Made by a program: the position numbers and the translations under genes
DNA from: Strigamia acuminata
Lineage: Eukaryota > Arthropoda > Chilopoda > Geophilomorpha > Linotaeniidae
Length of the DNA: 64,000 nt
Direction of reading: 5' to 3'
Assembly: GCA_949358305.1 (NCBI GenBank)
Contig: OX442319.1
Location: 620,001-684,000, forward strand
The notes under the pieces: model-generated
Seen by the model: the letters and a program-made list of their open reading frames with translations, nothing else
What the model was told of the DNA's origin: nothing
Database searches by the model: none
Part shown: positions 1 to 64,000 of the stretch, one piece after another
Numbering within the stretch: the stretch's first letter is position 1
How the letters are laid out: each line of letters starts with the position of its first letter

Positions 1-624
1 GTAGGCAGTCTGGCAGGGAGGCATATAGTCCTTCTAGACATGGGTGTTGAGTGGGATGTAGAGCGTCGGCGATTCCTGACAATGTGTTCGCTCAGAACGC
101 CCCATGAACGTCTTAGAGAATCGGCGTCTCATCCGTTGATAAGGTACCTTCGGTTAAATTCTTTCCTTGGGTCGAGCATTTGGAACTCGATCCAATGTGT
201 TCGTAGGAAGAAACAATGATTTGTAGTGCTATAATGTTTAAATATGGATCAGCTACTTGTTCGTAGAGGGAGCATTGTATGTCTGTTCGACCGCTGGGTT
301 ATACAGGGCCGTTCCTAGGAAATATCTATGGTGAGGCGAACTCTTCACCTGGCTTATAAACTGGTTTTGAGCTCTGGGGGCGAAGCTGTGAGACTGCAGA
401 GGCATGCGCTTCTTTCTTGTTCACAGAGACGGGTATTGGCCATGTAATGTGACTATCAACCCTGTCCCGGGCACTGGTGAAAGCGACTTGGTATGGTTTC
501 GGTTTTGTTTTCGTGTTTGTGATACAATTTTGATTCCATCACCTTGTTGCGGCCATTGGGTCTCGGATTACAGGGAGGGCGATCAGAGTAGTGGGGACTG
601 CTCTGGTGACGTGCCTAACGGTGT
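1..624. other. unassigned left edge, probably inside element D
   Basis: No recognisable protein domain, RNA gene or repeat partner was found here. It lies directly upstream of a reverse-transcriptase remnant on the + strand, so by position it is probably decayed gag/protease sequence of element D, but no protease or zinc-knuckle motif can be read in any frame. A short open stretch at 404-691 has no recognisable features and is not called a gene. Confidence 0.35.
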
Positions 625-2261
625 TTGTCAGCAAACCGCGCATGGGATGATAAGGAAAGACCCGCAATTGTCGTGCCACCAGCTCTTATAAAAGAAGCGG
701 CCGACAAGACACAGTGGGAGAAAGGCCTAAAGAAATTCGTTCAAGATTACGATTTTAAAGCATTCGTAACAGAATTGCAACGGGACAATGTAGTGGAAAC
801 ACTTGTCGCCGACGCCGCTTTAGAACTAAACGAAGCGGCAGCCCTACGAAGGGTCCTACTTAAATATGAGGGGATTCTGTCGAAAAAACCGGGTCGAACG
901 AATAGGGCTATTCACGAAATTAAATTGACGGATAATAAACCTATACGAGTTGCGTATAAGGGAATGAACCCGCAAAAACGTGAAATAGTGCAAAAAATGT
1001 GCCAAGAAATGCTAGACAGCGGCATTGTCTCCGAAGCCCAGGGAGAATACGCGACGCGAGTTGTGCTCGTGATGCGCCCGGGCTCGGATCCGCGTCTATG
1101 CATTGATTACCGCCCATTAAACGCGGTGACGGAGATAGATCCCATACAGATGCCATCTATCGAATCCATTTTGAGAGCTTAGCCCCTTTTCTTGGGTTAC
1201 GACGATGGATCTGTCAAAGGGATACTGGCAGGTAGAAATGAGGCCAGAGGATAAGCTAAAGACAGCATTTTACTCGCCAATTGGACGGTTGATGTTCAAC
1301 GTCATGCCGTTTGGTTTAGTGAATGCTCCCAGTACCTTTCAGAGACTAATCGAAAGCGTATTGGGCGATATATTGCATCAGTTTGTGTGGGCATACCTAG
1401 ATGACATAGTTATTGCCTCAAAAACATTCGAAGAGCACATTGAGCACATCGACCAAGTGCTCACCCGGCTGGCGAAAGCTGGGTTGCACGTACATCCAGG
1501 AAAAAGCAAGAGAGATTTTTCTCCGGCCTACCTCAATTTCGCCCGAGAGCTACGAGTACCTTGGGACCCACGAGTGGCAGAGTCGGTAAATTGGAGCAAA
1601 CCATCTCCAACACGTACAAGCACATGATGGCGCACATTTTTAACATGCGCGACCGCATTTTACAAGATAAAAGCGGTAGAAAATTCGTGAATTTCGAGAT
1701 CAATGATTTAGTGTGGAAAGATACACACATCCTCTCAAATGCAGCGAGAGGAATCACCGCCAGCTTGGCCGACAAGAGAGATGGTCCGTATGTGATCATC
1801 GACAAGCATGGCGGTAACGCATATAAATTGCGTAAGCTCGAGGATAATACCGAGCATAAATCGATCCAAGTACGAGAGTTAACTCCGTACGTTCCGGAAT
1901 TCCCGTAAGAAATGTGGGCCAAGGGCCAAGTCAAGTCCAAAACTGACGGCCAAATCGTCGATATGTTCGCTGGCGAGTCGGAAAAATCACCGCCAAGCGA
2001 CAACGAGGAATATTTCGACGCCCCTTCACCTCCGGTAAACGAGATCGCTGAATCCGTGCCGGATCCAATTTTGGTCGGGGGGAAACAGGAGAAACTCCTG
2101 AAACAAACACAAAAAACACGGATAAAAAAGAAAACAATGATGAAGAGGTACAGCCATTAAAAACAAAAAATAATGAGCAATTACCTGGTCCGACTCATCA
2201 CCTGCGACCCCGAAAAAATAATCCATTTATAAAAGGCAACAAGGTCGTAGGAAGAACGTAG
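625..2261 (+). pseudogene. pol: element D pol remnant (Ty3/gypsy RT fused by deletion to integrase C-terminus)
   Basis: This is the wreck of a Ty3/gypsy polyprotein. From 625 to about 1180 the frame encodes the N-terminal RT region including the CIDYRPLNAVTE and PIQMPSIES blocks. A one-base shift near 1180-1190 moves it to the next frame, where 1205-1515 has MDLSKGYWQVEM, FGLVNAPSTFQR and the catalytic YLDD box. The frame then runs directly into sequence aligning with the end of integrase (LNFARELRVPWDPRV), so an internal deletion removed the rest of RT, RNase H and the integrase core. A further frame change leads to 1561-1908, matching the GPY-type integrase tail of B2 (NDLVWKDTHIL, KRDGPYVI). 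An in-frame TAA at 1906 and a shift near 2080 precede a basic tail that ends at TAG 2259-2261. It cannot make a working polymerase. Confidence 0.85.
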
Positions 2262-2413
2262 AATGCGTTACGAGTCGATGGCGGTGTTGAAAACAAATAT
2301 TTAATCGACCGACAGCACAAGCCATCACGTTTCACGACTCTGAAAATTTTGCTAAGTCCAACAAAGCGGATATCGGTCAAATTCACGTCACAAGATGGCG
2401 TGGAAACGCGGGA
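2262..2413. other. element D post-pol spacer
   Basis: Non-coding sequence after the pol remnant. I see no motif in it apart from its position upstream of the hairpin cluster. Confidence 0.4.
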
Positions 2414-2525
2414 CCCGTAGCAAAATTATCGGCACGGGTCGGATACCGCGTGCAAAAGACCCCGTAGCAGCGATCGCGCACGGGTGTAGAAACAAAGGAG
2501 CCCCGTAGCGTAACATGCGCACGGG
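2414..2525 (+). repeat. three tandem CCCGT...ACGGG hairpins
   Basis: Three potential stem-loops lie in a row at 2414-2438, 2461-2484 and 2502-2525. Each begins CCCGTAGC and ends GCACGGG, giving a 5-bp stem (extendable by an inner GC/GC pair across a bulge) around a 14-15 base loop of differing sequence. Spacing is 47 and 41 bases. They lie between element D pol and ORF3, upstream of the candidate first exon. Function is unknown; a transcript-processing or protein-binding array is possible. Confidence 0.6.
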
Positions 2526-2738
2526 CTGCTGCGCACAAGTCTCAAACATCTGGTTCCGGAGTAAATTACCCAGAACCCACCACGATTGCCTCGTTTACAC
2601 CCGGACTTCCGCTAAATCAGCTGATCGCCGTCCGCACGTGATCCACTTCGTGTTTATTTTAACCGAGTTTTTATCCATTTTTACGAGGAGTTTTCACTAT
2701 TTTTTACCGTGGTTTGACTGGTGTGCGCAATCCTCACG
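2526..2738. promoter_or_regulatory. element D region upstream of ORF3 (possible promoter or leader)
   Basis: No gene is seen. It immediately precedes the candidate ORF3 first exon, so it could hold an internal promoter or be the 5' leader of a subgenomic transcript. No TATA box is evident. This assignment is by position only. Confidence 0.25.
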
Positions 2739-2834
2739 ATGGCTGAGGAAGGAGGGAACGAGGAAATGCTTGAAATAGAGCATAATGCAGACGAGAACTG
2801 GGACCAGGACGTTAATGTGGTTCCACCCGATCAG
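2739..2834 (+). CDS. candidate exon 1 of element D ORF3
   Basis: An ATG at 2739 opens a 32-codon acidic stretch (MAEEGGNEEMLEIEHN at its start) that ends exactly at CAG followed by GTAGTA, a good 5' splice donor. The last codon is complete (phase 0). The next strong acceptor, TTGCAG at 3612-3617, is followed by ATG GAG CTC in the same phase as the long downstream frame, so joining the two keeps one reading frame. Without splicing the frame stops at about 2879. Splicing is inferred from signals and phase; no transcript evidence is available. Confidence 0.5.
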
Positions 2835-3617
2835 GTAGTAGTCGGCATCGACGCACGAGACTCAGCTCCGTGCTGTTGAATAAAATATTATGTTTGACTA
2901 ATACTTGACATGAACGCTCTGCGTTCGCAATAGTGTATAATTGATGTATTAATACCCACGATCGCAAGAGCGATTGTTTTTTCTCCCTCTTGTTTGTTTT
3001 CAAGGACGCGATCACAGACTTAATGTCGCCTCGCTCCTTGAAAATGACTCACGACAATGTGAGCGTGACAAAGGAAACGAGCTACGTTTTATTTCCAATA
3101 ATGGGAATAATTTATCAAATAGATTATTAAATAATTTATGGGACTTTAATTCCTATTTTCATTCGTTAGTTTGTTCGCGAATTTTTCCCGATGATAAACT
3201 TAATTAGATTCGTTTTAAATTCGATTTTACTTCCAAATTTTGGAATAGTTTTAAACAAATTTATCTTTTACGATTTATTTACGAAGAGAACATTTGTTTG
3301 CGTGTTCTATATTATCACCTGGAATTTTGACGAACGATTTCGCGAATTTATTTGTTTAATACGAATTTACAATTTAATTTTAATTGAATAATCCGAAGAG
3401 AATTTCCGGATTAATATGCTCGATTCCGTCGCGTAGTTATCATTGGACGTGAGCCAGATGTGCCAAGAAGACTCTTTCTTCCTGACAAGGACGAATCGAT
3501 GAACAGGAATCGGACTCGACGAACGGCCGCACGTTTCAGCGACGTTCCTCGAGCCCACCCTTATATATCTCCGTGTTATTGGCGATGTTAGTAATTATTT
3601 TGTTTCCATCATTGCAG
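2835..3617 (+). other. candidate intron of element D ORF3
   Basis: A 783-base AT-rich stretch starting GTAGTA and ending in a pyrimidine-rich TTTGTTTCCATCATTGCAG acceptor. It has no supported coding content. It splits phase-0 coding sequence on both sides. If splicing does not occur, this is simply the spacer upstream of an ORF starting at ATG 3618. Confidence 0.45.
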
Positions 3618-4754
3618 ATGGAGCTCCGTAATACATGGGGAGCGTTAAGCCTCGCGTGCAAGGTCCGCGGCGGAATCTATCGAGGCGTACTGCCCGATTT
3701 TCTTCGCCGCTGCTTTGGCGAAGATGCAAATCCATTCCGCCTGCGCGTTTTATTTTCGCGCGCCCTCGCTAAGCGTTGGGTTAACGACTGTTCACTCCTG
3801 GACGCGTTCCCGGAGTCGGTGCGAGACGTCGTCGCTGCAGAGCTCGCTCGCATCGATGACCCGAAGTCACCAATCTTCCACCCGGCCCTGTCGAGCCAAT
3901 ACTCCGGCAGGCCGGCGGAAGAACATGTATTGTTCGCGTGGCAAGCGGCCGAGACCGAGGAGGCCCGCGAAGAAGTGTATAATCACTACCGCCAGCAGCT
4001 AATCGACACTGCGCCGGCGGTTGCAGAACGTGTCTTGCAGGACGAAGGCATGAGTACCGCAGACATACATCTGTGGTTCGAGCGAATTCGGCAGGGAGAG
4101 ATCACGCCACAGTGGCGACCGAGAATGGGGATTCTCACGTCACAAGCCGAAATGTGGCAGTTACATTATTTGGGGATTCTCGGCCCCAAATACAATTTCC
4201 CACGGAAGCGCAAGCGCTCCAAGGGAACCGGGGGCAGCGAATCGCGCTCCCGGGCCGGTCGAAGAAACAGTGTGTCGAAAGGCACTCGACCGTAAACGAT
4301 GGAGCCGGAACGTCAGCGCAGCCACCGCGCGACTCCGCGAATTACAACAGACCAAGAGTGTTTGTCAACCGTCAGATGAAAGACGGTAAGGAGACGAGAG
4401 AGGTGTGGATTTCTGGCGACGAAGAGCGAGTCTCTCGTCCCAGTACCACCCGCCGTCCGCTGACTCACCGCGAGCAGCGGAAACAAGACCGCAAAGAGCG
4501 GTATTTCGCTCGCTGCGAAGCGCGGGGAATTCCCCTTCCCGAACACGCTCTCAAGGCAATAGAAGCGAAGGAAGCGAGAGAAGCACGATCAAAATCGAGT
4601 GGCAGATCTTCTGGGGAGCGTCGCGTCCTAGCGCCAGACACGCGGGACCTTCGCGAGATCATAACTCAGATGAAACGCAAGAAATTGTCGCGTTTCGACC
4701 CCGCGATGCAACACGCCCGCAAAATGGGCGTCGTCGAGGATGGTACCGTGATTC
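3618..4754 (+). pseudogene. element D ORF3, 5' half (unknown protein, interrupted by Cop1)
   Basis: This is the 5' part of the third gene of element D. The first frame (3618-4295) encodes a helical, charged domain starting MELRNTWGALSLACKV, with a basic patch KRKRSK near its end. A second frame, one base back, is open from 4073 to 4754 and encodes an Arg/Lys-rich region (REQRKQDRKERYFARCEARG) resembling a block in B2 ORF3. The change of frame in the 220-base overlap has no canonical slippery heptamer, so a one-base indel is the simplest explanation. The gene is cut at 4754 by Cop1; after removing Cop1 and one GATTC copy the frame continues exactly at 42436. No known domain was recognised. Confidence 0.65.
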
Positions 4755-5784
4755 TGTTGGTCTAAGGAACCAAATGATATGTGTGTCGATGTGATATAGA
4801 ATCACATTATGATCTATTGTTTTATTATATTCGTTTATTTATTCCGACATTGATTATATTCAATTATGTATATCTTTTCCAAGTTTTTACATTATGTTAT
4901 TGTGTTTCTGCATGAGGTACCATGCAGGTCTTAATGCTTTGTTAAGCTTTACGGAATTTCTCAATTCCGTAACGCCAATTCACGACACCAGGTGTCGTTA
5001 GTGTTCACATCACCTTCCAAGATGGCGGCGACCATCGTTTTGGCTCTCGCCCATCCATTTTCACTCTGTAAACCCTTTAGTTGTAAGTATTTTTGCTTTA
5101 GTAAATTCGTTTTATGCTTTTAAGCATTTGTACATTGATTTCACGGCATATAAGTATTGATATGTGAAGTTTAGGGACAAATGTTGTCACAGTTTCGATT
5201 CGTGATATAGAGTTTACTTCGTGCATTTCCGGATAAGCGCGATTGTTACGCGGTTAATTTGTTATTGTATAATGCCCTGAAATTGCAAGTCAGTTGTTAT
5301 TGTTTTTATAAATTGCGTGTGTGTGTACCATAACTGATTTCCCTCCATATAATGACTTATCTAATCGTCGTCTGCTCAAATGAGCATTTTGTGTTGAGAA
5401 CTTGTTCTGTTCTAAGTTGTTTTTATACTTTAATATTGTACAGAACAAATCAACTTAATGTAATATTGATTTGTCCTCCCTATAGTTTGTGAGGTCAAAT
5501 AACCTCAAACCGTGTATACTGTATTGCTTATGTTTTTCCACTGCATTAAAGATGGCGGCACAATTTGTGCTAGTAATGCAAAACCTTGAAAGTTGCTTCA
5601 ACTCACCTTATTTAAGATTAAAGGCCAACAATAAGCGCGTTTGCGCGGCCGTTCAATTCGTTTTCCGTCGTCGACGTCGCCCACACGTTCGCACGAGTAG
5701 TGCGACGCCTTTGCGACGTTTTCGACGTGTTTCACTCGACGTTTCGAGTGATTCTTGGTCGTTTTCCTCTGTTACCGACCTACA
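4755..5784 (+). repeat. Cop1 5' LTR
   Basis: Starts TGTTGGTC and ends CCTACA. It is 1030 bases against 547 for the 3' LTR because of 481 extra bases near 5155-5635; a 2-bp indel (GTGTGTCG against GTGTCG) explains the rest. Outside that block it matches the 3' LTR almost base for base. AAGATGGCGGC, a YY1/Pho-like site, is at 5019-5029. Confidence 0.92.
5155..5635. repeat. 481-base block in Cop1 5' LTR only
   Basis: Present here and absent from the 3' LTR. It is flanked by direct copies of ATAAG (5150-5154 and 5631-5635). Its ends are roughly inverted (TATTG against CAACA/CAATA). It could be a solo LTR or other small insertion with a 5-bp duplication, or the ancestral state with a microhomology deletion in the 3' LTR. 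It contains a second AAGATGGCGGC at 5549-5559. No permutation of its boundaries gives a GT-AG intron. Confidence 0.7.
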
Positions 5785-5786
5785 AT

Positions 5787-5802
5787 TGGTAGCAGAGGAT
5801 GG
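5787..5802 (+). promoter_or_regulatory. Cop1 primer-binding site (initiator tRNA-Met 3' end)
   Basis: TGGTAGCAGAGGATGG lies two bases after the LTR and is complementary to the 3' end, including CCA, of animal initiator tRNA-Met. The following bases resemble the next part of the tRNA T arm. Confidence 0.85.
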
Positions 5803-6733
5803 TTTTCATCCTTTGCACGCTATTTTTCCACTAACTATTGCCGAAAATTCCGCGAATTTCGCGAATTTCGCGGCAATTTTGTATTTTTAGGTTTCCGCGA
5901 CGATTTTCGGCATTTTCCTCACGTTTCACGCTGTGAGACGACCCCTGCATCCTCACAACGCCTTGGCGACGTTGTGCACCAGTTATTTTCATTAATTATC
6001 GCCGAAAATTCCGCGGGTTTCGCGAATTTTGCGGCGATTTTGTGTTTTTCAGATTTTTGACGTTACGGCGACGATTTTCGATTCGACGACGTCGAGTAGA
6101 CGTTCACCATCGAGAAACGAGACAAATTCTCGCTGTGTCACACCCCGGCGTGTGCACAGTATCGCCGAACTCGAAATTTCGACGATTTTCAAAGCTTTTA
6201 TGCGAAGAGCCTCATTTAATGAGAAGAATTTGGATTTTCGAATCCAAATTGCGTTTTTCTCAGTTCTTCGAGAGAACTGTGCCGTGTTATCTGATTGCAC
6301 GAGGCTGTGTGACAATCCACAGCGATTCATCTATTTCTCCTTCATTTCGTGAAACTCTGTTAAATTTAAGTGGGTATTTTGGAGAGGGATCCTTTAGCAT
6401 CGACACTGCCCTACGGACAAGTCTGTCCAAGCGGTGTTCGTATTCTAGAGCAAGGCTGAGCCCTGCGCCACCTAGCACTCCCGCAGCCCCAGGTGGCTAT
6501 AAAGGAAGCTAGGGGGACACTTGCTTTAGGTTCTCAGCCGATTGTAGCATCGGCTCCCCTTCGGGTGATATCCGCTTTGAACCACGAGGGAGGTGAATTT
6601 GTGATAAGTGCAACGACATTGTGTGAACAAACATTCGTACACACCTTTTGTGATTTAGTGAAGTGCTTCGATCGCCGTTATACCATTTCTCTGAGTCCGT
6701 GTGCTTTGCGTGGTGTGCCGAATCTTCGAAACG
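5803..6733 (+). other. Cop1 leader with a degenerate tandem duplication
   Basis: Untranslated leader between primer site and gag-pol. A block beginning CCGAAAATTCCGCG at 5841 recurs at 6002 (period 161), each copy rich in TTTCGCGAATTT-like sequence. Short open frames here lack protein features and are ignored. The packaging signal probably lies in this stretch, but none can be pinpointed. Confidence 0.6.
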
Positions 6734-9700
6734 ATGCAAAAGACAACGGAAACGACGGTCAGCAGAATTCCCATCCTCTCTGTCGGGAATTACGAGCCCT
6801 GGCAGAGGGCGATGCGGATGCTTTTGAAATCCGAGGGCCTTTGGAGGCATGTAACGGAGGAGAAGGAGGCCGACCATCTCTTGACATTAACTGAGAAGGA
6901 AAAAGAACGTTACATGGTTAAAAAGGACAAAGCTCTCGGACACATCTACATGTATGTCAGCGAACCGAAACGTTCAGCCCTGGACAATTGTGATACTCCC
7001 AAACAGGCATGGGACGTGCTGGCAAAAGCGTACGCGCCTAGTTCGCGGACACGACGGGCAGCATTGAGATCGGAGTTCCTGACTTTACATCTCGAACCCA
7101 GTGAGGAAATGCAGGATTTTATTAATCGAGTGGATCATTTTGTTCGTCAATTAGCCGATATCAAAGAGGTTACGACAGATGATCACCACGCATATCAATA
7201 CCTCAACCGACTCCCGCCCGAATACGCACAAGCAACGTTTGCCATATATCATTGGCCTGATCAGGACTTCACACCGACCAAAGTCGCTGAACAGTTGATT
7301 GCCGAATATCTACGATTAAAACCGATGGGACTGCATAATGTACACTCGTCTTCTGTGCATTCGTCTGTAAAAGGCCAACAATCCCGGAAGAATTCCCGTC
7401 CTCGTCGACCTTTATCCGAAATTAAATGTTTCAACTGTAATGAGATGGGCCACTACGCGAACAAGTGTCCCCATCCACGACGGGAGGATCGCAATCAACC
7501 CCCGGCATCGGCTTCTTTTCAACGCTCTCGAAGCAAGAGCAAGAAGCGCAACAAAAACTCCGCGCCAAAACCGGATGATACGCGTCCGCGAGGTTGTTCT
7601 CGTCCAACACGAGAAGGGACATTCTTCGCCAGTGCCCCACAAGCCCCAGCGCGCCCAGTTGCACATTTCATGCAATCCAATGAATGGATTGTCGACTGTG
7701 GCGCGACGGACCACGTCTCCTATGTTCGAGCTTGGTTTACGGATTTTGTTGACATCGTGCCATTCGACATCGAACTCGGACAAGGCAAGTCCAAGGTGAC
7801 TGGAAAAGGAAATGTCCGACTTCTAACCAGGATAGACGACTGCAATTGTATTGTGAATTTGACGAACGTACTTTTTGCACCGAATTTCGAGGCCAATTTG
7901 ATTTCGGTTTCTAAAATTGATAAAACGCGTCATCACATACACTTCTACAACGGTGAAGTCAATATCTACCAATCGGACATTCGGAGCTCTATTCTCCGGG
8001 CAAAGGAGAAGGCAGGATTATATTATGTGGACGGTTTATGTTCAACACCTTCTGTGTCTACGACGGTTTCAACTTCGGTGTCGACGACAATTCCGCCACC
8101 AATTCAGCAACCGCCAGTTCAGACTTATGTCACCACAGAAGTAGATTTTGAGAACATTCCGAAACCGAAAAGGGGCAAATCGGGTCAAGACTATATTACG
8201 GATTTTCGAATTCAAATGCCACCAATTCCGAAGCAAATTCCGAATCAAATCGTCAATCCTATCCAGTCTCAAACTGCTCCCAAATCCACCAATGTCCAAC
8301 CAGATCCTCCTATCCAATCCTATTCCAACGTTCTCCAATCCATCCCGACAACGCCAGTTCCTAATGCTCCTCCTGCCACAGCTCCCCGCAATAATCCTTC
8401 TACATCACCAAAGAAGGCAATTGCTAATCCTGCAACCGTAAAGGATGCTACGGGTCTATGGCATAGCAGATTAGGGCATTTGCACACAAATGCAATGCGC
8501 CTGTTGGCAAACAACGAACAAGTATACGGAATGGAACCGGGAGAAGTAAAACAAGAACTCGCTTGCAATGACTGTCGTCTTGCAAAATCGATTAAAATTT
8601 CCCACAAGCCGGACCTTCACCCGAGTACTACCAAAGCACTCGACCTCCTGCATATGGACGTGTGGGGGCCGGCTCCTGCAACATCTTTCGGTGGAGCTCG
8701 TTTCGTTCTAACGATCATAGATGACGCCACAAGATATACTTGGATCACCCCATTGGCGCAGAAGTCCCAAGTCTTCGCATGCTTTAAGGACTTCGCCGCG
8801 AGAGTCGAACGGGTTGCGAATACAACAATCAAAGCCATTCGCACAGACCGTGGCGGCGAATTCATGTCCAATGAATTCGAGCGCTATTTGAAGGACAAAG
8901 GGATCCAAGGACAGCGAACGAACCCATTGAGCCCACAGATGAACGGGACGGCCGAGCGCATTAATAGGACGATGGCTGACAACATCCGCGCGATTCATGA
9001 AGAAACCAAACTTCCGGCCGGTCTATGGGCAGAGCTTGCAGTGACTTTTGCTTATATCAAGAATAGAAGTCCTCATTCACGTTTGAAAAATCAAGTCCCA
9101 TATGTACTATGGCGTGAACGAGCACTATCTTTACGACACTTACGAAAGATCGGATCTAAATGTTGGGTCCACTACACGGCGCCAGGCCGTAAAAAGCTTG
9201 AGCCACGCGCATGGGAAGGATACCTCGTTGGGTACGCGGTCGCGACACGTGGCTACAGGATTTGGAATCCCATCGACAATAAAGTCACCGAATCAGCCCA
9301 CGTTCGCATAGACGAACATCAATCGTATCGCAAGTTTCTACGAAGCGTACCAAATGGCAACAACGAATCCTTCTATGAACCCAACAATGAACAACAAAGA
9401 GTGTCTTTCAACGACACCGTCCAATATGCGGACTGGTCGATCAAACCAGCATCAGACGATGAGCATTCGATATCCGAAGAAAAATCTGTATCCAAGTCGG
9501 CTTCGAAATCAAAGACGCCACCTATGCAGATCGTTCATATTCCCCCGCCAACTACACCGGAACGACAATTACTGGAACTTTGCGCATCAACATTGCCAAC
9601 TCCAATGCGTCATTCCATATCACATCCGATCACTAACGAGGAAAACGAAGAGGCCGCGGCAGGACCAATTGGGGACGACACCGACGATGACGCTGAGCAG

Positions 9701-9750
9701 ATCGAAGAATTCGCGGTTCAACCGGACGCGGAAGAATTGCAACCGAATCA
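6734..9750 (+). CDS. gag-pol: Cop1 gag-pol, part 1: Gag, protease, integrase
   Basis: Copia-type polyprotein in a single frame, starting at ATG 6734 (the frame is open from 6701 but only with a GTG). In order: a copia-type Gag region (NYEPWQRAMRMLL early), the CCHC knuckle CFNCNEMGHYANKC near 7426-7470, the protease box WIVDCGATDHVSY near 7685, the integrase zinc finger (HSRLGHLH ... CNDC) from about 8460, and the integrase core with Asp in LLHMDVWGP, Asp in IRTDRGGEF and Glu in NGTAERINRT. A Pro/Gln-rich linker separates protease and integrase. The protease has DCG where copia elements normally have D(S/T)G, which may affect activity. The frame is cut by Cop2 at 9750 and resumes at 15692; residues read past 9750 are Cop2 LTR, not Cop1. 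Confidence 0.9.
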
Positions 9751-10059
9751 TGTTGAATTGTGTTGGAAATCACAATGAATTCCGTGTTCTGCAGTGGTGT
9801 AGAAAACAGTAGCTTGAAATAAAGTGCACACCTTGTTACCTGGTTGAAAACTTAGTAAAGAGTGAGTGTTTTATTCTCTTGTCACATGACATGCCAATAG
9901 GTATACGACGCCACCTTATGGTGATAAATACAAACACATTTGTAAACATAATCACGGCTATTAGTTTTAGCCAAAAGCAAACATAAACAAAAGGTCACAA
10001 TAAGTATAAAGTGTCACTGCTTGATAATACGATACAAATATATATACGATATTTCAACA
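9751..10059 (-). repeat. Cop2 3' LTR
   Basis: 309 bases, plus-strand ends TGTTGAATTG and ATTTCAACA. It matches the right LTR except at one base near its end (ACGATATT against ACGACATT). Confidence 0.93.
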
Positions 10060-10061
10060 AT

Positions 10062-10072
10062 CGGCCCCCTCG
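10062..10072 (-). promoter_or_regulatory. Cop2 polypurine tract
   Basis: On the minus strand GAGGGGGCCGA directly precedes the 3' LTR, in the expected place for the second-strand primer. Confidence 0.65.
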
Positions 10073-10094
10073 TAATATCAAGCGCTTAATACAT

Positions 10095-11033
10095 TCATAT
10101 CAACCAAGAAACGATTACAGAAATAACTAAATCGGTTTTATCCACGGATTTTGTGAAAATATCCGCAAAATTGCACTTAGTGCCCACATGTGTAATCTGA
10201 AGATTATCTCTTCTTACTAGCTCCCGAATGAAATGATATCGCACGTCGATATGCTTCGTTTTGCGATTTTCGACGTTGGACCTTGTGAAATCAACCGTCG
10301 ATATGTTATTGCATAACACGTGGTGATTGAACTTATCCGCTAATTCGGGAACAATTTCGTAGAGCACTCTTAGAATCCATATGTAGTCTTTTACTGTTTC
10401 AGTAAGAGCTACATATTCTGCCTCCATGGTTGATAAAGTGACGTTTCGTTGTTTGAACGTTCTCCAATATACGGGTGAATTTCCTAGCAATTTAATAGTC
10501 CCACCAACGGAAATTCTGTCGTCCCTATTGTTGGCATAATCGGAATCACTGTAGCCAACGACCTCGACACGATCATTTGGAAAAAGCATTAATCCAAAGC
10601 TCTTTGTTGTTCTGAGGTAACTAAGCAAATCCAGCAATGCGATCCAATGGTCCCATCCTGGATTGGACTGAAATTGGCTAAGGATGTTGATGGCATAGGT
10701 TAAGTCGGGTCTAGTTCTTGATCCAATAAATGCCAGACATCCCAGTAGATTCCGGTAGGGGATTTTTTCCATAATCCTAAAGTCTTCGATCGTGCTCGGA
10801 CATTGTTGTTTGGTGAGAATGGTGGACTTTACCATTGGCTGCGATCGAATTTTCACTAACTTCAAGTGGTCGTCGAATCTCAGCAAGACTTTGTTGATAT
10901 AGGTCTTTTGATGTAAGACCATCTGCTCTCTATATGAGGTAAATTCGACGCCTAATAATTTTTTCGTCTGTCCAAGAATGACCAAATCGAATTGTGTTTT
11001 GACCATGTTCAACACATTCATACTGCTTTCCAA
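10095..11033 (-). pseudogene. pol: Cop2 pol, 3' frame: end of RT and RNase H
   Basis: Continuation of Cop2 pol in the next frame. It contains the post-active-site RT segment (GQTKKLLGVEF), the RNase H part (VGYSDSDYANNRDDR, VTLSTMEAEYVALTE) and the end of the polyprotein (KHIDVRYHFIRELV ... CNFADIFTKS). The overlap with the upstream frame is at 10930-11033; homology switches near the T-run at about 11030-11035, consistent with one extra base. It begins with a non-ATG codon and is not a separate gene. Confidence 0.85.
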
Positions 11034-14000
11034 AAACTACAATGTCGTCCACGTAAACTATTAAATATGCGATGTTTCCATGTTTATAGACGCAGTTGCA
11101 CCAATTTACGTGTTGCAGTCCGAGTCCAAGCAAAGTGTCCTCCAATTCAATTCCCCATTCACGTCCTGACTGGTGCAAACCGTAAATTGCACGGAGAAGT
11201 TTACAGACATAGTTTTCCTTGCCTTGGCAAACAAAACCCTTTGGCTGGCGCATGTAAACGGTTTTGTGTAACTTTGCGTAGAGATAAGCACACTTCACGT
11301 CGGCTTGGATGTAACTCCACTTCAACATGCAGACAAGCAACGTGAACATAAATCGAACGATAGAGAAGTCGACTACTGGTGAAAATGTTTCTTCGTACGA
11401 CTCGCCGTAGACTTGTGAGAAGCCTTGCGCGACGAGTCTCGCTTTATAGCGCGCGATTTTCCCCTCATCGTTCTGTTTAGTGGTGTAAATCCACTTGCAG
11501 CCAATAATCTTGGTGTCTGGCGGCGGTGGAACCGACTCCCACACCTCACGCTCGTGCATCGTATCAATCTCGTCGCACATCGCTTGATCCCACTGTTGTT
11601 TTTCAGGTGCATTGGCGACTTGTTCAAAGCGCGTTGGTATAAATACTTCGAGATGATTCGCCTCCAAGTCAACGTCAATGTCATCCGCAGTCACATTCGA
11701 TTCGGAAGGCTTCTTTTTCCTTTTGTCGTCAAAAAGGTGTTCCGGAATGCGAAGATTGTGCTCCACACAATAGCGTTTGACTTCCGGAATTGAGCGCAGT
11801 CTTGGTTTATCATATCCCTCGATCGTATACTCAATATCTTTCTGACCCGTTGGTCTTGTCTTCTCAGTCTTTTTCCATACGAGAGCTGGTATGGTCGGAA
11901 TTGGGTTTGGAAAAACCTGTCCAGGTTGTTGCAAATCGTTTGGTTGCTTTGCTGCTGGCAAATTGTGTCGCAATGCATCTTCCGGCAGTCTAAACTTCAA
12001 CCTGACTGGAGGTAATTCTTCTCCCTCTTTCTTCTTCATAGGTTGTGGCGGGGGTAGCGGTGGCCTCACGTCCTCGTCTGAGTAGTATTGACGGTCATTG
12101 TCGTTATCCAAGTTATCATTGAGATTATCAATGTATGTCGTGTATTTCTCGGGTAGGCCCAGCACGCCTTCAACACCGCGCCTGCTCTCAACGAATTTTA
12201 CGTCGCTGGTCTCAATAACTTTTGAAAAATCAGGTAACCAGACTCTGTATCCCTTTGTAATTCTGGAATACCCTAACATGATGCCGTGCAGTCCTTTATT
12301 GTCTATTTTTCCATCACGTACTCGCTTTTGCACAAAACACAGACTTCCAAATTTTCGTAAATGCCGAAGTGATGGTTTGCGGCCATAATATAACTCCATT
12401 GGTGTTTTGTCCGAGTTTAACTTGGCAATTCTATTCCTAAGATAGTTGAAAGTTAAAATTGCCTCGCCCCAAAAGCGATGTTCCAGTTGTGCGTCATAGA
12501 TGAGCGCTCGCATGCCATTTGCTAGTGTCTGGTTCAATCTCTCAGAAACGCCATTTTGGGCGGGCGTGTACGCATTTGTCCGTTCGTGAGCGATCCCTTG
12601 TTGGTCAAGATACTCTCCAAATTTATTGGAGCAAAACTCCATCCCATTGTCCGTGCGGATGGCCAAGATTGACTTTCCGAGTAATCTTTCAATCCGTTTT
12701 GCGTGCTTTTGGAAAATGCCGAACACTTCATCCTTTTGTTTCATCAAGTAAACCGTGGAATAACGGGAAAAATCATCGGTTATAGTCAGGAAATACCTAT
12801 TTCCTGAAAGTGTTGGCGTTGAAAAAGCCCCGCATACGTCCATGTGCAAAAGTTCCAAAGGCTGTTTTGACCTAATCCCTGGTAGAGATTTATGAGAGAT
12901 GGCCTTTTTCTTCGCCAGCGTGCAAACGTCACATTGCGTGATTGGCACGTCCAAAATCGGTAGTCCAACTACTGCATCTCGCTTGCTCATTTCTTGCACG
13001 CTCGGGAAGTGAATATGGCCAAGTCTTTCATGCCACAATCTCGCTTCTTCTGGATTAGATGCCTTTTTGGTTGAACTGGTTGATTCTTGTGTTTGTTGTG
13101 TTTGTTGATCTCCAGTACTCGCCTTGTTGCTTTCTTTCAACTTCAATTTTTCAATGTCGGGTTTCAAATCACTTGTTTTGACATAATAAAGTCTATCCCT
13201 TTTGACTGCTTCCATTAATTGTCTCTTCCATTGTGGATCGTAAATTTTCACTACTCCTGAGCCAATTGCCACTTTGCATCTGGCTTCGTCGATGCAAGGT
13301 CCCGACAATAGATTTCTTCTTAAATCGGGCGCGTAATACACTTTCTTCAATGTGATTGGGATTGTGTCCGTTCCCACCACACACATCACGCACACGTCTC
13401 CTACTCCTTGGATTTGTATCAAGGTCTTTTTATCTGCTTGGCTAATGGTGCCTTTCATTTCTTGGAAATTTACGAATTGATTCCTATCCTTACAGAAATG
13501 CCCAGTGGCCCCGGTATCATAAATCCAACAACTGCTAGTTGCGCCACACTGCAGCATCTCTTCTTCACTCAATTCGGTAAGGAAGCCAACATTCATCATA
13601 TCCGTGTCCAATTCTTCGACAGTATTCGTGTTTTGGCTATTAGCTGGTGTGAGTTGGACTGTGCAATCCCTCGCCCAGTGTCCTGGCTGATTGCATCGGA
13701 AACACGGCCCCCGTGGTGATGATCCGGTGGTGTTTCCTGGAAAGTTCCTTGTGTTCTTGTTTCCACGATAATTTGATCGTCCACCTCTTTGTCCTCCTCC
13801 AAACCCACGACTGTTTTGGCTAGTATTCCCTTGTTGCTGCTGTTGCTGGAACTTTGGCGTGTTGTCGTTATTTTTCGAGTTGGAGTTGTTTGGCCCCGTG
13901 CTGAAGGCATCGACGATTGGCCCCTGGCCCGAATCCCTTCTCTGTTGTGCAAGTCGACCTTCTTCTGCCACTAACTCCACTTCAACCTTTTCAAGTGTAA

Positions 14001-14529
14001 AGTCTTTGTCTTCCCATCTGTATATATTTTGCACAATCGATTGAAAATCCTGTGGCAAATAACGAATCAACTGGAAGGCTTGATACAAATTGTCCAACTG
14101 ATGTTTGACCTCCGCCAATTTCTTTGCAGCATTCCTAATTTTCGCGGAAAAAATCCCAATTGTCTCCGTGGCTGGATCGTACTTGAGACTAAAAAATTCG
14201 TCCAGTAAACGTATTATACGTGCCCTCGAAACTGGCTCGAAATTTGTCTTTAGTGTGTCCCATGCAGTTTTGGCGTCTTCAATCCCGTTGAGCAGCTCGT
14301 GGTATTGCTCCTCGATTGAATAATAGATCAGACTGAAAGCTCTTCCTTTCCGCAACTGGTAGTCGGATCGATCTCTCCACGACGCTCCAGGTGCTAGGGC
14401 TTCTTGTGTTCCGTCTGTAAACGCCCAACATCCATGATGCATCAACAGAACCTTAATCTGTTGTTTCCAACCATCATAATTTGTGCGGTTCAATAACGTG
14501 ACCTTTCTGTCCAATTTGTCCGAATCCAT
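10930..14529 (-). CDS. gag-pol: Cop2 gag-pol, 5' frame: Gag, protease, integrase, RT to YVDD
   Basis: Copia polyprotein read from ATG at 14529 (MDSDKLDRKVTLLNR); an open extension to 14625 starts at another ATG but lacks family similarity. Domains in order: Gag, CCHC knuckle CFRCNQPGHWARDC, protease IYDTGATGHFC, integrase zinc finger (HERLGHIH ... CDVC), integrase core with Asp in LLHMDVCGA, Asp in IRTDNGMEF and Glu in NGVSERLNQT, then RT with GCKWIYTTKQNDEGK, SPVVDFSIVRF and IVYVDDIVVF. Shortly after YVDD the homology leaves this frame because of a one-base change; the remaining codons to 10930 are spurious. A single homopolymer indel (T5 run) could also be a sequencing or assembly error, in which case the element would be intact. 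Confidence 0.9.
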   Translation of the reverse strand: MDSDKLDRKVTLLNRTNYDGWKQQIKVLLMHHGCWAFTDGTQEALAPGASWRDRSDYQLRKGRAFSLIYYSIEEQYHELLNGIEDAKTAWDTLKTNFEPVSRARIIRLLDEFFSLKYDPATETIGIFSAKIRNAAKKLAEVKHQLDNLYQAFQLIRYLPQDFQSIVQNIYRWEDKDFTLEKVEVELVAEEGRLAQQRRDSGQGPIVDAFSTGPNNSNSKNNDNTPKFQQQQQQGNTSQNSRGFGGGQRGGRSNYRGNKNTRNFPGNTTGSSPRGPCFRCNQPGHWARDCTVQLTPANSQNTNTVEELDTDMMNVGFLTELSEEEMLQCGATSSCWIYDTGATGHFCKDRNQFVNFQEMKGTISQADKKTLIQIQGVGDVCVMCVVGTDTIPITLKKVYYAPDLRRNLLSGPCIDEARCKVAIGSGVVKIYDPQWKRQLMEAVKRDRLYYVKTSDLKPDIEKLKLKESNKASTGDQQTQQTQESTSSTKKASNPEEARLWHERLGHIHFPSVQEMSKRDAVVGLPILDVPITQCDVCTLAKKKAISHKSLPGIRSKQPLELLHMDVCGAFSTPTLSGNRYFLTITDDFSRYSTVYLMKQKDEVFGIFQKHAKRIERLLGKSILAIRTDNGMEFCSNKFGEYLDQQGIAHERTNAYTPAQNGVSERLNQTLANGMRALIYDAQLEHRFWGEAILTFNYLRNRIAKLNSDKTPMELYYGRKPSLRHLRKFGSLCFVQKRVRDGKIDNKGLHGIMLGYSRITKGYRVWLPDFSKVIETSDVKFVESRRGVEGVLGLPEKYTTYIDNLNDNLDNDNDRQYYSDEDVRPPLPPPQPMKKKEGEELPPVRLKFRLPEDALRHNLPAAKQPNDLQQPGQVFPNPIPTIPALVWKKTEKTRPTGQKDIEYTIEGYDKPRLRSIPEVKRYCVEHNLRIPEHLFDDKRKKKPSESNVTADDIDVDLEANHLEVFIPTRFEQVANAPEKQQWDQAMCDEIDTMHEREVWESVPPPPDTKIIGCKWIYTTKQNDEGKIARYKARLVAQGFSQVYGESYEETFSPVVDFSIVRFMFTLLVCMLKWSYIQADVKCAYLYAKLHKTVYMRQPKGFVCQGKENYVCKLLRAIYGLHQSGREWGIELEDTLLGLGLQHVNWCNCVYKHGNIAYLIVYVDDIVVFGKQYECVEHGQNTIRFGHSWTDEKIIRRRIYLI

Positions 14530-15360
14530 CCTGATTTTCGATAGTAAACGAGTTGAACTTGGCTTCACACACGACACAAACACTTGTTTCCCCAAAAAAA
14601 CACTTTTTGTACTGAATTTTCGCAACTAGGTGCAGTGTTGCGAGGTTAGTTCGCTCTTAGACTAAGTTAGTATCAACTCTAGCACAACACTAAGCTAATA
14701 ATATAATAATTTCGAAAATAAACACGAAAATTGTTCATAAACGTTGTCTTCGAGATGCTTTCCTGCTGCGCTCCTCGTTGCATTAGACTTCTCGCGTATT
14801 TTCGTCAATTGTTCTCCAATTTTCCGTCTTTGTTTCTGAATTCCTTTCCGCTCGTATTATCCTGGATTCCCGTTCACACTTCGCGTGTGGTTGATGGGAA
14901 TTTGCGCCGTCGTATAACCCACGTCGAGACGTTTTTAACCCAAAAACAACGACACGTCGTCGTTACGTATCGGCGCTTTCCGCTTATTTCCGTCCAGAAA
15001 ATCCAGGTTCACACTTCACGTGTGGTTGTGGAGAATTTCCGTCCCGCTTTGGCACTCGTTGAATCGTTTCTCTCTCGTAATTATCGTCTCGTCGACGATA
15101 CGTATTGCGTCTCGCAATATCAAACGGTAACGTCCGAAATTCGGAAAAAGGAAAAGATATAAATAATAGTTTTATATTGTTCTAACCCACTAATGTTCCT
15201 GTGTTGTTAGTTGACTCGAAATTGTTTCCAAAAGCTGATTCTCATGGCACAAACACAAGCTGGTCACATTCATCATGGGCGCCGCCATTTTGAATAATTA
15301 GAGGAAATTTCTCAAAACCTCTCTAATTTGATGAAAATGATTCCAAATGTTTTCTTACGA
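14530..15360 (-). other. Cop2 leader
   Basis: Untranslated leader between primer site and Gag. It holds a diverged duplication: GTTCACACTTC(G/A)CGTGTGG at about 14872 and again at about 15007 (period about 135), each copy containing the palindrome-like CACACTTC(G/A)CGTGTG. On the minus strand AAATGGCGGC lies at about 15281-15290, a YY1-like site downstream of the LTR promoter. No coding sequence is supported. Confidence 0.55.
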
Positions 15361-15376
15361 TTTCTGGCCCATAACC
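15361..15376 (-). promoter_or_regulatory. Cop2 primer-binding site (internal fragment of initiator tRNA-Met)
   Basis: On the minus strand the sequence directly after the 5' LTR is GGTTATGGGCCAGAAA. Its first 11 bases complement the anticodon region of initiator tRNA-Met (GGCCCATAACC), the half-tRNA priming mode known for insect copia. One C is missing from the longer canonical match. Confidence 0.8.
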
Positions 15377-15377
15377 T

Positions 15378-15686
15378 TGTTGAATTGTGTTGGAAATCAC
15401 AATGAATTCCGTGTTCTGCAGTGGTGTAGAAAACAGTAGCTTGAAATAAAGTGCACACCTTGTTACCTGGTTGAAAACTTAGTAAAGAGTGAGTGTTTTA
15501 TTCTCTTGTCACATGACATGCCAATAGGTATACGACGCCACCTTATGGTGATAAATACAAACACATTTGTAAACATAATCACGGCTATTAGTTTTAGCCA
15601 AAAGCAAACATAAACAAAAGGTCACAATAAGTATAAAGTGTCACTGCTTGATAATACGATACAAATATATATACGACATTTCAACA
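15378..15686 (-). repeat. Cop2 5' LTR
   Basis: 309 bases, the right-hand partner of the LTR at 9751-10059. It is 5' in the element's own orientation. The flanking AATCA at 15687 completes the target duplication. Confidence 0.93.
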
Positions 15687-15691
15687 AATCA

Positions 15692-17171
15692 GTCTGCACA
15701 TGTGTCACCGGAAACGTCCAATGCCAGTTCCCCCGGCCTTTCACCACCGACTTCCCCAAATCGTTTCATCACGTTGCGTAGGAAAGCCGGTCCGAACATT
15801 TTACAGCACACAATGCCTATCTTCGATCAGGGGCAAATGTCTCCATTGCCTCCTGGCGCAACACACGTTGCAGCTCCTTCTGCCGGCAAGACATCATTCT
15901 ATTGGCGTTATGTTGGCGGAAACACAGTATTCCGTAAATGGATTCGCGAAGAACATCTACGCAAAGACCAACAGCCAGGTTCGATAGATATCGACGTCTA
16001 CTATTTTCCCGAGCCCGGCCTCCGACTTCGATCTCGCAGAGACGTCGAAGAGTTCTGTGTTATGAACAATCTCCCTTACGATCCCGAGTTATTCTTTTTC
16101 GGCAACATGGAGCATACTCTACCGTTGATTCCTCCAGCTCGACATGCCGCTCACCTCTGTCGCACCGAACCGTCATCGTATGCGGAAATCCCCAAATTCG
16201 ACGACGCTCCAAAATGGCGTGAAGCCATCGGTGAAGAGTTAGGAACTTTCAAAGAGCGGGAGATTTATGTCGAAGTGCCGAAACCGCCTAACACTACAAT
16301 CTTGGGTTGTAAATGGATTTTTAAACTCAAATCAGACGCGACCGGCAAGATTACTCGATATCGTGCTCGACTTGTCGCCCAAGGCTTTCGCCAAACCTTC
16401 GGAATCGATTACGACGAGGTCTTTAGTCCAGTTGTAAATTTCGTCCTCATTCGTCTATTCTTTTGCCTTTTGGTAGTGCTACGAGGATGGAAAGATGCAC
16501 ACCTCGACGTCAAATGTGCATACCTGTACGGGGACCTGGAGCACAAGGTCTATATGCGCATCCCGGCAGGTGCCACCTGTAATCACCCCGACAACGTTTG
16601 GTTACTCGTGAAATCTCTTTACGGACTCCACCAGTCTGGCCGACAGTGGTATTTGAAACTGGACGAAGCACTTCGAGCCCTCGGATTCCGGAAAATGCCC
16701 GCATGCAACTGCGTGTACATCTACGGCAATTGCGCGGTCATGTTAGTCTACGTCGATGATATTGTACTTTTCTACGCAGCCGACAGTGTTTTGGACCGGA
16801 TTATTCGACTCATTACTTCGAAATTCGACATCGTCAACCTCGGTCCAATCACCAAACTGCTAGGAGTCGAGTTTATCCGCGAGATGGGACGCACTTACAT
16901 TTCTCAACGTGCGTACATCGCTAAACTCGTGCAGAAATATGGAACATCGACCAATCGACTCGTGAAAGTGCCAGTCACACCCGGAACAACATTAGTTCGA
17001 GCATCGACAGAGGACCTGATCGATTTTCCTTACCGCTCACTTATCGGGTCATTACTCTTTCTGGCATCACGAACGCGCCCCGACACCTTATTCTCCGTCA
17101 TCTCGCTTTCGCAGTTCAACACATGCTACGATAACACCCACATTCGTGCCCTTCTGCAAGTTCTCCAATAT
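15692..17171 (+). CDS. gag-pol: Cop1 gag-pol, part 2: reverse transcriptase
   Basis: Continues Cop1 pol in frame after Cop2 (codon CAG is rebuilt from 9749-9750 plus 15692). It encodes the integrase-RT linker and the full copia RT: ILGCKWIFKLKSDATGK, ARLVAQGFRQ, DEVFSPVV, LDVKCAYLYG, SLYGLHQSGRQWY and the catalytic MLVYVDDIVLF near 16740-16775, then KLLGVEF and the SRTRPD block. The frame is cut at 17171 by A1 and resumes at 41251. The following residues (to 17201) come from the A1 LTR. Confidence 0.9.
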
Positions 17172-17648
17172 TGTTACGTGGCTAAATGGGGATTGATTTA
17201 GTCCTACGTGACATGAGTTCATCAAGAAAGACACAGAGTTTTATATGTAATTGCTCTTGGCTTTATTATTTAAAGTCGGACATTTACTCATGTAAATGTT
17301 CGGTCATCAGCTCTTATTACATTTGGTTTATTCTTAAAATATAATTCATTCAAATAAGTAAATAAGGATGATGCTGTTGTCAATTCAATTTCAGGAAACC
17401 TAGTCCTGCCTGACCGTCAACCGGCTGGCAGTAGTAGGTGAAGGTAAAAGTTTGAGAATCAAAAGAGATCTGAGCTCTCTGGCTTAATCAGCTCACTAAG
17501 TAAACTCCTATTCCCCCTATTAACTAAGTTGAACGGTCTGTGCATCTAATTAGGTGCACAGCGCCGTCTAGTGAGAATTCATTGCATTAAATGCCTAAAC
17601 AGAGCGAGCAGAGCCAGCCGATACACGGTACGGCTCTACCGCGTAACA
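17172..17648 (-). repeat. A1 3' LTR
   Basis: 477 bases. Against the 5' LTR it shows a 5-base repeat-unit difference in an ATTCA run and very few substitutions. AGACGGCGCTG, the motif shared with other LTRs here, is present on the minus strand near 17560. Confidence 0.92.
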
Positions 17649-18062
17649 GCCCCCCCCTTTAATTTTTTCGGTCTCTCGAAAAACAATGAATTGTTCTAAC
17701 TAACGCATCTCCTTTTACATAAAAAATTTTCAAATCATAAACACAATTTTACAATTTTGAGAATCTCTTTTCATCATCCTTATTTTTACAAAAATATAAT
17801 ATAACACACTTTTCAATGTTTATAAATGTCATAATCACTTTTTATTACACTTTTACATTGGAAACAATTTCCAAAGTTTAAAATCAATCAAAATTAACAC
17901 TTTCATCAACGATAACACTTTTTGGTTTTTTGTTTTATATTACTTTTTTTTTCTCAGTTTTCAATTTTCTATAAAATAATAAAAAAAACACACACACAAA
18001 AAAAAATGTTCAAAGTTCGTGTCGATTTTACACTTATTCACTTAAAGAAGTTAAAGTTCACT
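17649..18062 (-). other. A1 3' untranslated region with polypurine tract
   Basis: Between the protease gene stop and the 3' LTR. On the minus strand a purine run AAAGGGGGGGGC (about 17649-17660) abuts the LTR as the polypurine tract. The rest is AT-rich with A/T homopolymers and no coding sequence. Confidence 0.75.
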
Positions 18063-19427
18063 TCACTCTCCTCCTTCCGCTTGATCCTTCTTGTCTTCTT
18101 CTTTGATCAATTCGAATGGGAGAATTTCACGATTTGCAATCTCATACACAAATCGTAAGCGTAACTCACACGGCTCCCCAAACTGCATTAAGTCACGGTC
18201 TTCAACGTATCTTCTAATGAAGTAGAGTATGGTTGGGCCACAGCTGTCGTTATCCAATTGGTGCATACGTGGCGGGTCCCAACGTATGAATTTGTTTGGG
18301 AACTTTACTCCTGCATCCACCAACGAGTACCTTAAAGATTCCCACTTTGGATATGTGCGTTCTATTGGTCCGCTTGGATCGTAAAGCACGTATTGGGTTG
18401 GCTTTTTCCGCCAATCCACTATGAAAAGCTGCCAATGCTCTTCAATAGGGACTGGGAACACCCAAATCTTCTTTTGAGCACTTGGAAGTCTCTTCATTAG
18501 CCAATAGATCGCTTCCTTTCGTTTAGCTGGGTCCACCATTTTGAAGACCCAATCAGATTGGAATGGTGCCAATATCGGATATCGCTCTTCTAACAGCTGA
18601 AGATAGTGGTCAACAACGCTGTCATATGTCCAGCTCTGTCGTCCCGGCGTCAGATCGCCTAGTGCTGCCATCTGGTAGTTCATGACTTTAATTGGCGGGC
18701 ATCCTGTGGCGTCGAATGCTAAGTCGTATTTTGGCGCATTACTATAATCTAATGCAAGTCCAAGAGCCTGGACCTGTCGTGCAGCGTCCAACTCCACACG
18801 GTATACCCGTATAGGAGTGGGAAATACTACACTAGGGTCCTGGAAAGACTCTCTTCTCGCTAGGGCGATGGCTTTTAGAATGTTTTTTCTTATTTTCGCC
18901 TCCTGGATCAGCAAAGCATTCGCCCCTGTTCTCCACAACTGGTAGTCGGGCAATCCCATCACTCCTTTTAATTTCCTGGCTCTAATGGCATTGACCATAT
19001 TCCGGTGCTCCATTCGCAAATCATCTAATCGTCGTTTGTTGCGATCGACGGTGTGACGCATTTCTTCTTCCCGGATCCTTTTCGATTGCTCGTCAAACAC
19101 TTTCTTCTTTTGTGCTTTCTTATCTCGTTTCAACTGTCGATTTTTACGACGACGACGTAATAAGCCTTCTTTACCCTTTGTTAATGGTCCTGCATATTTC
19201 TTTTTATCTTCCTCCGCCTTCCGCTTTCCTTCTGTAAACGGGCGTGGGCAGTTAACCAATTCGTCCAAAGTTTTACTTGTGCTGGGCTTATTAGCTAAAT
19301 AACTTTCCAAGTCATCGCCTTTCTTAAGTTGACGTTCCAAAAGATCGCCCACTTGCATCGAGCAAACCGAATCCGCATCACTGTCACTGTCACTGCGCAC
19401 ATCCATCTGATCAAATTTGCTTGCCAT
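18063..19427 (-). CDS. A1 Ulp1/SENP-like cysteine protease (C48) ORF
   Basis: 454 codons, fully open, starting at the ATG at 19427; the A2 copy has an ATG three codons earlier that is TTG-flanked and lost here. The N-terminus is acidic (SDSDSDADS) and the middle is a strongly basic, probably helical region. The C-terminal domain has the C48 signature: His in EEHWQLFIVDW, Asp in VLYDPSG, Gln in RMHQLD and nucleophile Cys in NDSCGPTILYF. Such enzymes cleave SUMO/ubiquitin-like C-termini or, in adenovirus, viral precursors. It lies after pol in the env position, same strand. Substrate and role in the element are unknown. It differs from the A2 copy at about ten residues. Confidence 0.88.
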   Translation of the reverse strand: MASKFDQMDVRSDSDSDADSVCSMQVGDLLERQLKKGDDLESYLANKPSTSKTLDELVNCPRPFTEGKRKAEEDKKKYAGPLTKGKEGLLRRRRKNRQLKRDKKAQKKKVFDEQSKRIREEEMRHTVDRNKRRLDDLRMEHRNMVNAIRARKLKGVMGLPDYQLWRTGANALLIQEAKIRKNILKAIALARRESFQDPSVVFPTPIRVYRVELDAARQVQALGLALDYSNAPKYDLAFDATGCPPIKVMNYQMAALGDLTPGRQSWTYDSVVDHYLQLLEERYPILAPFQSDWVFKMVDPAKRKEAIYWLMKRLPSAQKKIWVFPVPIEEHWQLFIVDWRKKPTQYVLYDPSGPIERTYPKWESLRYSLVDAGVKFPNKFIRWDPPRMHQLDNDSCGPTILYFIRRYVEDRDLMQFGEPCELRLRFVYEIANREILPFELIKEEDKKDQAEGGE

Positions 19428-19715
19428 TTCGTCCAATTTTTTCAACTAATTAGTCACTTGATAATGTATGCACACACTAAAATTTTATTTCGAAGTTTTA
19501 ACACAATTATTTAAGCCTAAATCTCCATTTCACGATGTTATTTTTCACAAAATTCGCGATAGATTCGTTTCGTTTTTTAAGCTATTTGTTCGTCAAATTC
19601 GTTCAAAATTTCACTCTCTTCACTTACGGAATCACACACAAATCAACTGCTGCTATTATTAATGCTTTAGGTTTTCCTTGAGTCACTCAGTAAACCTGGT
19701 TCGTCTCAGAAAACC
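19428..19715 (-). other. A1 spacer between pol and protease gene
   Basis: About 290 non-coding bases. Relative to A2 roughly 150 bases just upstream of the protease start are missing; in A2 that segment ends TTTCTTTTCAAAT...TATTAG, which could be a splice acceptor. Confidence 0.6.
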
Positions 19716-22700
19716 TTAACACAATCCACGATAATCACGACGAGCCTGTTTGCGAAGGCGACGTGACCGGAAACTCTCGATTTCAGGTGGCGACGCGTCA
19801 TCGACTGCGTCAGCGACACCTGTCGGCGGTTTTCGCAATTGATTTTCTTCGTTTTTCCGTTCGTCTTCGTTTTGCCATCTTTCCATGATTTCTTTCGGTC
19901 CATAGAGCGCTTTTAATCGCTCTTTTTCGCTTGGAATTGGGAAATTTGACGTTTTTATTGCATTTTCTTCAGGTTCAAAGAGTGTTTTTAACGAAATTTG
20001 ATCGTCATCGCTAATAAATCGTTCTTTAGCGATTGGAATAGGCGAAATTGATGTGTTTTCTTCAATTTCTTGTTGTTTTTCCTTTTGTGTTGCAATTTCA
20101 TCAGCAAATGTGACTTTTTTAGCTGTTAATTCTTCTAATATTTCCGCTGGAATTTCTTCTCTGGGTTTATACGGTTTTAATCGTTCAACGTTAACAATGT
20201 TTGTTTTCTTTCCATTTGAACTTCTAATTTCGTAGTCATTTGGCGCGGTTCTTCTTACTATTTCGTATGGGCCTGAGAATTGTGGTAGGAGTTTTTCACT
20301 TAACCCAACTTTTCTATTAGGTGTTTTAAGGTAAACTAATTCTCCTGGGTCAAATTCCACATGAACTCGGCCTTGATCGAATCTTTTCCTGCTTTTTTCT
20401 CCTTGCCATTCCAACCTTTCATTTGCTATTTTCCTAGCTTCTCTGATGAATTTCGAGGTTCGCAAGGTGAATTCTTTCTGAGGTAAGTTGAGGTTTACGT
20501 CCACGTTCAAATCGACTTCATATCCTTTCAAAAGATAATAAGGTGTATATCCCGTCGTTTCGTGCACACCGGTATTATACGAGAAAAGCAAAAATGGCAA
20601 AAAATCACCCCAGTCCCTCTGGTCCTTATCAACATAAATCTGTAACATTTTTGCAAATGTCGCGTTAAAACGCTCAGTAAGGCCATTGGTCCTTGGATGG
20701 TACCCTGAAGTGGTTTTGTGTAGGGCTTTAAACATATTTGATACTTCTTCTACCATTTTATTTCTGTATTCTGTGCCTTTATCGCTCTGGATTTCTCTCT
20801 GACTGCCTTCCTTCAACATTAACTCATAAAGCAAAGTTCTAGCTGCTTCCAACGCTGTTGATGCTGGAGCTGCTCTAGCAATCACTGTCCGCGACAAATA
20901 ATCTGTCATTACGAAAACATACTTGTTGCCCTTTTCGGAGGTCGGAAAACTTCCCAATGTATCGATTCCAATCCTCTCGAAAGGCTTAGATATTGTAGAC
21001 CACGGCTGCATTAAACCTTTTGGCGGTGTTGTCATTGATTTCGAGCTCGCGCAATGTGGACAAGAAAGTACGTAATTTCTAACGTCTTTATATATCCGGG
21101 GCCAGAAGAATCTTGTTCTCATTCTCTTCCATGTTTTGTTTAGGCCCAAGTGAGCACCCGTCAGTCCGTCATGCATTTCTTGAAGGACGTCGGTTTTCTA
21201 ATGCTGCGGAACATATAACAGATTTACTTCCGTGTCTAGGGAATTCAAAGAATTTTTCTTCCTAAACAACACATTGTCGAGAAGGACGAACTGCTTTAGA
21301 GGACGTCTTCTCTTCTTCGGAAGCTGCTCTACTTGATTCATTGCGGTGATCAATTCCAGTAGCTTCTTGTCCTTACGCTGCTCAGCAGGAAGGTCGAGCT
21401 GTTCGAGTAAAAGTGAGGGAACTATTTCGTTTTCTTCCTCGCTTAAATCTTCTGGAATTCTGCTCAAGGCGTCGGCATCTTTGTGCGCTTTTCCGCTGTT
21501 GTGGATCACATCGAAATCAAAGTCTACTAGCTTTAAGCTCCATCTAGCTAGTCTGCCGTTGGGGTTTTTTGACTGATTTTAGCTATTGAAGTGCCGAATG
21601 GTCTGTAACGATCTGGAACTTCTTACCGTACAAATAAGGTCGGTACTTTTCAATTCCAAACAGAATGGCCAGACACTCCCTTTCGGTGGCATTGTAATTC
21701 TGTTCTGCTTGGCTGAGAAGTCTGCTGGCATAAGCTATCACATGTTCTTGTTTGTTTATCTTCTGTTTCAACACTGCTCCAAGACCATATGCGCTCGCGT
21801 CAGTCGATACCATGAAGGGTTCTTCAAAATTAGGGTGAGCTAAAACTGGCACGGTTACTAGGGCGGTCCTTAATGTTTTAAAGGCCTTGTCATGAGGTGG
21901 GCCCCAATCGAATTTCTCGTCCTTCTTCGTCAAATTGACTAAGGGCTTGGATATGTCCGCAAAACCTGGAATAAACTTCCTGTAATACGAACAGAGCCCT
22001 ATGAATCCTCGAAGAAGTTTGAGGTTAGTAGGAACTGGAAACTTTGCCACGGATTCCAGGTTCCTAGGGTCTGGTGATATACCCTCAGAGTCCACGACAT
22101 GTCCCAAATACTTAATGGTGTTTGTCCCAAATGTGCACTTGCTCAACTTCACCTTTAAGTTAGATTGTCTAAGCTTGTCGAAAACGTTGTCTAGATCTTT
22201 CAAATGCTGATCAAATGTTTTAGAGAAAATGATAAGGTCGTCAATGTACGCTATACAAACTTTGCCGAGGAGGTTGCCTAAAACTTTATTCATTAACTTT
22301 TGAAAAGCTGCTGGACTATTGCATAATCCCATTCCTAGGACGTTAAACTCAAAATGTCCGCTTGAAGTGGTAAACGCTGTTTTTTCACGATCTTGTTCAT
22401 CTATTTCGACTTGATAATATCCTTGAATAAGATCCATCATGGAGAAGAACTGTGCACCTGCCAGCTGATCTAAAGTATCATCTATTCTTGGCAATGGGTA
22501 CACCATTTTCTTTGTTATCGCATTCAATCGTCTCCAGTCGACACAAAATCTCCACTTACCATCTCTTTTCTTTATTAGCAATACAGGCGCGCTCCAGAGA
22601 CTTTCTGATTCCCTTATCACTCCCATATCAAGCAATTTCTTTGTTTCCTCTGCTTCGACTTCTTTTTCCTTCATAGAACGACGATACGGTTGCAAATGTA

Positions 22701-23661
22701 TTGGTTCATGGTCTCCAGTATCGATTTTATGCTTATACACTTGAACTCTTCCCAAATCCTTGTCAGAAACAGCAAATCTGTCTTGATTCTTTTGAAGAAG
22801 TTGTCGCATTTGCTCTTGTTGGTCTTTATTCATTTTGTCTTTTGCTATTGAGGAGTCAAAGTCAAAACAGTGTACCTGTTTTTCATCAAACACCCCAACA
22901 TCAACCACATAATAAGCTTTTGCGATTGCTGACTTCTCCTTCAGAAAGACTGTCTTCTTGGTTGGATTAGCCACTCGAATGATGCCTTTGCCGTTCTTGA
23001 AATCTGTTAAAGTTTTACAACCTATCACAGCAAATCTATCAGTAACATTATGCAATGGTTGCACCAACATGTCTAATGTAATTGCTTTATTCAAATAGAT
23101 GGGAACAATGCATTCGTGCATTGGTGGAATAGTGATGTTCTTCATTACCCTCGCAACATAATTCTGATCAACAAAAGTTTTATTCATTGGAAATGACACT
23201 TCCTTTCCACTAGTTCGGCCCACAAAGATTTTTTGTTTGTCGTAGTCTAACACGCACTTCGCGAACAGCATGAATGGGTCGCTTAGCAGTAATTCATAAT
23301 GAAATCCTTTAACAATCAGGACCTCGATCCTGTATGTTAATTCACCAATTGTAATGTTCATCTTGGTTTTTCCCATTGGAGTCACAAGTTCTCCGCTTAC
23401 CCCTTGCAATCGAATGTTTGGGCTGGGCGGGTAATTCAACTGTAGAGCTTCAGCAAGCTCTTCGCTGATAACGTTGCGTTTTCCTCCAGTATCCATAACT
23501 GCCTTGACTTCCATGTTGTTCACTATTACTGGAATTTCCAATAGAGATTCTGAAATGTTCATTTCGACTACGATTATCTTCTCTCTTCTTTTCTTTCTTT
23601 TCTTCTTTGGATGGCAACATCTCCCTTGTTGATGGTGACATCTTCTTTGTGGCCGACCCAC
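19716..23661 (-). pseudogene. pol: A1 pol: protease, RT, RNase H, integrase with stops
   Basis: Ty3/gypsy pol. It begins in the frame overlapping the gag stop at about 23661 with aspartic protease MDTGGKRNVISEE, then RT with CVDWRRLNAITKK, MDLIQGYYQVEID, LGMGLCNSPAAFQ and the active site IAYIDDLIIF near 22240, RNase H (STDASAYGLGAVL, TERECLAILFGIEKY), the integrase zinc finger (HDGLTGAHLG ... CPHCASSK) and the integrase core with Asp in IGIDTLGSF, the second Asp in QSDKGTEYRN and Glu in NGLTERFNATF. Against A2, a TGG is now TAG at about 21583, one A is added in the next A-run, and a TTG is TAG at about 21195. The RT domain, deleted in A2, is intact here. Confidence 0.88.
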
Positions 23662-23667
23662 TAGTTT

Positions 23668-23679
23668 TCCTCTTCATGT
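23668..23679 (-). pseudogene. gag: last codons of A1 gag, separated by B1
   Basis: After the B1 insertion the A1 gag frame resumes here (CAT GAA GAG GAA AAC, then TAG just beyond), matching the end of A2 gag. The stop overlaps the pol frame, as in A2. Confidence 0.7.
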
Positions 23680-23996
23680 TGTGACGGTTATAAAACCGTA
23701 TTTTCCCAGATTTATCGCCAGACGGCGCTATTTGATTAAAAGCGCGCATTTTCGAATGAATTGCGACAATTATAATTAATTGTTATAATGATGTGAATAA
23801 ATATAAGATATTTATTAAACATGATAAAGTATTATTTACTTAAACAATTGATTCTACCGAATCAATATTATATTTTATATTTACTTGTTGAAGGGGACCA
23901 ATCGGACCCTTCTTGACCCAATTCCATATTAGGTCCGAACCCCAGTCTATATTAGGTCCGGACTAGTGATCCACGAATCCGTCGATTCAGGCACCT

Positions 23997-24038
23997 GATT
24001 GGCTATCGCCAATCTGATTGTTCTCCAGAACTATATAA
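23997..24038 (+). promoter_or_regulatory. B1 LTR core promoter: facing CCAAT boxes and TATA box
   Basis: GATTGGC (23997-24003) and GCCAATC (24008-24014) form an inverted pair of CCAAT boxes around TATC. TATATAA follows at 24032-24038. The same layout is in B2 at about 49188-49223 and in the 3' LTRs. Transcription probably starts near 24060. Confidence 0.75.
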
Positions 24039-24231
24039 GCTCTGGTTTTCTACCAGGCCTTTGGCTTGCTCTGAATAATGTTTGTATGTATTGTTGGTTA
24101 TCGTTTGATTTCTCTCTTTCTTATCGACACATCAGGCCCCCTCGACTCTCATCCTAATGGATATTGTTGTTGTAGCGTCATTTCGGGAAGACTAACTCCG
24201 GTAAACAAATGGTCCCGTAGCGATTAGCCAG

Positions 24232-24247
24232 CTGCTCTAAGGAGCAG
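24232..24247 (+). promoter_or_regulatory. B-family LTR hairpin 1
   Basis: CTGCTC-TAAG-GAGCAG, a perfect 6-bp stem. In B2 (49458-49473) the same place reads CTGTTC-TACG-GGACAG, where one C-G pair becomes U-A and one U-A becomes U-G. This compensatory change supports a conserved RNA stem. Confidence 0.65.
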
Positions 24248-24454
24248 TAGGATTTCGTACGGTGACATAGTATAATGTTTATATACAGTTGGCCTTGCTA
24301 GATGAAAGTGGGCCCCTCAACTAACTGGCCCATGGTCGCGGTAAGGATGGTTGTTATGGACAATCATGTGCCGTAATCTCTCAGGTCCCCGTCTTTCTGT
24401 GACTGGCCCTTCCGTACGTTAAAGGTCGGTGAAGGGCTAATATAATGTAGTTGC

Positions 24455-24658
24455 TCCGGGTTGGTAGCCCGTGAACGGTATACAAAATACCGTGCTAAAC
24501 AAACTACTTGGATACTGGTAAATCCACTAAATGGTATATCCATTAATTAATTACCCGGCGCCTGATCACGAGATCTCGACGTCGTAAGGCATGCTGGCGG
24601 ATGGAGGTGTCAAAACCTCCCGCGATGGTCCCTTCGACTATCGTGACTGTCCCCGCCC
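24455..24658 (+). promoter_or_regulatory. B-family LTR folded RNA module
   Basis: Starts with the hairpin CGGGTTGGTAGCCCG, followed by ACGGTAT-acaaa-ATACCGT (24475-24493), and ends with GGCATGCTGGCGGATGG, the hairpin GGAGG...CCTCC and the conserved GTCCCCGCCC. In B2 the module occurs twice with sequence-different but pairing-conserving stems (AATATC/GATGTT; GGAGGA/TCCTCC; GGAGT/ACTCC; CGGGTT/AACCCG). Its role is unknown: packaging, translation initiation and dimerisation are all possible. Confidence 0.65.
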
Positions 24659-25024
24659 ATAAAAATAATATCTAATTTTTATTTGTTACATTTTTATAGT
24701 TCTAGTTATATTCGAAGTCTGAATCATTCGATTGAATGATCAGCAAATTTAGATCTCGGCGAATGCGAAGGATTCTTCGCATTCAAAGTCGTTCGGGCTG
24801 CGGAGCCGAATACGTCTCCGTAGCGTTATTTGTGACGATGCCGCAAAGTCAGCCGTACCCTTCGAGCATCGCCCGGATCCTCAACCAGTGTAGCCGCCCG
24901 TTTACACGTAACCAGAACCCCGAACCATTTGTATTCGTGGAAACAAGCAGGTAAAACCGTAAGTACGTATTATTTGGTCATTTATTCATTTAGCGCACAT
25001 TTCGTAGCTTATCTCGGTTAGGTT

Positions 25025-25090
25025 GTTGTTAGTCTTAACAACGTCTTGTTCCGACCGATTTATCTTGTTAAATGGCTAATAAATCAGCCA
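25025..25090 (+). terminator. B1 3'-end hairpins, including poly(A) signal in a loop
   Basis: GTTGTTA-gtct-TAACAAC (25025-25042) is followed by TGGCT-AATAAATC-AGCCA (25073-25090), with AATAAA exposed in the loop. B2 has GTTGCTA-ctcc-TAGCAAC and TGGCT-ATTAAATC-AGCCA, a U-A to C-G exchange in the first stem. The signal is only about 25 bases from the LTR end, so U5 must be very short. Confidence 0.7.
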
Positions 25091-25100
25091 AAAGTAGAAT

Positions 25101-25505
25101 CGTCACAAGTGGAGGTTCTACCGAGATAAGGCTGCAAAAATTCAAATGAATTTTGAGTTGTGTGTGTTTATGAGAATTCGGAAATGTGCTTACGGTGTTA
25201 AAATTTCAAATGAAATTTTTTTTTACTGATAGAATCAGTGTTTTGTTTAAAAGTTCTTTCTTGTGATAGCGATCATAGGAATCTCGTTAGAACCGTCACA
25301 AGTGGAGGTTCTACCGAGATAGGCTGCCAAATTTCAAGTGAATTTTGAATTGTGTGCTGTGTTAATGAATTCGAGAAGTGCTTGCGGTGATAAAAATTTC
25401 AAACGAAATTTATTACGGTAAAATTAATGTTTTGTTTTAAGTTTTCCTTGTGAAACTTTTATAGGAATTTTATTAGGACCGTCACAAGCGGTTCTACCGA
25501 CGATA
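25101..25505 (+). repeat. tandem repeats of LTR end plus primer site in B1 leader
   Basis: The segment beginning CGTCACAAGTGGAGGTTC occurs at 25101, again at 25294 (primer-like site 25303-25320) and, shortened to CGTCACAAGCGGTTC, at 25480. Repeat period is 193 then 186 bases. The units also share TTTCAA(A/G)TGAATTTTGA and the following sequence. B2 has a single unit. Confidence 0.8.
25110..25127 (+). promoter_or_regulatory. B1 primer-binding site (tRNA-Gln)
   Basis: TGGAGGTTCTACCGAGAT, two bases after the LTR, complements the 3' end of tRNA-Gln with one mismatch. B2 has the perfect version. Confidence 0.82.
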
Positions 25506-27578
25506 GACTAGAATTTCTTATTCGAATGAATTTGGAAATCGTGCTCGTGAAAAGTGGAGTTCGGATAATTTAGTCTTACGACAAAATTTCTTGTAAAATA
25601 AGTTTCGAACGAAATTTATATCTTTACTAAATGTATTGAATGTTGTTTTGTGATTAAAATCACAAGAACAACGATTGTATTCACTTTAATTTTGTTTTTC
25701 TGAAGGAAAATTAAATATTCGTGTAAAATGATAATTTTATCGCGTGGTCAGGCCTAAAAACCTACCACGAAAGTTTGAAAATCTTGCCCGAACTTGTTGC
25801 TGTTACGTCCGCCCGTGTAACGTCGTTTCGCCGTCGTCAATCCGAGAAACCACGTGGTTGGGCTTAATACATAAAGTTCGAACATTTCTCGAAGGAAATT
25901 CAAAAGAGAATTCCAGTATTTGCCGGTTGTTTTGATTAAAATAACCAAGTTTTAATTCTGTTTGAGATTTCAAATAAAGAATGTTTTTATATTTCAAGGC
26001 CTAATTTTATTTGATTAAATAAAACGACGGAAAGTTGATTCAATGGAATAAAAGATATTTTATTTCGATAAATTGTTCTACATACCTGATTTACATTTTA
26101 ATTTGCAAATGTGTTAATCACCTTTTGGTTTTAAGTCTTTAAAACCCAATTCCTGTTCCAAATTTAGCGAAGACTTTTGCTACTACGGTTGCCCAGCAAC
26201 GAGTGTTTTGCCGAGAAGCCACCGAGAACCAAACGTTTCAGTGCGCTTTCATCGGGAGGTTTATAATTAATCTTCCCATGGAAATAAGTTTCAATCGAAA
26301 ATTATTTGTCTCTGAATGTGTTTATTTTGTTCTTGTGATTGAAATCACAAGCGAAGGTATTTTTCTTTTATTTTTATTTGTAATTTTCCGTTGAAAATTC
26401 GAATTCGCCGTAAAATGATTATTTTACCGCGTGGCGAGGCCTAAAAAATCTCACCACGGAATGTTTGAATTCTAATCCGAACTTATCGTTGTTTTGCCCG
26501 TTCACGGAACATCTAAATCGTCGCCGTTACGATCGAATGCGTGGTCAGGCTTAAAACGAGAAAGTTTAATTTTCCCAAAAGAATTCGAGTTCGAATTTAA
26601 AATAAGTTTCGTACGAAATTTTCTATTTCTGAAGTATTCAATTCTATTCTTGTGATTAAAATCATAAGAAACGATTAGTGTATTCACTTTTACTTTAATT
26701 TTCTGGAAAATTGGAGTTTTAGTCCGAACTTGCTAAATGTTTAGTCCGCCCGCGGAACGTCATATCGCCGTCGTCGATTCGATAGCACGCGGTCAGGCTT
26801 AAACGAAGATTCAACCCCGAAGGAATTCGAATTCTAATTCCAAATTTTATCGGTTGTTTTAAAATAAAATAACTAAACCACTAAATTCCGTTTGGGATTT
26901 CAGATTAAGTTAAAAAACTTATCGATATTTTAAATCTAATTTTATTTTGAAAAATAAAAACAAGAAAAGTTGGTAAAGTTGAAAGAATAGGTTTATTCGT
27001 GTTAAAAGTTTATTTACAAAATAGACGCATACCTGATTATCTTTACATTTGTACTGTACAATCAAACCCTGATTTTAAAATGTTGAAATCCGATTTTAAA
27101 AAAATGGAGAACCGTTCGAATGTTCGATTCCGGTGAAGCCATTTCGCAGCTGTGTTGCCTAGCAACCAGAAAGCACGGTGTTTTACCGGGAAGCCGCCAA
27201 GTTCCCAGGCGTGCTTTACTAAATTGTTGCCTAACAATTCAATCATCGTGAATTCGGTTTATTTGAATAAATAAATCTGGATTTAACCTAAAGTAAATAA
27301 ATATGTTTTTAATAAAACTTTATTTATTTCGGTTTATTAAAATAAATCGAATGATACGATTAAATGGAAAAAGTTTCAGTTGAAATTTATCCAATATTTA
27401 ATCATGCTTGCATTATTCTTATGATGTTAATTACAAGGAAGAACGATGCATTCGTTTTTAATTCTAATTTTCTAAGAGAAAATAGTAAAATTTGCGAATT
27501 ACAAAAATCAAATAATTTTGGTGGAAAAGGAATAAGACTTTATTCTTCATTCTCGAAATAAAGGATGGAATTTCCAGG
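25506..27578 (+). repeat. B1 leader, diverged large tandem repeats
   Basis: Non-coding. Blocks of several hundred bases recur in diverged form: a segment with GTGGTCAGGC(C/T)TAAA, CCGAACTT and GTCCGCCCG at about 25740, 26430-26560 and 26720-26800, and a segment with GTTGCC(C/T)AGCAAC followed by GTGTTTT(G/A)CCG at about 26188 and 27157. B2 has one copy of each (50880-51000 and 51330). The tail of the series continues beyond A2 at 35640. Short open frames here look random. Confidence 0.6.
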
Positions 27579-27582
27579 ATAT

Positions 27583-28075
27583 TGTTACGCGGTAGAGCCG
27601 TACCGTGTATCGGCTGGCTCTGCTCGCTCTGTTTAGGCATTTAATGCAATGAATTCTCACTAGACGGCGCTGCGCACCTAATTAGATGCACAGACCGTTC
27701 AACTTAGTTGATAGGGGGAATAGGAGTTTACTTAGTGAGCTGATTAAGCCAGAGAGCTCAGATCTCTTTTGATTCTCAAACTGTTACCTTCACCTACTAC
27801 TGCCAGCCGGTTGACGGTCAGGCAGGACTAGGTTTCCTGAATTGAATTGAATAAACAACAGCATCATCCTTATTTGATTTGAATGAACCATTTATGTGTT
27901 TTAGGTTTAATAAATGAACAAATGTAATAAGAGCTGATGACCGAACATTTACATTAGTAAATGTCCGACTTTGAACAATAAAGCCAACAGGCATTTTACA
28001 TATAAAACCCTGTGTCATTCTTGATTGAATTCATGTCACGTAGGACTAAATCAATCCCCATTTAGCCACGTAACA
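27583..28075 (+). repeat. A2 5' LTR
   Basis: 493 bases, TGTTACGCGG...CACGTAACA. It contains AGACGGCGCTG at 27662-27672 and AATAAA-type signals near 27910 and 27979. Confidence 0.95.
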
Positions 28076-28077
28076 AC

Positions 28078-28089
28078 TGGTGGAGATGC
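28078..28089 (+). promoter_or_regulatory. A2 primer-binding site (tRNA-Ala-like)
   Basis: TGGTGGAGATGC complements the 3' end of animal tRNA-Ala (GCATCTCCA plus CCA); weaker similarity continues for about ten bases. A1 has the same site with a G for the final C. Confidence 0.7.
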
Positions 28090-28609
28090 GGTCTCGATTG
28101 TAGCCCGTTTAGATTTAAAATCCCATTAAAATTGAATTAAAATTACCAAAATAATTTAATAAAAATCTAGAAATAAAAACTTGAAAATTGCTGATTTTAT
28201 AGCAATTATCTTGAATGACTCAGAGTTGGTAAAAACAAGTGAAGTCACAGCTTGAATATTTAATGTCATTGTGTGAAATAATTTGCATTTTGGAAATAGA
28301 AATAGAGTTTAATTGTTTATTAGGGATTAATAAATTGATTTACAATTGTTATATTTAGAATAAATAAAATATATAGTGTATAAATACTAATTTTGATATT
28401 TATTTACAGGAAATTTTGTGAATTTATAGGAATTGAAAAATTGTTTTGAAATGTTATTGATGGATTATTTTCTTTGTAATTTTGAGTGTAATATTTATGT
28501 ATTATATGCTAATAACACTTTAAGTTTTCAGGTAATGAATTCGTGTTAGTGTATTCAGTGTTCAGAGAGAGATTAGTGCTAGTGAAGTGAATAAAAAAGT
28601 GCAATATAA
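28090..28609 (+). other. A2 leader
   Basis: AT-rich untranslated leader of about 520 bases with no supported gene. A1 lacks the corresponding segment after the AACTTGAAAATTG sequence, having a short (TTTTCAA)n run instead. Confidence 0.6.
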
Positions 28610-29950
28610 GGCTTCAGTGTGGATAAGCTAGTGAAATTGTCACAATTCAACTTGGATAACCTTCAGGATCTGCAGGATCTGCAGTTACCTGGGCCAAATT
28701 TGAAGAATATCACCACTAGGAAAAGTAAAAACGCTAAATCCGAATCTGACACTGAACCTCAGAAGGAAGATAAAGAAGTCCGATCTCAACCTCAATCAAT
28801 CCTACAGAAATTGGATTTTGCTACTCCAGCAATAAAGTTAATTCCACAAAAAGGTTTAGAAGAAATAATAAAGACATTTACACCAGTAAAGACTAAACCA
28901 GTTCCAATACCAATTGAACCAAATTTTCCAAAAATGACATCACCACAGACTCCAACGGACGTATTGACCGACTTACTGAAGAGTTTGGTAGTGCAGAAGC
29001 GACCAGTCGTCACTTACGATACAGAAAAAGGCAACATCGACCAATGGCTAGTGGCATATGAAGCTACAATAGGAACAGATGATGAGAGAGTAAAACATTT
29101 GGCATTAGCCCTAAAGACTGATGGATTGGCATGGTTTGTGGAACAACTAAAGAAGAATCCGACATGGAAATGGACGGATTGGAAACCACAGATCGAGAAA
29201 AAATTTAGAAGAAGCCAAGAAAATGTTTACAATACTCTCCACTTCATGAAACACAAAGAGGGTACAGCAGATGCCTTCATGAAGAAAGTCTTGGCCGAAT
29301 GTGCGTTTATTCTACCAGAAATGACTGAAACTCAGAAAATAAATTATGTTTACCAAGGTTTGAAGCCTGCAATGCAGAAGATGATGATAACAGTATTTCC
29401 ATCGACGTTAGAAGAAATGGAACAGAGACTTAAATTGTATGAAAGTCACAAAACAGAAGAACCAGCGGATCTACTGCTCACAATGTTCAAAAAAGTAGTA
29501 GATGAAAAGGTGAACCCTACGACAACAGGTATACTGTCTGGAACAGGGGGATCCCCAGTAAGCTACGCCGAGTTATTAGCTGAAAATATTAAATTAAAAC
29601 AGCAAAAGCTCGTTAGTGAGTCAGTAGAGCCACAACAATCGGTTCCATTATTCATACAAGGCGAGTGGTATATTCCAGCATCGCAGCGCGGACAGAACTT
29701 TAGAGGTAGATACAACAGAGGTAGACAGCGGTCAAATAGCAGTCCGACAACAACGCGTTCATGTGGATGTTGGCATCGTTATGGTTGTGAACATAACACA
29801 TCAGCGCCACAGGAGCAACAATCTCAAGAAAATAGAGGGAACCCAAACAACAGAAGGTGGTTTAAGAAGAAAAGGACACAAGGGGGTGGTAAAACTAACC
29901 CTAATCCTAAGCAGAACCCACAACAAGGTCAACAAGAAGAGGAAAACTAG
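28610..29950 (+). CDS. gag: A2 Gag
   Basis: Open frame of about 445 codons after TAA at 28607. The likely original start is the codon at 28619, which now reads GTG (DKLVKLSQFN follows); the first ATG is far inside at about 28934, so either the start codon has mutated or an upstream exon supplies it. A retrotransposon capsid-like region covers about 29030-29450 (DQWLVAYEATIGTDDERVKH, AFMKKVLAECAFILPEM, YVYQGLKPAMQK). The C-terminus is basic and RG-rich (RGQNFRGRYNRGRQR) with a Cys/His cluster CGCWHRYGCEHN in place of a normal CCHC knuckle. The stop TAG at 29948 overlaps the pol frame. Confidence 0.8.
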   Translation, partial: GFSVDKLVKLSQFNLDNLQDLQDLQLPGPNLKNITTRKSKNAKSESDTEPQKEDKEVRSQPQSILQKLDFATPAIKLIPQKGLEEIIKTFTPVKTKPVPIPIEPNFPKMTSPQTPTDVLTDLLKSLVVQKRPVVTYDTEKGNIDQWLVAYEATIGTDDERVKHLALALKTDGLAWFVEQLKKNPTWKWTDWKPQIEKKFRRSQENVYNTLHFMKHKEGTADAFMKKVLAECAFILPEMTETQKINYVYQGLKPAMQKMMITVFPSTLEEMEQRLKLYESHKTEEPADLLLTMFKKVVDEKVNPTTTGILSGTGGSPVSYAELLAENIKLKQQKLVSESVEPQQSVPLFIQGEWYIPASQRGQNFRGRYNRGRQRSNSSPTTTRSCGCWHRYGCEHNTSAPQEQQSQENRGNPNNRRWFKKKRTQGGGKTNPNPKQNPQQGQQEEEN

Positions 29951-30501
29951 TGGGTCGGCCACAAAGAAAATGTTACCATCCAAAGAAGAAAAGAAAGAGT
30001 AGAAGAGAGAAGATAATCGTAGTCAATATGAACATTTCAGAATCTCTATTGGAAATTCCAGTAATAGTGAACAACATGGAAGTCAAGGCAGTTATGGACA
30101 CTGGAGGAAAACGCAATGTTATCAGCGAAGAGCTTGCTGAAGCTCTACAGTTGAATTACCCGCCCAGCCCAAACATTCGATTGCAAGGGGTAAGCGGAGA
30201 ACTTGTGACTCCAATAGGAAAAACCAAGATGAACATTACAATTGGTGAATTAACATACAGGATCGAGGTCCTGATTGTTAAAGGATTTCATTATGAACTA
30301 CTGCTAAGTGACCCATTCATGCTGTTCGCGAAGTGTGTGTTAGACTACGACAAACAAAAAATCTTTGTGGGCCGAACTAGTGGAAAGGAAGTGTCATTTC
30401 CAATGAATAAAACTTTTGTTGATCAGAATTATGTTGCGAGGGTAATGAAGAACATCACAATTCCACCAACGTTTTCGACAAGCTTAGACAATCTAACTTA
30501 A
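29950..30501 (+). pseudogene. pol: A2 pol, aspartic protease part (before the RT deletion)
   Basis: Overlaps the end of gag in the -1 frame. It encodes the basic start GRPQRKCYHPKKKRK and the protease with MDTGGKRNVISEE and LLLSDPFMLFAKC. At about 30470 the sequence jumps from ATTCCACCA to ACGTTTTCGAC; A1 has about 930 more bases between these points, which hold the RT fingers, palm and YIDD site. A CAA microhomology lies at the junction. The deletion shifts the frame and a stop follows at 30499. The gag-pol join is not a canonical slippery heptamer (G GAA AAC before TAG). Confidence 0.85.
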
Positions 30502-30503
30502 AG

Positions 30504-31625
30504 GTGAAGTTGAGCAAGTGCACATTTGGGACAAACACCATCAAGTATTTGGGACATGTAGTGGACTCCGAGGGTATATCACCAGACCCAAGGAATCTGG
30601 AATCCGTAGCTAAGTTTCCAGTTCCTACTAACCTCAAACTTCTTCGAGGATTCATAGGGCTCTGTTCGTATTACAGGAAGTTTATTCCAGGTTTTGCGGA
30701 CATATCCAAGCCCTTAGTCAATTTGACGAAGAAGGACGAGAAATTCGATTGGGGCCCACCTCATGACAAGGCCTTCAAAACATTGAGGACCGCCCTTATC
30801 ACCGTGCCAGTGCTTGCGCACCCTAATTTTGAAGAACCCTTCATGGTATCGACAGACGCGAGCGCATACGGTCTTGGAGCAGTGTTGAAACAGAAGATAA
30901 ACAAACAAGAACATGTGATAGCTTATGCCAGCAGACTTCTCAGCCAAGCAGAACAGAATTACACAGCCACAGAAAGGGAATGTCTGGCCATTCTGTTTGG
31001 AATTGAAAAGTACCGACCTTATCTGTATGGTAAGAAGTTCCAGATAATTACAGACCATTCGGCACTCCAATGGCTGAAATCAGTCAAAAACCCCAATGGC
31101 AGACTAGCTAGATGGAGCCTACAGCTAGTAGACTTTGATTTCGATGTGATCCACAAGAGCGGAAAAGCGCACAAAGATGCCGACGCCTTGAGCAGAATTC
31201 CAGAAGATTTAAGCGAGGAAGAAAACGAAATAGTTCCCTCACTTTTACTCGAACAGCTCGACCTTCCTGCTGAGCAGCGTAAGGACAAGAAGCTACTGGA
31301 ATTGATCACCGCAATGAATCAAGGAGAGCAACTTCCGAAGAAGAGAAGACGTCCTCTAAAGCAGTTCGTCCTTCTCGACAATGTGTTGTTTAGGAAGAAA
31401 AATTCTTTGAATTCCCTAGACACGGAAGTAAATCTGTTATATGTTCCGCAGCATTTGAAAACTGCAGTTCTTGAAGAAATGCATGACGGACTGACGGGTG
31501 CTCACTTGGGCCTAAACAAAACGTGGAAGAGAATGAGAACAAGATTCTTCTGGCCCCGGCTATATATAAAGACGTTAGAAATTACGTACTTTCTTGTCCA
31601 CATTGCGCGAGCTCGAAATCAATGA
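30504..31625 (+). pseudogene. pol: A2 pol, end of RT, RNase H and integrase zinc finger
   Basis: Picks up after the RT deletion with LSKCTFGTNTIKYLGHVVD, then the RNase H domain (STDASAYGLGAVLKQ, TERECLAILFGIEKY, ITDHSALQWLKS, DADALSRIP) and the start of the integrase zinc finger (HDGLTGAHLGLNKTWKRM). At about 31556, CTATAT stands where A1 has ATAT, a 2-base insertion that throws the frame off; it ends at 31625. The TGG mutated to TAG in A1 is intact here. Confidence 0.87.
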
Positions 31626-32821
31626 CAACAGCGCCAAAAGGTTTAATGCAGCCGTGGTCTACAATATCTAAGCCTTTCGAGAGGATTGGAATCGATACAT
31701 TGGGAAGTTTTCCGACCTCCGATAAGGGCAACAAGTATGTTTTCGTAATGACAGATTATTTGTCGCGGACAGTGATTGCTAGAGCAGCTCCAGCATCAAC
31801 AGCGTTGGAAGCAGCTAGAAGTTTGCTTTATGAGTTAATGTTGAAGGAAGGCAGTCCGAGAGAAATCCTGAGCGATAGAGGCACAGAATACAGAAACAAA
31901 ATGGTAGAAGAAGTATCAAATATGTTTAAAGCCCTACACAAAACCACTTCAGGGTACCATCCAAGGACCAATGGCCTTACAGAAAGATTTAATGCGACGT
32001 TTGCAAAAATGTTGCAGATTTATGTTGATAAGGACCAGAGGGACTGGGATGATTTTTTGCCATTTTTGCTTTTCTCATATAATACCGGTGTGCATGAAAC
32101 GACAGGATATACACCTTATTATCTTTTGAAAGGATATGAAGTTGATTTGAACGTGGACGTAAACCTCAACTTACCTCAAAAAGAATTTACCTTGCGAACC
32201 TCAAAATTCATCAGAGAAGCTAGGAAGATAGCAAATGAAAGGTTGGAGTGGCAAGGAGAAAAAAGCAGAAGAAGATTCGATCAAGGCCGAGTTCATGTGG
32301 AATTTGATCCAGGAGAATTAGTTTATCTCAAAACACCCAATAGAAAAGTTGGGTTAAGTGAAAAACTCCTACCACAGTTCTCAGGCCCATACGAAATAGT
32401 AAGAAGAACCGCGCCAAATGACTACGAAATTAGAAGTTCAAATGGAAAGAAAACAGATATTGTCAACATTGAACGATTAAAACCGTATAAACCCAGAGAA
32501 GAAATTCCAGCGGAGATATTAGAAGAATTGACAGCTAAAAAAGTCACATTTGCCGATGAAAATGCAACACAGAGTGAAAAACAACAAGAAATTGAAGAAA
32601 ACACATCAATTTCGCCAATTCCAATCGCTAAAGAACGATTTATTAGCGATGACGACCAAATTTCGTTAAAAACACTCTTTGAACCTGAAGAAAATGCAAT
32701 AAAAATGTCAAATTTCCCAATTCCAAGCGAAAAAGAGCGATTAAAAGCGCTCTATGGACCGAAAGAAATTATGGAAAGATGGCAAAACGAAGACGAACGG
32801 AAAAACGAAGGAAATCAATAG
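31559..32821 (+). pseudogene. pol: A2 pol, integrase core and C-terminus
   Basis: Continues integrase after the 2-base insertion: IYKDVRNYVLSCPHCASSK completes the HHCC finger, followed by the DDE core (Asp in IGIDTLGSF, Asp in ILSDRGTEY, Glu in NGLTERFNATF) and a GPY-type tail (LPQFSGPYEIVRRTAPNDYE). The frame ends with TAG at 32819, where A1 has TTG and continues for 40 more codons. The core residues are all present. Confidence 0.87.
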
Positions 32822-33356
32822 CGAAAACCGCCGACAGGTGTCGCTGACGCAGTCGATGACGCGTCGCCACCTGAAATCGAGAGTTTCCGGTCACGTCGCC
32901 TTCGCAAACAGGCTCGTCGTGACTACAGTGGATTGTGTTAAGGTTTTCTGAGACGAACCAGGTTTACTGTGTGACTCAAAGAAACCTAAAGCATTAATAA
33001 CAGCAGCAGTTGATTTGTGTGTGATTCCGTAAGTGAAAAGAGTGGATTTTGAACGAATTTGGCGAACAAATAGCTTAAAAACGAAACGAATCTATCGCGA
33101 ATTCTGTGAGAAAATAACATCGCGAAATGGAAATTTAGGCTTAAATAATTGTGTTAAATCTTCGAAATGAAATTTTAGTGTGTGCATATATTATCAAGTG
33201 ACTAATTAGTTGAAGAATTGTTAAATTTAGTGTAATTTAGTGTAACATGAAATGTTATATGAAATAATGAATGGAAATTGGAAAAATTTTGTGAAAATTT
33301 TGAATTAATGAATTAATTTATTTTATTTTCTTTTCAAATAAAATATTAGAATCCGA
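32822..33356 (+). other. A2 spacer between pol and protease gene
   Basis: The first 120 bases are the former pol C-terminal tail still coding in A1. The rest is AT-rich. Just before the next ATG a pyrimidine-rich stretch ends TATTAG at 33349 or so, a possible splice acceptor for a subgenomic mRNA; A1 lacks this piece. Confidence 0.5.
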
Positions 33357-34730
33357 ATGGACGAAATGGCAAGCAAATTTGATCGGATGGATGTGCGTAG
33401 TGACAGTGACAGCGATGCGGATTCGGTTTGCTCGATGCAAGTGGGCGATCTTTTGGAACGTCAACTTAAGAAAGGCGATGACTTGGAAATTTATTTAGCA
33501 AATAAGCCGAGCACAAGTAAAACTTTGGACGAATTGGTTAACTGCCCACGCCCGTTTACAGAGGGAAAACAAAAGGCGGAGGAAGACAAAAAGAAATATG
33601 CAGGACCATTAACAAAGGGTGAAGAAGGCTTATTGCGTCGTCGTCGTAAGAATCGACAATTGAAACGAGATAAGAAAGCACAAAAGAAGAAAGTGTTTGA
33701 CGAGCAATCGAAAAGAATCCGGGAAGAAGAAATGCGTCACACCGTTGATCGAAACAAACGCCGATTAAATGATTTGCGAATGGAGCACCGGAATATGGTC
33801 AACGCCATTAGAGCCAGGAAATTAAAAGGAGTGATGGGATTGCCCGACTACCAGTTGTGGAGAACAGGGGCGAATGCTTTGCTGATCCAGGAGGCGAAGA
33901 TAAGAAAAAATATTTTAAAAGCCATCGCCCTAGCGAGAAGAGAGTCCTTCCAGGACCCTAGTGTAGTGTTTCCCACTCCTATACGGGTATACCGTGTGGA
34001 GTTGGACGCTGCACGACAGGTCCAGGCTCTCGGACTTGCATTAGATTATAGTAATGCGCCAAAATATGACTTAGCATTCGACGCCGTAGGTTGTCCGCCG
34101 ATTAAAGTCATGAACTATCAGATGGCAGCATTAGGCGATCTAACGCCGGGACGACAGAGCTGGACGTATGACAGCGTCGTTGATCACTACCTCCAACTGT
34201 TAGAAGAACGATATCCCATATTGGCACCAATTCAATCTGAGTGGGTCTTCAAAATGGTGGACCCAGCTAAACGAAAGGAAGCGATCTATTGGCTAATGAA
34301 GAGACTTCCAAGTGCTCAAAAGAAGATTTGGGTGTTTCCAGTTCCTATTGAAGAGCATTGGCAGCTTTTCATAGTGGATTGGCGGAAAAAGCCAACCCAA
34401 TACGTGCTTTATGACCCAAGCGGACCAATAGAGCGCACATATCCAAAGTGGGAATCTTTAAGATACTCGTTGATGGATGCAGGAGTAAAGTTTCCAAACA
34501 AATTCATACGTTGGGACCCGCCACGTATGCACCAATTGGATAATGACAGCTGTGGCCCAACCATACTCTACTTCACTAGAAGATACGTTGAAGACCGTGA
34601 CTTAATGCAGTTTGGGGAGCCATGTGAGTTACGCTTACGATTTGTGTACGAGATTGCAAATCGTGAAATTCTCCCATTCGAATTGATCAAAGAAGAAGAT
34701 AAGAAGGATCAAGCGGAAGGAGGAGAGTGA
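33357..34730 (+). CDS. A2 Ulp1/SENP-like cysteine protease (C48) ORF
   Basis: 457 codons from ATG 33357 (MDEMASKFDRMDVRSDSD). Layout: acidic N-terminus; basic, probably helical region around residues 93-190 (RRRRKNRQLKRDKK); C-terminal cysteine protease domain. Catalytic residues read directly: His334 in EEHWQLF, Asp353 in LYDPSG, Gln393 in MHQLD and Cys399 in DSCGPTILYF, the order and context of Ulp1/SENP and adenovirus-type proteases (clan CE). The gene follows pol, same strand, and ends about 400 bases before the 3' LTR. Only about ten residues differ from the A1 copy, with no indel. Role unknown: removing SUMO-like modifiers, opposing host silencing, or processing Gag are possibilities, none shown. 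Confidence 0.88.
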   Translation: MDEMASKFDRMDVRSDSDSDADSVCSMQVGDLLERQLKKGDDLEIYLANKPSTSKTLDELVNCPRPFTEGKQKAEEDKKKYAGPLTKGEEGLLRRRRKNRQLKRDKKAQKKKVFDEQSKRIREEEMRHTVDRNKRRLNDLRMEHRNMVNAIRARKLKGVMGLPDYQLWRTGANALLIQEAKIRKNILKAIALARRESFQDPSVVFPTPIRVYRVELDAARQVQALGLALDYSNAPKYDLAFDAVGCPPIKVMNYQMAALGDLTPGRQSWTYDSVVDHYLQLLEERYPILAPIQSEWVFKMVDPAKRKEAIYWLMKRLPSAQKKIWVFPVPIEEHWQLFIVDWRKKPTQYVLYDPSGPIERTYPKWESLRYSLMDAGVKFPNKFIRWDPPRMHQLDNDSCGPTILYFTRRYVEDRDLMQFGEPCELRLRFVYEIANREILPFELIKEEDKKDQAEGGE

Positions 34731-35128
34731 AGTGAACTTTAACTTCTTTAAGTGAATAAGTGTAAAATCAACACGAACTTTGAACATTTTTTTTTTGTGT
34801 GTGTTTTTTTTTATTTTATAGAAAATTGAAAACTGAAAAAAAGTAATATAAAACAAAAAACCAAAAAGTGTTATCATTGAGGAAAAGTGTTAATTTTATT
34901 TGATTTTAAACTTTGAATATTGTTTCCAATGTAAAAGTGTAATAAAAAGTGACTATGACATTTATAAACATTGAAAGAGTGAATCATATAATATTTTTTG
35001 TAAAAATAAGGATGATGAAAAGAGATTCTCAAAAATTGTAAAATTGTGTTTATGATTTGAAAATTTTTTATGTAAAAGGAGATGCGTTAGTTAGAACAAT
35101 TCATTGTTTTTCGAGAGACCGAAAAAAT
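34731..35128 (+). other. A2 3' untranslated region
   Basis: About 400 AT-rich bases with long T and A runs; no gene seen. Confidence 0.7.
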
Positions 35129-35141
35129 TAAAGGGGGGGGG
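35129..35141 (+). promoter_or_regulatory. A2 polypurine tract
   Basis: An AAAGGGGGGGGG-like purine run ending one base before the 3' LTR, the expected plus-strand primer. Confidence 0.75.
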
Positions 35142-35142
35142 C

Positions 35143-35635
35143 TGTTACGCGGTAGAGCCGTACCGTGTATCGGCTGGCTCTGCTCGCTCTGTTTAGGCAT
35201 TTAATGCAATGAATTCTCACTAGACGGCGCTGCGCACCTAATTAGATGCACAGACCGTTCAACTTAGTTGATAGGGGGAATAGGAGTTTACTTAGTGAGC
35301 TGATTAAGCCAGAGAGCTCAGATCTCTTTTGATTCTCAAACTGTTACCTTCACCTACTACTGCCAGCCGGTTGACGGTCAGGCAGGACTAGGTTTCCTGA
35401 ATTGAATTGAATAAACAACAGCATCATCCTTATTTGATTTGAATGAACCATTTATGTGTTTTAGGTTTAATAAATGAACAAATGTAATAAGAGCTGATGA
35501 CCGAACATTTACATTAGTAAATGTCCGACTTTGAACAATAAAGCCAACAGGCATTTTACATATAAAACCCTGTGTCATTCTTGATTGAATTCATGTCACG
35601 TAGGACTAAATCAATCCCCATTTAGCCACGTAACA
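35143..35635 (+). repeat. A2 3' LTR
   Basis: 493 bases, apparently identical to 27583-28075, followed by the target duplication ATAT. Confidence 0.95.
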
Positions 35636-35639
35636 ATAT

Positions 35640-36834
35640 TTACAAAGTAAATAAGGAATTTTTCATTACAACTATTTTTTCATTTGAAAAAATGGATTTT
35701 ACGGTGAAATGGTAAATTTACCACGTGATAAGGTGTGAAAATCTTACCACCGAGGGATGAAGATTAAGCTGACTTGGATACGTTCGTGTCCGCCCCCGAT
35801 TCTTCGATGCACCATAATTTCGATCGAACACGTGAAAAAAAACGACTTGGCGACCTTCGAAAGAATTCGATTGCAATGTCAAAAAAACAATCGGTTAGGT
35901 ATAAATACCTAATCTATCTAATTCTTGTTTGAAAGTTTGAATAAACTAGAAAGCATATAATTATTTATGCCTAATAATGTCAGAATATTTAAATAATGTT
36001 CGAATCCAGTTTTTCAGAAGATTCTAAAGAATATTCTGAAGAAACGGAGGGGGAGGAAATATAAGAAACCTTGTATAATACAGCAACAATCGTGAAATAT
36101 GATTATTTACAAAATAATCGATGGAATTACGATCGAAATTCCCATCAAAAATCGTTTATAAATAAAATATCTATAGGATATAGTTTAAACTTAGTTAAAA
36201 CTTGGTTAAAACTGAAATTTTATTATTTGATGAATTCAAATAAAGAACGGAATACAGTTCGAATGTAGCAAAGACTTTTGCTATTACGATTACTTAGCAA
36301 CGGTGTTTTACAGGAAAGCTGCCCGAATCAAACGATTCAAGCGTACTTTTGTAGATTGTTGCTAAACAATTTAAACCTTCACGAAAGTCGTTTTTACCGT
36401 GGTTTTATGGATAATTTCCATGAAATAATTGTTAGAAGTTTTGGTCAAAACTTTATTTTGGGTTTATAAGTATAAATTCAGATGAAAATTCTTTCCCCAG
36501 TGATTAAAAATCACCAATAAAAAATCACTAGTTTTAAGAAAACATGCGATAATTTTGGAAATTTGAAAAATATCCATTTTGATTTTGTGACTACGTCATA
36601 ATTCTGAGATCTGACAAGATTAAGGTTCCACGAAAATGGTGGAATCAACCAATCCCAGACGAGATTAAGATCTCGCGAGACTAATGTTTGAAGTTTGACC
36701 AATCAGAGAGGTTTACCGAAGTACCCATACTTCAATTCGAACCAGTGTAACCATTGCTTCGTTTGCAACCCTCCTGAACGCTTGTGACTTCTTCATTATC
36801 TCTTAGACTTCAGAATTTTATTTTCAGTTTTACG
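35640..36834 (+). other. B1 leader, part after A2
   Basis: Continuation of the B1 leader. It has one more diverged repeat unit (about 35720-35850 and 36270-36390, with TTACTTAGCAACGGTGTTTTACAGG). A segment at about 36020-36070 (AGAATATTCTGAAGAAACGG) resembles part of B2 pol near 56310, so a trace of pol may be embedded. The sequence at 36590-36830 closely matches B2 just upstream of its gag. Confidence 0.55.
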
Positions 36835-37569
36835 ATGACTAGTAACCAACACCCGATGAACACGCGTAGTAAGAATGGAAATCTTCAGTTACCTGGTAGA
36901 TTTACTATACGAGACCTTCCTTTAATTCACGAAGAAGTTGAAAACATTGATAATGTTTTGGTAGAAAATAATATGGTACACGAAGTTTCGAATGAAACTA
37001 CGGAACCTTTAGTTAAAGGGGATCCCAACTTGGATCAAAATAATCCAACGGACGGATCTCATCTAGGTCCAGCAAGACTACAAGTTTGTCAAAATTTCGG
37101 TTTGGATCCAAACCAATTTATAACAGTAGACGAAATGTTGGCGTTTGCCAGCAATAATACCGTAGTCAGTGTGAATGATTCGAATCCGAATCATAATATT
37201 CCGATCGGAACTCAACCTGATCCAGCCGGATCACAGATGTCTGATCCCATTTATCGGTTTCAACGTCGAGTCGCTCGCGGTGATTTACGAACTCCTAAAA
37301 AACCAATTAATTGGAAACCTTGTTCGAATAACAATTCGGAAGAGTCTCAAAAGAGACCAAATATAGAATTGGCAAAAAGTGTTTCATTTGTTAAACGTTC
37401 AAAACCCAATTGGGTAACGGCGGAAGTGTTGAATTCAACACTTGACGCTAAATTTAGTAATTTTGAGAACAAATTACAAAACAGTCTTACGGGTTTCATA
37501 ACTGAAATTCTTAATAAAATAGACAGACTTGAAACAAACGTTTCTAATGTGTCTGAAGCAAAATGCTAG
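36835..37569 (+). CDS. gag: B1 mini-Gag (gag N-terminus fused to C-terminus)
   Basis: 244 codons from ATG 36835 (MTSNQHPMNTRSKNG). The first part matches the B2 Gag N-terminus (MNTRSK, the SHLGPARLQVCQNFGLDPNQF block) and the last part matches the B2 Gag C-terminus, a likely coiled coil (VLNSTLDAKFSNFENKLQNS). The central N-rich region, capsid and zinc knuckle of B2 Gag (about 400 residues) are missing, yet the frame is kept. After the stop, the B2 slippery A-run is changed to AAAATGC, though a GGGATAA...TTATCCC stem persists. No pol follows. The product could still contact B2 Gag through its ends. Confidence 0.75.
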   Translation: MTSNQHPMNTRSKNGNLQLPGRFTIRDLPLIHEEVENIDNVLVENNMVHEVSNETTEPLVKGDPNLDQNNPTDGSHLGPARLQVCQNFGLDPNQFITVDEMLAFASNNTVVSVNDSNPNHNIPIGTQPDPAGSQMSDPIYRFQRRVARGDLRTPKKPINWKPCSNNNSEESQKRPNIELAKSVSFVKRSKPNWVTAEVLNSTLDAKFSNFENKLQNSLTGFITEILNKIDRLETNVSNVSEAKC

Positions 37570-38393
37570 ATCCGGGGGATAAAAAAAATTATCCCACCAA
37601 AGTCAAAAGGTTTTAAATAAACCTCGATCACCGGAACTTTAAATAAAGCTTGGTTGTTAAAAAGTTAAATCTATTCAATAGAATAAAAAGTTTTTTAATA
37701 AAAACTTGTGTGGTATTTTGATAAATACTTTAAGCGGTGTAGTGATTAGTAAATCACACCACCGGGGGATAGTATAAATGAAATAAAAAATTCTAGAATT
37801 CTAGAAATCATGACAAATAAAAGAATTTTTATTTTGGAACAAATACATTTTACACTCGTAGAATGAATTGGTATTGTTTTCTAGAAGAAAATAAAATATG
37901 AGTTAGGTTACACGACTAAAAATAAATATTTGTAGTAATTAGACAATAGTCTAGTTATTTGTGTACAAAATCCCCAAGTAAAGTAAAGGTCAAGTCTCAG
38001 TCGAGGCTTGGGATATTAAGCAGTGAAAGAATTATGTTTTGATTTTTATTAAGTCAAAATTGCAGAGTTGTTACAGATCTTAGAATAAATATGATTATAT
38101 TTAAATTAGATCGGTAGAGTAAGATTTCAATTGAAATCGAGTGGTTGACGAACATGAATGACGTGTTCTGAAGAATTTATTCTGTTGCTTAGCAACCAGG
38201 AGAAGTGTCGTACAGGAAAACCAATTAGTCAATTGTGTTATAAGTTTCTGAAAGAAATTAGTGTGATTAATTTTGAATAAAATTAATAGAGCACGTATTG
38301 AATTGGTTAATTCAATAAACTCTCGGTGAACATCTTAAGTTAAAAAAGTAACTTTCCAATGACAAATATAGAGTTGGTTAACTCTATGTTTGC
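37570..38393 (+). other. B1 3' region without pol or ORF3
   Basis: About 820 non-coding bases. Parts resemble B2 non-coding sequence after pol (for example TCGAGGCTTGG near 38005 against 58867, and GTTGCTTAGCAACCAGG at 38185 against 61279), so pol and ORF3 were removed by deletions that left the flanks. Confidence 0.6.
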
Positions 38394-38405
38394 CACCGGG
38401 GGATG
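38394..38405 (+). promoter_or_regulatory. B1 polypurine tract
   Basis: CACCGGGGGATG directly before the 3' LTR; the same block precedes the B2 3' LTR. Confidence 0.65.
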
Positions 38406-39833
38406 TGTGACGGTTATAAAACCGTATTTTCCCAGATTTATCGCCAGACGGCGCTATTTGATTAAAAGCGCGCATTTTCGAATGAATTGCGACAATTATA
38501 ATTAATTGTTATAATGATGTGAATAAATATAAGATATTTATTAAACATGATAAAGTATTATTTACTTAAACAATTGATTCTACCGAATCAATATTATATT
38601 TTATATTTACTTGTTGAAGGGGACCAATCGGACCCTTCTTGACCCAATTCCATATTAGGTCCGAACCCCAGTCTATATTAGGTCCGGACTAGTGATCCAC
38701 GAATCCGTCGATTCAGGCACCTGATTGGCTATCGCCAATCTGATTGTTCTCCAGAACTATATAAGCTCTGGTTTTCTACCAGGCCTTTGGCTTGCTCTGA
38801 ATAATGTTTGTATGTATTGTTGGTTATCGTTTGATTTCTCTCTTTCTTATCGACACATCAGGCCCCCTCGACTCTCATCCTAATGGATATTGTTGTTGTA
38901 GCGTCATTTCGGGAAGACTAACTCCGGTAAACAAATGGTCCCGTAGCGATTAGCCAGCTGCTCTAAGGAGCAGTAGGATTTCGTACGGTGACATAGTATA
39001 ATGTTTATATACAGTTGGCCTTGCTAGATGAAAGTGGGCCCCTCAACTAACTGGCCCATGGTCGCGGTAAGGATGGTTGTTATGGACAATCATGTGCCGT
39101 AATCTCTCAGGTCCCCGTCTTTCTGTGACTGGCCCTTCCGTACGTTAAAGGTCGGTGAAGGGCTAATATAATGTAGTTGCTCCGGGTTGGTAGCCCGTGA
39201 ACGGTATACAAAATACCGTGCTAAACAAACTACTTGGATACTGGTAAATCCACTAAATGGTATATCCATTAATTAATTACCCGGCGCCTGATCACGAGAT
39301 CTCGACGTCGTAAGGCATGCTGGCGGATGGAGGTGTCAAAACCTCCCGCGATGGTCCCCTCGACTATCGTGACTGTCCCCGCCCATAAAAATAATATCTA
39401 ATTTTTATTTGTTACATTTTTATAGTTCTAGTTATATTCGAAGTCTGAATCATTCGATTGAATGATCAGCAAATTTAGATCTCGGCGAATGCGAAGGATT
39501 CTTCGCATTCAAAGTCGTTCGGGCTGCGGAGCCGAATACGTCTCCGTAGCGTTATTTGTGACGATGCCGCAAAGTCAGCCGTACCCTTCGAGCATCGCCC
39601 GGATCCTCAACCAGTGTAGCCGCCCGTTTACACGTAACCAGAACCCCGAACCATTTGTATTCGTGGAAACAAGCAGGTAAAACCGTAAGTACGTATTATT
39701 TGGTCATTTATTCATTTAGCGCACATTTCGTAGCTTATCTCGGTTAGGTTGTTGTTAGTCTTAACAACGTCTTGTTCCGACCGATTTATCTTGTTAAATG
39801 GCTAATAAATCAGCCAAAAGTAGAATCGTCACA
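38406..39833 (+). repeat. B1 3' LTR
   Basis: 1428 bases. It matches the 5' LTR with one substitution noticed (GGTCCCTTCG against GGTCCCCTCG), followed by the duplication ATGT. Confidence 0.93.
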
Positions 39834-39837
39834 ATGT

Positions 39838-40637
39838 TGACCTTGTTGTGGGTTCTGCTTAGGATTAGGGTTAGTTTTACCACCCCCTTGTGTCCTTTTC
39901 TTCTTAAACCACCTTTTGTTGTTTGGGTTCCCTCTATTTTCTTGAGATTGTTGCTCCTGTGGCGCTGATGTGTTATGTTCACAACCATAACGATGCCAAC
40001 ATCCACATGAACGCGTTGTTGTCGGACTGCTATTTGACCGCTGTCTACCTCTGTTGTATCTACCTCTAAAGTTCTGTCCGCGCTGCGATGCTGGAATATA
40101 CCACTCGCCTTGTATGAATAATGGAACCGATTGTTGTGGCTCTACCGACTCACTTACGAGCTTTTGCTGTTTTAATTTGATATTTTCAGCTAGTAACTCG
40201 GCGTAGCTTACTGGGGATCCCCCTGTTCCAGACAGTATACCTGTTGTCGTAGGGTTCACCTTTTCATCTACTACTTTTTTGAACATTGTGAGCAGTAGAT
40301 CCGCTGGTTCTTCTGTTTTGTGACTTTCATACAATTTAAGTCTCTGTTCCATTTCTTCTAACGTTGATGGAAATACCGTTATCATCATCTTCTGCATTGC
40401 AGGCTTCAAACCTTGGTAAACGTAATTTATTTTCTGAGTTTCAGTCATTTCTGGTAGAATAAACGCACATTCGGCCAAGACTTTCTTCATGAAGGCATCT
40501 GCTGTACCCTCTTTATGTTTCATAAAGTGGAGAGTATTATAAACATTTTCTTGGCTTCTTCTGAATTTTTTCTCGATCTGTGGTTTCCAATCCGTCCATT
40601 TCCATGTCGGATTCTTCTTAAATTGATCAATTTTCAA
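39838..40637 (-). pseudogene. gag: A1 gag, C-terminal part
   Basis: Minus-strand frame matching A2 Gag from KKNPTWKWTDWKPQIEKKF to the end of the basic tail (QQGQ), including CGCWHRYGCEHN. It begins at a deletion that removed the leader end and about 180 N-terminal codons; the junction carries four TTTTCAA-type units (about 40626-40658). At 39838 it is split by B1; the final codons lie at 23668-23679. Not functional alone. Confidence 0.88.
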
Positions 40638-40658
40638 TTTTCAATTTTCAATTTTCAA
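40626..40658. repeat. short (TTTTCAA)n tandem repeat at A1 deletion junction
   Basis: Four copies of a 7-base unit mark the join between A1 leader and truncated gag; probably made during deletion repair or template switching. Confidence 0.7.
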
Positions 40659-40764
40659 GTTTTTATTTCTAGATTTTTATTAAATTATTTTGGCAATTTT
40701 AATCCAATTTTAATGGGATTTTTAAATCTAAACGGGCCACAATCGAGACCCCATCTCCACCAGT

Positions 40765-41246
40765 TGTTACGTGGCTAAATGGGGATTGATTTAGTCCTAC
40801 GTGACATGAGTTCATCAAGAAAGACACAGAGTTTTATATGTAATTGCTCTTGGCTTTATTATTCAAAGTCGGACATTTACTCATGTAAATGTTCGGTCAT
40901 CAGCTCTTATTACATTTGGTTTATTCTTAAAATATAATTCATTCAAATAAGTAAATAAGGATGATGCTGTTGTCAATTCAATTCAATTTCAGGAAACCTA
41001 GTCCTGCCTGACCGTCAACCGGCTGGCAGTAGTAGGTGAAGGTAAAAGTTTGAGAATCAAAAGAGATCTGAGCTCTCTGGCTTAATCAGCTCACTAAGTA
41101 AACTCCTATTCCCCCTATTAACTAAGTTGAACGGTCTGTGCATCTAATTAGGTGCACAGCGCCGTCTAGTGAGAATTCATTGCATTAAATGCCTAAACAG
41201 AGCGAGCAGAGCCAGCCGATACACGGTACGGCTCTACCGCGTAACA
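40765..41246 (-). repeat. A1 5' LTR
   Basis: 482 bases, right-hand partner of 17172-17648. On the minus strand the primer site TGGTGGAGATGGGG follows it at about 40751-40762. Flanked by ATAT at 41247. Confidence 0.92.
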
Positions 41247-41250
41247 ATAT

Positions 41251-41676
41251 GTAGCCAATACTTCGGACTATTGCATCGAACTTTCCAACTGTGTATCGAG
41301 TCAGTTATGGGCTTATGTGGATGCCTCGACTGTCGCGTGTTCAACTATGGAAGCGGAATTTCTCGCCCTAGTTGAATGCGTGAAGGAAACCTTTTGGCTC
41401 GATAACATCTTCACCGAATTCCCGATTTTGAACCGCCTGTCTCGTCCGATTATTTATTCCGATGCCCTAGCCAGCATACAATTCACATCTAACGACGTGG
41501 AAAACTCGAAGACGAAGCATATCCGCGTCAAGTATCACTGGCTTAGGGAATGGTATACGGCAGGCTGTTTCGATCTCCGCAAAGTGTCCAGCGAGCACAA
41601 CGTCGCGGACATCTTTACCAAATGGCTCAGTTCAGAGCGTCTTCAGTCGTTGATCTCTCGTGTGTTCCGACTTTAG
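41251..41676 (+). pseudogene. gag-pol: Cop1 gag-pol, part 3: RNase H end (with apparent internal deletion)
   Basis: Resumes Cop1 pol in phase after A1 (VANTSDYCIELSN). It encodes WAYVDAS followed at once by TVACSTMEAEFLALVE, then KTKHIRVKYHWLRE and VADIFTKWLSSERL to the stop at 41676. In copia-type RNase H about 40 residues normally lie between the AYVDAS-like and STMEAE blocks (compare Cop2), so an in-frame deletion is inferred. This would damage RNase H while keeping the frame. Confidence 0.75.
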
Positions 41677-41871
41677 ACTTTATCGTGACATTCTTTCGTT
41701 ATTTACCCGACTTCGAGGATCGCCAAGTTTCTGCGGGAATATTCGGGCCTACGTGGCGTTTTTAATAACGGTACCCGGCTCGGCGATTCGACTCTATTAT
41801 TTATTTTCGATTACCTGTATCTACTGTAATTCCAGTAACCGTGTTTCTTTTCCCCTGATTCTATTTCCATC

Positions 41872-41882
41872 GAAAGGGGGAA
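41872..41882 (+). promoter_or_regulatory. Cop1 polypurine tract
   Basis: GAAAGGGGGAA lies just before the 3' LTR. Confidence 0.75.
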
Positions 41883-41883
41883 T

Positions 41884-42430
41884 TGTTGGTCTAAGGAACC
41901 AAATGATATGTGTCGATGTGATATAGAATCACATTATGATCTATTGTTTTATTATATTCGTTTATTTATTCCGACATTGATTATATTCAATTATGTATAT
42001 CTTTTCCAAGTTTTTACATTATGTTATTGTGTTTCTGCATGAGGTACCATGCAGGTCTTAATGCTTTGTTAAGCTTTACGGAATTTCTCAATTCCATAAC
42101 GCCAATTCACGACACCAGGTGTCGTTAGTGTTCACATCACCTTCCAAGATGGCGGCGACCATCGTTTTGGCTCTCGCCCATCCATTTTCACTCTGTAAAC
42201 CCTTTAGTTGTAAGTATTTTTGCTTTAGTAAATTCGTTTTATGCTTTTAAGCATTTGTACATTGATTTCACGGCATATAAGCGCGTTTGCGCGGCCGTTC
42301 AATTCGTTTTCCGTCGTCGACGTCGCCCACACGTTCGCACGAGTAGTGCGACGCCTTTGCGACGTTTTCGCCGTGTTTCACTCGACATTTCGAGTGATTC
42401 TTGGTCGTTTTCCTCTGCTACCGACCTACA
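41884..42430 (+). repeat. Cop1 3' LTR
   Basis: 547 bases, TGTTGGTC...CCTACA, followed by GATTC. It lacks the 481-base block of the 5' LTR. YY1-like AAGATGGCGGC at 42146-42156. An open frame running through its end into ORF3 of D is accidental. Confidence 0.93.
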
Positions 42431-42435
42431 GATTC

Positions 42436-44051
42436 CACACGAAGTGGCACGGTGGTTAAGCGATTACGTGAATTCGCGACCCACGGCCGTCGTTCCGCCG
42501 ACGAGCGCCGTTACGCCTGCTCCGGCGCCTCAAGTCACGGCGACTGAGGTGCAAGCGACGCTGCCGTTGCCGGCACAGCAGTCATTGACGCTGCCGCCGC
42601 CGACGCAGCCTCCGCCTCCGCCGCCGCCGCCGATGCCAGGTTCGAGCACTACGCCGGACTTGGCCGTCGACGACTCTGTGATGTTGCCCGTGCACCAGAG
42701 TATTGTGCGGGAATGCCAGAACGCCCGGACCGGAGAATATTACCCGAGCACGGCAAGACACGACCGCACAGCGATGTGGTATGAACAGCGTGACGAAAAC
42801 GCACGGCTAGCTCGAGAAGCAGCCAATCCATCGGTCGAAGAGCTCTTAGCCTTCTCATTCGTGATGGAGGACCCGAGAGCCGCCGCCGCTGCTCTGCAGG
42901 GCGCCAACGTCACTCAGCGCCATTTCATCGAGTGGGGAATTTCGATGATGCGACATCACTCGCGTGCGTTCGCTGAGGATTCCGACCGCAGCAACTCAGT
43001 AAACCGCCGTCGTCTGCAGCTGGCCTTGACCGAAATCATGGTCCAGCTGTTAACCCCTTCGCTCTTTGGGGTCAGGCAACAGGCGATGGCCTGCTGGTCC
43101 GTCGTAGACCGAGAAGGTGTACAGATACCTCGTGCACTTGTTGGGGAATGGAGCGCCATTCTCCCCAACCCGGCGATGACTCCATTCGAGCTGACCCGGG
43201 ACGTGGTGAACCCCGAATGGGAGGGGTACAAGTTGCGGAGCATGGCCTTCCGCCACGCCGTTACCACGTGGGCACCAACACCGTCATCGCAGCCACGCGC
43301 GATGATGGTTACGAGCGAGGAGCCGATGGTGAGCGACACCGCCTCTTCGACTGCCTCGCAGGGAGCCCAGACTCCACCACCGCCGCCGCCACCGATGCCA
43401 CCAGCGGCGGCACCACAGACACCCGTCCTATCGAATGCGGCGGGTAAGCCGAGACGCCTGTTATGTCGGACGCCACCAACGCTGTCCGCCGCTCGTCAGA
43501 GCCTGACGCCTCCCGCAGCCCAACAAGAGCGGGAAAAGACTGTCAAGCAGGCGGTAGTTCCGAAGAGCGCCAAGCCAGCGAAAGCGGCGAAGCCTCAGAC
43601 GAACTATTATGAGAAGTTATGTGACGAGTTCTCTCAGCTGACGATGACGACAACGACGCGAAAATTCATTCTCGCCCAGAGAGACAAAAGGAAATCGGTA
43701 TTTGTTTGGTTGCACAACCAGGTGCGCCAGACCACTGATTTGATCCTCCATCAGCGTTTGCTGATGGCCCACCGTGCGCCTCGAACGGCCGCGGAGGCGA
43801 ATGCTATCTGGCACACCAATTCCGGGTTTTCAGCATTCATTCCGCGGGTCTGGCTGCATGAGAGGAGACGTGCCCCGTACGAGCCAGCCGGCGGCCACGA
43901 ACTGTGCTTCATTTCAGAGCACGAGGACCCCCGCAACCAGTCTTCGGCCTTGGTTGGAGATCTGGTGTTGCCGCCCGGCGTTGTGCCGCCCGGCGCTGAG
44001 CCGCCCGTCCCTGGAGTGAGTTTCGCCCAGGGTCCCAGCAAGAAGGATTGA
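42436..44051 (+). CDS. element D ORF3, 3' half (unknown proline-rich protein)
   Basis: Resumes the D third gene after Cop1: PHEVARWLSDYVNSRP continues in phase from codon ATT plus C at 4754. About 538 codons to the stop at 44049. It has two proline runs (QPPPPPPPPMPG and PPPPPPPMPPAA), Ala/Pro/Thr-rich linkers, a helical domain between them (FIEWGISMMRHHSRAF, QLALTEIMVQLL) and a second folded-looking domain near the C-terminus (YYEKLCDEFSQL, FVWLHNQVRQTTDLILHQ). No known domain, signal peptide or membrane segment was recognised, so it is not an obvious envelope protein. It is GC-rich compared with its surroundings. Residues readable upstream from 42255 belong to the Cop1 LTR. Confidence 0.7.
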
Positions 44052-44072
44052 TCGCTCCGGACACCCGCGGTC

Positions 44073-44090
44073 AGAGCTGGGAGGGGGACG
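44073..44090 (+). promoter_or_regulatory. element D polypurine tract
   Basis: AGAGCTGGGAGGGGGACG, mostly purine, sits between the ORF3 stop and TGTGGTGACC. It supports 44091 as the start of the 3' LTR. Confidence 0.6.
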
Positions 44091-45409
44091 TGTGGTGACC
44101 CGACTGGGGTGGGGCACGAAGAGTTTCTCTCGTGGCCTACATACGGGTAAAGAGGGGGAGTCGCACGCGCGCCTCCCTTCCCTCAGAGCATTGACATCCA
44201 GTCAATGGACGGGCGTCTGCCCTGGGGGAGTGGGGGAGATTCATCTTCTCCACCATTGGGTGGCTTTAGTCACCTGTCACCCCCCGCTTTGTGCAAAGGA
44301 ATGTGCCTTGCACTGAGCGGGCAGAACCAACACAAAAATCAACCAAGATACACGTAAAAGCCAAACGTCCTACAACGATCAAGCCTAAGTACAAAGACTT
44401 CAGGAGTGACCTAGGACAAGGGACTTCCAACGTGAGTACGATTGATTTGTGTTAACCTCCGCAGAGTAACCTGCGAAATAAGATTACCGCACTATTTTAG
44501 CAAGCCAGCTAGAAATAGTAAACCTACTCCAATTTAGCGAGTTGTGCAGACAAACGGTCGCACAAGCCTAAATTGCAGTAACCACGACGAGCGTTCCCGC
44601 CGCTGTGTGTATCGCCGGGAACCACCTAGCGTCCGCCGCTGTGTGATCGCCGGACACCTAAACAAAACCCTAAACCTAGACAACAGCCGAAGTAAGACCT
44701 TTTAGGCATTCACTCGCGCCCGACCAGCGTGAGCCCGAGAGACCAGACAAAGAAACGTGAGACGAGTGTTGGGTTCTAGTGTTTGTTGGGTGAGTGTTGG
44801 ACAGTAAGGAGACATCTTCTTAAGCTTGGCTTAAAGTCCATATCCAATATGGCTGCCACTTTATTCAGCAGACTTGGCAAAGAGAGTGAGTGACTTCACT
44901 CATGACAGTATACAGAACGAATCTCATACAGTAAAACAGGACAAATCATATATGGTACAGAAAGAATCCCTTAGGATTTGTAAACACAAGCTATATAATG
45001 CTAAAAGAACAAATCATAACTAAGAAACCGTATTCGGGCCAGCATAGAAATTTCCTCCGATGCACACAGTCACCGTAGGCACTCCAAATGCCGTTAACGA
45101 TACCCCGCAACGCAACAACGGTATGCTGCGCACAAATGCACATTGTTATAACCGATCCACGGTTATGGAATAACCCAACAACGAGGACGCCATTCATTGC
45201 CACGCCGGCCCAAGACGACACCACGTTGCCACGCGGACGCCATCTTGGATCCAGAGCGCCAACAAAGGACGACCTCGACCAGTTTCCCGCCATCCTTCAT
45301 ACCTCCTACCTTTTTATATTTTTTACATATTTTTATTCCCTTTTACCTGTACATTCCGTATAATAAATACATTTATTATATTTACCTTTTACATTGTTTG
45401 CCGTGTCAG
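44091..45409 (+). repeat. probable element D 3' LTR
   Basis: Starts TGTGGTGACC after a purine tract and most likely ends TGTCA at 45409, shortly after an AATAAA (45363) and T-rich sequence. The 5' partner is outside the window, so the right boundary is an estimate. It contains strong stem-loops (44487-44522 and 44594-44655). No coding sequence is supported. Confidence 0.5.
44594..44655 (+). promoter_or_regulatory. twin hairpins in element D LTR
   Basis: Hairpin 1 (44594-44621) has stem TTCCCG/CGGGAA; hairpin 2 (44631-44655) has GTCCG/CGGAC. The loops are nearly the same (CCGCTGTGTG...TCGC). The shared loop with different but still paired stems points to a duplicated RNA hairpin under structural constraint. 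Confidence 0.55.
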
Positions 45410-45507
45410 ATTCTTTTGGGTAACCGCTTGAGTAAAGTGGTAGTGAGAGATTAATAAGTGACTCATACCACGAGTTAGCGACAGAAAGAGTTGAGCGCGA
45501 CAAGCTT
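45410..45507. other. junction between element D LTR and A3
   Basis: About 100 bases that match neither neighbour. They could be original flanking DNA or the leader of a deleted element. No motif assigned. Confidence 0.3.
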
Positions 45508-47766
45508 AGAACAGCGAATCTCAAAGTTAAGCTGAGCAAATGTACGTTTGCGACACACACCATACGATATCTCGGACATGTGGTTGATGCTGAAGGTATT
45601 TCACCGGATCCCAGGAATCTGGATTCAGTAGCTAAGTTTCCAATTCCTGTGAACGTTAAACAACTACGTGGTTTTCTTGGATTATGCTCGTATTACCGGA
45701 AGTTCATCGCTGGTTTTGCGGACATTTCCAAACCTCTGGTGAATTTAACCAAAAAGGATGAAAAGTTTGACTGGGGGCCACCCCACGACAAAGCATTCCA
45801 CACGCTTCGAACAGCATTAATAACAGTGCCGGTGTTAGCGCATCCAAACTTCGCTCAGCCTTTCATGATTTCAACTAATGCAAGTACCTACGGCTTAGGA
45901 GCAATTCTAAAACAAAAAGTCAACAACCAAGAGCGTGTTATCGCTTATGCAAGTCGTTTAATGAGCACAGCTGAACAGAATTACACCGCAACTGAAAGAG
46001 AAATGTTAGCCATCATTTTTGCAATAGAGAAATTTAGACCGTACTTGTATGGACAGAAATTCCAGATTATCACCGACCATTCGGCCCTCCAATGGCTGAA
46101 AGGAGTCCGAAATCCAAACGGACGTCTAGCCAGGTGGGCGCTGCAGTTAGCTGATTATGATTTTGAAATATTTCATAAGAGCGGCAAGAAACATACAGAT
46201 GCCGATGCTTTGAGTAGGATCCAGGAAGAATTAAGTGAAGAAGAAATAGAAAAATTACCTTCGCTTTTCTTAGAAAACTTGGACCTCCCTGTTGAACAGA
46301 GGAAGGATCCCAAACTACTGGACCTAATAACAGCGCTAGAAAACCAAGAGCAACTTCCAAGAAAAAGAAAACGACCACTCAAGCAGTTCGTTCTTCAAAA
46401 CAAAACGTTGTTCAGGAAGAAAATACTTAACAGTTCCCTGAACATGGAAGATTTACTACTAGTAGTTCCGAAACAACTTCAAAAAGATGTATTGTATGAA
46501 ATGCACGATGGATTACTAGGAGCTCATTTGGGATTGGCAAAAACGTGGAAACGAATAAGAACACGATTCTTCTGGACAAGAATCTACAAAGATGTGAGAA
46601 ATTATGTCTTGTCCTGCCAGCACTGCGCAAAAGCAAAAACAATGACAATGCCAGCTAAAGGATTAATGCAGCCATGGTCAACAGTTTCAAAACCTTTTGA
46701 GCGAATTGGAATAGATACACTTGGACCTTTTCCATTGTCACGTCTTGGAAATAAACATGTTTTTGTTGTAACTGATTATCTTTCGAGATCTGCAATAGCT
46801 AGACCAGCAGCAGCAGCTACGGCATTAGAAGCAGCGAAAACATTGCTTTATGAAGTTATTCTGAAAGAAGGCAGTCCAAGAGAAATCCTAAGCGACCGTG
46901 GAACGGAATACAGGAATAAAATGGTTGAAGAAGTCTCAAATATGTTTAAAAGTTTGCATAAAACTACGTCAGGATACCATCCAAGAACAAACGGATTAAC
47001 TGAGAGATTTAACGCGACATTCACAAAAATGTTGCAAAGTTACGTCAACGACGAACACACTGACTGGGACGAATTTCTTCCATTTCTTCTGTTTTCGTAC
47101 AACACGGGCGTTCATGAAACAACAGGATATACACCACATTATTTACTTCGTGGATATGATGTGGATTTGACAGTAGATGTAAATCTGGATTTGCCACAGA
47201 AAGAATTTACATTAAGGACAGCAAAATTCATTCGAGCAGCCAGGAAAATTGCAAATGAGAGACTTGAAAAACAGTCTGCAAAAAGCAAGAAAAGGTTTGA
47301 TGAAGACAGAGTCAACAAAGAATTTGAACCAGGTGAATTGGTTTATTTGAAAACCATCAATAGAAAAGTTGGCTTGTCAGAGAAGCTTTTACCGCAATTT
47401 TCCGGCCCTTATGAAATTGTGCGAAGAACTGCACCTAATGACTATGAAATAATCAATTCAACAAGAAAGAAAAGTGACATAGTGAATGTGGAACGATTGA
47501 AACCATACAAAGAACGAGTAGAAACAGAAATAGACGAAGCTTTGAAAGAATTGCCAGAAAAGAAAGTGAAATTTGCTGATAAAGTTAAGAAAATCAGTGA
47601 AAAAGGTGAAATTGTAGTTGAAAGCACAGAAAAAATTGTTAAAAAGACGAAAATCAAACCAAAAGAACGTTATATAGATGATACAGAACAAATCTCATTG
47701 AAATCGCTATTTGAACCACAGCCTACGATAGAAACGAACGAAAATCAACTCAAAAATCCGCCATAA
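45508..47766 (+). CDS. pol: A3 pol fragment: end of RT, RNase H, integrase
   Basis: One open frame of about 750 codons. It begins DKLRTANLKVKLSKCTF and contains RNase H (STNASTYGLGAILKQ, TEREMLAIIFAIEKF, ITDHSALQWLKG, DADALSRI), the integrase zinc finger (HDGLLGAHLGLAKTWK ... CQHCAKAK), the DDE core (Asp in IGIDTLGPF, Asp in ILSDRGTEY, Glu in NGLTERFNATF) and the GPY tail (LPQFSGPYEIVRRTAP). In RNase H the usual first Asp of STDAS is Asn, which should disable it. Despite the missing 5' half, the frame has no stop. It ends NQLKNPP, near where A2 has its premature stop, so the A1 extension may be secondary. Confidence 0.88.
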   Translation, partial: RTANLKVKLSKCTFATHTIRYLGHVVDAEGISPDPRNLDSVAKFPIPVNVKQLRGFLGLCSYYRKFIAGFADISKPLVNLTKKDEKFDWGPPHDKAFHTLRTALITVPVLAHPNFAQPFMISTNASTYGLGAILKQKVNNQERVIAYASRLMSTAEQNYTATEREMLAIIFAIEKFRPYLYGQKFQIITDHSALQWLKGVRNPNGRLARWALQLADYDFEIFHKSGKKHTDADALSRIQEELSEEEIEKLPSLFLENLDLPVEQRKDPKLLDLITALENQEQLPRKRKRPLKQFVLQNKTLFRKKILNSSLNMEDLLLVVPKQLQKDVLYEMHDGLLGAHLGLAKTWKRIRTRFFWTRIYKDVRNYVLSCQHCAKAKTMTMPAKGLMQPWSTVSKPFERIGIDTLGPFPLSRLGNKHVFVVTDYLSRSAIARPAAAATALEAAKTLLYEVILKEGSPREILSDRGTEYRNKMVEEVSNMFKSLHKTTSGYHPRTNGLTERFNATFTKMLQSYVNDEHTDWDEFLPFLLFSYNTGVHETTGYTPHYLLRGYDVDLTVDVNLDLPQKEFTLRTAKFIRAARKIANERLEKQSAKSKKRFDEDRVNKEFEPGELVYLKTINRKVGLSEKLLPQFSGPYEIVRRTAPNDYEIINSTRKKSDIVNVERLKPYKERVETEIDEALKELPEKKVKFADKVKKISEKGEIVVESTEKIVKKTKIKPKERYIDDTEQISLKSLFEPQPTIETNENQLKNPP

Positions 47767-48750
47767 GATGGCGCAAACACACAAACGAACGATTTCCGGT
47801 CGCACAAACTCAGACCGCAAAAGAGGAAAGATAATCGCCATTGCTATTGATTTTGATCAAGGTGAACGCGTGTTATAAGCGTGACCCGAGACAAAATTCT
47901 GATTGATATTGTTATTACTTTGCTTGATAGTGTGTTTCCAAAGGTTTGTGAGAAAGTGTTGAATAATTTTATGTGATTTTTAAAGATGAATTTTGTGAAT
48001 TCTTAGCGTCTTTGTGAACGAATTTCGTTAAATGAAACCAATCGCCATGTTGGTTCATTCGTGTTAAAACTTGAATAAAAAGGAAAGTTTTAGATTAAAT
48101 TGTGATAATCAGAGGTTAAACTGAATAAAATATTGTTATGAAATGAAGTAGTTTAAAGAAACTAAAAGAAATTAAATAAATGGTGGTGAAAATGACAGGG
48201 GACGTGAAAGGACCCATCGCGACCTTCGTCAGCTGCACTGAATCTTATTAGGCTTATTAAATTGGATTGAATTTTGAAATAATTAAAAGTTGGAATTAAT
48301 AAAGTAACAGTTTGAATTAAAAATGAATTGTGATAGCACGAATGACCAAGGAAGCGAAAGGAATCTATCGCGAATTTCGTTTGAAAGTTTAATAAATGAA
48401 GAATTTTGACAAATTTGATGTAAATATTTCACGATATAGTTTTGATTAAGTATTGTTAAGAATTGATTATTGTAAATAATGGAAATAAGTTGATGTTTGA
48501 TATTGTTATATGTTTTTACGGAAAATTTAGGAAAATGATAAGAGAAAAAATTTTAAGAAATTTTGAAATGTTATTAACTTTAGAGAAGAAAAGGAAAGAG
48601 TTGTAACTTGTTTTTTTTGTGTGTTTTTGAAGGTTTATATTGGGAAATGGTCATGGATAATTTCGTTAATTAATTTTAGCAATAGTGTATATCATGATTT
48701 TGAAAATGTCTAATTTCATTTTTGTTTTATTTCATTTTTCTTCATTTTTC
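47767..48750 (+). other. A3 spacer replacing most of the Ulp1-like gene
   Basis: About 980 AT-rich bases with no supported gene. By comparison with A2 it includes the pol-protease spacer; the first roughly 400 codons of the protease gene are not recognisable. Confidence 0.55.
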
Positions 48751-48863
48751 CCAATGATCTTGTATTTCGCCCGCCGCTACTTAGAGAATCGAGATCTAAT
48801 GAAGTTGGCAGACGGCGTGGATCTCCGAGCGCGAATTATCTACGAGATTAACCAAGGAAAGTT
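48751..48863 (+). pseudogene. A3 Ulp1-like gene, C-terminal remnant
   Basis: ILYFARRYLENRDLMKLAD and the following YEINQGK align with the end of the A1/A2 protease (ILYFTRRYVEDRDLMQFGE, YEIANRE), just after the catalytic Cys. The catalytic part is gone. B2 cuts it at 48863; the last codons (EPFEEI and stop) are at 63240-63261, in phase. Confidence 0.8.
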
Positions 48864-50618
48864 TGTGATGATTACAAATCCGTATTTATCAATGTTCACA
48901 ATAGATGGCGCTGTTTATCAAACGCGCGTAATTCAAACTCGATAAAACTAAAAAGTGTGATAAATAATTATTTAGACACGGTGAATAAAATATAACTATT
49001 TTATTCGATATAAACTAAGTATTATTTACTTGACAATGTTGATTCTATCGAATCAATATCCACATTACTTACCTGTCGAAGGGAACCAATCGGACCCTTC
49101 CGGACCCCAACTGGGCCCATCTGGACATAGTCATATATTAGGTCCGGACTAGTGACCCACGAATCCGCCGATTCGTACGCTGATTGGCTGTCGCCAATCT
49201 AGTAGTTCTACAGAACTATATAAGCATCAGTTTCTCACCCACTAACCCCCCTGGCTTGATAACTGAACTTGTATATTGTCTGTAGTTGAATTGTTATCGT
49301 TTGATTTCATTATTCCCTATCGACACATCAGGCCACCTCAGCTCTCCACAGTTAGTATTCATTACTATTTGTTATTGCTGTTGTAGGGCTATTTCGGGAA
49401 GGCTAACTCCGGTAATAGACATGCATTTGCATGAAATGGCCCCGTAACGGTAGCCAGCTGTTCTACGGGACAGTAGGACTTCGTACGGTGGCTTAATATA
49501 ACGGTCGTATACAGTACGACCTTGCTAAATGAAAGTAGGTCCCTCAGCTAACTGGCCTCAGTCCGCTGCAGGATGGCTGTTGTAAACAGCCCACGCAGGT
49601 TCCCGTCTTTCTACGATTGGTCCTTCCGCTCGTTAAAAGTCGGTAAAGGCCTAATGCACAGGTAACACGCCGGGTTGGTAGCCCGTGAGTAATATCTTCA
49701 GATGTTGCGATAAATAACTACCTGGATAATGGTAATCCAACGGCAGTGGCCGATTAATATTTTACCCGGTGCTCGATCATTGGATCCCGCCATCGTAAGG
49801 CATGCTGGCGGATGGAGGAGTCAAATCCTCCCGCGATGGTTCTCTCAACCGTCATGACGGTCCCCGCCCCATCGTACCCTCCGGGTTAGTAACCCGTGAA
49901 CAGGAGTTGAACAACACTGTGTTAAACAAATTACTCGGGCATTGGTAATCCTGTATTGGCAATATCTTTTAAACCCGGTAAGTCCATAGAAATGTTTACC
50001 TGGTGGTTGGTACCACCGACAGCGAATTAAAGCGTACAATTAAATACTCGGCGCCTGATCACGAGATCTTGTCGTCGTAAGGCATGCTGGCGGATGGAGT
50101 CTCAACAACTCCCGCGACGTTCTCTCAATTGTCGTGACGGTCCCCGCCCAATTAATATTTATATAACAATTCATTTGTTATATTCCATTAATCACTTTAC
50201 TCTTATTCATTTGAAACAATGGAATATTCTGCCGAATATTCCTATTCCTGCGAAGGACGCTTCGCATATTTAGATAATCGATGCTGCGGACCAAATACGT
50301 CTCCGTAGTGATATTTGTGACGATGCCGCAAGTCAGCCGTATCCCTCTGGCTTCGCCCGGATCCTCAACCAGTTGATGCCGCCCGTTTACAGGCGTCAAG
50401 AACCCATCTTTGTTATTGTTATTATTCAGTAATAAATATGTTGTGTCACACTAAAAACTGTAAGTTATTTCTGCTCAGTCATGAATTCATATTTTTACAC
50501 AGACTTCTGTAAGCTTATCTCGGTTAGGTTGTTGCTACTCCTAGCAACGTCTTGTTTAAACCGATTATTTATCTATCTTAAATGGCTATTAAATCAGCCA
50601 AAAGTAGAATCGTCACAA
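48864..50618 (+). repeat. B2 5' LTR
   Basis: 1755 bases, TGTGATGATT...CGTCACA. AGATGGCGCTG at 48903-48913; facing CCAAT boxes and TATATAA at 49217-49223; hairpin CTGTTC-TACG-GGACAG at 49458; folded module in two tandem versions (about 49665-49870 and 49872-50160); GTTGCTA/TAGCAAC hairpin at 50531-50548; ATTAAA in a TGGCT/AGCCA hairpin loop at 50584-50601. It is longer than the B1 LTR mainly because the module is duplicated. Confidence 0.93.
49665..50160 (+). promoter_or_regulatory. duplicated folded RNA module in B2 LTR
   Basis: Both versions start with CCGGGTT(G/A)GTA(G/A)CCCGTG and end with GTAAGGCATGCTGGCGGATGGAG, a short hairpin and ACGGTCCCCGCCC. Stems differ in sequence but keep pairing: GGAGGA/TCCTCC in the first, GGAGT/ACTCC in the second, CGGGTT/AACCCG in the second. 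B1 has one version (24455-24658). They lie in the transcribed R region. Confidence 0.65.
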
Positions 50619-50620
50619 GT

Positions 50621-50638
50621 GGAGGTTCCACCGAGATA
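50621..50638 (+). promoter_or_regulatory. B2 primer-binding site (tRNA-Gln)
   Basis: TGGAGGTTCCACCGAGAT, two bases after the LTR, is an 18-base perfect complement of the typical animal tRNA-Gln 3' end including CCA. Confidence 0.88.
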
Positions 50639-51754
50639 AGGCTGCAAAAATTCAATTGAATTTTGAGTGTGTGTGTTTATGAGAATTCGGAAATGTGCTT
50701 ACAGTGATAAAATTTCAAGTGAAATTTTTGTGTGTAAAATAAATTTCGTTTGAGATTTATAAGTGTCTAATATATTTTATTTTTGTCTTAAATTTTGTTG
50801 AAAAGATAATAAGTTTAACTCACTTTGTTCTTTATTCTCCGCCGTGGAAATTATACGTTTTAACAAAATAATAATTTCTACCGCGTGGTCAGGCCTAAAG
50901 GCCCAACCCGAGAATAGGAGTCTTGCCCGAACTTGTTGAAGTTGGTTCCGCCCGGGTAACGTCATTTTGTCGTCGACAATCTGACAAAACCAAGCGGGCG
51001 GGCCTAATTTTGAAAAGTTGACTTTTGTTGGAATTCTTAAAGAATTCTATCAATTTAACAGTTGTTTTAATTTTAGAAATATTTTTTCACATGTATTTTG
51101 CTTGAGACTTCAAGTTAAACCTAAATTTATTTGCCTAAATAAATTAGAAAGAAAATTGACATTTTTCCGAGAAGTAAAATTTATATTTTATTTCAAATGG
51201 GTTTACCTTAATTTACAGACTTGATCTACATTAAAATGTTGGTTAAAAATCATGATCTCAAGTCATTGAAATCGAATTTTACGAATGGAATACCATTCGA
51301 ATTTTAGCGAAGAAGAATTCTCGCTGTTGTGTTGCCTAGCAACCCGTGTTGTGCAGAAAAGCCGTCGATTCAAACGAATCGGCGCGTCTTTTGAAATTAC
51401 GAGTTTAAAAAACTTTAAAAAAATTCCATAAAGGTGATCATTCATTTATTAATAAATGCGGTGATATTTTAAAATATTTTGAAAAGTATCCATTTTGTTT
51501 GGTGACTACGTCATAACACTGGAATCTGTCAAGATTACGGTTCCACGAACTTGATGATTTCCACCAATCTCAGACGAGATTGGACTCTCGCGAGAACTAG
51601 CGTTGATACTTGACCAATCAGAGAGGTGTATCGAAGTACCCTTACTTCCTTTCGAACTAGTGTGACCACTGCTTCGTTTGCGATCCTCCTGAACGTTTGC
51701 AACTTCATCGTTATCTCTCAGACTTAGGAAATTTTCTTAGTTTTAAGTTTAGTT
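50639..51754 (+). other. B2 leader
   Basis: About 1.1 kb untranslated. It has single copies of the blocks that are repeated in B1: GTGGTCAGGCCTAAAGG near 50885 and the palindrome GTTGCCTAGCAAC at 51333. The last 250 bases match B1 upstream of its mini-Gag. No gene seen. Confidence 0.6.
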
Positions 51755-53983
51755 ATGACTAATAACCAGCATCACATGAACACCCGTGGTAAGGAAAGAA
51801 CTTGTTTGACCGGTGGAATGAATCTATCCGGGTTTATACCTGTTCCTGATGGAACTGAAGAAGTGGAAAACCACGCGGTCCATAATGGCGTTTCAAATGA
51901 AACAGCCGGACCATCTGGAGAGAATAGGGCTCCACGTGAACCTACTCCGCCTGGAGAAGAGGAATGCATTCCTGAAGGTTCTCATTTAGGCCGAGGCGGT
52001 CTATTATTTTGTCAGGATCACGGTTTGAACCCAAACCAATTTAGATCTTTGACCGAAGTATTAGATTTCGTGCACGCACATCGTGCTACGTCGGAGCATC
52101 CTAATTCCCCAGCCAGCCAAAGATTAAATAATTTTAGTCCCACTCCTTCGACGCCTATTTCTAGATATAGAAATAAAAATGCACAACCTCCTCGTCAAGA
52201 TCAGTCGGATTTGACACCAGGAGATTTTAATCGTGCTTTCCAACAACGATTACGAGCGAATAACTTCGCTCGCAACCAACAAAGGGGATTTACAAATCCA
52301 GAGAACTTTGAGAATACGTTCAACAGAGCGAATTTGGGTCCGCCTAATATGGCCAACCCTAATCCAAGTTTTCCAAACGGATCAAATAGTTGTCCGAATC
52401 TCGCTGGAAATTTGAACCCAAATTCAGGTGCGACAAGAGGTCCAAACCGCCGTTTTGACCCAAATTCTAGATTTGCAAACAATTCTAGTCCAGCACCTAA
52501 CATGCAAAGGAGTCACCCAGTTCCTCCGAACTCGAATAACCCAAATAATCCTTCTACTGGAACTCCAGGAAATTCAAATAACTATTTGAATCGGGGTACG
52601 CCAGGTAATTCGAACAATCGTCCGAATTTTGGTAATCAAGAAAGTTCGAACAACCGTCCGAATTTTGACAATCAGGGTAATTCTAATAATCATTCGAATT
52701 ATGGGAACCAAGGCAATTCGAATAACCATTCGAACTTTGGTAACCACGGTAGGTCAAATCAAGGAGGGTCGAATAATTTCAACCCTAATAGTGGTGGCTC
52801 AAGTCAAAATAACTCGAGTCAACCAAACAATGGCGGGTCGTCAAACGACAACTCGCGCCCCCCCAGTAGCTTTGGAATGACGGCTGATGACCTCGCGTCA
52901 ATTGCCACGACCATGCACAAGTTGATGCAGGCAGGAAAAAGTTCCGCCACTGTCCCCCAAACTAACTGTTTGAAACCACCAGATATCCCTGTATTCTCCG
53001 GAAAAGCAGAAGAAAGCGAACGCTTTCTCAATATTGTAAAAAATGTCGCTTTCCTGCGAAACATGTCACTCGATGACATGCTTGTTAAGGGCGTGGCCGG
53101 TTATTTAACCGAGCAAGCGCATGGTTGGTTTCATGAAAGGAGAGAAGATTTCATATCTTGGGAAGTATTTGAACAGGCGTTCAAAGAACGGTTTGTAGCC
53201 ACTCGACAAGAGCGGACGAACCAACTAACTAAGTTGAAACAACTGGAAACAGAAAGTCTTTACGACTTTATGCACAAATATTACCAGTTATGGATATTAC
53301 AAGACAGTCTTGATGCAAAAGGGGCTGGTTGTCTTTTTATCGGGAGTGTAACTCCTGCTAATGATTTGCTTTTGCATACGCAAGGCATAGCGGATTTGCC
53401 TCTGACAGAGATTTATACCGTTATAACAAAAAATAAAGGCTTGTACAGTCGTACAGCTAATGGAGCAAGGGAAAATATTTCCAATCCAGTTGTTTTCCCA
53501 CCTCGGAAAACTGACACTCGTCCTCAGCCAAAGACAAATGTTAAATCTTTAACTTTGGATTCACAAGAACAACTTAATATTTGTGAAGAAGAGTTACCTG
53601 AGGAATGCGAGGCCGTTTATTTAATAAATGGAGTAGTGGATCAGACCAGACGTGGTCAATTAGTTTGTTACCACTGTAAGAAACCAGGACACATGCGTCG
53701 AGAATGTCCAGATTTAAAACCACGTGCAAATTTCAACTCTGAAGAGTTGCAAAAACGAAGTACGCCGGATTCCCCGACTGTGGATCCTACTTCTAAACGT
53801 CTTAATAATAGGTGGATAACTCAAGAAGTGTTGGATGCAACACTAGATGCTAAACTTGATGCGAAACTTAATACTTTTGAAAATAAGTTACAAACTTCGC
53901 TGACTAACTCGTTGGCAGAAATGGTCAAGACTTTGATCAAGCCAGAATCTGCTGATTCAAGTGCGACTAGTTCAAAAAACTAG
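51755..53983 (+). CDS. gag: B2 Gag
   Basis: 742 codons from ATG 51755 (MTNNQHHMNTRGKERT). After the N-terminal domain shared with B1 (SHLGRGGLLFCQDHGLNPNQF) comes a long Asn/Gly/Pro/Ser-rich tract with imperfect repeats of a GNSNN(R/H)(P/S)N(F/Y)GNQ unit (about 52560-52760). The capsid region follows (FSGKAEESERFLNIVKNV, GYLTEQAHGWFHERR, LETESLYDFMHKYYQLW), then the CCHC knuckle CYHCKKPGHMRREC at about 53668-53710 and a C-terminal likely coiled coil (VLDATLDAKLDAKLNTFENK). It stops with TAG directly after the slippery A AAA AAC, so a fraction of ribosomes should enter pol. Confidence 0.9.
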   Translation: MTNNQHHMNTRGKERTCLTGGMNLSGFIPVPDGTEEVENHAVHNGVSNETAGPSGENRAPREPTPPGEEECIPEGSHLGRGGLLFCQDHGLNPNQFRSLTEVLDFVHAHRATSEHPNSPASQRLNNFSPTPSTPISRYRNKNAQPPRQDQSDLTPGDFNRAFQQRLRANNFARNQQRGFTNPENFENTFNRANLGPPNMANPNPSFPNGSNSCPNLAGNLNPNSGATRGPNRRFDPNSRFANNSSPAPNMQRSHPVPPNSNNPNNPSTGTPGNSNNYLNRGTPGNSNNRPNFGNQESSNNRPNFDNQGNSNNHSNYGNQGNSNNHSNFGNHGRSNQGGSNNFNPNSGGSSQNNSSQPNNGGSSNDNSRPPSSFGMTADDLASIATTMHKLMQAGKSSATVPQTNCLKPPDIPVFSGKAEESERFLNIVKNVAFLRNMSLDDMLVKGVAGYLTEQAHGWFHERREDFISWEVFEQAFKERFVATRQERTNQLTKLKQLETESLYDFMHKYYQLWILQDSLDAKGAGCLFIGSVTPANDLLLHTQGIADLPLTEIYTVITKNKGLYSRTANGARENISNPVVFPPRKTDTRPQPKTNVKSLTLDSQEQLNICEEELPEECEAVYLINGVVDQTRRGQLVCYHCKKPGHMRRECPDLKPRANFNSEELQKRSTPDSPTVDPTSKRLNNRWITQEVLDATLDAKLDAKLNTFENKLQTSLTNSLAEMVKTLIKPESADSSATSSKN

Positions 53984-54014
53984 ATCCGGGGGACGAAGGT
54001 TTATTCCATCCCCC
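53974..54014 (+). promoter_or_regulatory. B2 gag-pol -1 ribosomal frameshift signal
   Basis: The heptamer A AAA AAC (53974-53980) is in the gag frame (TCA AAA AAC TAG). After a 7-base spacer there is a stem GGGGGA (53988-53993) / TCCCCC (54009-54014) with a 15-base loop. A -1 slip moves reading to CTA GAT CCG and into the long pol frame. Heptamer, phase, spacing and stem all fit the canonical arrangement. Confidence 0.85.
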
Positions 54015-57000
54015 AGAAGTGGCTAATGCTACGTCGGAATCTTTATTTATGGATGTAGACACAACTTGTCTTGAAGTAGCCACTAGTCATAGTGGCGGAG
54101 TAGAGGAAAATCTGCAAGAAATGACAGAACAATTAAAAAATCTGACATTGTTTCCCCACAAGTGTTACACGAAGAAATTCTGTAGACTTCGCCGACTCAA
54201 CAGAGTCATAGGCGGCAATAATTTGCACAATATTACTTTAGGTAATAATAAAGATGATCCTCGAATGAAGATCACAATTGGTGGGCTCACCTACAACGCG
54301 CTCATGGATACAGGAGCATCTCAATGTTACATTGGGGAACAACTCTTGTCTGAAACTCAGGCTTTGCCAGAATTTTTGCAAAAGGCCCCCAGAAACATGT
54401 TGGTTAACGCTGTAGGCGTAGCACACAAGCCTGTCGGACAAATAACTTTGTGCGTGCAATGGGCTGATGAATTTACACCAATGAATTTCATCGTTTTAGC
54501 AAAACGAGTTTGTGGCTTGATACTTGGTCACAATTTCATGCGCAGACAGAAAATTAGTCCGCATCCACATTTACAAGAGTTCTCTTGTGCAGATAAACCT
54601 AATTGGTCCGCTCCTTATGAATCGGAAGAAGCCAATTTGGCCCTCGCCCCGTTGAATCGAATTACTTTCGATTATTTAGGACTGTCGTCCACTCTCAACT
54701 CAATTGAGTTAACAGACACTCCTGTGTTGACTTGGGATGAAAAATTAGTTGAGGAGAGCGACTGCACTCCGGAACAAAGACTAGCACTTCGCGAAGTGGT
54801 TAACTCGATACCGAATGTATTTCGTGATCAAGTTGGGTGCACCAACGTGACTCAACATCGTATTAAGTTCAAAGAAGGGCATTCATTGCCCAAAATGCAG
54901 TATAGAATGTATAACCCGGCCAAGAGAGCCATTATGACCAAACTAGCTGCAGAATTGGAACAGGATGGACTCATTGAAAAGGCCAAAGGGCCCTTCATAA
55001 GTCATCCCGTCATTGTTGCGAAGCCTGACGGCTCGTATAGGATGTGCATTGACTACCGGTGGCTAAATGCCATCACTGAAGTCGAAGTAATACAAATGCC
55101 AAGTATTGACCTTTTATTGCATAATACTGGTCCGGCAAAGTATTTTACGTCTATTGACCTTGTTAAAGGTTACTACCAAGTCGAAATGTGTGAGGAAGAT
55201 CGTCCAAAAACGGCGTGTTATACGCCAAACGGCCCTTATCAATTTGTGCGAATGCCGTTCGGCCTTTGCAATGCGCCTTGTACTTTCCAGCGTCTGATGG
55301 AAGGCATTTTAGGCTCAGCTTTACAAGACTACGCGTTAGTTTATTTGGATGACGTAATTGTGTATTCAGATAATTGGGATGATCATCTCAAACATGTCCG
55401 AGATGTTTTGGAAAGGCTTAACCAAGCCAACATGACAATAAATAAAGCGAAATCTCGTTTTGGGCGTACAGAATTAAAATTCTTGGGCCACTGGATTAAA
55501 CCCGAAGGTCTCTTCGGTGATCCCGATAAAATATCGGCGATCATGAAATTTCCCACCCCCACGTGTGCTAAAGACATTCAGCGCTTTCACGGCATGACTA
55601 ACTTCTTCAGGAAGTTTGTTCCAAATCACGGAACTATTGCCGCACCATACACACGTATGATGAATGAGAAAACTCCATTTGAATGGGGAGATGAGCAGAC
55701 AGAAGCTTTTAATAAAATTAAAGAGCTACTTTGTGGTGACAATTGTCTACACAAACCAGATATGACTTTGCCATTTGTTGTCATGACTGACGCTTCACAT
55801 GAAGGCTTAGGAGCTGTCCTTTGCCAAGACGTCGATATATTCGATGAAAAGAAGCAGAAAAACATTTCTGTACCCAGACCTGTAGCTTATGCAAGCAGAG
55901 TTTTACGTGGAGCGGAGAAGCGTTATACAACGCCGGAACTCGAATGTCTCGCAGTTGTGTGGGCTATTGATCGATTTAAACCATATCTCAAATATGGTAC
56001 ATCCACTTTAGAGTCAGATGCAGAAGCACTGAAATGGTTGATGCGAACGCCTGAACCATCTGGGAAATTTGGCCGATGGGCCTTAAGAATCCAATGTGGA
56101 AATTTTAAAATCGTTTTTCGAAAAGGTGCTGCTAACCAAGTTGCAGATGCACTTTTTAGAGCCCCACTAACAGAGGAAGACATTCCTCTTCGTGATCATG
56201 TGGAACCTGTTGAAATTAAACAATACTGGCCTGAGTGGGACGGAAATCCTTCTGTTTCATTAAATCGTGCCCCGGAGAAACGAGAATATTTGGCTAGTGT
56301 GCGTTCCTATTTTTCAGAAAATTCTAAAGAATGTTCTGAAGAAAAGGAGGGGGAGGAAGTACAAGAAACCTTGTACAGTGCGTTGACTGAAGTACTTAAA
56401 GAAGTCCCTCCTACAAGGAGAGAAATAATAGATGCTCAGTTACTAGATACTGAATGCAAACGCATTCGGGAATATTTATTGAATGACAAGGTTGTTGGGA
56501 TACCACAATCTGAAATAAAAGAATGGAAAAACAAAGTCAAAAACTATTGTTTAGACAAAAAAGTAGTCGATGGTGATCAAATGATCATCTATTTTAACCC
56601 TTCGTTCGAAGAGGAATTAAACGATTCGGGAAACGGCTTTAAAGCCGTTGTACCCAGTTCACTCGTAAAACGAGTACTCTTCGCTTGTCATGGCCACCCC
56701 CTAAGCGGTCACGCTGGGATGAGTAAGACGCTTGAGAAAACGCGTTTAATATATTTCTGGCCTGGTATGAGTAGAAGTGTCAGGAACTACGTCAAAAGCT
56801 GCACGCACTGTGCTCAGTACAAGCCTATTCAACAGAAAAGGCATGCAGCTCCTTACACACCACACAACATGACCAATCCTTGGGAATGTATTAACATGGA
56901 CTTGATGGGCCCGAAACCCGTGGGAAGGTCCCAAAATCAGTATATCTTTGTCATTATTGACAATTGTACCAAGTTTGTTGAAATTAAGGCTTTGACAAAA

Positions 57001-58179
57001 GCCACGAGCGCTAACTGCGTTCAAGAATTAAGATCTGTTACAAACAGATGGGGACACCCCAAAAAGATTGTGAGCGATAACGGAAAACAATTTGTTTCCG
57101 ATATTTACAATGAGTATTGCGAAATGTACAACATTCGCCCGTCCCATACAAGCACGTATCATGCCCAGGCGAACCCGACAGAGCGAGCCAATAGAGATAT
57201 AAAAACCATGCTGGCTTTGTACACAGATGTGCACACGCAATGGCCACGATATTTAGACGAATTCGCGTTCGCGATGAGAAATAATGTCTCAGCGGCAACG
57301 GGCTCAAGCCCGATGTTACTGAACACGGGACGAATCGTAACATTACCTTTCGACCCAAGGATTATTAAACATGCCAATCCATTTGACAAAGAAAATCCAG
57401 AAAAATATGTCAGAGTACTATTAGATATATTACGCAGATCGCATCAAGAGATGCATCGCAGAATTCAATTGAATTTTGAACGACATAGAAAAATACACGA
57501 ACAAAAGTTCGTAATTACGGAGTTCGAAGTTGGAGATTTAGTTTGGAAACAGACTCACATTCTCTCGTGCGCAGATAAAAATATCTCCGCTGGATTTGTC
57601 GAGAAGAGAGATGGACCGTGGGAAATTACTAAAGTACTTCCTGGCGGAGCGTATAAATTACGCAAATTAGCTGATGGTTCGATTGAAAAATCAGTAAATA
57701 TTAAAGCGTTGTATCCCTATACTCCGTCGTACCCGATTGAGACTTGGAAAATAGGACAAAAGTCCGCCTCTTACTCGCCTCAAGAAAATCCTAAATGGAT
57801 GGACGAAAGTAATCAACTTCCGGATGCTGAGGAAATGGAATTAATTCCTGAAACTTCCTCAGAAATTCCAATGGAATTATCCGACTCAACTTCAGTGCAG
57901 ATTGACAAATCTGCGCCCACAAAGTCTAAACATAGACATAGACAACGCTTAACTGCTATGGAAAGGAAAGCGGCGTTAAAAAGAGGCGAAGTTCCAAAGA
58001 AACCGCCTCGAAAACCCCGCAAACCCCAACCGATAGTTCCACGAACTAGCACTCGTCCACGACGAGAACGAAAACCAAATCCTAAATATGCAGATGAAAA
58101 TTTCGTGCGAAACATCACTGCAGTATTTAAAAAACCATACCAACAACGAGGAAAAGCCTCAAAGTTCTGTTGGAATTGA
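53980..58179 (+). CDS. pol: B2 Pol: protease, RT, RNase H, integrase
   Basis: About 1400 codons, fully open, entered by -1 frameshifting; a GTG at 54019 is not a needed start. Domains: aspartic protease LMDTGASQCYIG (54301); RT with CIDYRWLNAITEVE, SIDLVKGYYQVEM, MPFGLCNAPCTFQR and YLDDVIVY (55341); RNase H (MTDASHEGLGAVLC, PELECLAVVWAIDRF); integrase zinc finger (HPLSGHAGMSKTLEK ... CTHC, about 56695-56820); integrase core with Asp in NMDLMGPKP, Asp in IVSDNGKQF and Glu in NPTERANRD; GPY-like tail (KRDGPWEITKVLPGGAYKL, about 57610). It ends in a basic tail (RPRRERKPNPKY) also seen in element D. All catalytic residues are present. Confidence 0.93.
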   Translation, partial: LDPGDEGLFHPPEVANATSESLFMDVDTTCLEVATSHSGGVEENLQEMTEQLKNLTLFPHKCYTKKFCRLRRLNRVIGGNNLHNITLGNNKDDPRMKITIGGLTYNALMDTGASQCYIGEQLLSETQALPEFLQKAPRNMLVNAVGVAHKPVGQITLCVQWADEFTPMNFIVLAKRVCGLILGHNFMRRQKISPHPHLQEFSCADKPNWSAPYESEEANLALAPLNRITFDYLGLSSTLNSIELTDTPVLTWDEKLVEESDCTPEQRLALREVVNSIPNVFRDQVGCTNVTQHRIKFKEGHSLPKMQYRMYNPAKRAIMTKLAAELEQDGLIEKAKGPFISHPVIVAKPDGSYRMCIDYRWLNAITEVEVIQMPSIDLLLHNTGPAKYFTSIDLVKGYYQVEMCEEDRPKTACYTPNGPYQFVRMPFGLCNAPCTFQRLMEGILGSALQDYALVYLDDVIVYSDNWDDHLKHVRDVLERLNQANMTINKAKSRFGRTELKFLGHWIKPEGLFGDPDKISAIMKFPTPTCAKDIQRFHGMTNFFRKFVPNHGTIAAPYTRMMNEKTPFEWGDEQTEAFNKIKELLCGDNCLHKPDMTLPFVVMTDASHEGLGAVLCQDVDIFDEKKQKNISVPRPVAYASRVLRGAEKRYTTPELECLAVVWAIDRFKPYLKYGTSTLESDAEALKWLMRTPEPSGKFGRWALRIQCGNFKIVFRKGAANQVADALFRAPLTEEDIPLRDHVEPVEIKQYWPEWDGNPSVSLNRAPEKREYLASVRSYFSENSKECSEEKEGEEVQETLYSALTEVLKEVPPTRREIIDAQLLDTECKRIREYLLNDKVVGIPQSEIKEWKNKVKNYCLDKKVVDGDQMIIYFNPSFEEELNDSGNGFKAVVPSSLVKRVLFACHGHPLSGHAGMSKTLEKTRLIYFWPGMSRSVRNYVKSCTHCAQYKPIQQKRHAAPYTPHNMTNPWECINMDLMGPKPVGRSQNQYIFVIIDNCTKFVEIKALTKATSANCVQELRSVTNRWGHPKKIVSDNGKQFVSDIYNEYCEMYNIRPSHTSTYHAQANPTERANRDIKTMLALYTDVHTQWPRYLDEFAFAMRNNVSAATGSSPMLLNTGRIVTLPFDPRIIKHANPFDKENPEKYVRVLLDILRRSHQEMHRRIQLNFERHRKIHEQKFVITEFEVGDLVWKQTHILSCADKNISAGFVEKRDGPWEITKVLPGGAYKLRKLADGSIEKSVNIKALYPYTPSYPIETWKIGQKSASYSPQENPKWMDESNQLPDAEEMELIPETSSEIPMELSDSTSVQIDKSAPTKSKHRHRQRLTAMERKAALKRGEVPKKPPRKPRKPQPIVPRTSTRPRRERKPNPKYADENFVRNITAVFKKPYQQRGKASKFCWN

Positions 58180-59237
58180 TAAGTTTTATTCAAAACTTGA
58201 AGACTGTAATTATTTACATGTCTGACAGGTGTAGTGATTTATAATCTCAACACCGGGGGACAAGATATTACGATATTTATGGAAATTTATATTAAAAATA
58301 TGAATTTGTTGCGATGAATTAAATATTCGGTAGAATATTTTAATTTTTTGGTCGTATTTACATGTATTTTAACCAAAATACAGAGAATTACTTTGAAAAG
58401 TGATAATCTCGCGTAATTACGAAGGTACGAGACTTACGAGGTGTGATTAAACCTCGAACCCGACAATTAATAGGGAATAAAATTCCCAGGGTTCATTGCA
58501 CAAAAACACTTCGTTAAACACACGGATACTAGTGACTTCGTCCCTTCAACCCGTCTTCGCGTTTCTACTCAGAGATTTCAACGCTAATTCAGTTAGCCGA
58601 TTCAAGCAAGGAAAACAAGCTTCAACAGTAAGTAGTTTTCGAAATTATTCTTTGACCAAAGAATTACAAAAAATTGTTCGCAACAATTAAAAAAATATCG
58701 GCGTCCCAATAAAAAAATTAGAAGTTCACGTGTTGTTATAAGCGTGAATCGGCATTAAATCACTCTGGAAATTTAGCTATTCAGTCGAATAGTTGGGTTA
58801 AATATTAATAATGAATTATTAAGATTTAAGTATGTAGGCACTAATTATTTAAATCAAGTCGCGGTCGAGGCTTGCATAAATTATTTGGCGATGAATTTTC
58901 AATGTAAGATATTTATTAGACTAAGTGTTAATTAATTAATACGAAAAGTTATCTTTGATACTCGGAAGTTGGGTTAAATAGTTTACAAAACTAAGGGGAT
59001 TTTTTCTTTTGAAAAATCAACAAGTTGCGATTTTCGATGAAAATCTTTGCCGGCGAGTCCATTCTCGTGTCATAAACACAAGGGGAATGTGACTCATTAG
59101 TGTCACGTGTTAAGGGTTATAAATAACTCGAGTTGTGTATTTTCGTTGCGAACAATACGTTTTAAATTCTTTGGACTCAAGGAATGACTATTTAGAGTGG
59201 AATTATTTTTAATAAAATAATTTATTTGCGTCTGCAG
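58180..59237 (+). other. B2 post-pol spacer with candidate intron
   Basis: Non-coding region before ORF3. A strong splice donor CAACA|GTAAGT has GT at 58628, and an acceptor CGTCTGCAG ends at 59237, so 58628-59237 (610 bases) could be an intron of a subgenomic mRNA. I see no ATG in the 130 bases before the donor, so the first exon would be untranslated and translation would start at the ATG right after the acceptor. Confidence 0.5.
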
Positions 59238-60729
59238 ATGGGAAGTGGTAAACACCGTTCAAAACGGAGTCATCGACGTCACCGTCATGAAAGCTCCAGC
59301 TCGTCCACCTCGTCTAGTGACTTACATGAGGGCCCAACCGATACCGACGGCGCCCGCCTCGATGTACGCCCTGACGCCGCTGCAACTCGCAACGCTTAAT
59401 TGGCTGAGCGTCCATCCGGACGGACTTCCGCTCGATTTGAATTCGATGATGCAGGCCCCGTCCACTTCTGCGCAGCCAACTGTTTATGAGTCGGCGCAAT
59501 TGGCCCCGTTGGCCCAGGTAGCATATCCGCCTGTAAACGTTATCAACGTCCCGTTGGCCCCGCATTCGCCAGAATTTCGGCCGCCAACTGCAAGCGTGGC
59601 GCCTACCGTCGCCAACACGTCGAATGCAGCTGCACCGACTGTGGCAGGACAATCAACGTCTGTTGCACATCTTCCTGCCGGTGCTGAATCTTCGGCATCC
59701 GAATATGGATGGAACGAGCCGCCACCGGGCGCCCTGCGTTTTTCGGAGCCTGTTTCTCGCAACCGCGAGTACCGAGCCGCCAATAAGGCAAGAAAGAAGG
59801 ACGAGAAGGCCCGCCTGCGCAAAGAACAGTGCGAGCGTGACATGGCAGCCGGAATACCTCACGATAACATCGTGACCGACCAAGCCACGGAGACGATCTG
59901 CCCATTTTGCGTCGGCTGTGGGTGGTGCTGCGGTGCATCCGCAGGTTCCTCATTAATGAGATGTCCAAACTGTCGAGGAAGGAAAACGCGACCGCGTTCG
60001 GAGCCGTGGCGCAAGGAGGTTCAGCCCCACGTGGTGAAAGGCATTAAGCCTAACGAGAAGCGATGTTGGGCTCACTGCCCCAAGTGCCGATTGTTTCTAA
60101 ACAGCCGCGGCGAGGCTGTGTACATCGACCCGCGCTTCCTCACCTGGACCCGTGCTGAAGCCAACGCCGGCGTAAGAGTCGAACTCCTTCGACAGTCACC
60201 GCCGCCGTCCGAGGACTCTGAAGTTTCTACTGAAACTGTCCAGGCCGCCGACAGCGTTGGAAGCGAGGTCGTAGAAGAAATCGTTCGACCGAGAACGATG
60301 TCGCGTGGACGAGGCTGCCTGACGCTCGACCGAGCGAGAGAAATTGCCAAAGTTCAACGAACCAACATCTTGGCACGAGGGCGAGCTCGTAAGCTTCAAC
60401 AGGCTGTAGAAGCGTCGTCTAAACCCGTGGAGGATCCTCCAGCGGCAGTAACCGACGTGTCTAGCGCCCCTCCAGCGTCTAAGTCTGAGACTTCGGACGA
60501 CGCTCAGTTTGAGGACGCCGAAGAGCTACTTTCTGTCGTTGATTTCGTGGCTGAGCTTCTCGACGACATGCCGTTTCCGCCTCCGAGTCCGGAAGAGATT
60601 GAAGCTCCGGAGGAAGCTGTGTTTTCCGCCGTCTCGACAGAGGCGACTGAAGAGTCGGATTTTCTGACTTCTGCTGAAGTCGAGAAGAAGGAAGAGAAAG
60701 ATTCGACTGACGTCGAAAAGAAGGAATAG
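59238..60729 (+). CDS. B2 ORF3: Cys-cluster protein of unknown function
   Basis: Third gene of B2. The long frame is open from 59245 (GTG) to 60729, 494 codons. The ATG directly after the splice acceptor (59238) instead reads a Ser/Arg-rich 53-codon frame (MGSGKHRSKRSHRRHRHE), so either an early one-base indel broke the gene or an upstream exon feeds the long frame. The protein has a Pro/Ala-rich N-terminus, a basic helical block (NREYRAANKARKKDEKARLR) similar to one in D ORF3, a cysteine cluster with CPFC, CGWCC, CPNC and CWAHCPKC (about 59899-60087), and an acidic C-terminus rich in Glu/Ser. The cluster could bind zinc. No known family is recognised, and there is no membrane segment to suggest an envelope protein. 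Confidence 0.7.
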
Positions 60730-61470
60730 AAGGGACAAAATTAACATTCGTTATTTTTCCGAGTGGAGATTTTTATGACTAAAAATGTTCCAAGTGTTTG
60801 TTGTGTTTTTTTTTGCAATTACGAAATATTCTCATGAGTGTTGTGTTTGTTTGGTTTCAAGACCTTGAACTAATTATTTAAATATTCATAAGAATATAGT
60901 TGATTTAAAATTGGATTCAATTTAATTTGTTTTGTTTTCGAATTCAATTTGGATGTTTATTTAAACTAATCATATTAATATATATTTGTTTGATTTATTT
61001 GCAAATTTCATAATTATTTGTGGAAACTTTGTGTTTATTTAGCTTTGATCGAAGCGTTAAAGAATTTCAAGTTGAAATTCGTTAATTTTTTTATGACATT
61101 CGTAATAAAGAATTAGTAGTTTAGATTTTCCGATAAATAAAATTTTGCATAAATTTATTTTATTTGATCATCTGGATAATTAATAAGCTGTGAAGAAGTT
61201 TATTTGATGGAGAAAATAAAATTTCTATCGAAATTAGTTTTCTCGAACATGTATCCATGTTCGGACGAGTTCATTTCCGTCGCTTAGCAACCGGGAGTTG
61301 CGTTGTACAGGGAAGCCGATTAGTCTAATCGGGTGATGAAGTTTCTGAAAGAAATAACATGATTAAGTTTAATAAAATACTTACCAAGTGGATTAATTCG
61401 ATAGAATTAGGTGAACATTTCTTATACATTAAGAATGACAATTGAAGAGTTGGTAAACTCTATGCTTGTC
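60730..61470 (+). other. B2 3' untranslated region
   Basis: AT-rich, no gene seen. Near its end (61275-61330) is GTCGCTTAGCAACCGGGAG, a diverged copy of the repeated GTTGC(C/T)TAGCAAC block, matching B1 at 38185. Confidence 0.6.
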
Positions 61471-61481
61471 ACCGGGGGATG
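61471..61481 (+). promoter_or_regulatory. B2 polypurine tract
   Basis: ACCGGGGGATG directly precedes the 3' LTR; same as in B1. Confidence 0.65.
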
Positions 61482-63235
61482 TGTGATGATTACAAATCCG
61501 TATTTATCAATGTTCACAATAGATGGCGCTGTTTATCAAACGCGCGTAATTCAAACTCGATAAAACTAAAAAGTGTGATAAATAATTATTTAGACACGGT
61601 GAATAAAATATAACTATTTTATTCGATATAAACTAAGTATTATTTACTTGACAATGTTGATTCTATCGAATCAATATCCACATTACTTACCTGTCGAAGG
61701 GAACCAATCGGACCCTTCCGGACCCCAACTGGGCCCATCTGGACATAGTCATATATTAGGTCCGGACTAGTGACCCACGAATCCGCCGATTCGTACGCTG
61801 ATTGGCTGTCGCCAATCTAGTAGTTCTACAGAACTATATAAGCATCAGTTTCTCACCCACTAACCCCCCTGGCTTGATAACTGAACTTGTATATTGTCTG
61901 TAGTTGAATTGTTATCGTTTGATTTCATTATTCCCTATCGACACATCAGGCCACCTCAGCTCTCCACAGTTAGTATTCATTACTATTTGTTATTGCTGTT
62001 GTAGGGCTATTTCGGGAAGGCTAACTCCGGTAATAGACATGCATTCGCATGAAATGGCCCCGTAACGGTAGCCAGCTGTTCTACGGGACAGTAGGACTTC
62101 GTACGGTGGCTTAATATAACGGTCGTATACAGTACGACCTTGCTAAATGAAAGTAGGTCCCTCAGCTAACTGGCCTCAGTCCGCTGCAGGATGGCTGTTG
62201 TAAACAGCCCACGCAGGTTCCCGTCTTTCTACGATTGGTCCTTCCGCTCGTTAAAAGTCGGTAAAGGCCTAATGCACAGGTAACACGCCGGGTTGGTAGC
62301 CCGTGAGTAATATCTTCAGATGTTGCGATAAATAACTACCTGGATAATGGTAATCCAACGGCAGTGGCCGATTAATATTTTACCCGGTGCTCGATCATTG
62401 GATCCCGCCATCGTAAGGCATGCTGGCAGATGGAGGAGTCAAATCCTCCCGCGATGGTTCTCTCAACCGTCATGACGGTCCCCGCCCCATCGTACCCTCC
62501 GGGTTAGTAACCCGTGAACAGGAGTTGAACAACACTGTGTTAAACAAATTACTCGGGCATTGGTAATCCTGTATTGGCAATATCTTTTAAACCCGGTAAG
62601 TCCATAGAAATGTTTACCTGGTGGTTGGTACCACCGACAGCGAATTAAAGCGTACAATTAAATACTCGGCGCCTGATCACGAGATCTTGTCGTCGTAAGG
62701 CATGCTGGCGGATGGAGTCTCAACAACTCCCGCGACGTTCTCTCAATTGTCGTGACGGTCCCCGCCCAATTAATATTTATATAACAATTCATTTGTTATA
62801 TTCCATTAATCACTTTACTCTTATTCATTTGAAACAATGGAATATTCTGCCGAATATTCCTATTCCTGCGAAGGACGCTTCGCATATTTAGATAATCGAT
62901 GCTGCGGACCAAATACGTCTCCGTAGTGATATTTGTGACGATGCCGCAAGTCAGCCGTATCCCTCTGGCTTCGCCCGGATCCTCAACCAGTTGATGCCGC
63001 CCGTTTACACGCGTCAAGAACCCATCTTTGTTATTGTTATTATTCAGTAATAAATATGTTGTGTCACACTAAAAACTGTAAGTTATTTCTGCTCAGTCAT
63101 GAATTCATATTTTTACACAGACTTCTGTAAGCTTATCTCGGTTAGGTTGTTGCTACTCCTAGCAACGTCTTGTTTAAACCGATTATTTATCTATCTTAAA
63201 TGGCTATTAAATCAGCCAAAAGTAGAATCGTCACA
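61482..63235 (+). repeat. B2 3' LTR
   Basis: About 1754 bases, with a handful of single-base differences from the 5' LTR (for example GCATTCGC against GCATTTGC, GCTGGCAG against GCTGGCGG). Followed by AGTT. Confidence 0.93.
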
Positions 63236-63239
63236 AGTT

Positions 63240-63261
63240 TGAACCTTTTGAGGAAATTTGA
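63240..63261 (+). pseudogene. A3 Ulp1-like gene, last codons
   Basis: After removal of B2 and one AGTT, the A3 frame reads on as F-EPFEEI-stop, matching the A1/A2 ending LPFELIKEE in position. It confirms that B2 split an A-family protease remnant. Confidence 0.75.
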
Positions 63262-63682
63262 TTGTAAATTTTGTAGTTTTGGTTTTGGAATGATTTTCTT
63301 TCGATTATTATTATTATTATTTTGTATAATTTTCATTTATTATTGGAGATGTTTTCTTTTGTGTTTATCAAATATGAAACTGAAATATTGTTAAGATTGC
63401 ATATATGTAACAGATAAATGAAAATAGTTTGTTTTGATTTTGAAATTGTATTCATTGAGAGTAATAATTTTCTTTTTTTTTCTCTCCCCAAACATTAAAC
63501 TAAAAGCGAGTGAGTTTAATTATAATGTTCTTGAAATTGAATTAAAAATTGTAAAACACTGAGCAATGGTTTATAGAGACAAAAGTAAAACCGAACATTC
63601 CTTAAGAATGTCCGATTGTAAAAGAGATCTGTCTGGACCGAAATTTGTATTTTGGGGTCCAAAACACAGCAAAAAAGGGAGT
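63262..63682 (+). other. A3 3' untranslated region and polypurine tract
   Basis: AT-rich, no gene. The purine run AAAAAAGGGAG at about 63671-63681 abuts the LTR start. Confidence 0.6.
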
Positions 63683-64000
63683 TGTCACGCGTACGGACCG
63701 CCCAGAATGACAGGTGATCCGTAACGCGTAATTAGGAATAAGATTCGATTAATGTTGCTAAATTTCGGCCACAGATGGCGCTGGCGTTCGGAAAAACGTC
63801 ACCGCCATGTGATAGGACCGATCAATTCGACTACGGGGGCGATAGGAGATTTCCTATAAAACTGCCGCCCATTCTCGACAGAGCTCTTCTCTCTCTTGTT
63901 TCAGGTCATGACAACACACACTCTTATAACTCAGTAACTGGATGTCGCCCATTAAAGGGAACGGCTGAAGGTTGCTGGGTTTGAATTTGAATTTGATAAA
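63683..64000 (+). repeat. A3 3' LTR (cut by window end)
   Basis: Starts TGTCACGCGTACGG after a polypurine tract. AGATGGCGCTGG at 63773-63784. No partner is seen inside the window, because the 5' end of A3 is missing. The start resembles A1/A2 (TGTTACGCGG) loosely. Confidence 0.65.

What the first reader, a model, noticed from the sequence alone, without database searches (positions are those of the whole stretch)
33357..34730. LTR retrotransposon family with its own Ulp1/SENP-type cysteine protease gene
A2 (33357-34730) and A1 (18063-19427, minus) carry an intact C48-type protease ORF after pol, in the place where retroviruses have env, with His, Asp, Gln and Cys readable (A2: 334, 353, 393, 399). 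The A3 remnant (48751-48863) shows the gene was already in the family ancestor. C48 domains are known from some DNA transposons and adenovirus-like elements; I am not aware of them as a standard gene of Ty3/gypsy elements. It could remove SUMO from host silencing factors or from integrase/Gag, or act as a Gag maturation enzyme.
Basis: partly seen in the sequence, partly recalled or inferred. Interest (0 to 1): 0.87.

Follow-up and report, generated by a model that had tools for sequence, protein, structure and literature searches.

The report
Ty3 retrotransposons with SUMO-protease-like gene
A family of virus-like jumping genes carries, where retroviruses keep their envelope gene, a gene for an enzyme resembling the cell's own SUMO-removing proteases, kept intact by strong selection, which suggests the element uses it against the host cell's silencing machinery.

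Summary
The finding holds. A2 (33357-34730) and A1 (18063-19427, minus) carry an open ORF3 behind a Ty3/gypsy pol. Single-sequence Pfam scans miss it, but a profile of 15 ORF3 proteins from the same genome matches only SUMO proteases in the PDB (17 of 17 hits, best SENP1, E 7e-11); His334, Asp353, Gln393, Cys399 and two tryptophans are invariant. It is a standard gene: 92 scored copies by my count, at least five subfamilies down to 32% identity, several complete young elements (LTR-gag-pol-ORF3-LTR). Selection is strong: A1 and A2 differ by 49 synonymous and 11 amino-acid changes (dN/dS 0.05), as constrained as pol. Gag, pol and ORF3 trees agree, but ORF3 is more diverged than pol in 6 of 8 pairs, as if exchanged as a cassette. 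It has no membrane stretch, a basic N-terminal half and, in most copies examined, a likely splice acceptor. Best reading: a soluble, probably nuclear SUMO protease that weakens SUMO-dependent silencing; activity, fold and target are untested. Ulp1 domains are known in MULE, Ginger1 and non-LTR NeSL/Utopia elements; seven paper searches (some lists capped) showed none in an LTR retrotransposon.

The parts
33357..34730 (+). A2 ORF3: SENP/Ulp1-like cysteine protease, 457 aa (acidic N-terminus, basic middle, protease domain about residues 250-440)
18063..19436 (-). A1 ORF3, same gene; aligned start codon at 19434-19436 reads TTG, first ATG at 19427
48739..48849 (+). A3 ORF3 remnant (37 aligned residues, Cys motif lost)
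27583..28075 (+). A2 5' LTR (TGTTACG...CGTAACA); target duplication ATAT at 27579-27582
35143..35635 (+). A2 3' LTR, identical to the 5' LTR; target duplication ATAT at 35636-35639
28610..29947 (+). A2 gag open frame (weak Ty3_capsid match, under the cut-off)
29950..30498 (+). A2 pol, aspartic protease part; pol is then broken by an RT deletion of about 930 nt
30504..32818 (+). A2 pol, RNase H and integrase parts (in two frames)
33315..33349 (+). T-rich stretch ending in AG 7 nt before the ORF3 ATG: possible splice acceptor (weak in A2 itself, stronger in most other copies scored)
35130..35142 (+). A2 polypurine tract directly before the 3' LTR
17171..17648 (-). A1 3' LTR
19716..21176 (-). A1 pol, integrase part
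21583..23661 (-). A1 pol, PR-RT-RNase H part
39835..40763 (-). A1 5' internal part (leader and part of gag), parted from the rest by another LTR element
40764..41246 (-). A1 5' LTR
45498..47766 (+). A3 pol remnant (RNase H, integrase), about 71% identical in DNA to the A family

Best explanation
ORF3 is the third standard gene of a diversified, recently active Ty3/gypsy lineage. SHOWN by sequence: it encodes a cysteine protease of the Ulp1/SENP (C48) kind with all catalytic residues kept, it is inherited together with gag and pol, and it is under strong purifying selection. INFERRED, likely: the protein is soluble rather than an envelope, is made from a spliced subgenomic message (acceptor just before its start, as for env), reaches the nucleus through its basic N-terminal half, and cuts behind the Gly-Gly end of SUMO or a close relative. 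INFERRED, most likely but unproven: it removes SUMO from chromatin-bound silencing factors, so that the element's own LTR transcription or its new copies escape small-RNA-guided heterochromatin. My step-wise estimates: C48-like protease and standard gene 0.95; active isopeptidase 0.85; SUMO as substrate 0.75; host silencing as the main target 0.45.
For: Profile of 15 ORF3 proteins hits 17 PDB sequences at E<=1, all SENP1/5/2/3, Ulp1 or XopD, best E 7e-11, over the catalytic domain. His334, Asp353, Gln393, Cys399 plus Trp269 and Trp335 (aligned to Trp residues of SENP1; their role in the di-Gly tunnel is recalled) invariant in 15 of 15. 14 of 15 members give PF02902 at E<=1, best 1.2e-4. hhalign to three other Ulp1 ORFs of this genome 77%, E 2e-5; to pol (control) 0.6%. 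92 copies, 73 with a full uninterrupted frame, by my count of the 94 rows. Integrase upstream on the same strand in 44 of 47 distinct copies examined. LTR-flanked elements with 4-bp duplications in 7 of 7 examined. dN/dS 0.05 for A1/A2; ORF3 as constrained as pol in the same pairs. No hydrophobic stretch of TM strength, net charge +13 to +19 at residues 81-165, in 5 of 5 proteins examined. Acceptor-like site in the top 25 of the element's AGs in 13 of 16 copies. SUMO ligase Su(var)2-10 takes part in piRNA-guided silencing in flies (PMC7272611, passages); SUMOylation of HDA-1 is required for Argonaute-directed silencing in worms (PMC8131101, abstract and outline); loss of Ulp1 tethering derepresses Ty1 in yeast (PMC8585004, passages).
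Against: No structure model could be made (prediction busy, switched off). No activity, expression or target data. Pfam scores of the two window proteins are nil and under the cut-off. The splice acceptor is weak in A2 (138th of 615 AGs), L028 and L017, it is missing in A1, and no shared donor was found. SENP-like sequence does not fix the modifier: NEDD8 or another ubiquitin-like protein is possible. The yeast result shows that mislocalising a SUMO protease changes Ty1 transcription, not that more protease derepresses it. The host was not identified, and I could not test whether close pol relatives without ORF3 exist in this genome (search machine unanswered) or whether other animals have the family.
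Confidence: 0.6

Rival explanations
1. ORF3 deSUMOylates the element's own proteins (Gag or integrase), to allow assembly, nuclear import or integration.
For: It is co-inherited with gag and pol; SUMO consensus sites occur in gag, 1 to 4 per protein against 1.0 to 1.3 in shuffles (L014 with 4 is high).
Against: No SUMO consensus site is shared by all 8 gag proteins examined. All 8 pol proteins have none, where shuffles give 3.2 to 4.6 (P 0.009 to 0.033 each, not independent; controls in the window: other Ty3 pol 1 against 3.3, copia pol 3 against 3.0). Non-consensus sites are not excluded.
Confidence: 0.2
2. ORF3 is a maturation protease that cuts the Gag or Pol polyprotein, as adenain does for adenovirus.
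For: Two adenain-type matches in pol (alignment columns 437 and 871) are shared by all 8 elements.
Against: The element has its own aspartic protease. No Gly-Gly pair is shared by all 8 gag or pol proteins. PDB matches are SENP/Ulp1/XopD only, none adenain.
Confidence: 0.07
3. The protease fold is kept but the enzyme works on another ubiquitin-like modifier (NEDD8, ubiquitin or similar), for example to protect an element protein from degradation or to block a restriction factor.
For: The match to SENP1 is distant (about 44 bits from a family profile); members of this protease family vary in specificity (recalled).
Against: All PDB matches are SUMO proteases (17 of 17); SENP8/NEDP1 did not appear.
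Confidence: 0.18
4. ORF3 is a passenger: a captured host fragment that hitch-hikes with no function.
For: Extra ORFs can be captured by LTR elements (PMC5408684, passages).
Against: dN/dS 0 to 0.14 in 10 of 11 unsaturated pairs (exception L012/L013, 0.39 on 12 changes), triad invariant at 32% identity, 73 of 92 scored copies uninterrupted (scoring favours intact copies).
Confidence: 0.02

Closest known systems
[quoted passage not shown]
   Same: A retrotransposon that encodes a Ulp1-like protease
   Different: Non-LTR elements, protease at the N-terminus of the RT protein; here an LTR Ty3/gypsy element with a separate third ORF behind pol
Ginger1 and Mutator-like DNA transposons with a Ulp1 domain (PMC2836005, passages)
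   Same: C48-type domain carried by a mobile element; Ginger1 integrase is of Gypsy type
   Different: DNA transposons, domain fused to the transposase. This genome also holds an ORF with MULE, SWIM, Ulp1 and PHD matches (L029); ORF3 is not specially close to it (3.9 bits)
Bdelloid rotifer LTR retrotransposons with enzymatic ORF3 (DEDDy exonuclease, GDSL esterase) (PMC5408684, passages)
   Same: An enzyme gene in the env position of an LTR retrotransposon, reported there as made from spliced messages
   Different: Different enzymes; the terms Ulp, SUMO and OTU do not occur in its main text
Phalaenopsis Ty3/gypsy elements with an AlkB-type m6A demethylase ORF (PMC9289625, passages)
   Same: Ty3 element with an added enzyme gene
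   Different: Different enzyme, plant host
Cellular SENP1/SENP2/Ulp1
   Same: Catalytic His-Asp-Gln-Cys order, two aligned Trp residues, domain length
   Different: About 44 bits from a family profile only; the N-terminal half of ORF3 has no match

Membership tests
Peptidase C48 (Ulp1/SENP) | Catalytic His-Asp-Cys with oxyanion Gln in this order | tested here: met
   invariant in 15 of 15, aligned to SENP1
Peptidase C48 (Ulp1/SENP) | Significant profile match | tested here: met
   family profile to SENP1 E 7e-11; but P0001 alone no Pfam hit and P0002 11 bits, under 20.7; 14 of 15 members at E<=1, best 1.2e-4
Peptidase C48 (Ulp1/SENP) | Ulp1 fold | not tested
Peptidase C48 (Ulp1/SENP) | Cleaves SUMO or another ubiquitin-like protein after Gly-Gly | not testable with these tools
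   only the two aligned Trp residues support it
Ty3/gypsy (Metaviridae) | pol order PR-RT-RH-IN | tested here: met
   A1 pol pieces, Pfam; single open pol frame of 1193 to 1360 codons in 8 loci
Ty3/gypsy (Metaviridae) | LTRs TG...CA, short target duplication, polypurine tract | tested here: met
   7 of 7 elements examined
Ty3/gypsy (Metaviridae) | tRNA primer site after the 5' LTR | tested here: inconclusive
   TGGTGGAG close behind the LTR end in 8 of 8 copies printed; matching tRNA not looked for
Errantivirus (env-bearing insect Ty3) | env glycoprotein with signal and TM as third ORF | tested here: not met
   no TM-strength hydrophobic stretch in 5 of 5 ORF3 proteins examined; protease instead
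NeSL/Utopia | Non-LTR element, restriction-like endonuclease, Ulp1 domain fused to RT protein | tested here: not met
   LTRs, integrase, separate ORF3
Adenain/viral maturation proteases (C5) | Sequence match to adenain | tested here: not met
   none among 17 PDB hits of the profile

The most novel reading that the evidence does not exclude
A retrotransposon-encoded SUMO protease is a dedicated counter-defence gene: it strips SUMO from the effector complexes of small-RNA-guided heterochromatin, and, like retroviral env, it is a diversifying cassette exchanged between gag-pol backbones (L019/L023 and L013/L014: gag and pol synonymous distance 0.37-0.54, ORF3 saturated), as expected from an arms race over the host target.
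Probability: 0.35. Interest if true: 0.87.

Novelty: new variant of a known kind. Interest (0 to 1): 0.66.

Why it matters
SUMO takes part in piRNA-guided silencing in flies and is required for Argonaute-directed silencing in worms, so an element that carries its own SUMO protease would turn a general idea (transposons fight back) into a directly testable case in animals: one small enzyme, one cysteine to change, one reporter. It would also show, with the rotifer elements, that the env position of LTR elements is a slot for host-directed enzymes.

Tried and rejected
Looked for relatives outside this genome: no match at E<=0.001 among the 8000 candidates scored from the 5.8-billion protein set, with P0001 or with the family alignment, and none in IMG/VR (7 stretches matched a pattern, none confirmed). 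I believe these sets are mainly prokaryotic and viral, so this says little about other animals.

Considered an envelope protein: rejected (no TM-strength stretch). Considered adenain-type maturation: disfavoured. Considered capture by two copies only: rejected. Considered origin from another Ulp1 gene of this genome: of 29 places with PF02902 matches 8 were fetched, and none is close (best 19.0 bits, L031), so the donor is unknown; 21 places were not looked at.

Splice donor: scored in 12 copies, no site shared by all; the score tables were recalled and uncalibrated. ORF3 is not always the more diverged part: of 8 pairs with both values, ORF3 synonymous distance exceeds that of pol in 6 and is lower in 2 (L010/L011, L021/L023). 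The absence of SUMO sites in pol was noticed after the fact. Papers opened without use for the argument: Troyka (PMC12440569, passages; no Ulp1 or SUMO) and Copia capsids (PMC11835246, passages; Ulp1 only as a bench tool).

Not done: genome search with integrase to find pol copies lacking ORF3, mitochondrial search to name the host (genome search did not complete), structure prediction, a formal recombination test.

Full report
What was checked. A2 is an element with identical 493-nt LTRs and an ATAT duplication. By the repeat pattern it sits inside another LTR element (repeats starting at 23680 and 38406), which in turn splits A1 (A1 lies at 40764-41246 plus 39835-40763 and 17171-23681, minus). 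A2 has lost about 930 nt of pol with RT, A1 about 140 nt before ORF3, and A3 keeps 37 aligned residues of ORF3 without the Cys motif. So each window copy is damaged somewhere, but ORF3 of A1 and A2 is open.

Is it a C48-type protease? Pfam alone would have said no for A2 and almost no for A1. phmmer of A2 against PDB sequences gave 15 hits at E<=1, 14 of them SENP/Ulp1 (the last, a pseudouridine synthase, at E 0.97), best E 2.2e-4. With 15 ORF3 proteins aligned, the profile gave 17 hits at E<=1, all SENP1, SENP5, SENP2, SENP3, Ulp1 or XopD, best E 7.3e-11, covering profile positions 253-442 in the best hit, that is the C-terminal part. In the alignment to SENP1 the catalytic His, Asp, Gln and Cys coincide, and so do two Trp residues that, from memory, form the tunnel for the Gly-Gly tail. 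All six are invariant in the 15 ORF3 proteins although identity to A2 falls to 32%. 14 of 15 members match PF02902 at E<=1; the one that does not is A2 itself. A profile of three other Ulp1 ORFs of this genome aligns to ORF3 with 77% probability, E 2e-5, across the triad; a control profile of pol gives 0.6%.

How widespread is it? In the window's own genome (237.5 Mb, 157 contigs, host unnamed) 93 of 510 candidates were scored, giving 94 rows, which I count by hand as 92 copies: 73 with an uninterrupted full frame, 5 open but partial, 14 with stops (the best candidates are scored, so intact copies are favoured and the total is a lower bound). Twenty loci of 9.9 kb were fetched, covering the range of identity. 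LTR pairs of 450 nt or more around gag, pol and ORF3 frames are seen in L010, L011, L014, L015, L016, L025 and L028 (99.6-100% identical); L019, L023 and L026 show LTR pieces on both sides of the locus, L022 a pair around a shortened interior; the other 9 loci show no such pair, in part because the cut was too short or the copy is broken. L015 and L025 have a stop in pol and L016 a frame break; L010, L011, L014 and L028 have gag, pol and ORF3 all open. In the 10 loci with both frames overlapping (L010, L011, L013, L014, L015, L016, L019, L023, L025, L028) pol is in the -1 frame of gag with 13-37 nt of overlap; L018 shows no overlap. From pol to ORF3 there are about 0.4-0.9 kb. Seven of seven elements examined have 4-bp duplications of the form NTAT. 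Integrase sequence is found in 46 of 48 loci with ORF3; one of these (L020) is on the other strand, and L001 and L028 are the same copy, so 44 of 47 distinct copies have integrase upstream on the same strand (in L027 some 4 kb away, behind other repeats). The reverse question, pol without ORF3, could not be asked.

Selection and history. Nei-Gojobori counts: A1/A2 ORF3 49 synonymous, 11 nonsynonymous, dN/dS 0.05; of 11 pairs that are not saturated 10 give 0 to 0.14 and one, L012/L013, 0.39 on 12 changes. In the pairs where they could be compared gag gives 0.06-0.24, pol 0.06-0.12 and ORF3 0.05-0.13. Trees of gag, pol and ORF3 for 8 elements agree on the two clades and on the pairs L010/L016 and L013/L014 (the ORF3 tree carries a long-branch warning for L028). 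Yet depth differs: for L019/L023 gag and pol synonymous distances are 0.37 and 0.44 while ORF3 is saturated (pS 0.84); for L013/L014 0.54, 0.54 and saturated; L010/L016 0.16, 0.16, 0.43; L010/L011 and L021/L023 go the other way. DNA identity for L019/L023 is 82-96% through gag and most of pol, falls from the end of pol to 59-69% in ORF3, is about 80% in the 500 nt behind it and 65% towards the LTR. Exchange of an ORF3 block by template switching is the simplest account; faster change of this block alone is the alternative, and no formal recombination test was run.

How it may work. The protein has no hydrophobic stretch of membrane strength, an acidic start and a strongly basic stretch at residues 81-165 (5 of 5 examined), so it is more likely a soluble, perhaps nuclear enzyme than an envelope. 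In the copies scored a T-rich stretch and AG lie 5-7 nt (subfamilies of A2, L010, L013, L014, L017) or 42-46 nt (L018, L019, L021, L022, L023, L027) before the ORF3 start; the site ranks within the best 25 AGs of the element in 13 of 16 copies, but only 138th of 615 in A2, 61st of 677 in L028 and 57th of 644 in L017. No donor was settled. A spliced message, as for env, is therefore likely but not shown. As to targets: no SUMO consensus site is shared by all 8 gag proteins and pol has none in 8 of 8, so the element's own proteins are not the obvious substrates. [quoted passage not shown] elegans (PMC8131101, abstract), which makes silencing complexes the most plausible target. This last step is inference.

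What is known. Ten searches of the paper library were used. Seven of them asked in some form for Ulp1/C48/SUMO protease together with retrotransposon words; I saw the listings, which were capped in three (30 of 262, 20 of 565, 15 of 80). They returned Ulp1 domains in Ginger1 and Mutator DNA transposons (PMC2836005, passages) and in the non-LTR NeSL and Utopia (PMC4640811, passages), and enzyme ORFs of other kinds in LTR elements (PMC5408684, PMC9289625, passages); none of the titles, abstract starts and passages that I saw describes a Ulp1/SENP-like gene in an LTR retrotransposon. The library holds open-licence papers only, and Repbase entries are not searched, so a database entry for such an element may exist. 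I therefore call it a new variant of a known kind: the enzyme class is known in mobile elements; its use as a separate third gene of Ty3/gypsy elements I did not find described.

Noticed in passing
59245-60729: The second large LTR element (LTR copies starting at 48864 and 61482; gag 51755-53983, pol 54019-58179) has its own third ORF behind pol: 494 codons from a GTG, with Cys-rich, zinc-finger-like clusters and a basic stretch, no Pfam match worth the name.
   Followed up: partly
28610-28933: The gag frame of the A family is open for about 100 codons upstream of its first in-frame ATG, and this part is recognisably conserved within each of the two clades (in L010 the ATG is 315 nt inside the frame): gag may start at a non-ATG codon or get its start from a spliced leader exon.
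   Followed up: partly
17171-41246 and 48864: Nested insertions: A2 inside one LTR element, which lies inside A1; a related LTR element cuts A3. The two LTRs of A1 are identical over the 269- and 220-nt repeats listed, so the nest is young.
   Followed up: partly
L010, L014, L015, L016, L025, L028 and window A2: All 7 target duplications examined end in TAT (ATAT, CTAT, GTAT), a possible target preference.
   Followed up: no
L029, L030, L031: The same genome holds an ORF with MULE, SWIM, Ulp1 and PHD matches (equal Ulp1 score in 6 places) and two related ORFs with Ulp1 domains but no other Pfam match.
   Followed up: partly
pol of L010, L013, L014, L016, L018, L019, L023, L028: No SUMO consensus motif in any of 8 pol proteins (3.2-4.6 expected from shuffles).
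   Followed up: partly
6701-17201: Copia-type sequence, including a 1231-codon gag-pol frame at 10930-14625 (minus), a 1025-codon frame at 6701-9778 and an RVT_2 ORF at 15648-17201.
   Followed up: no
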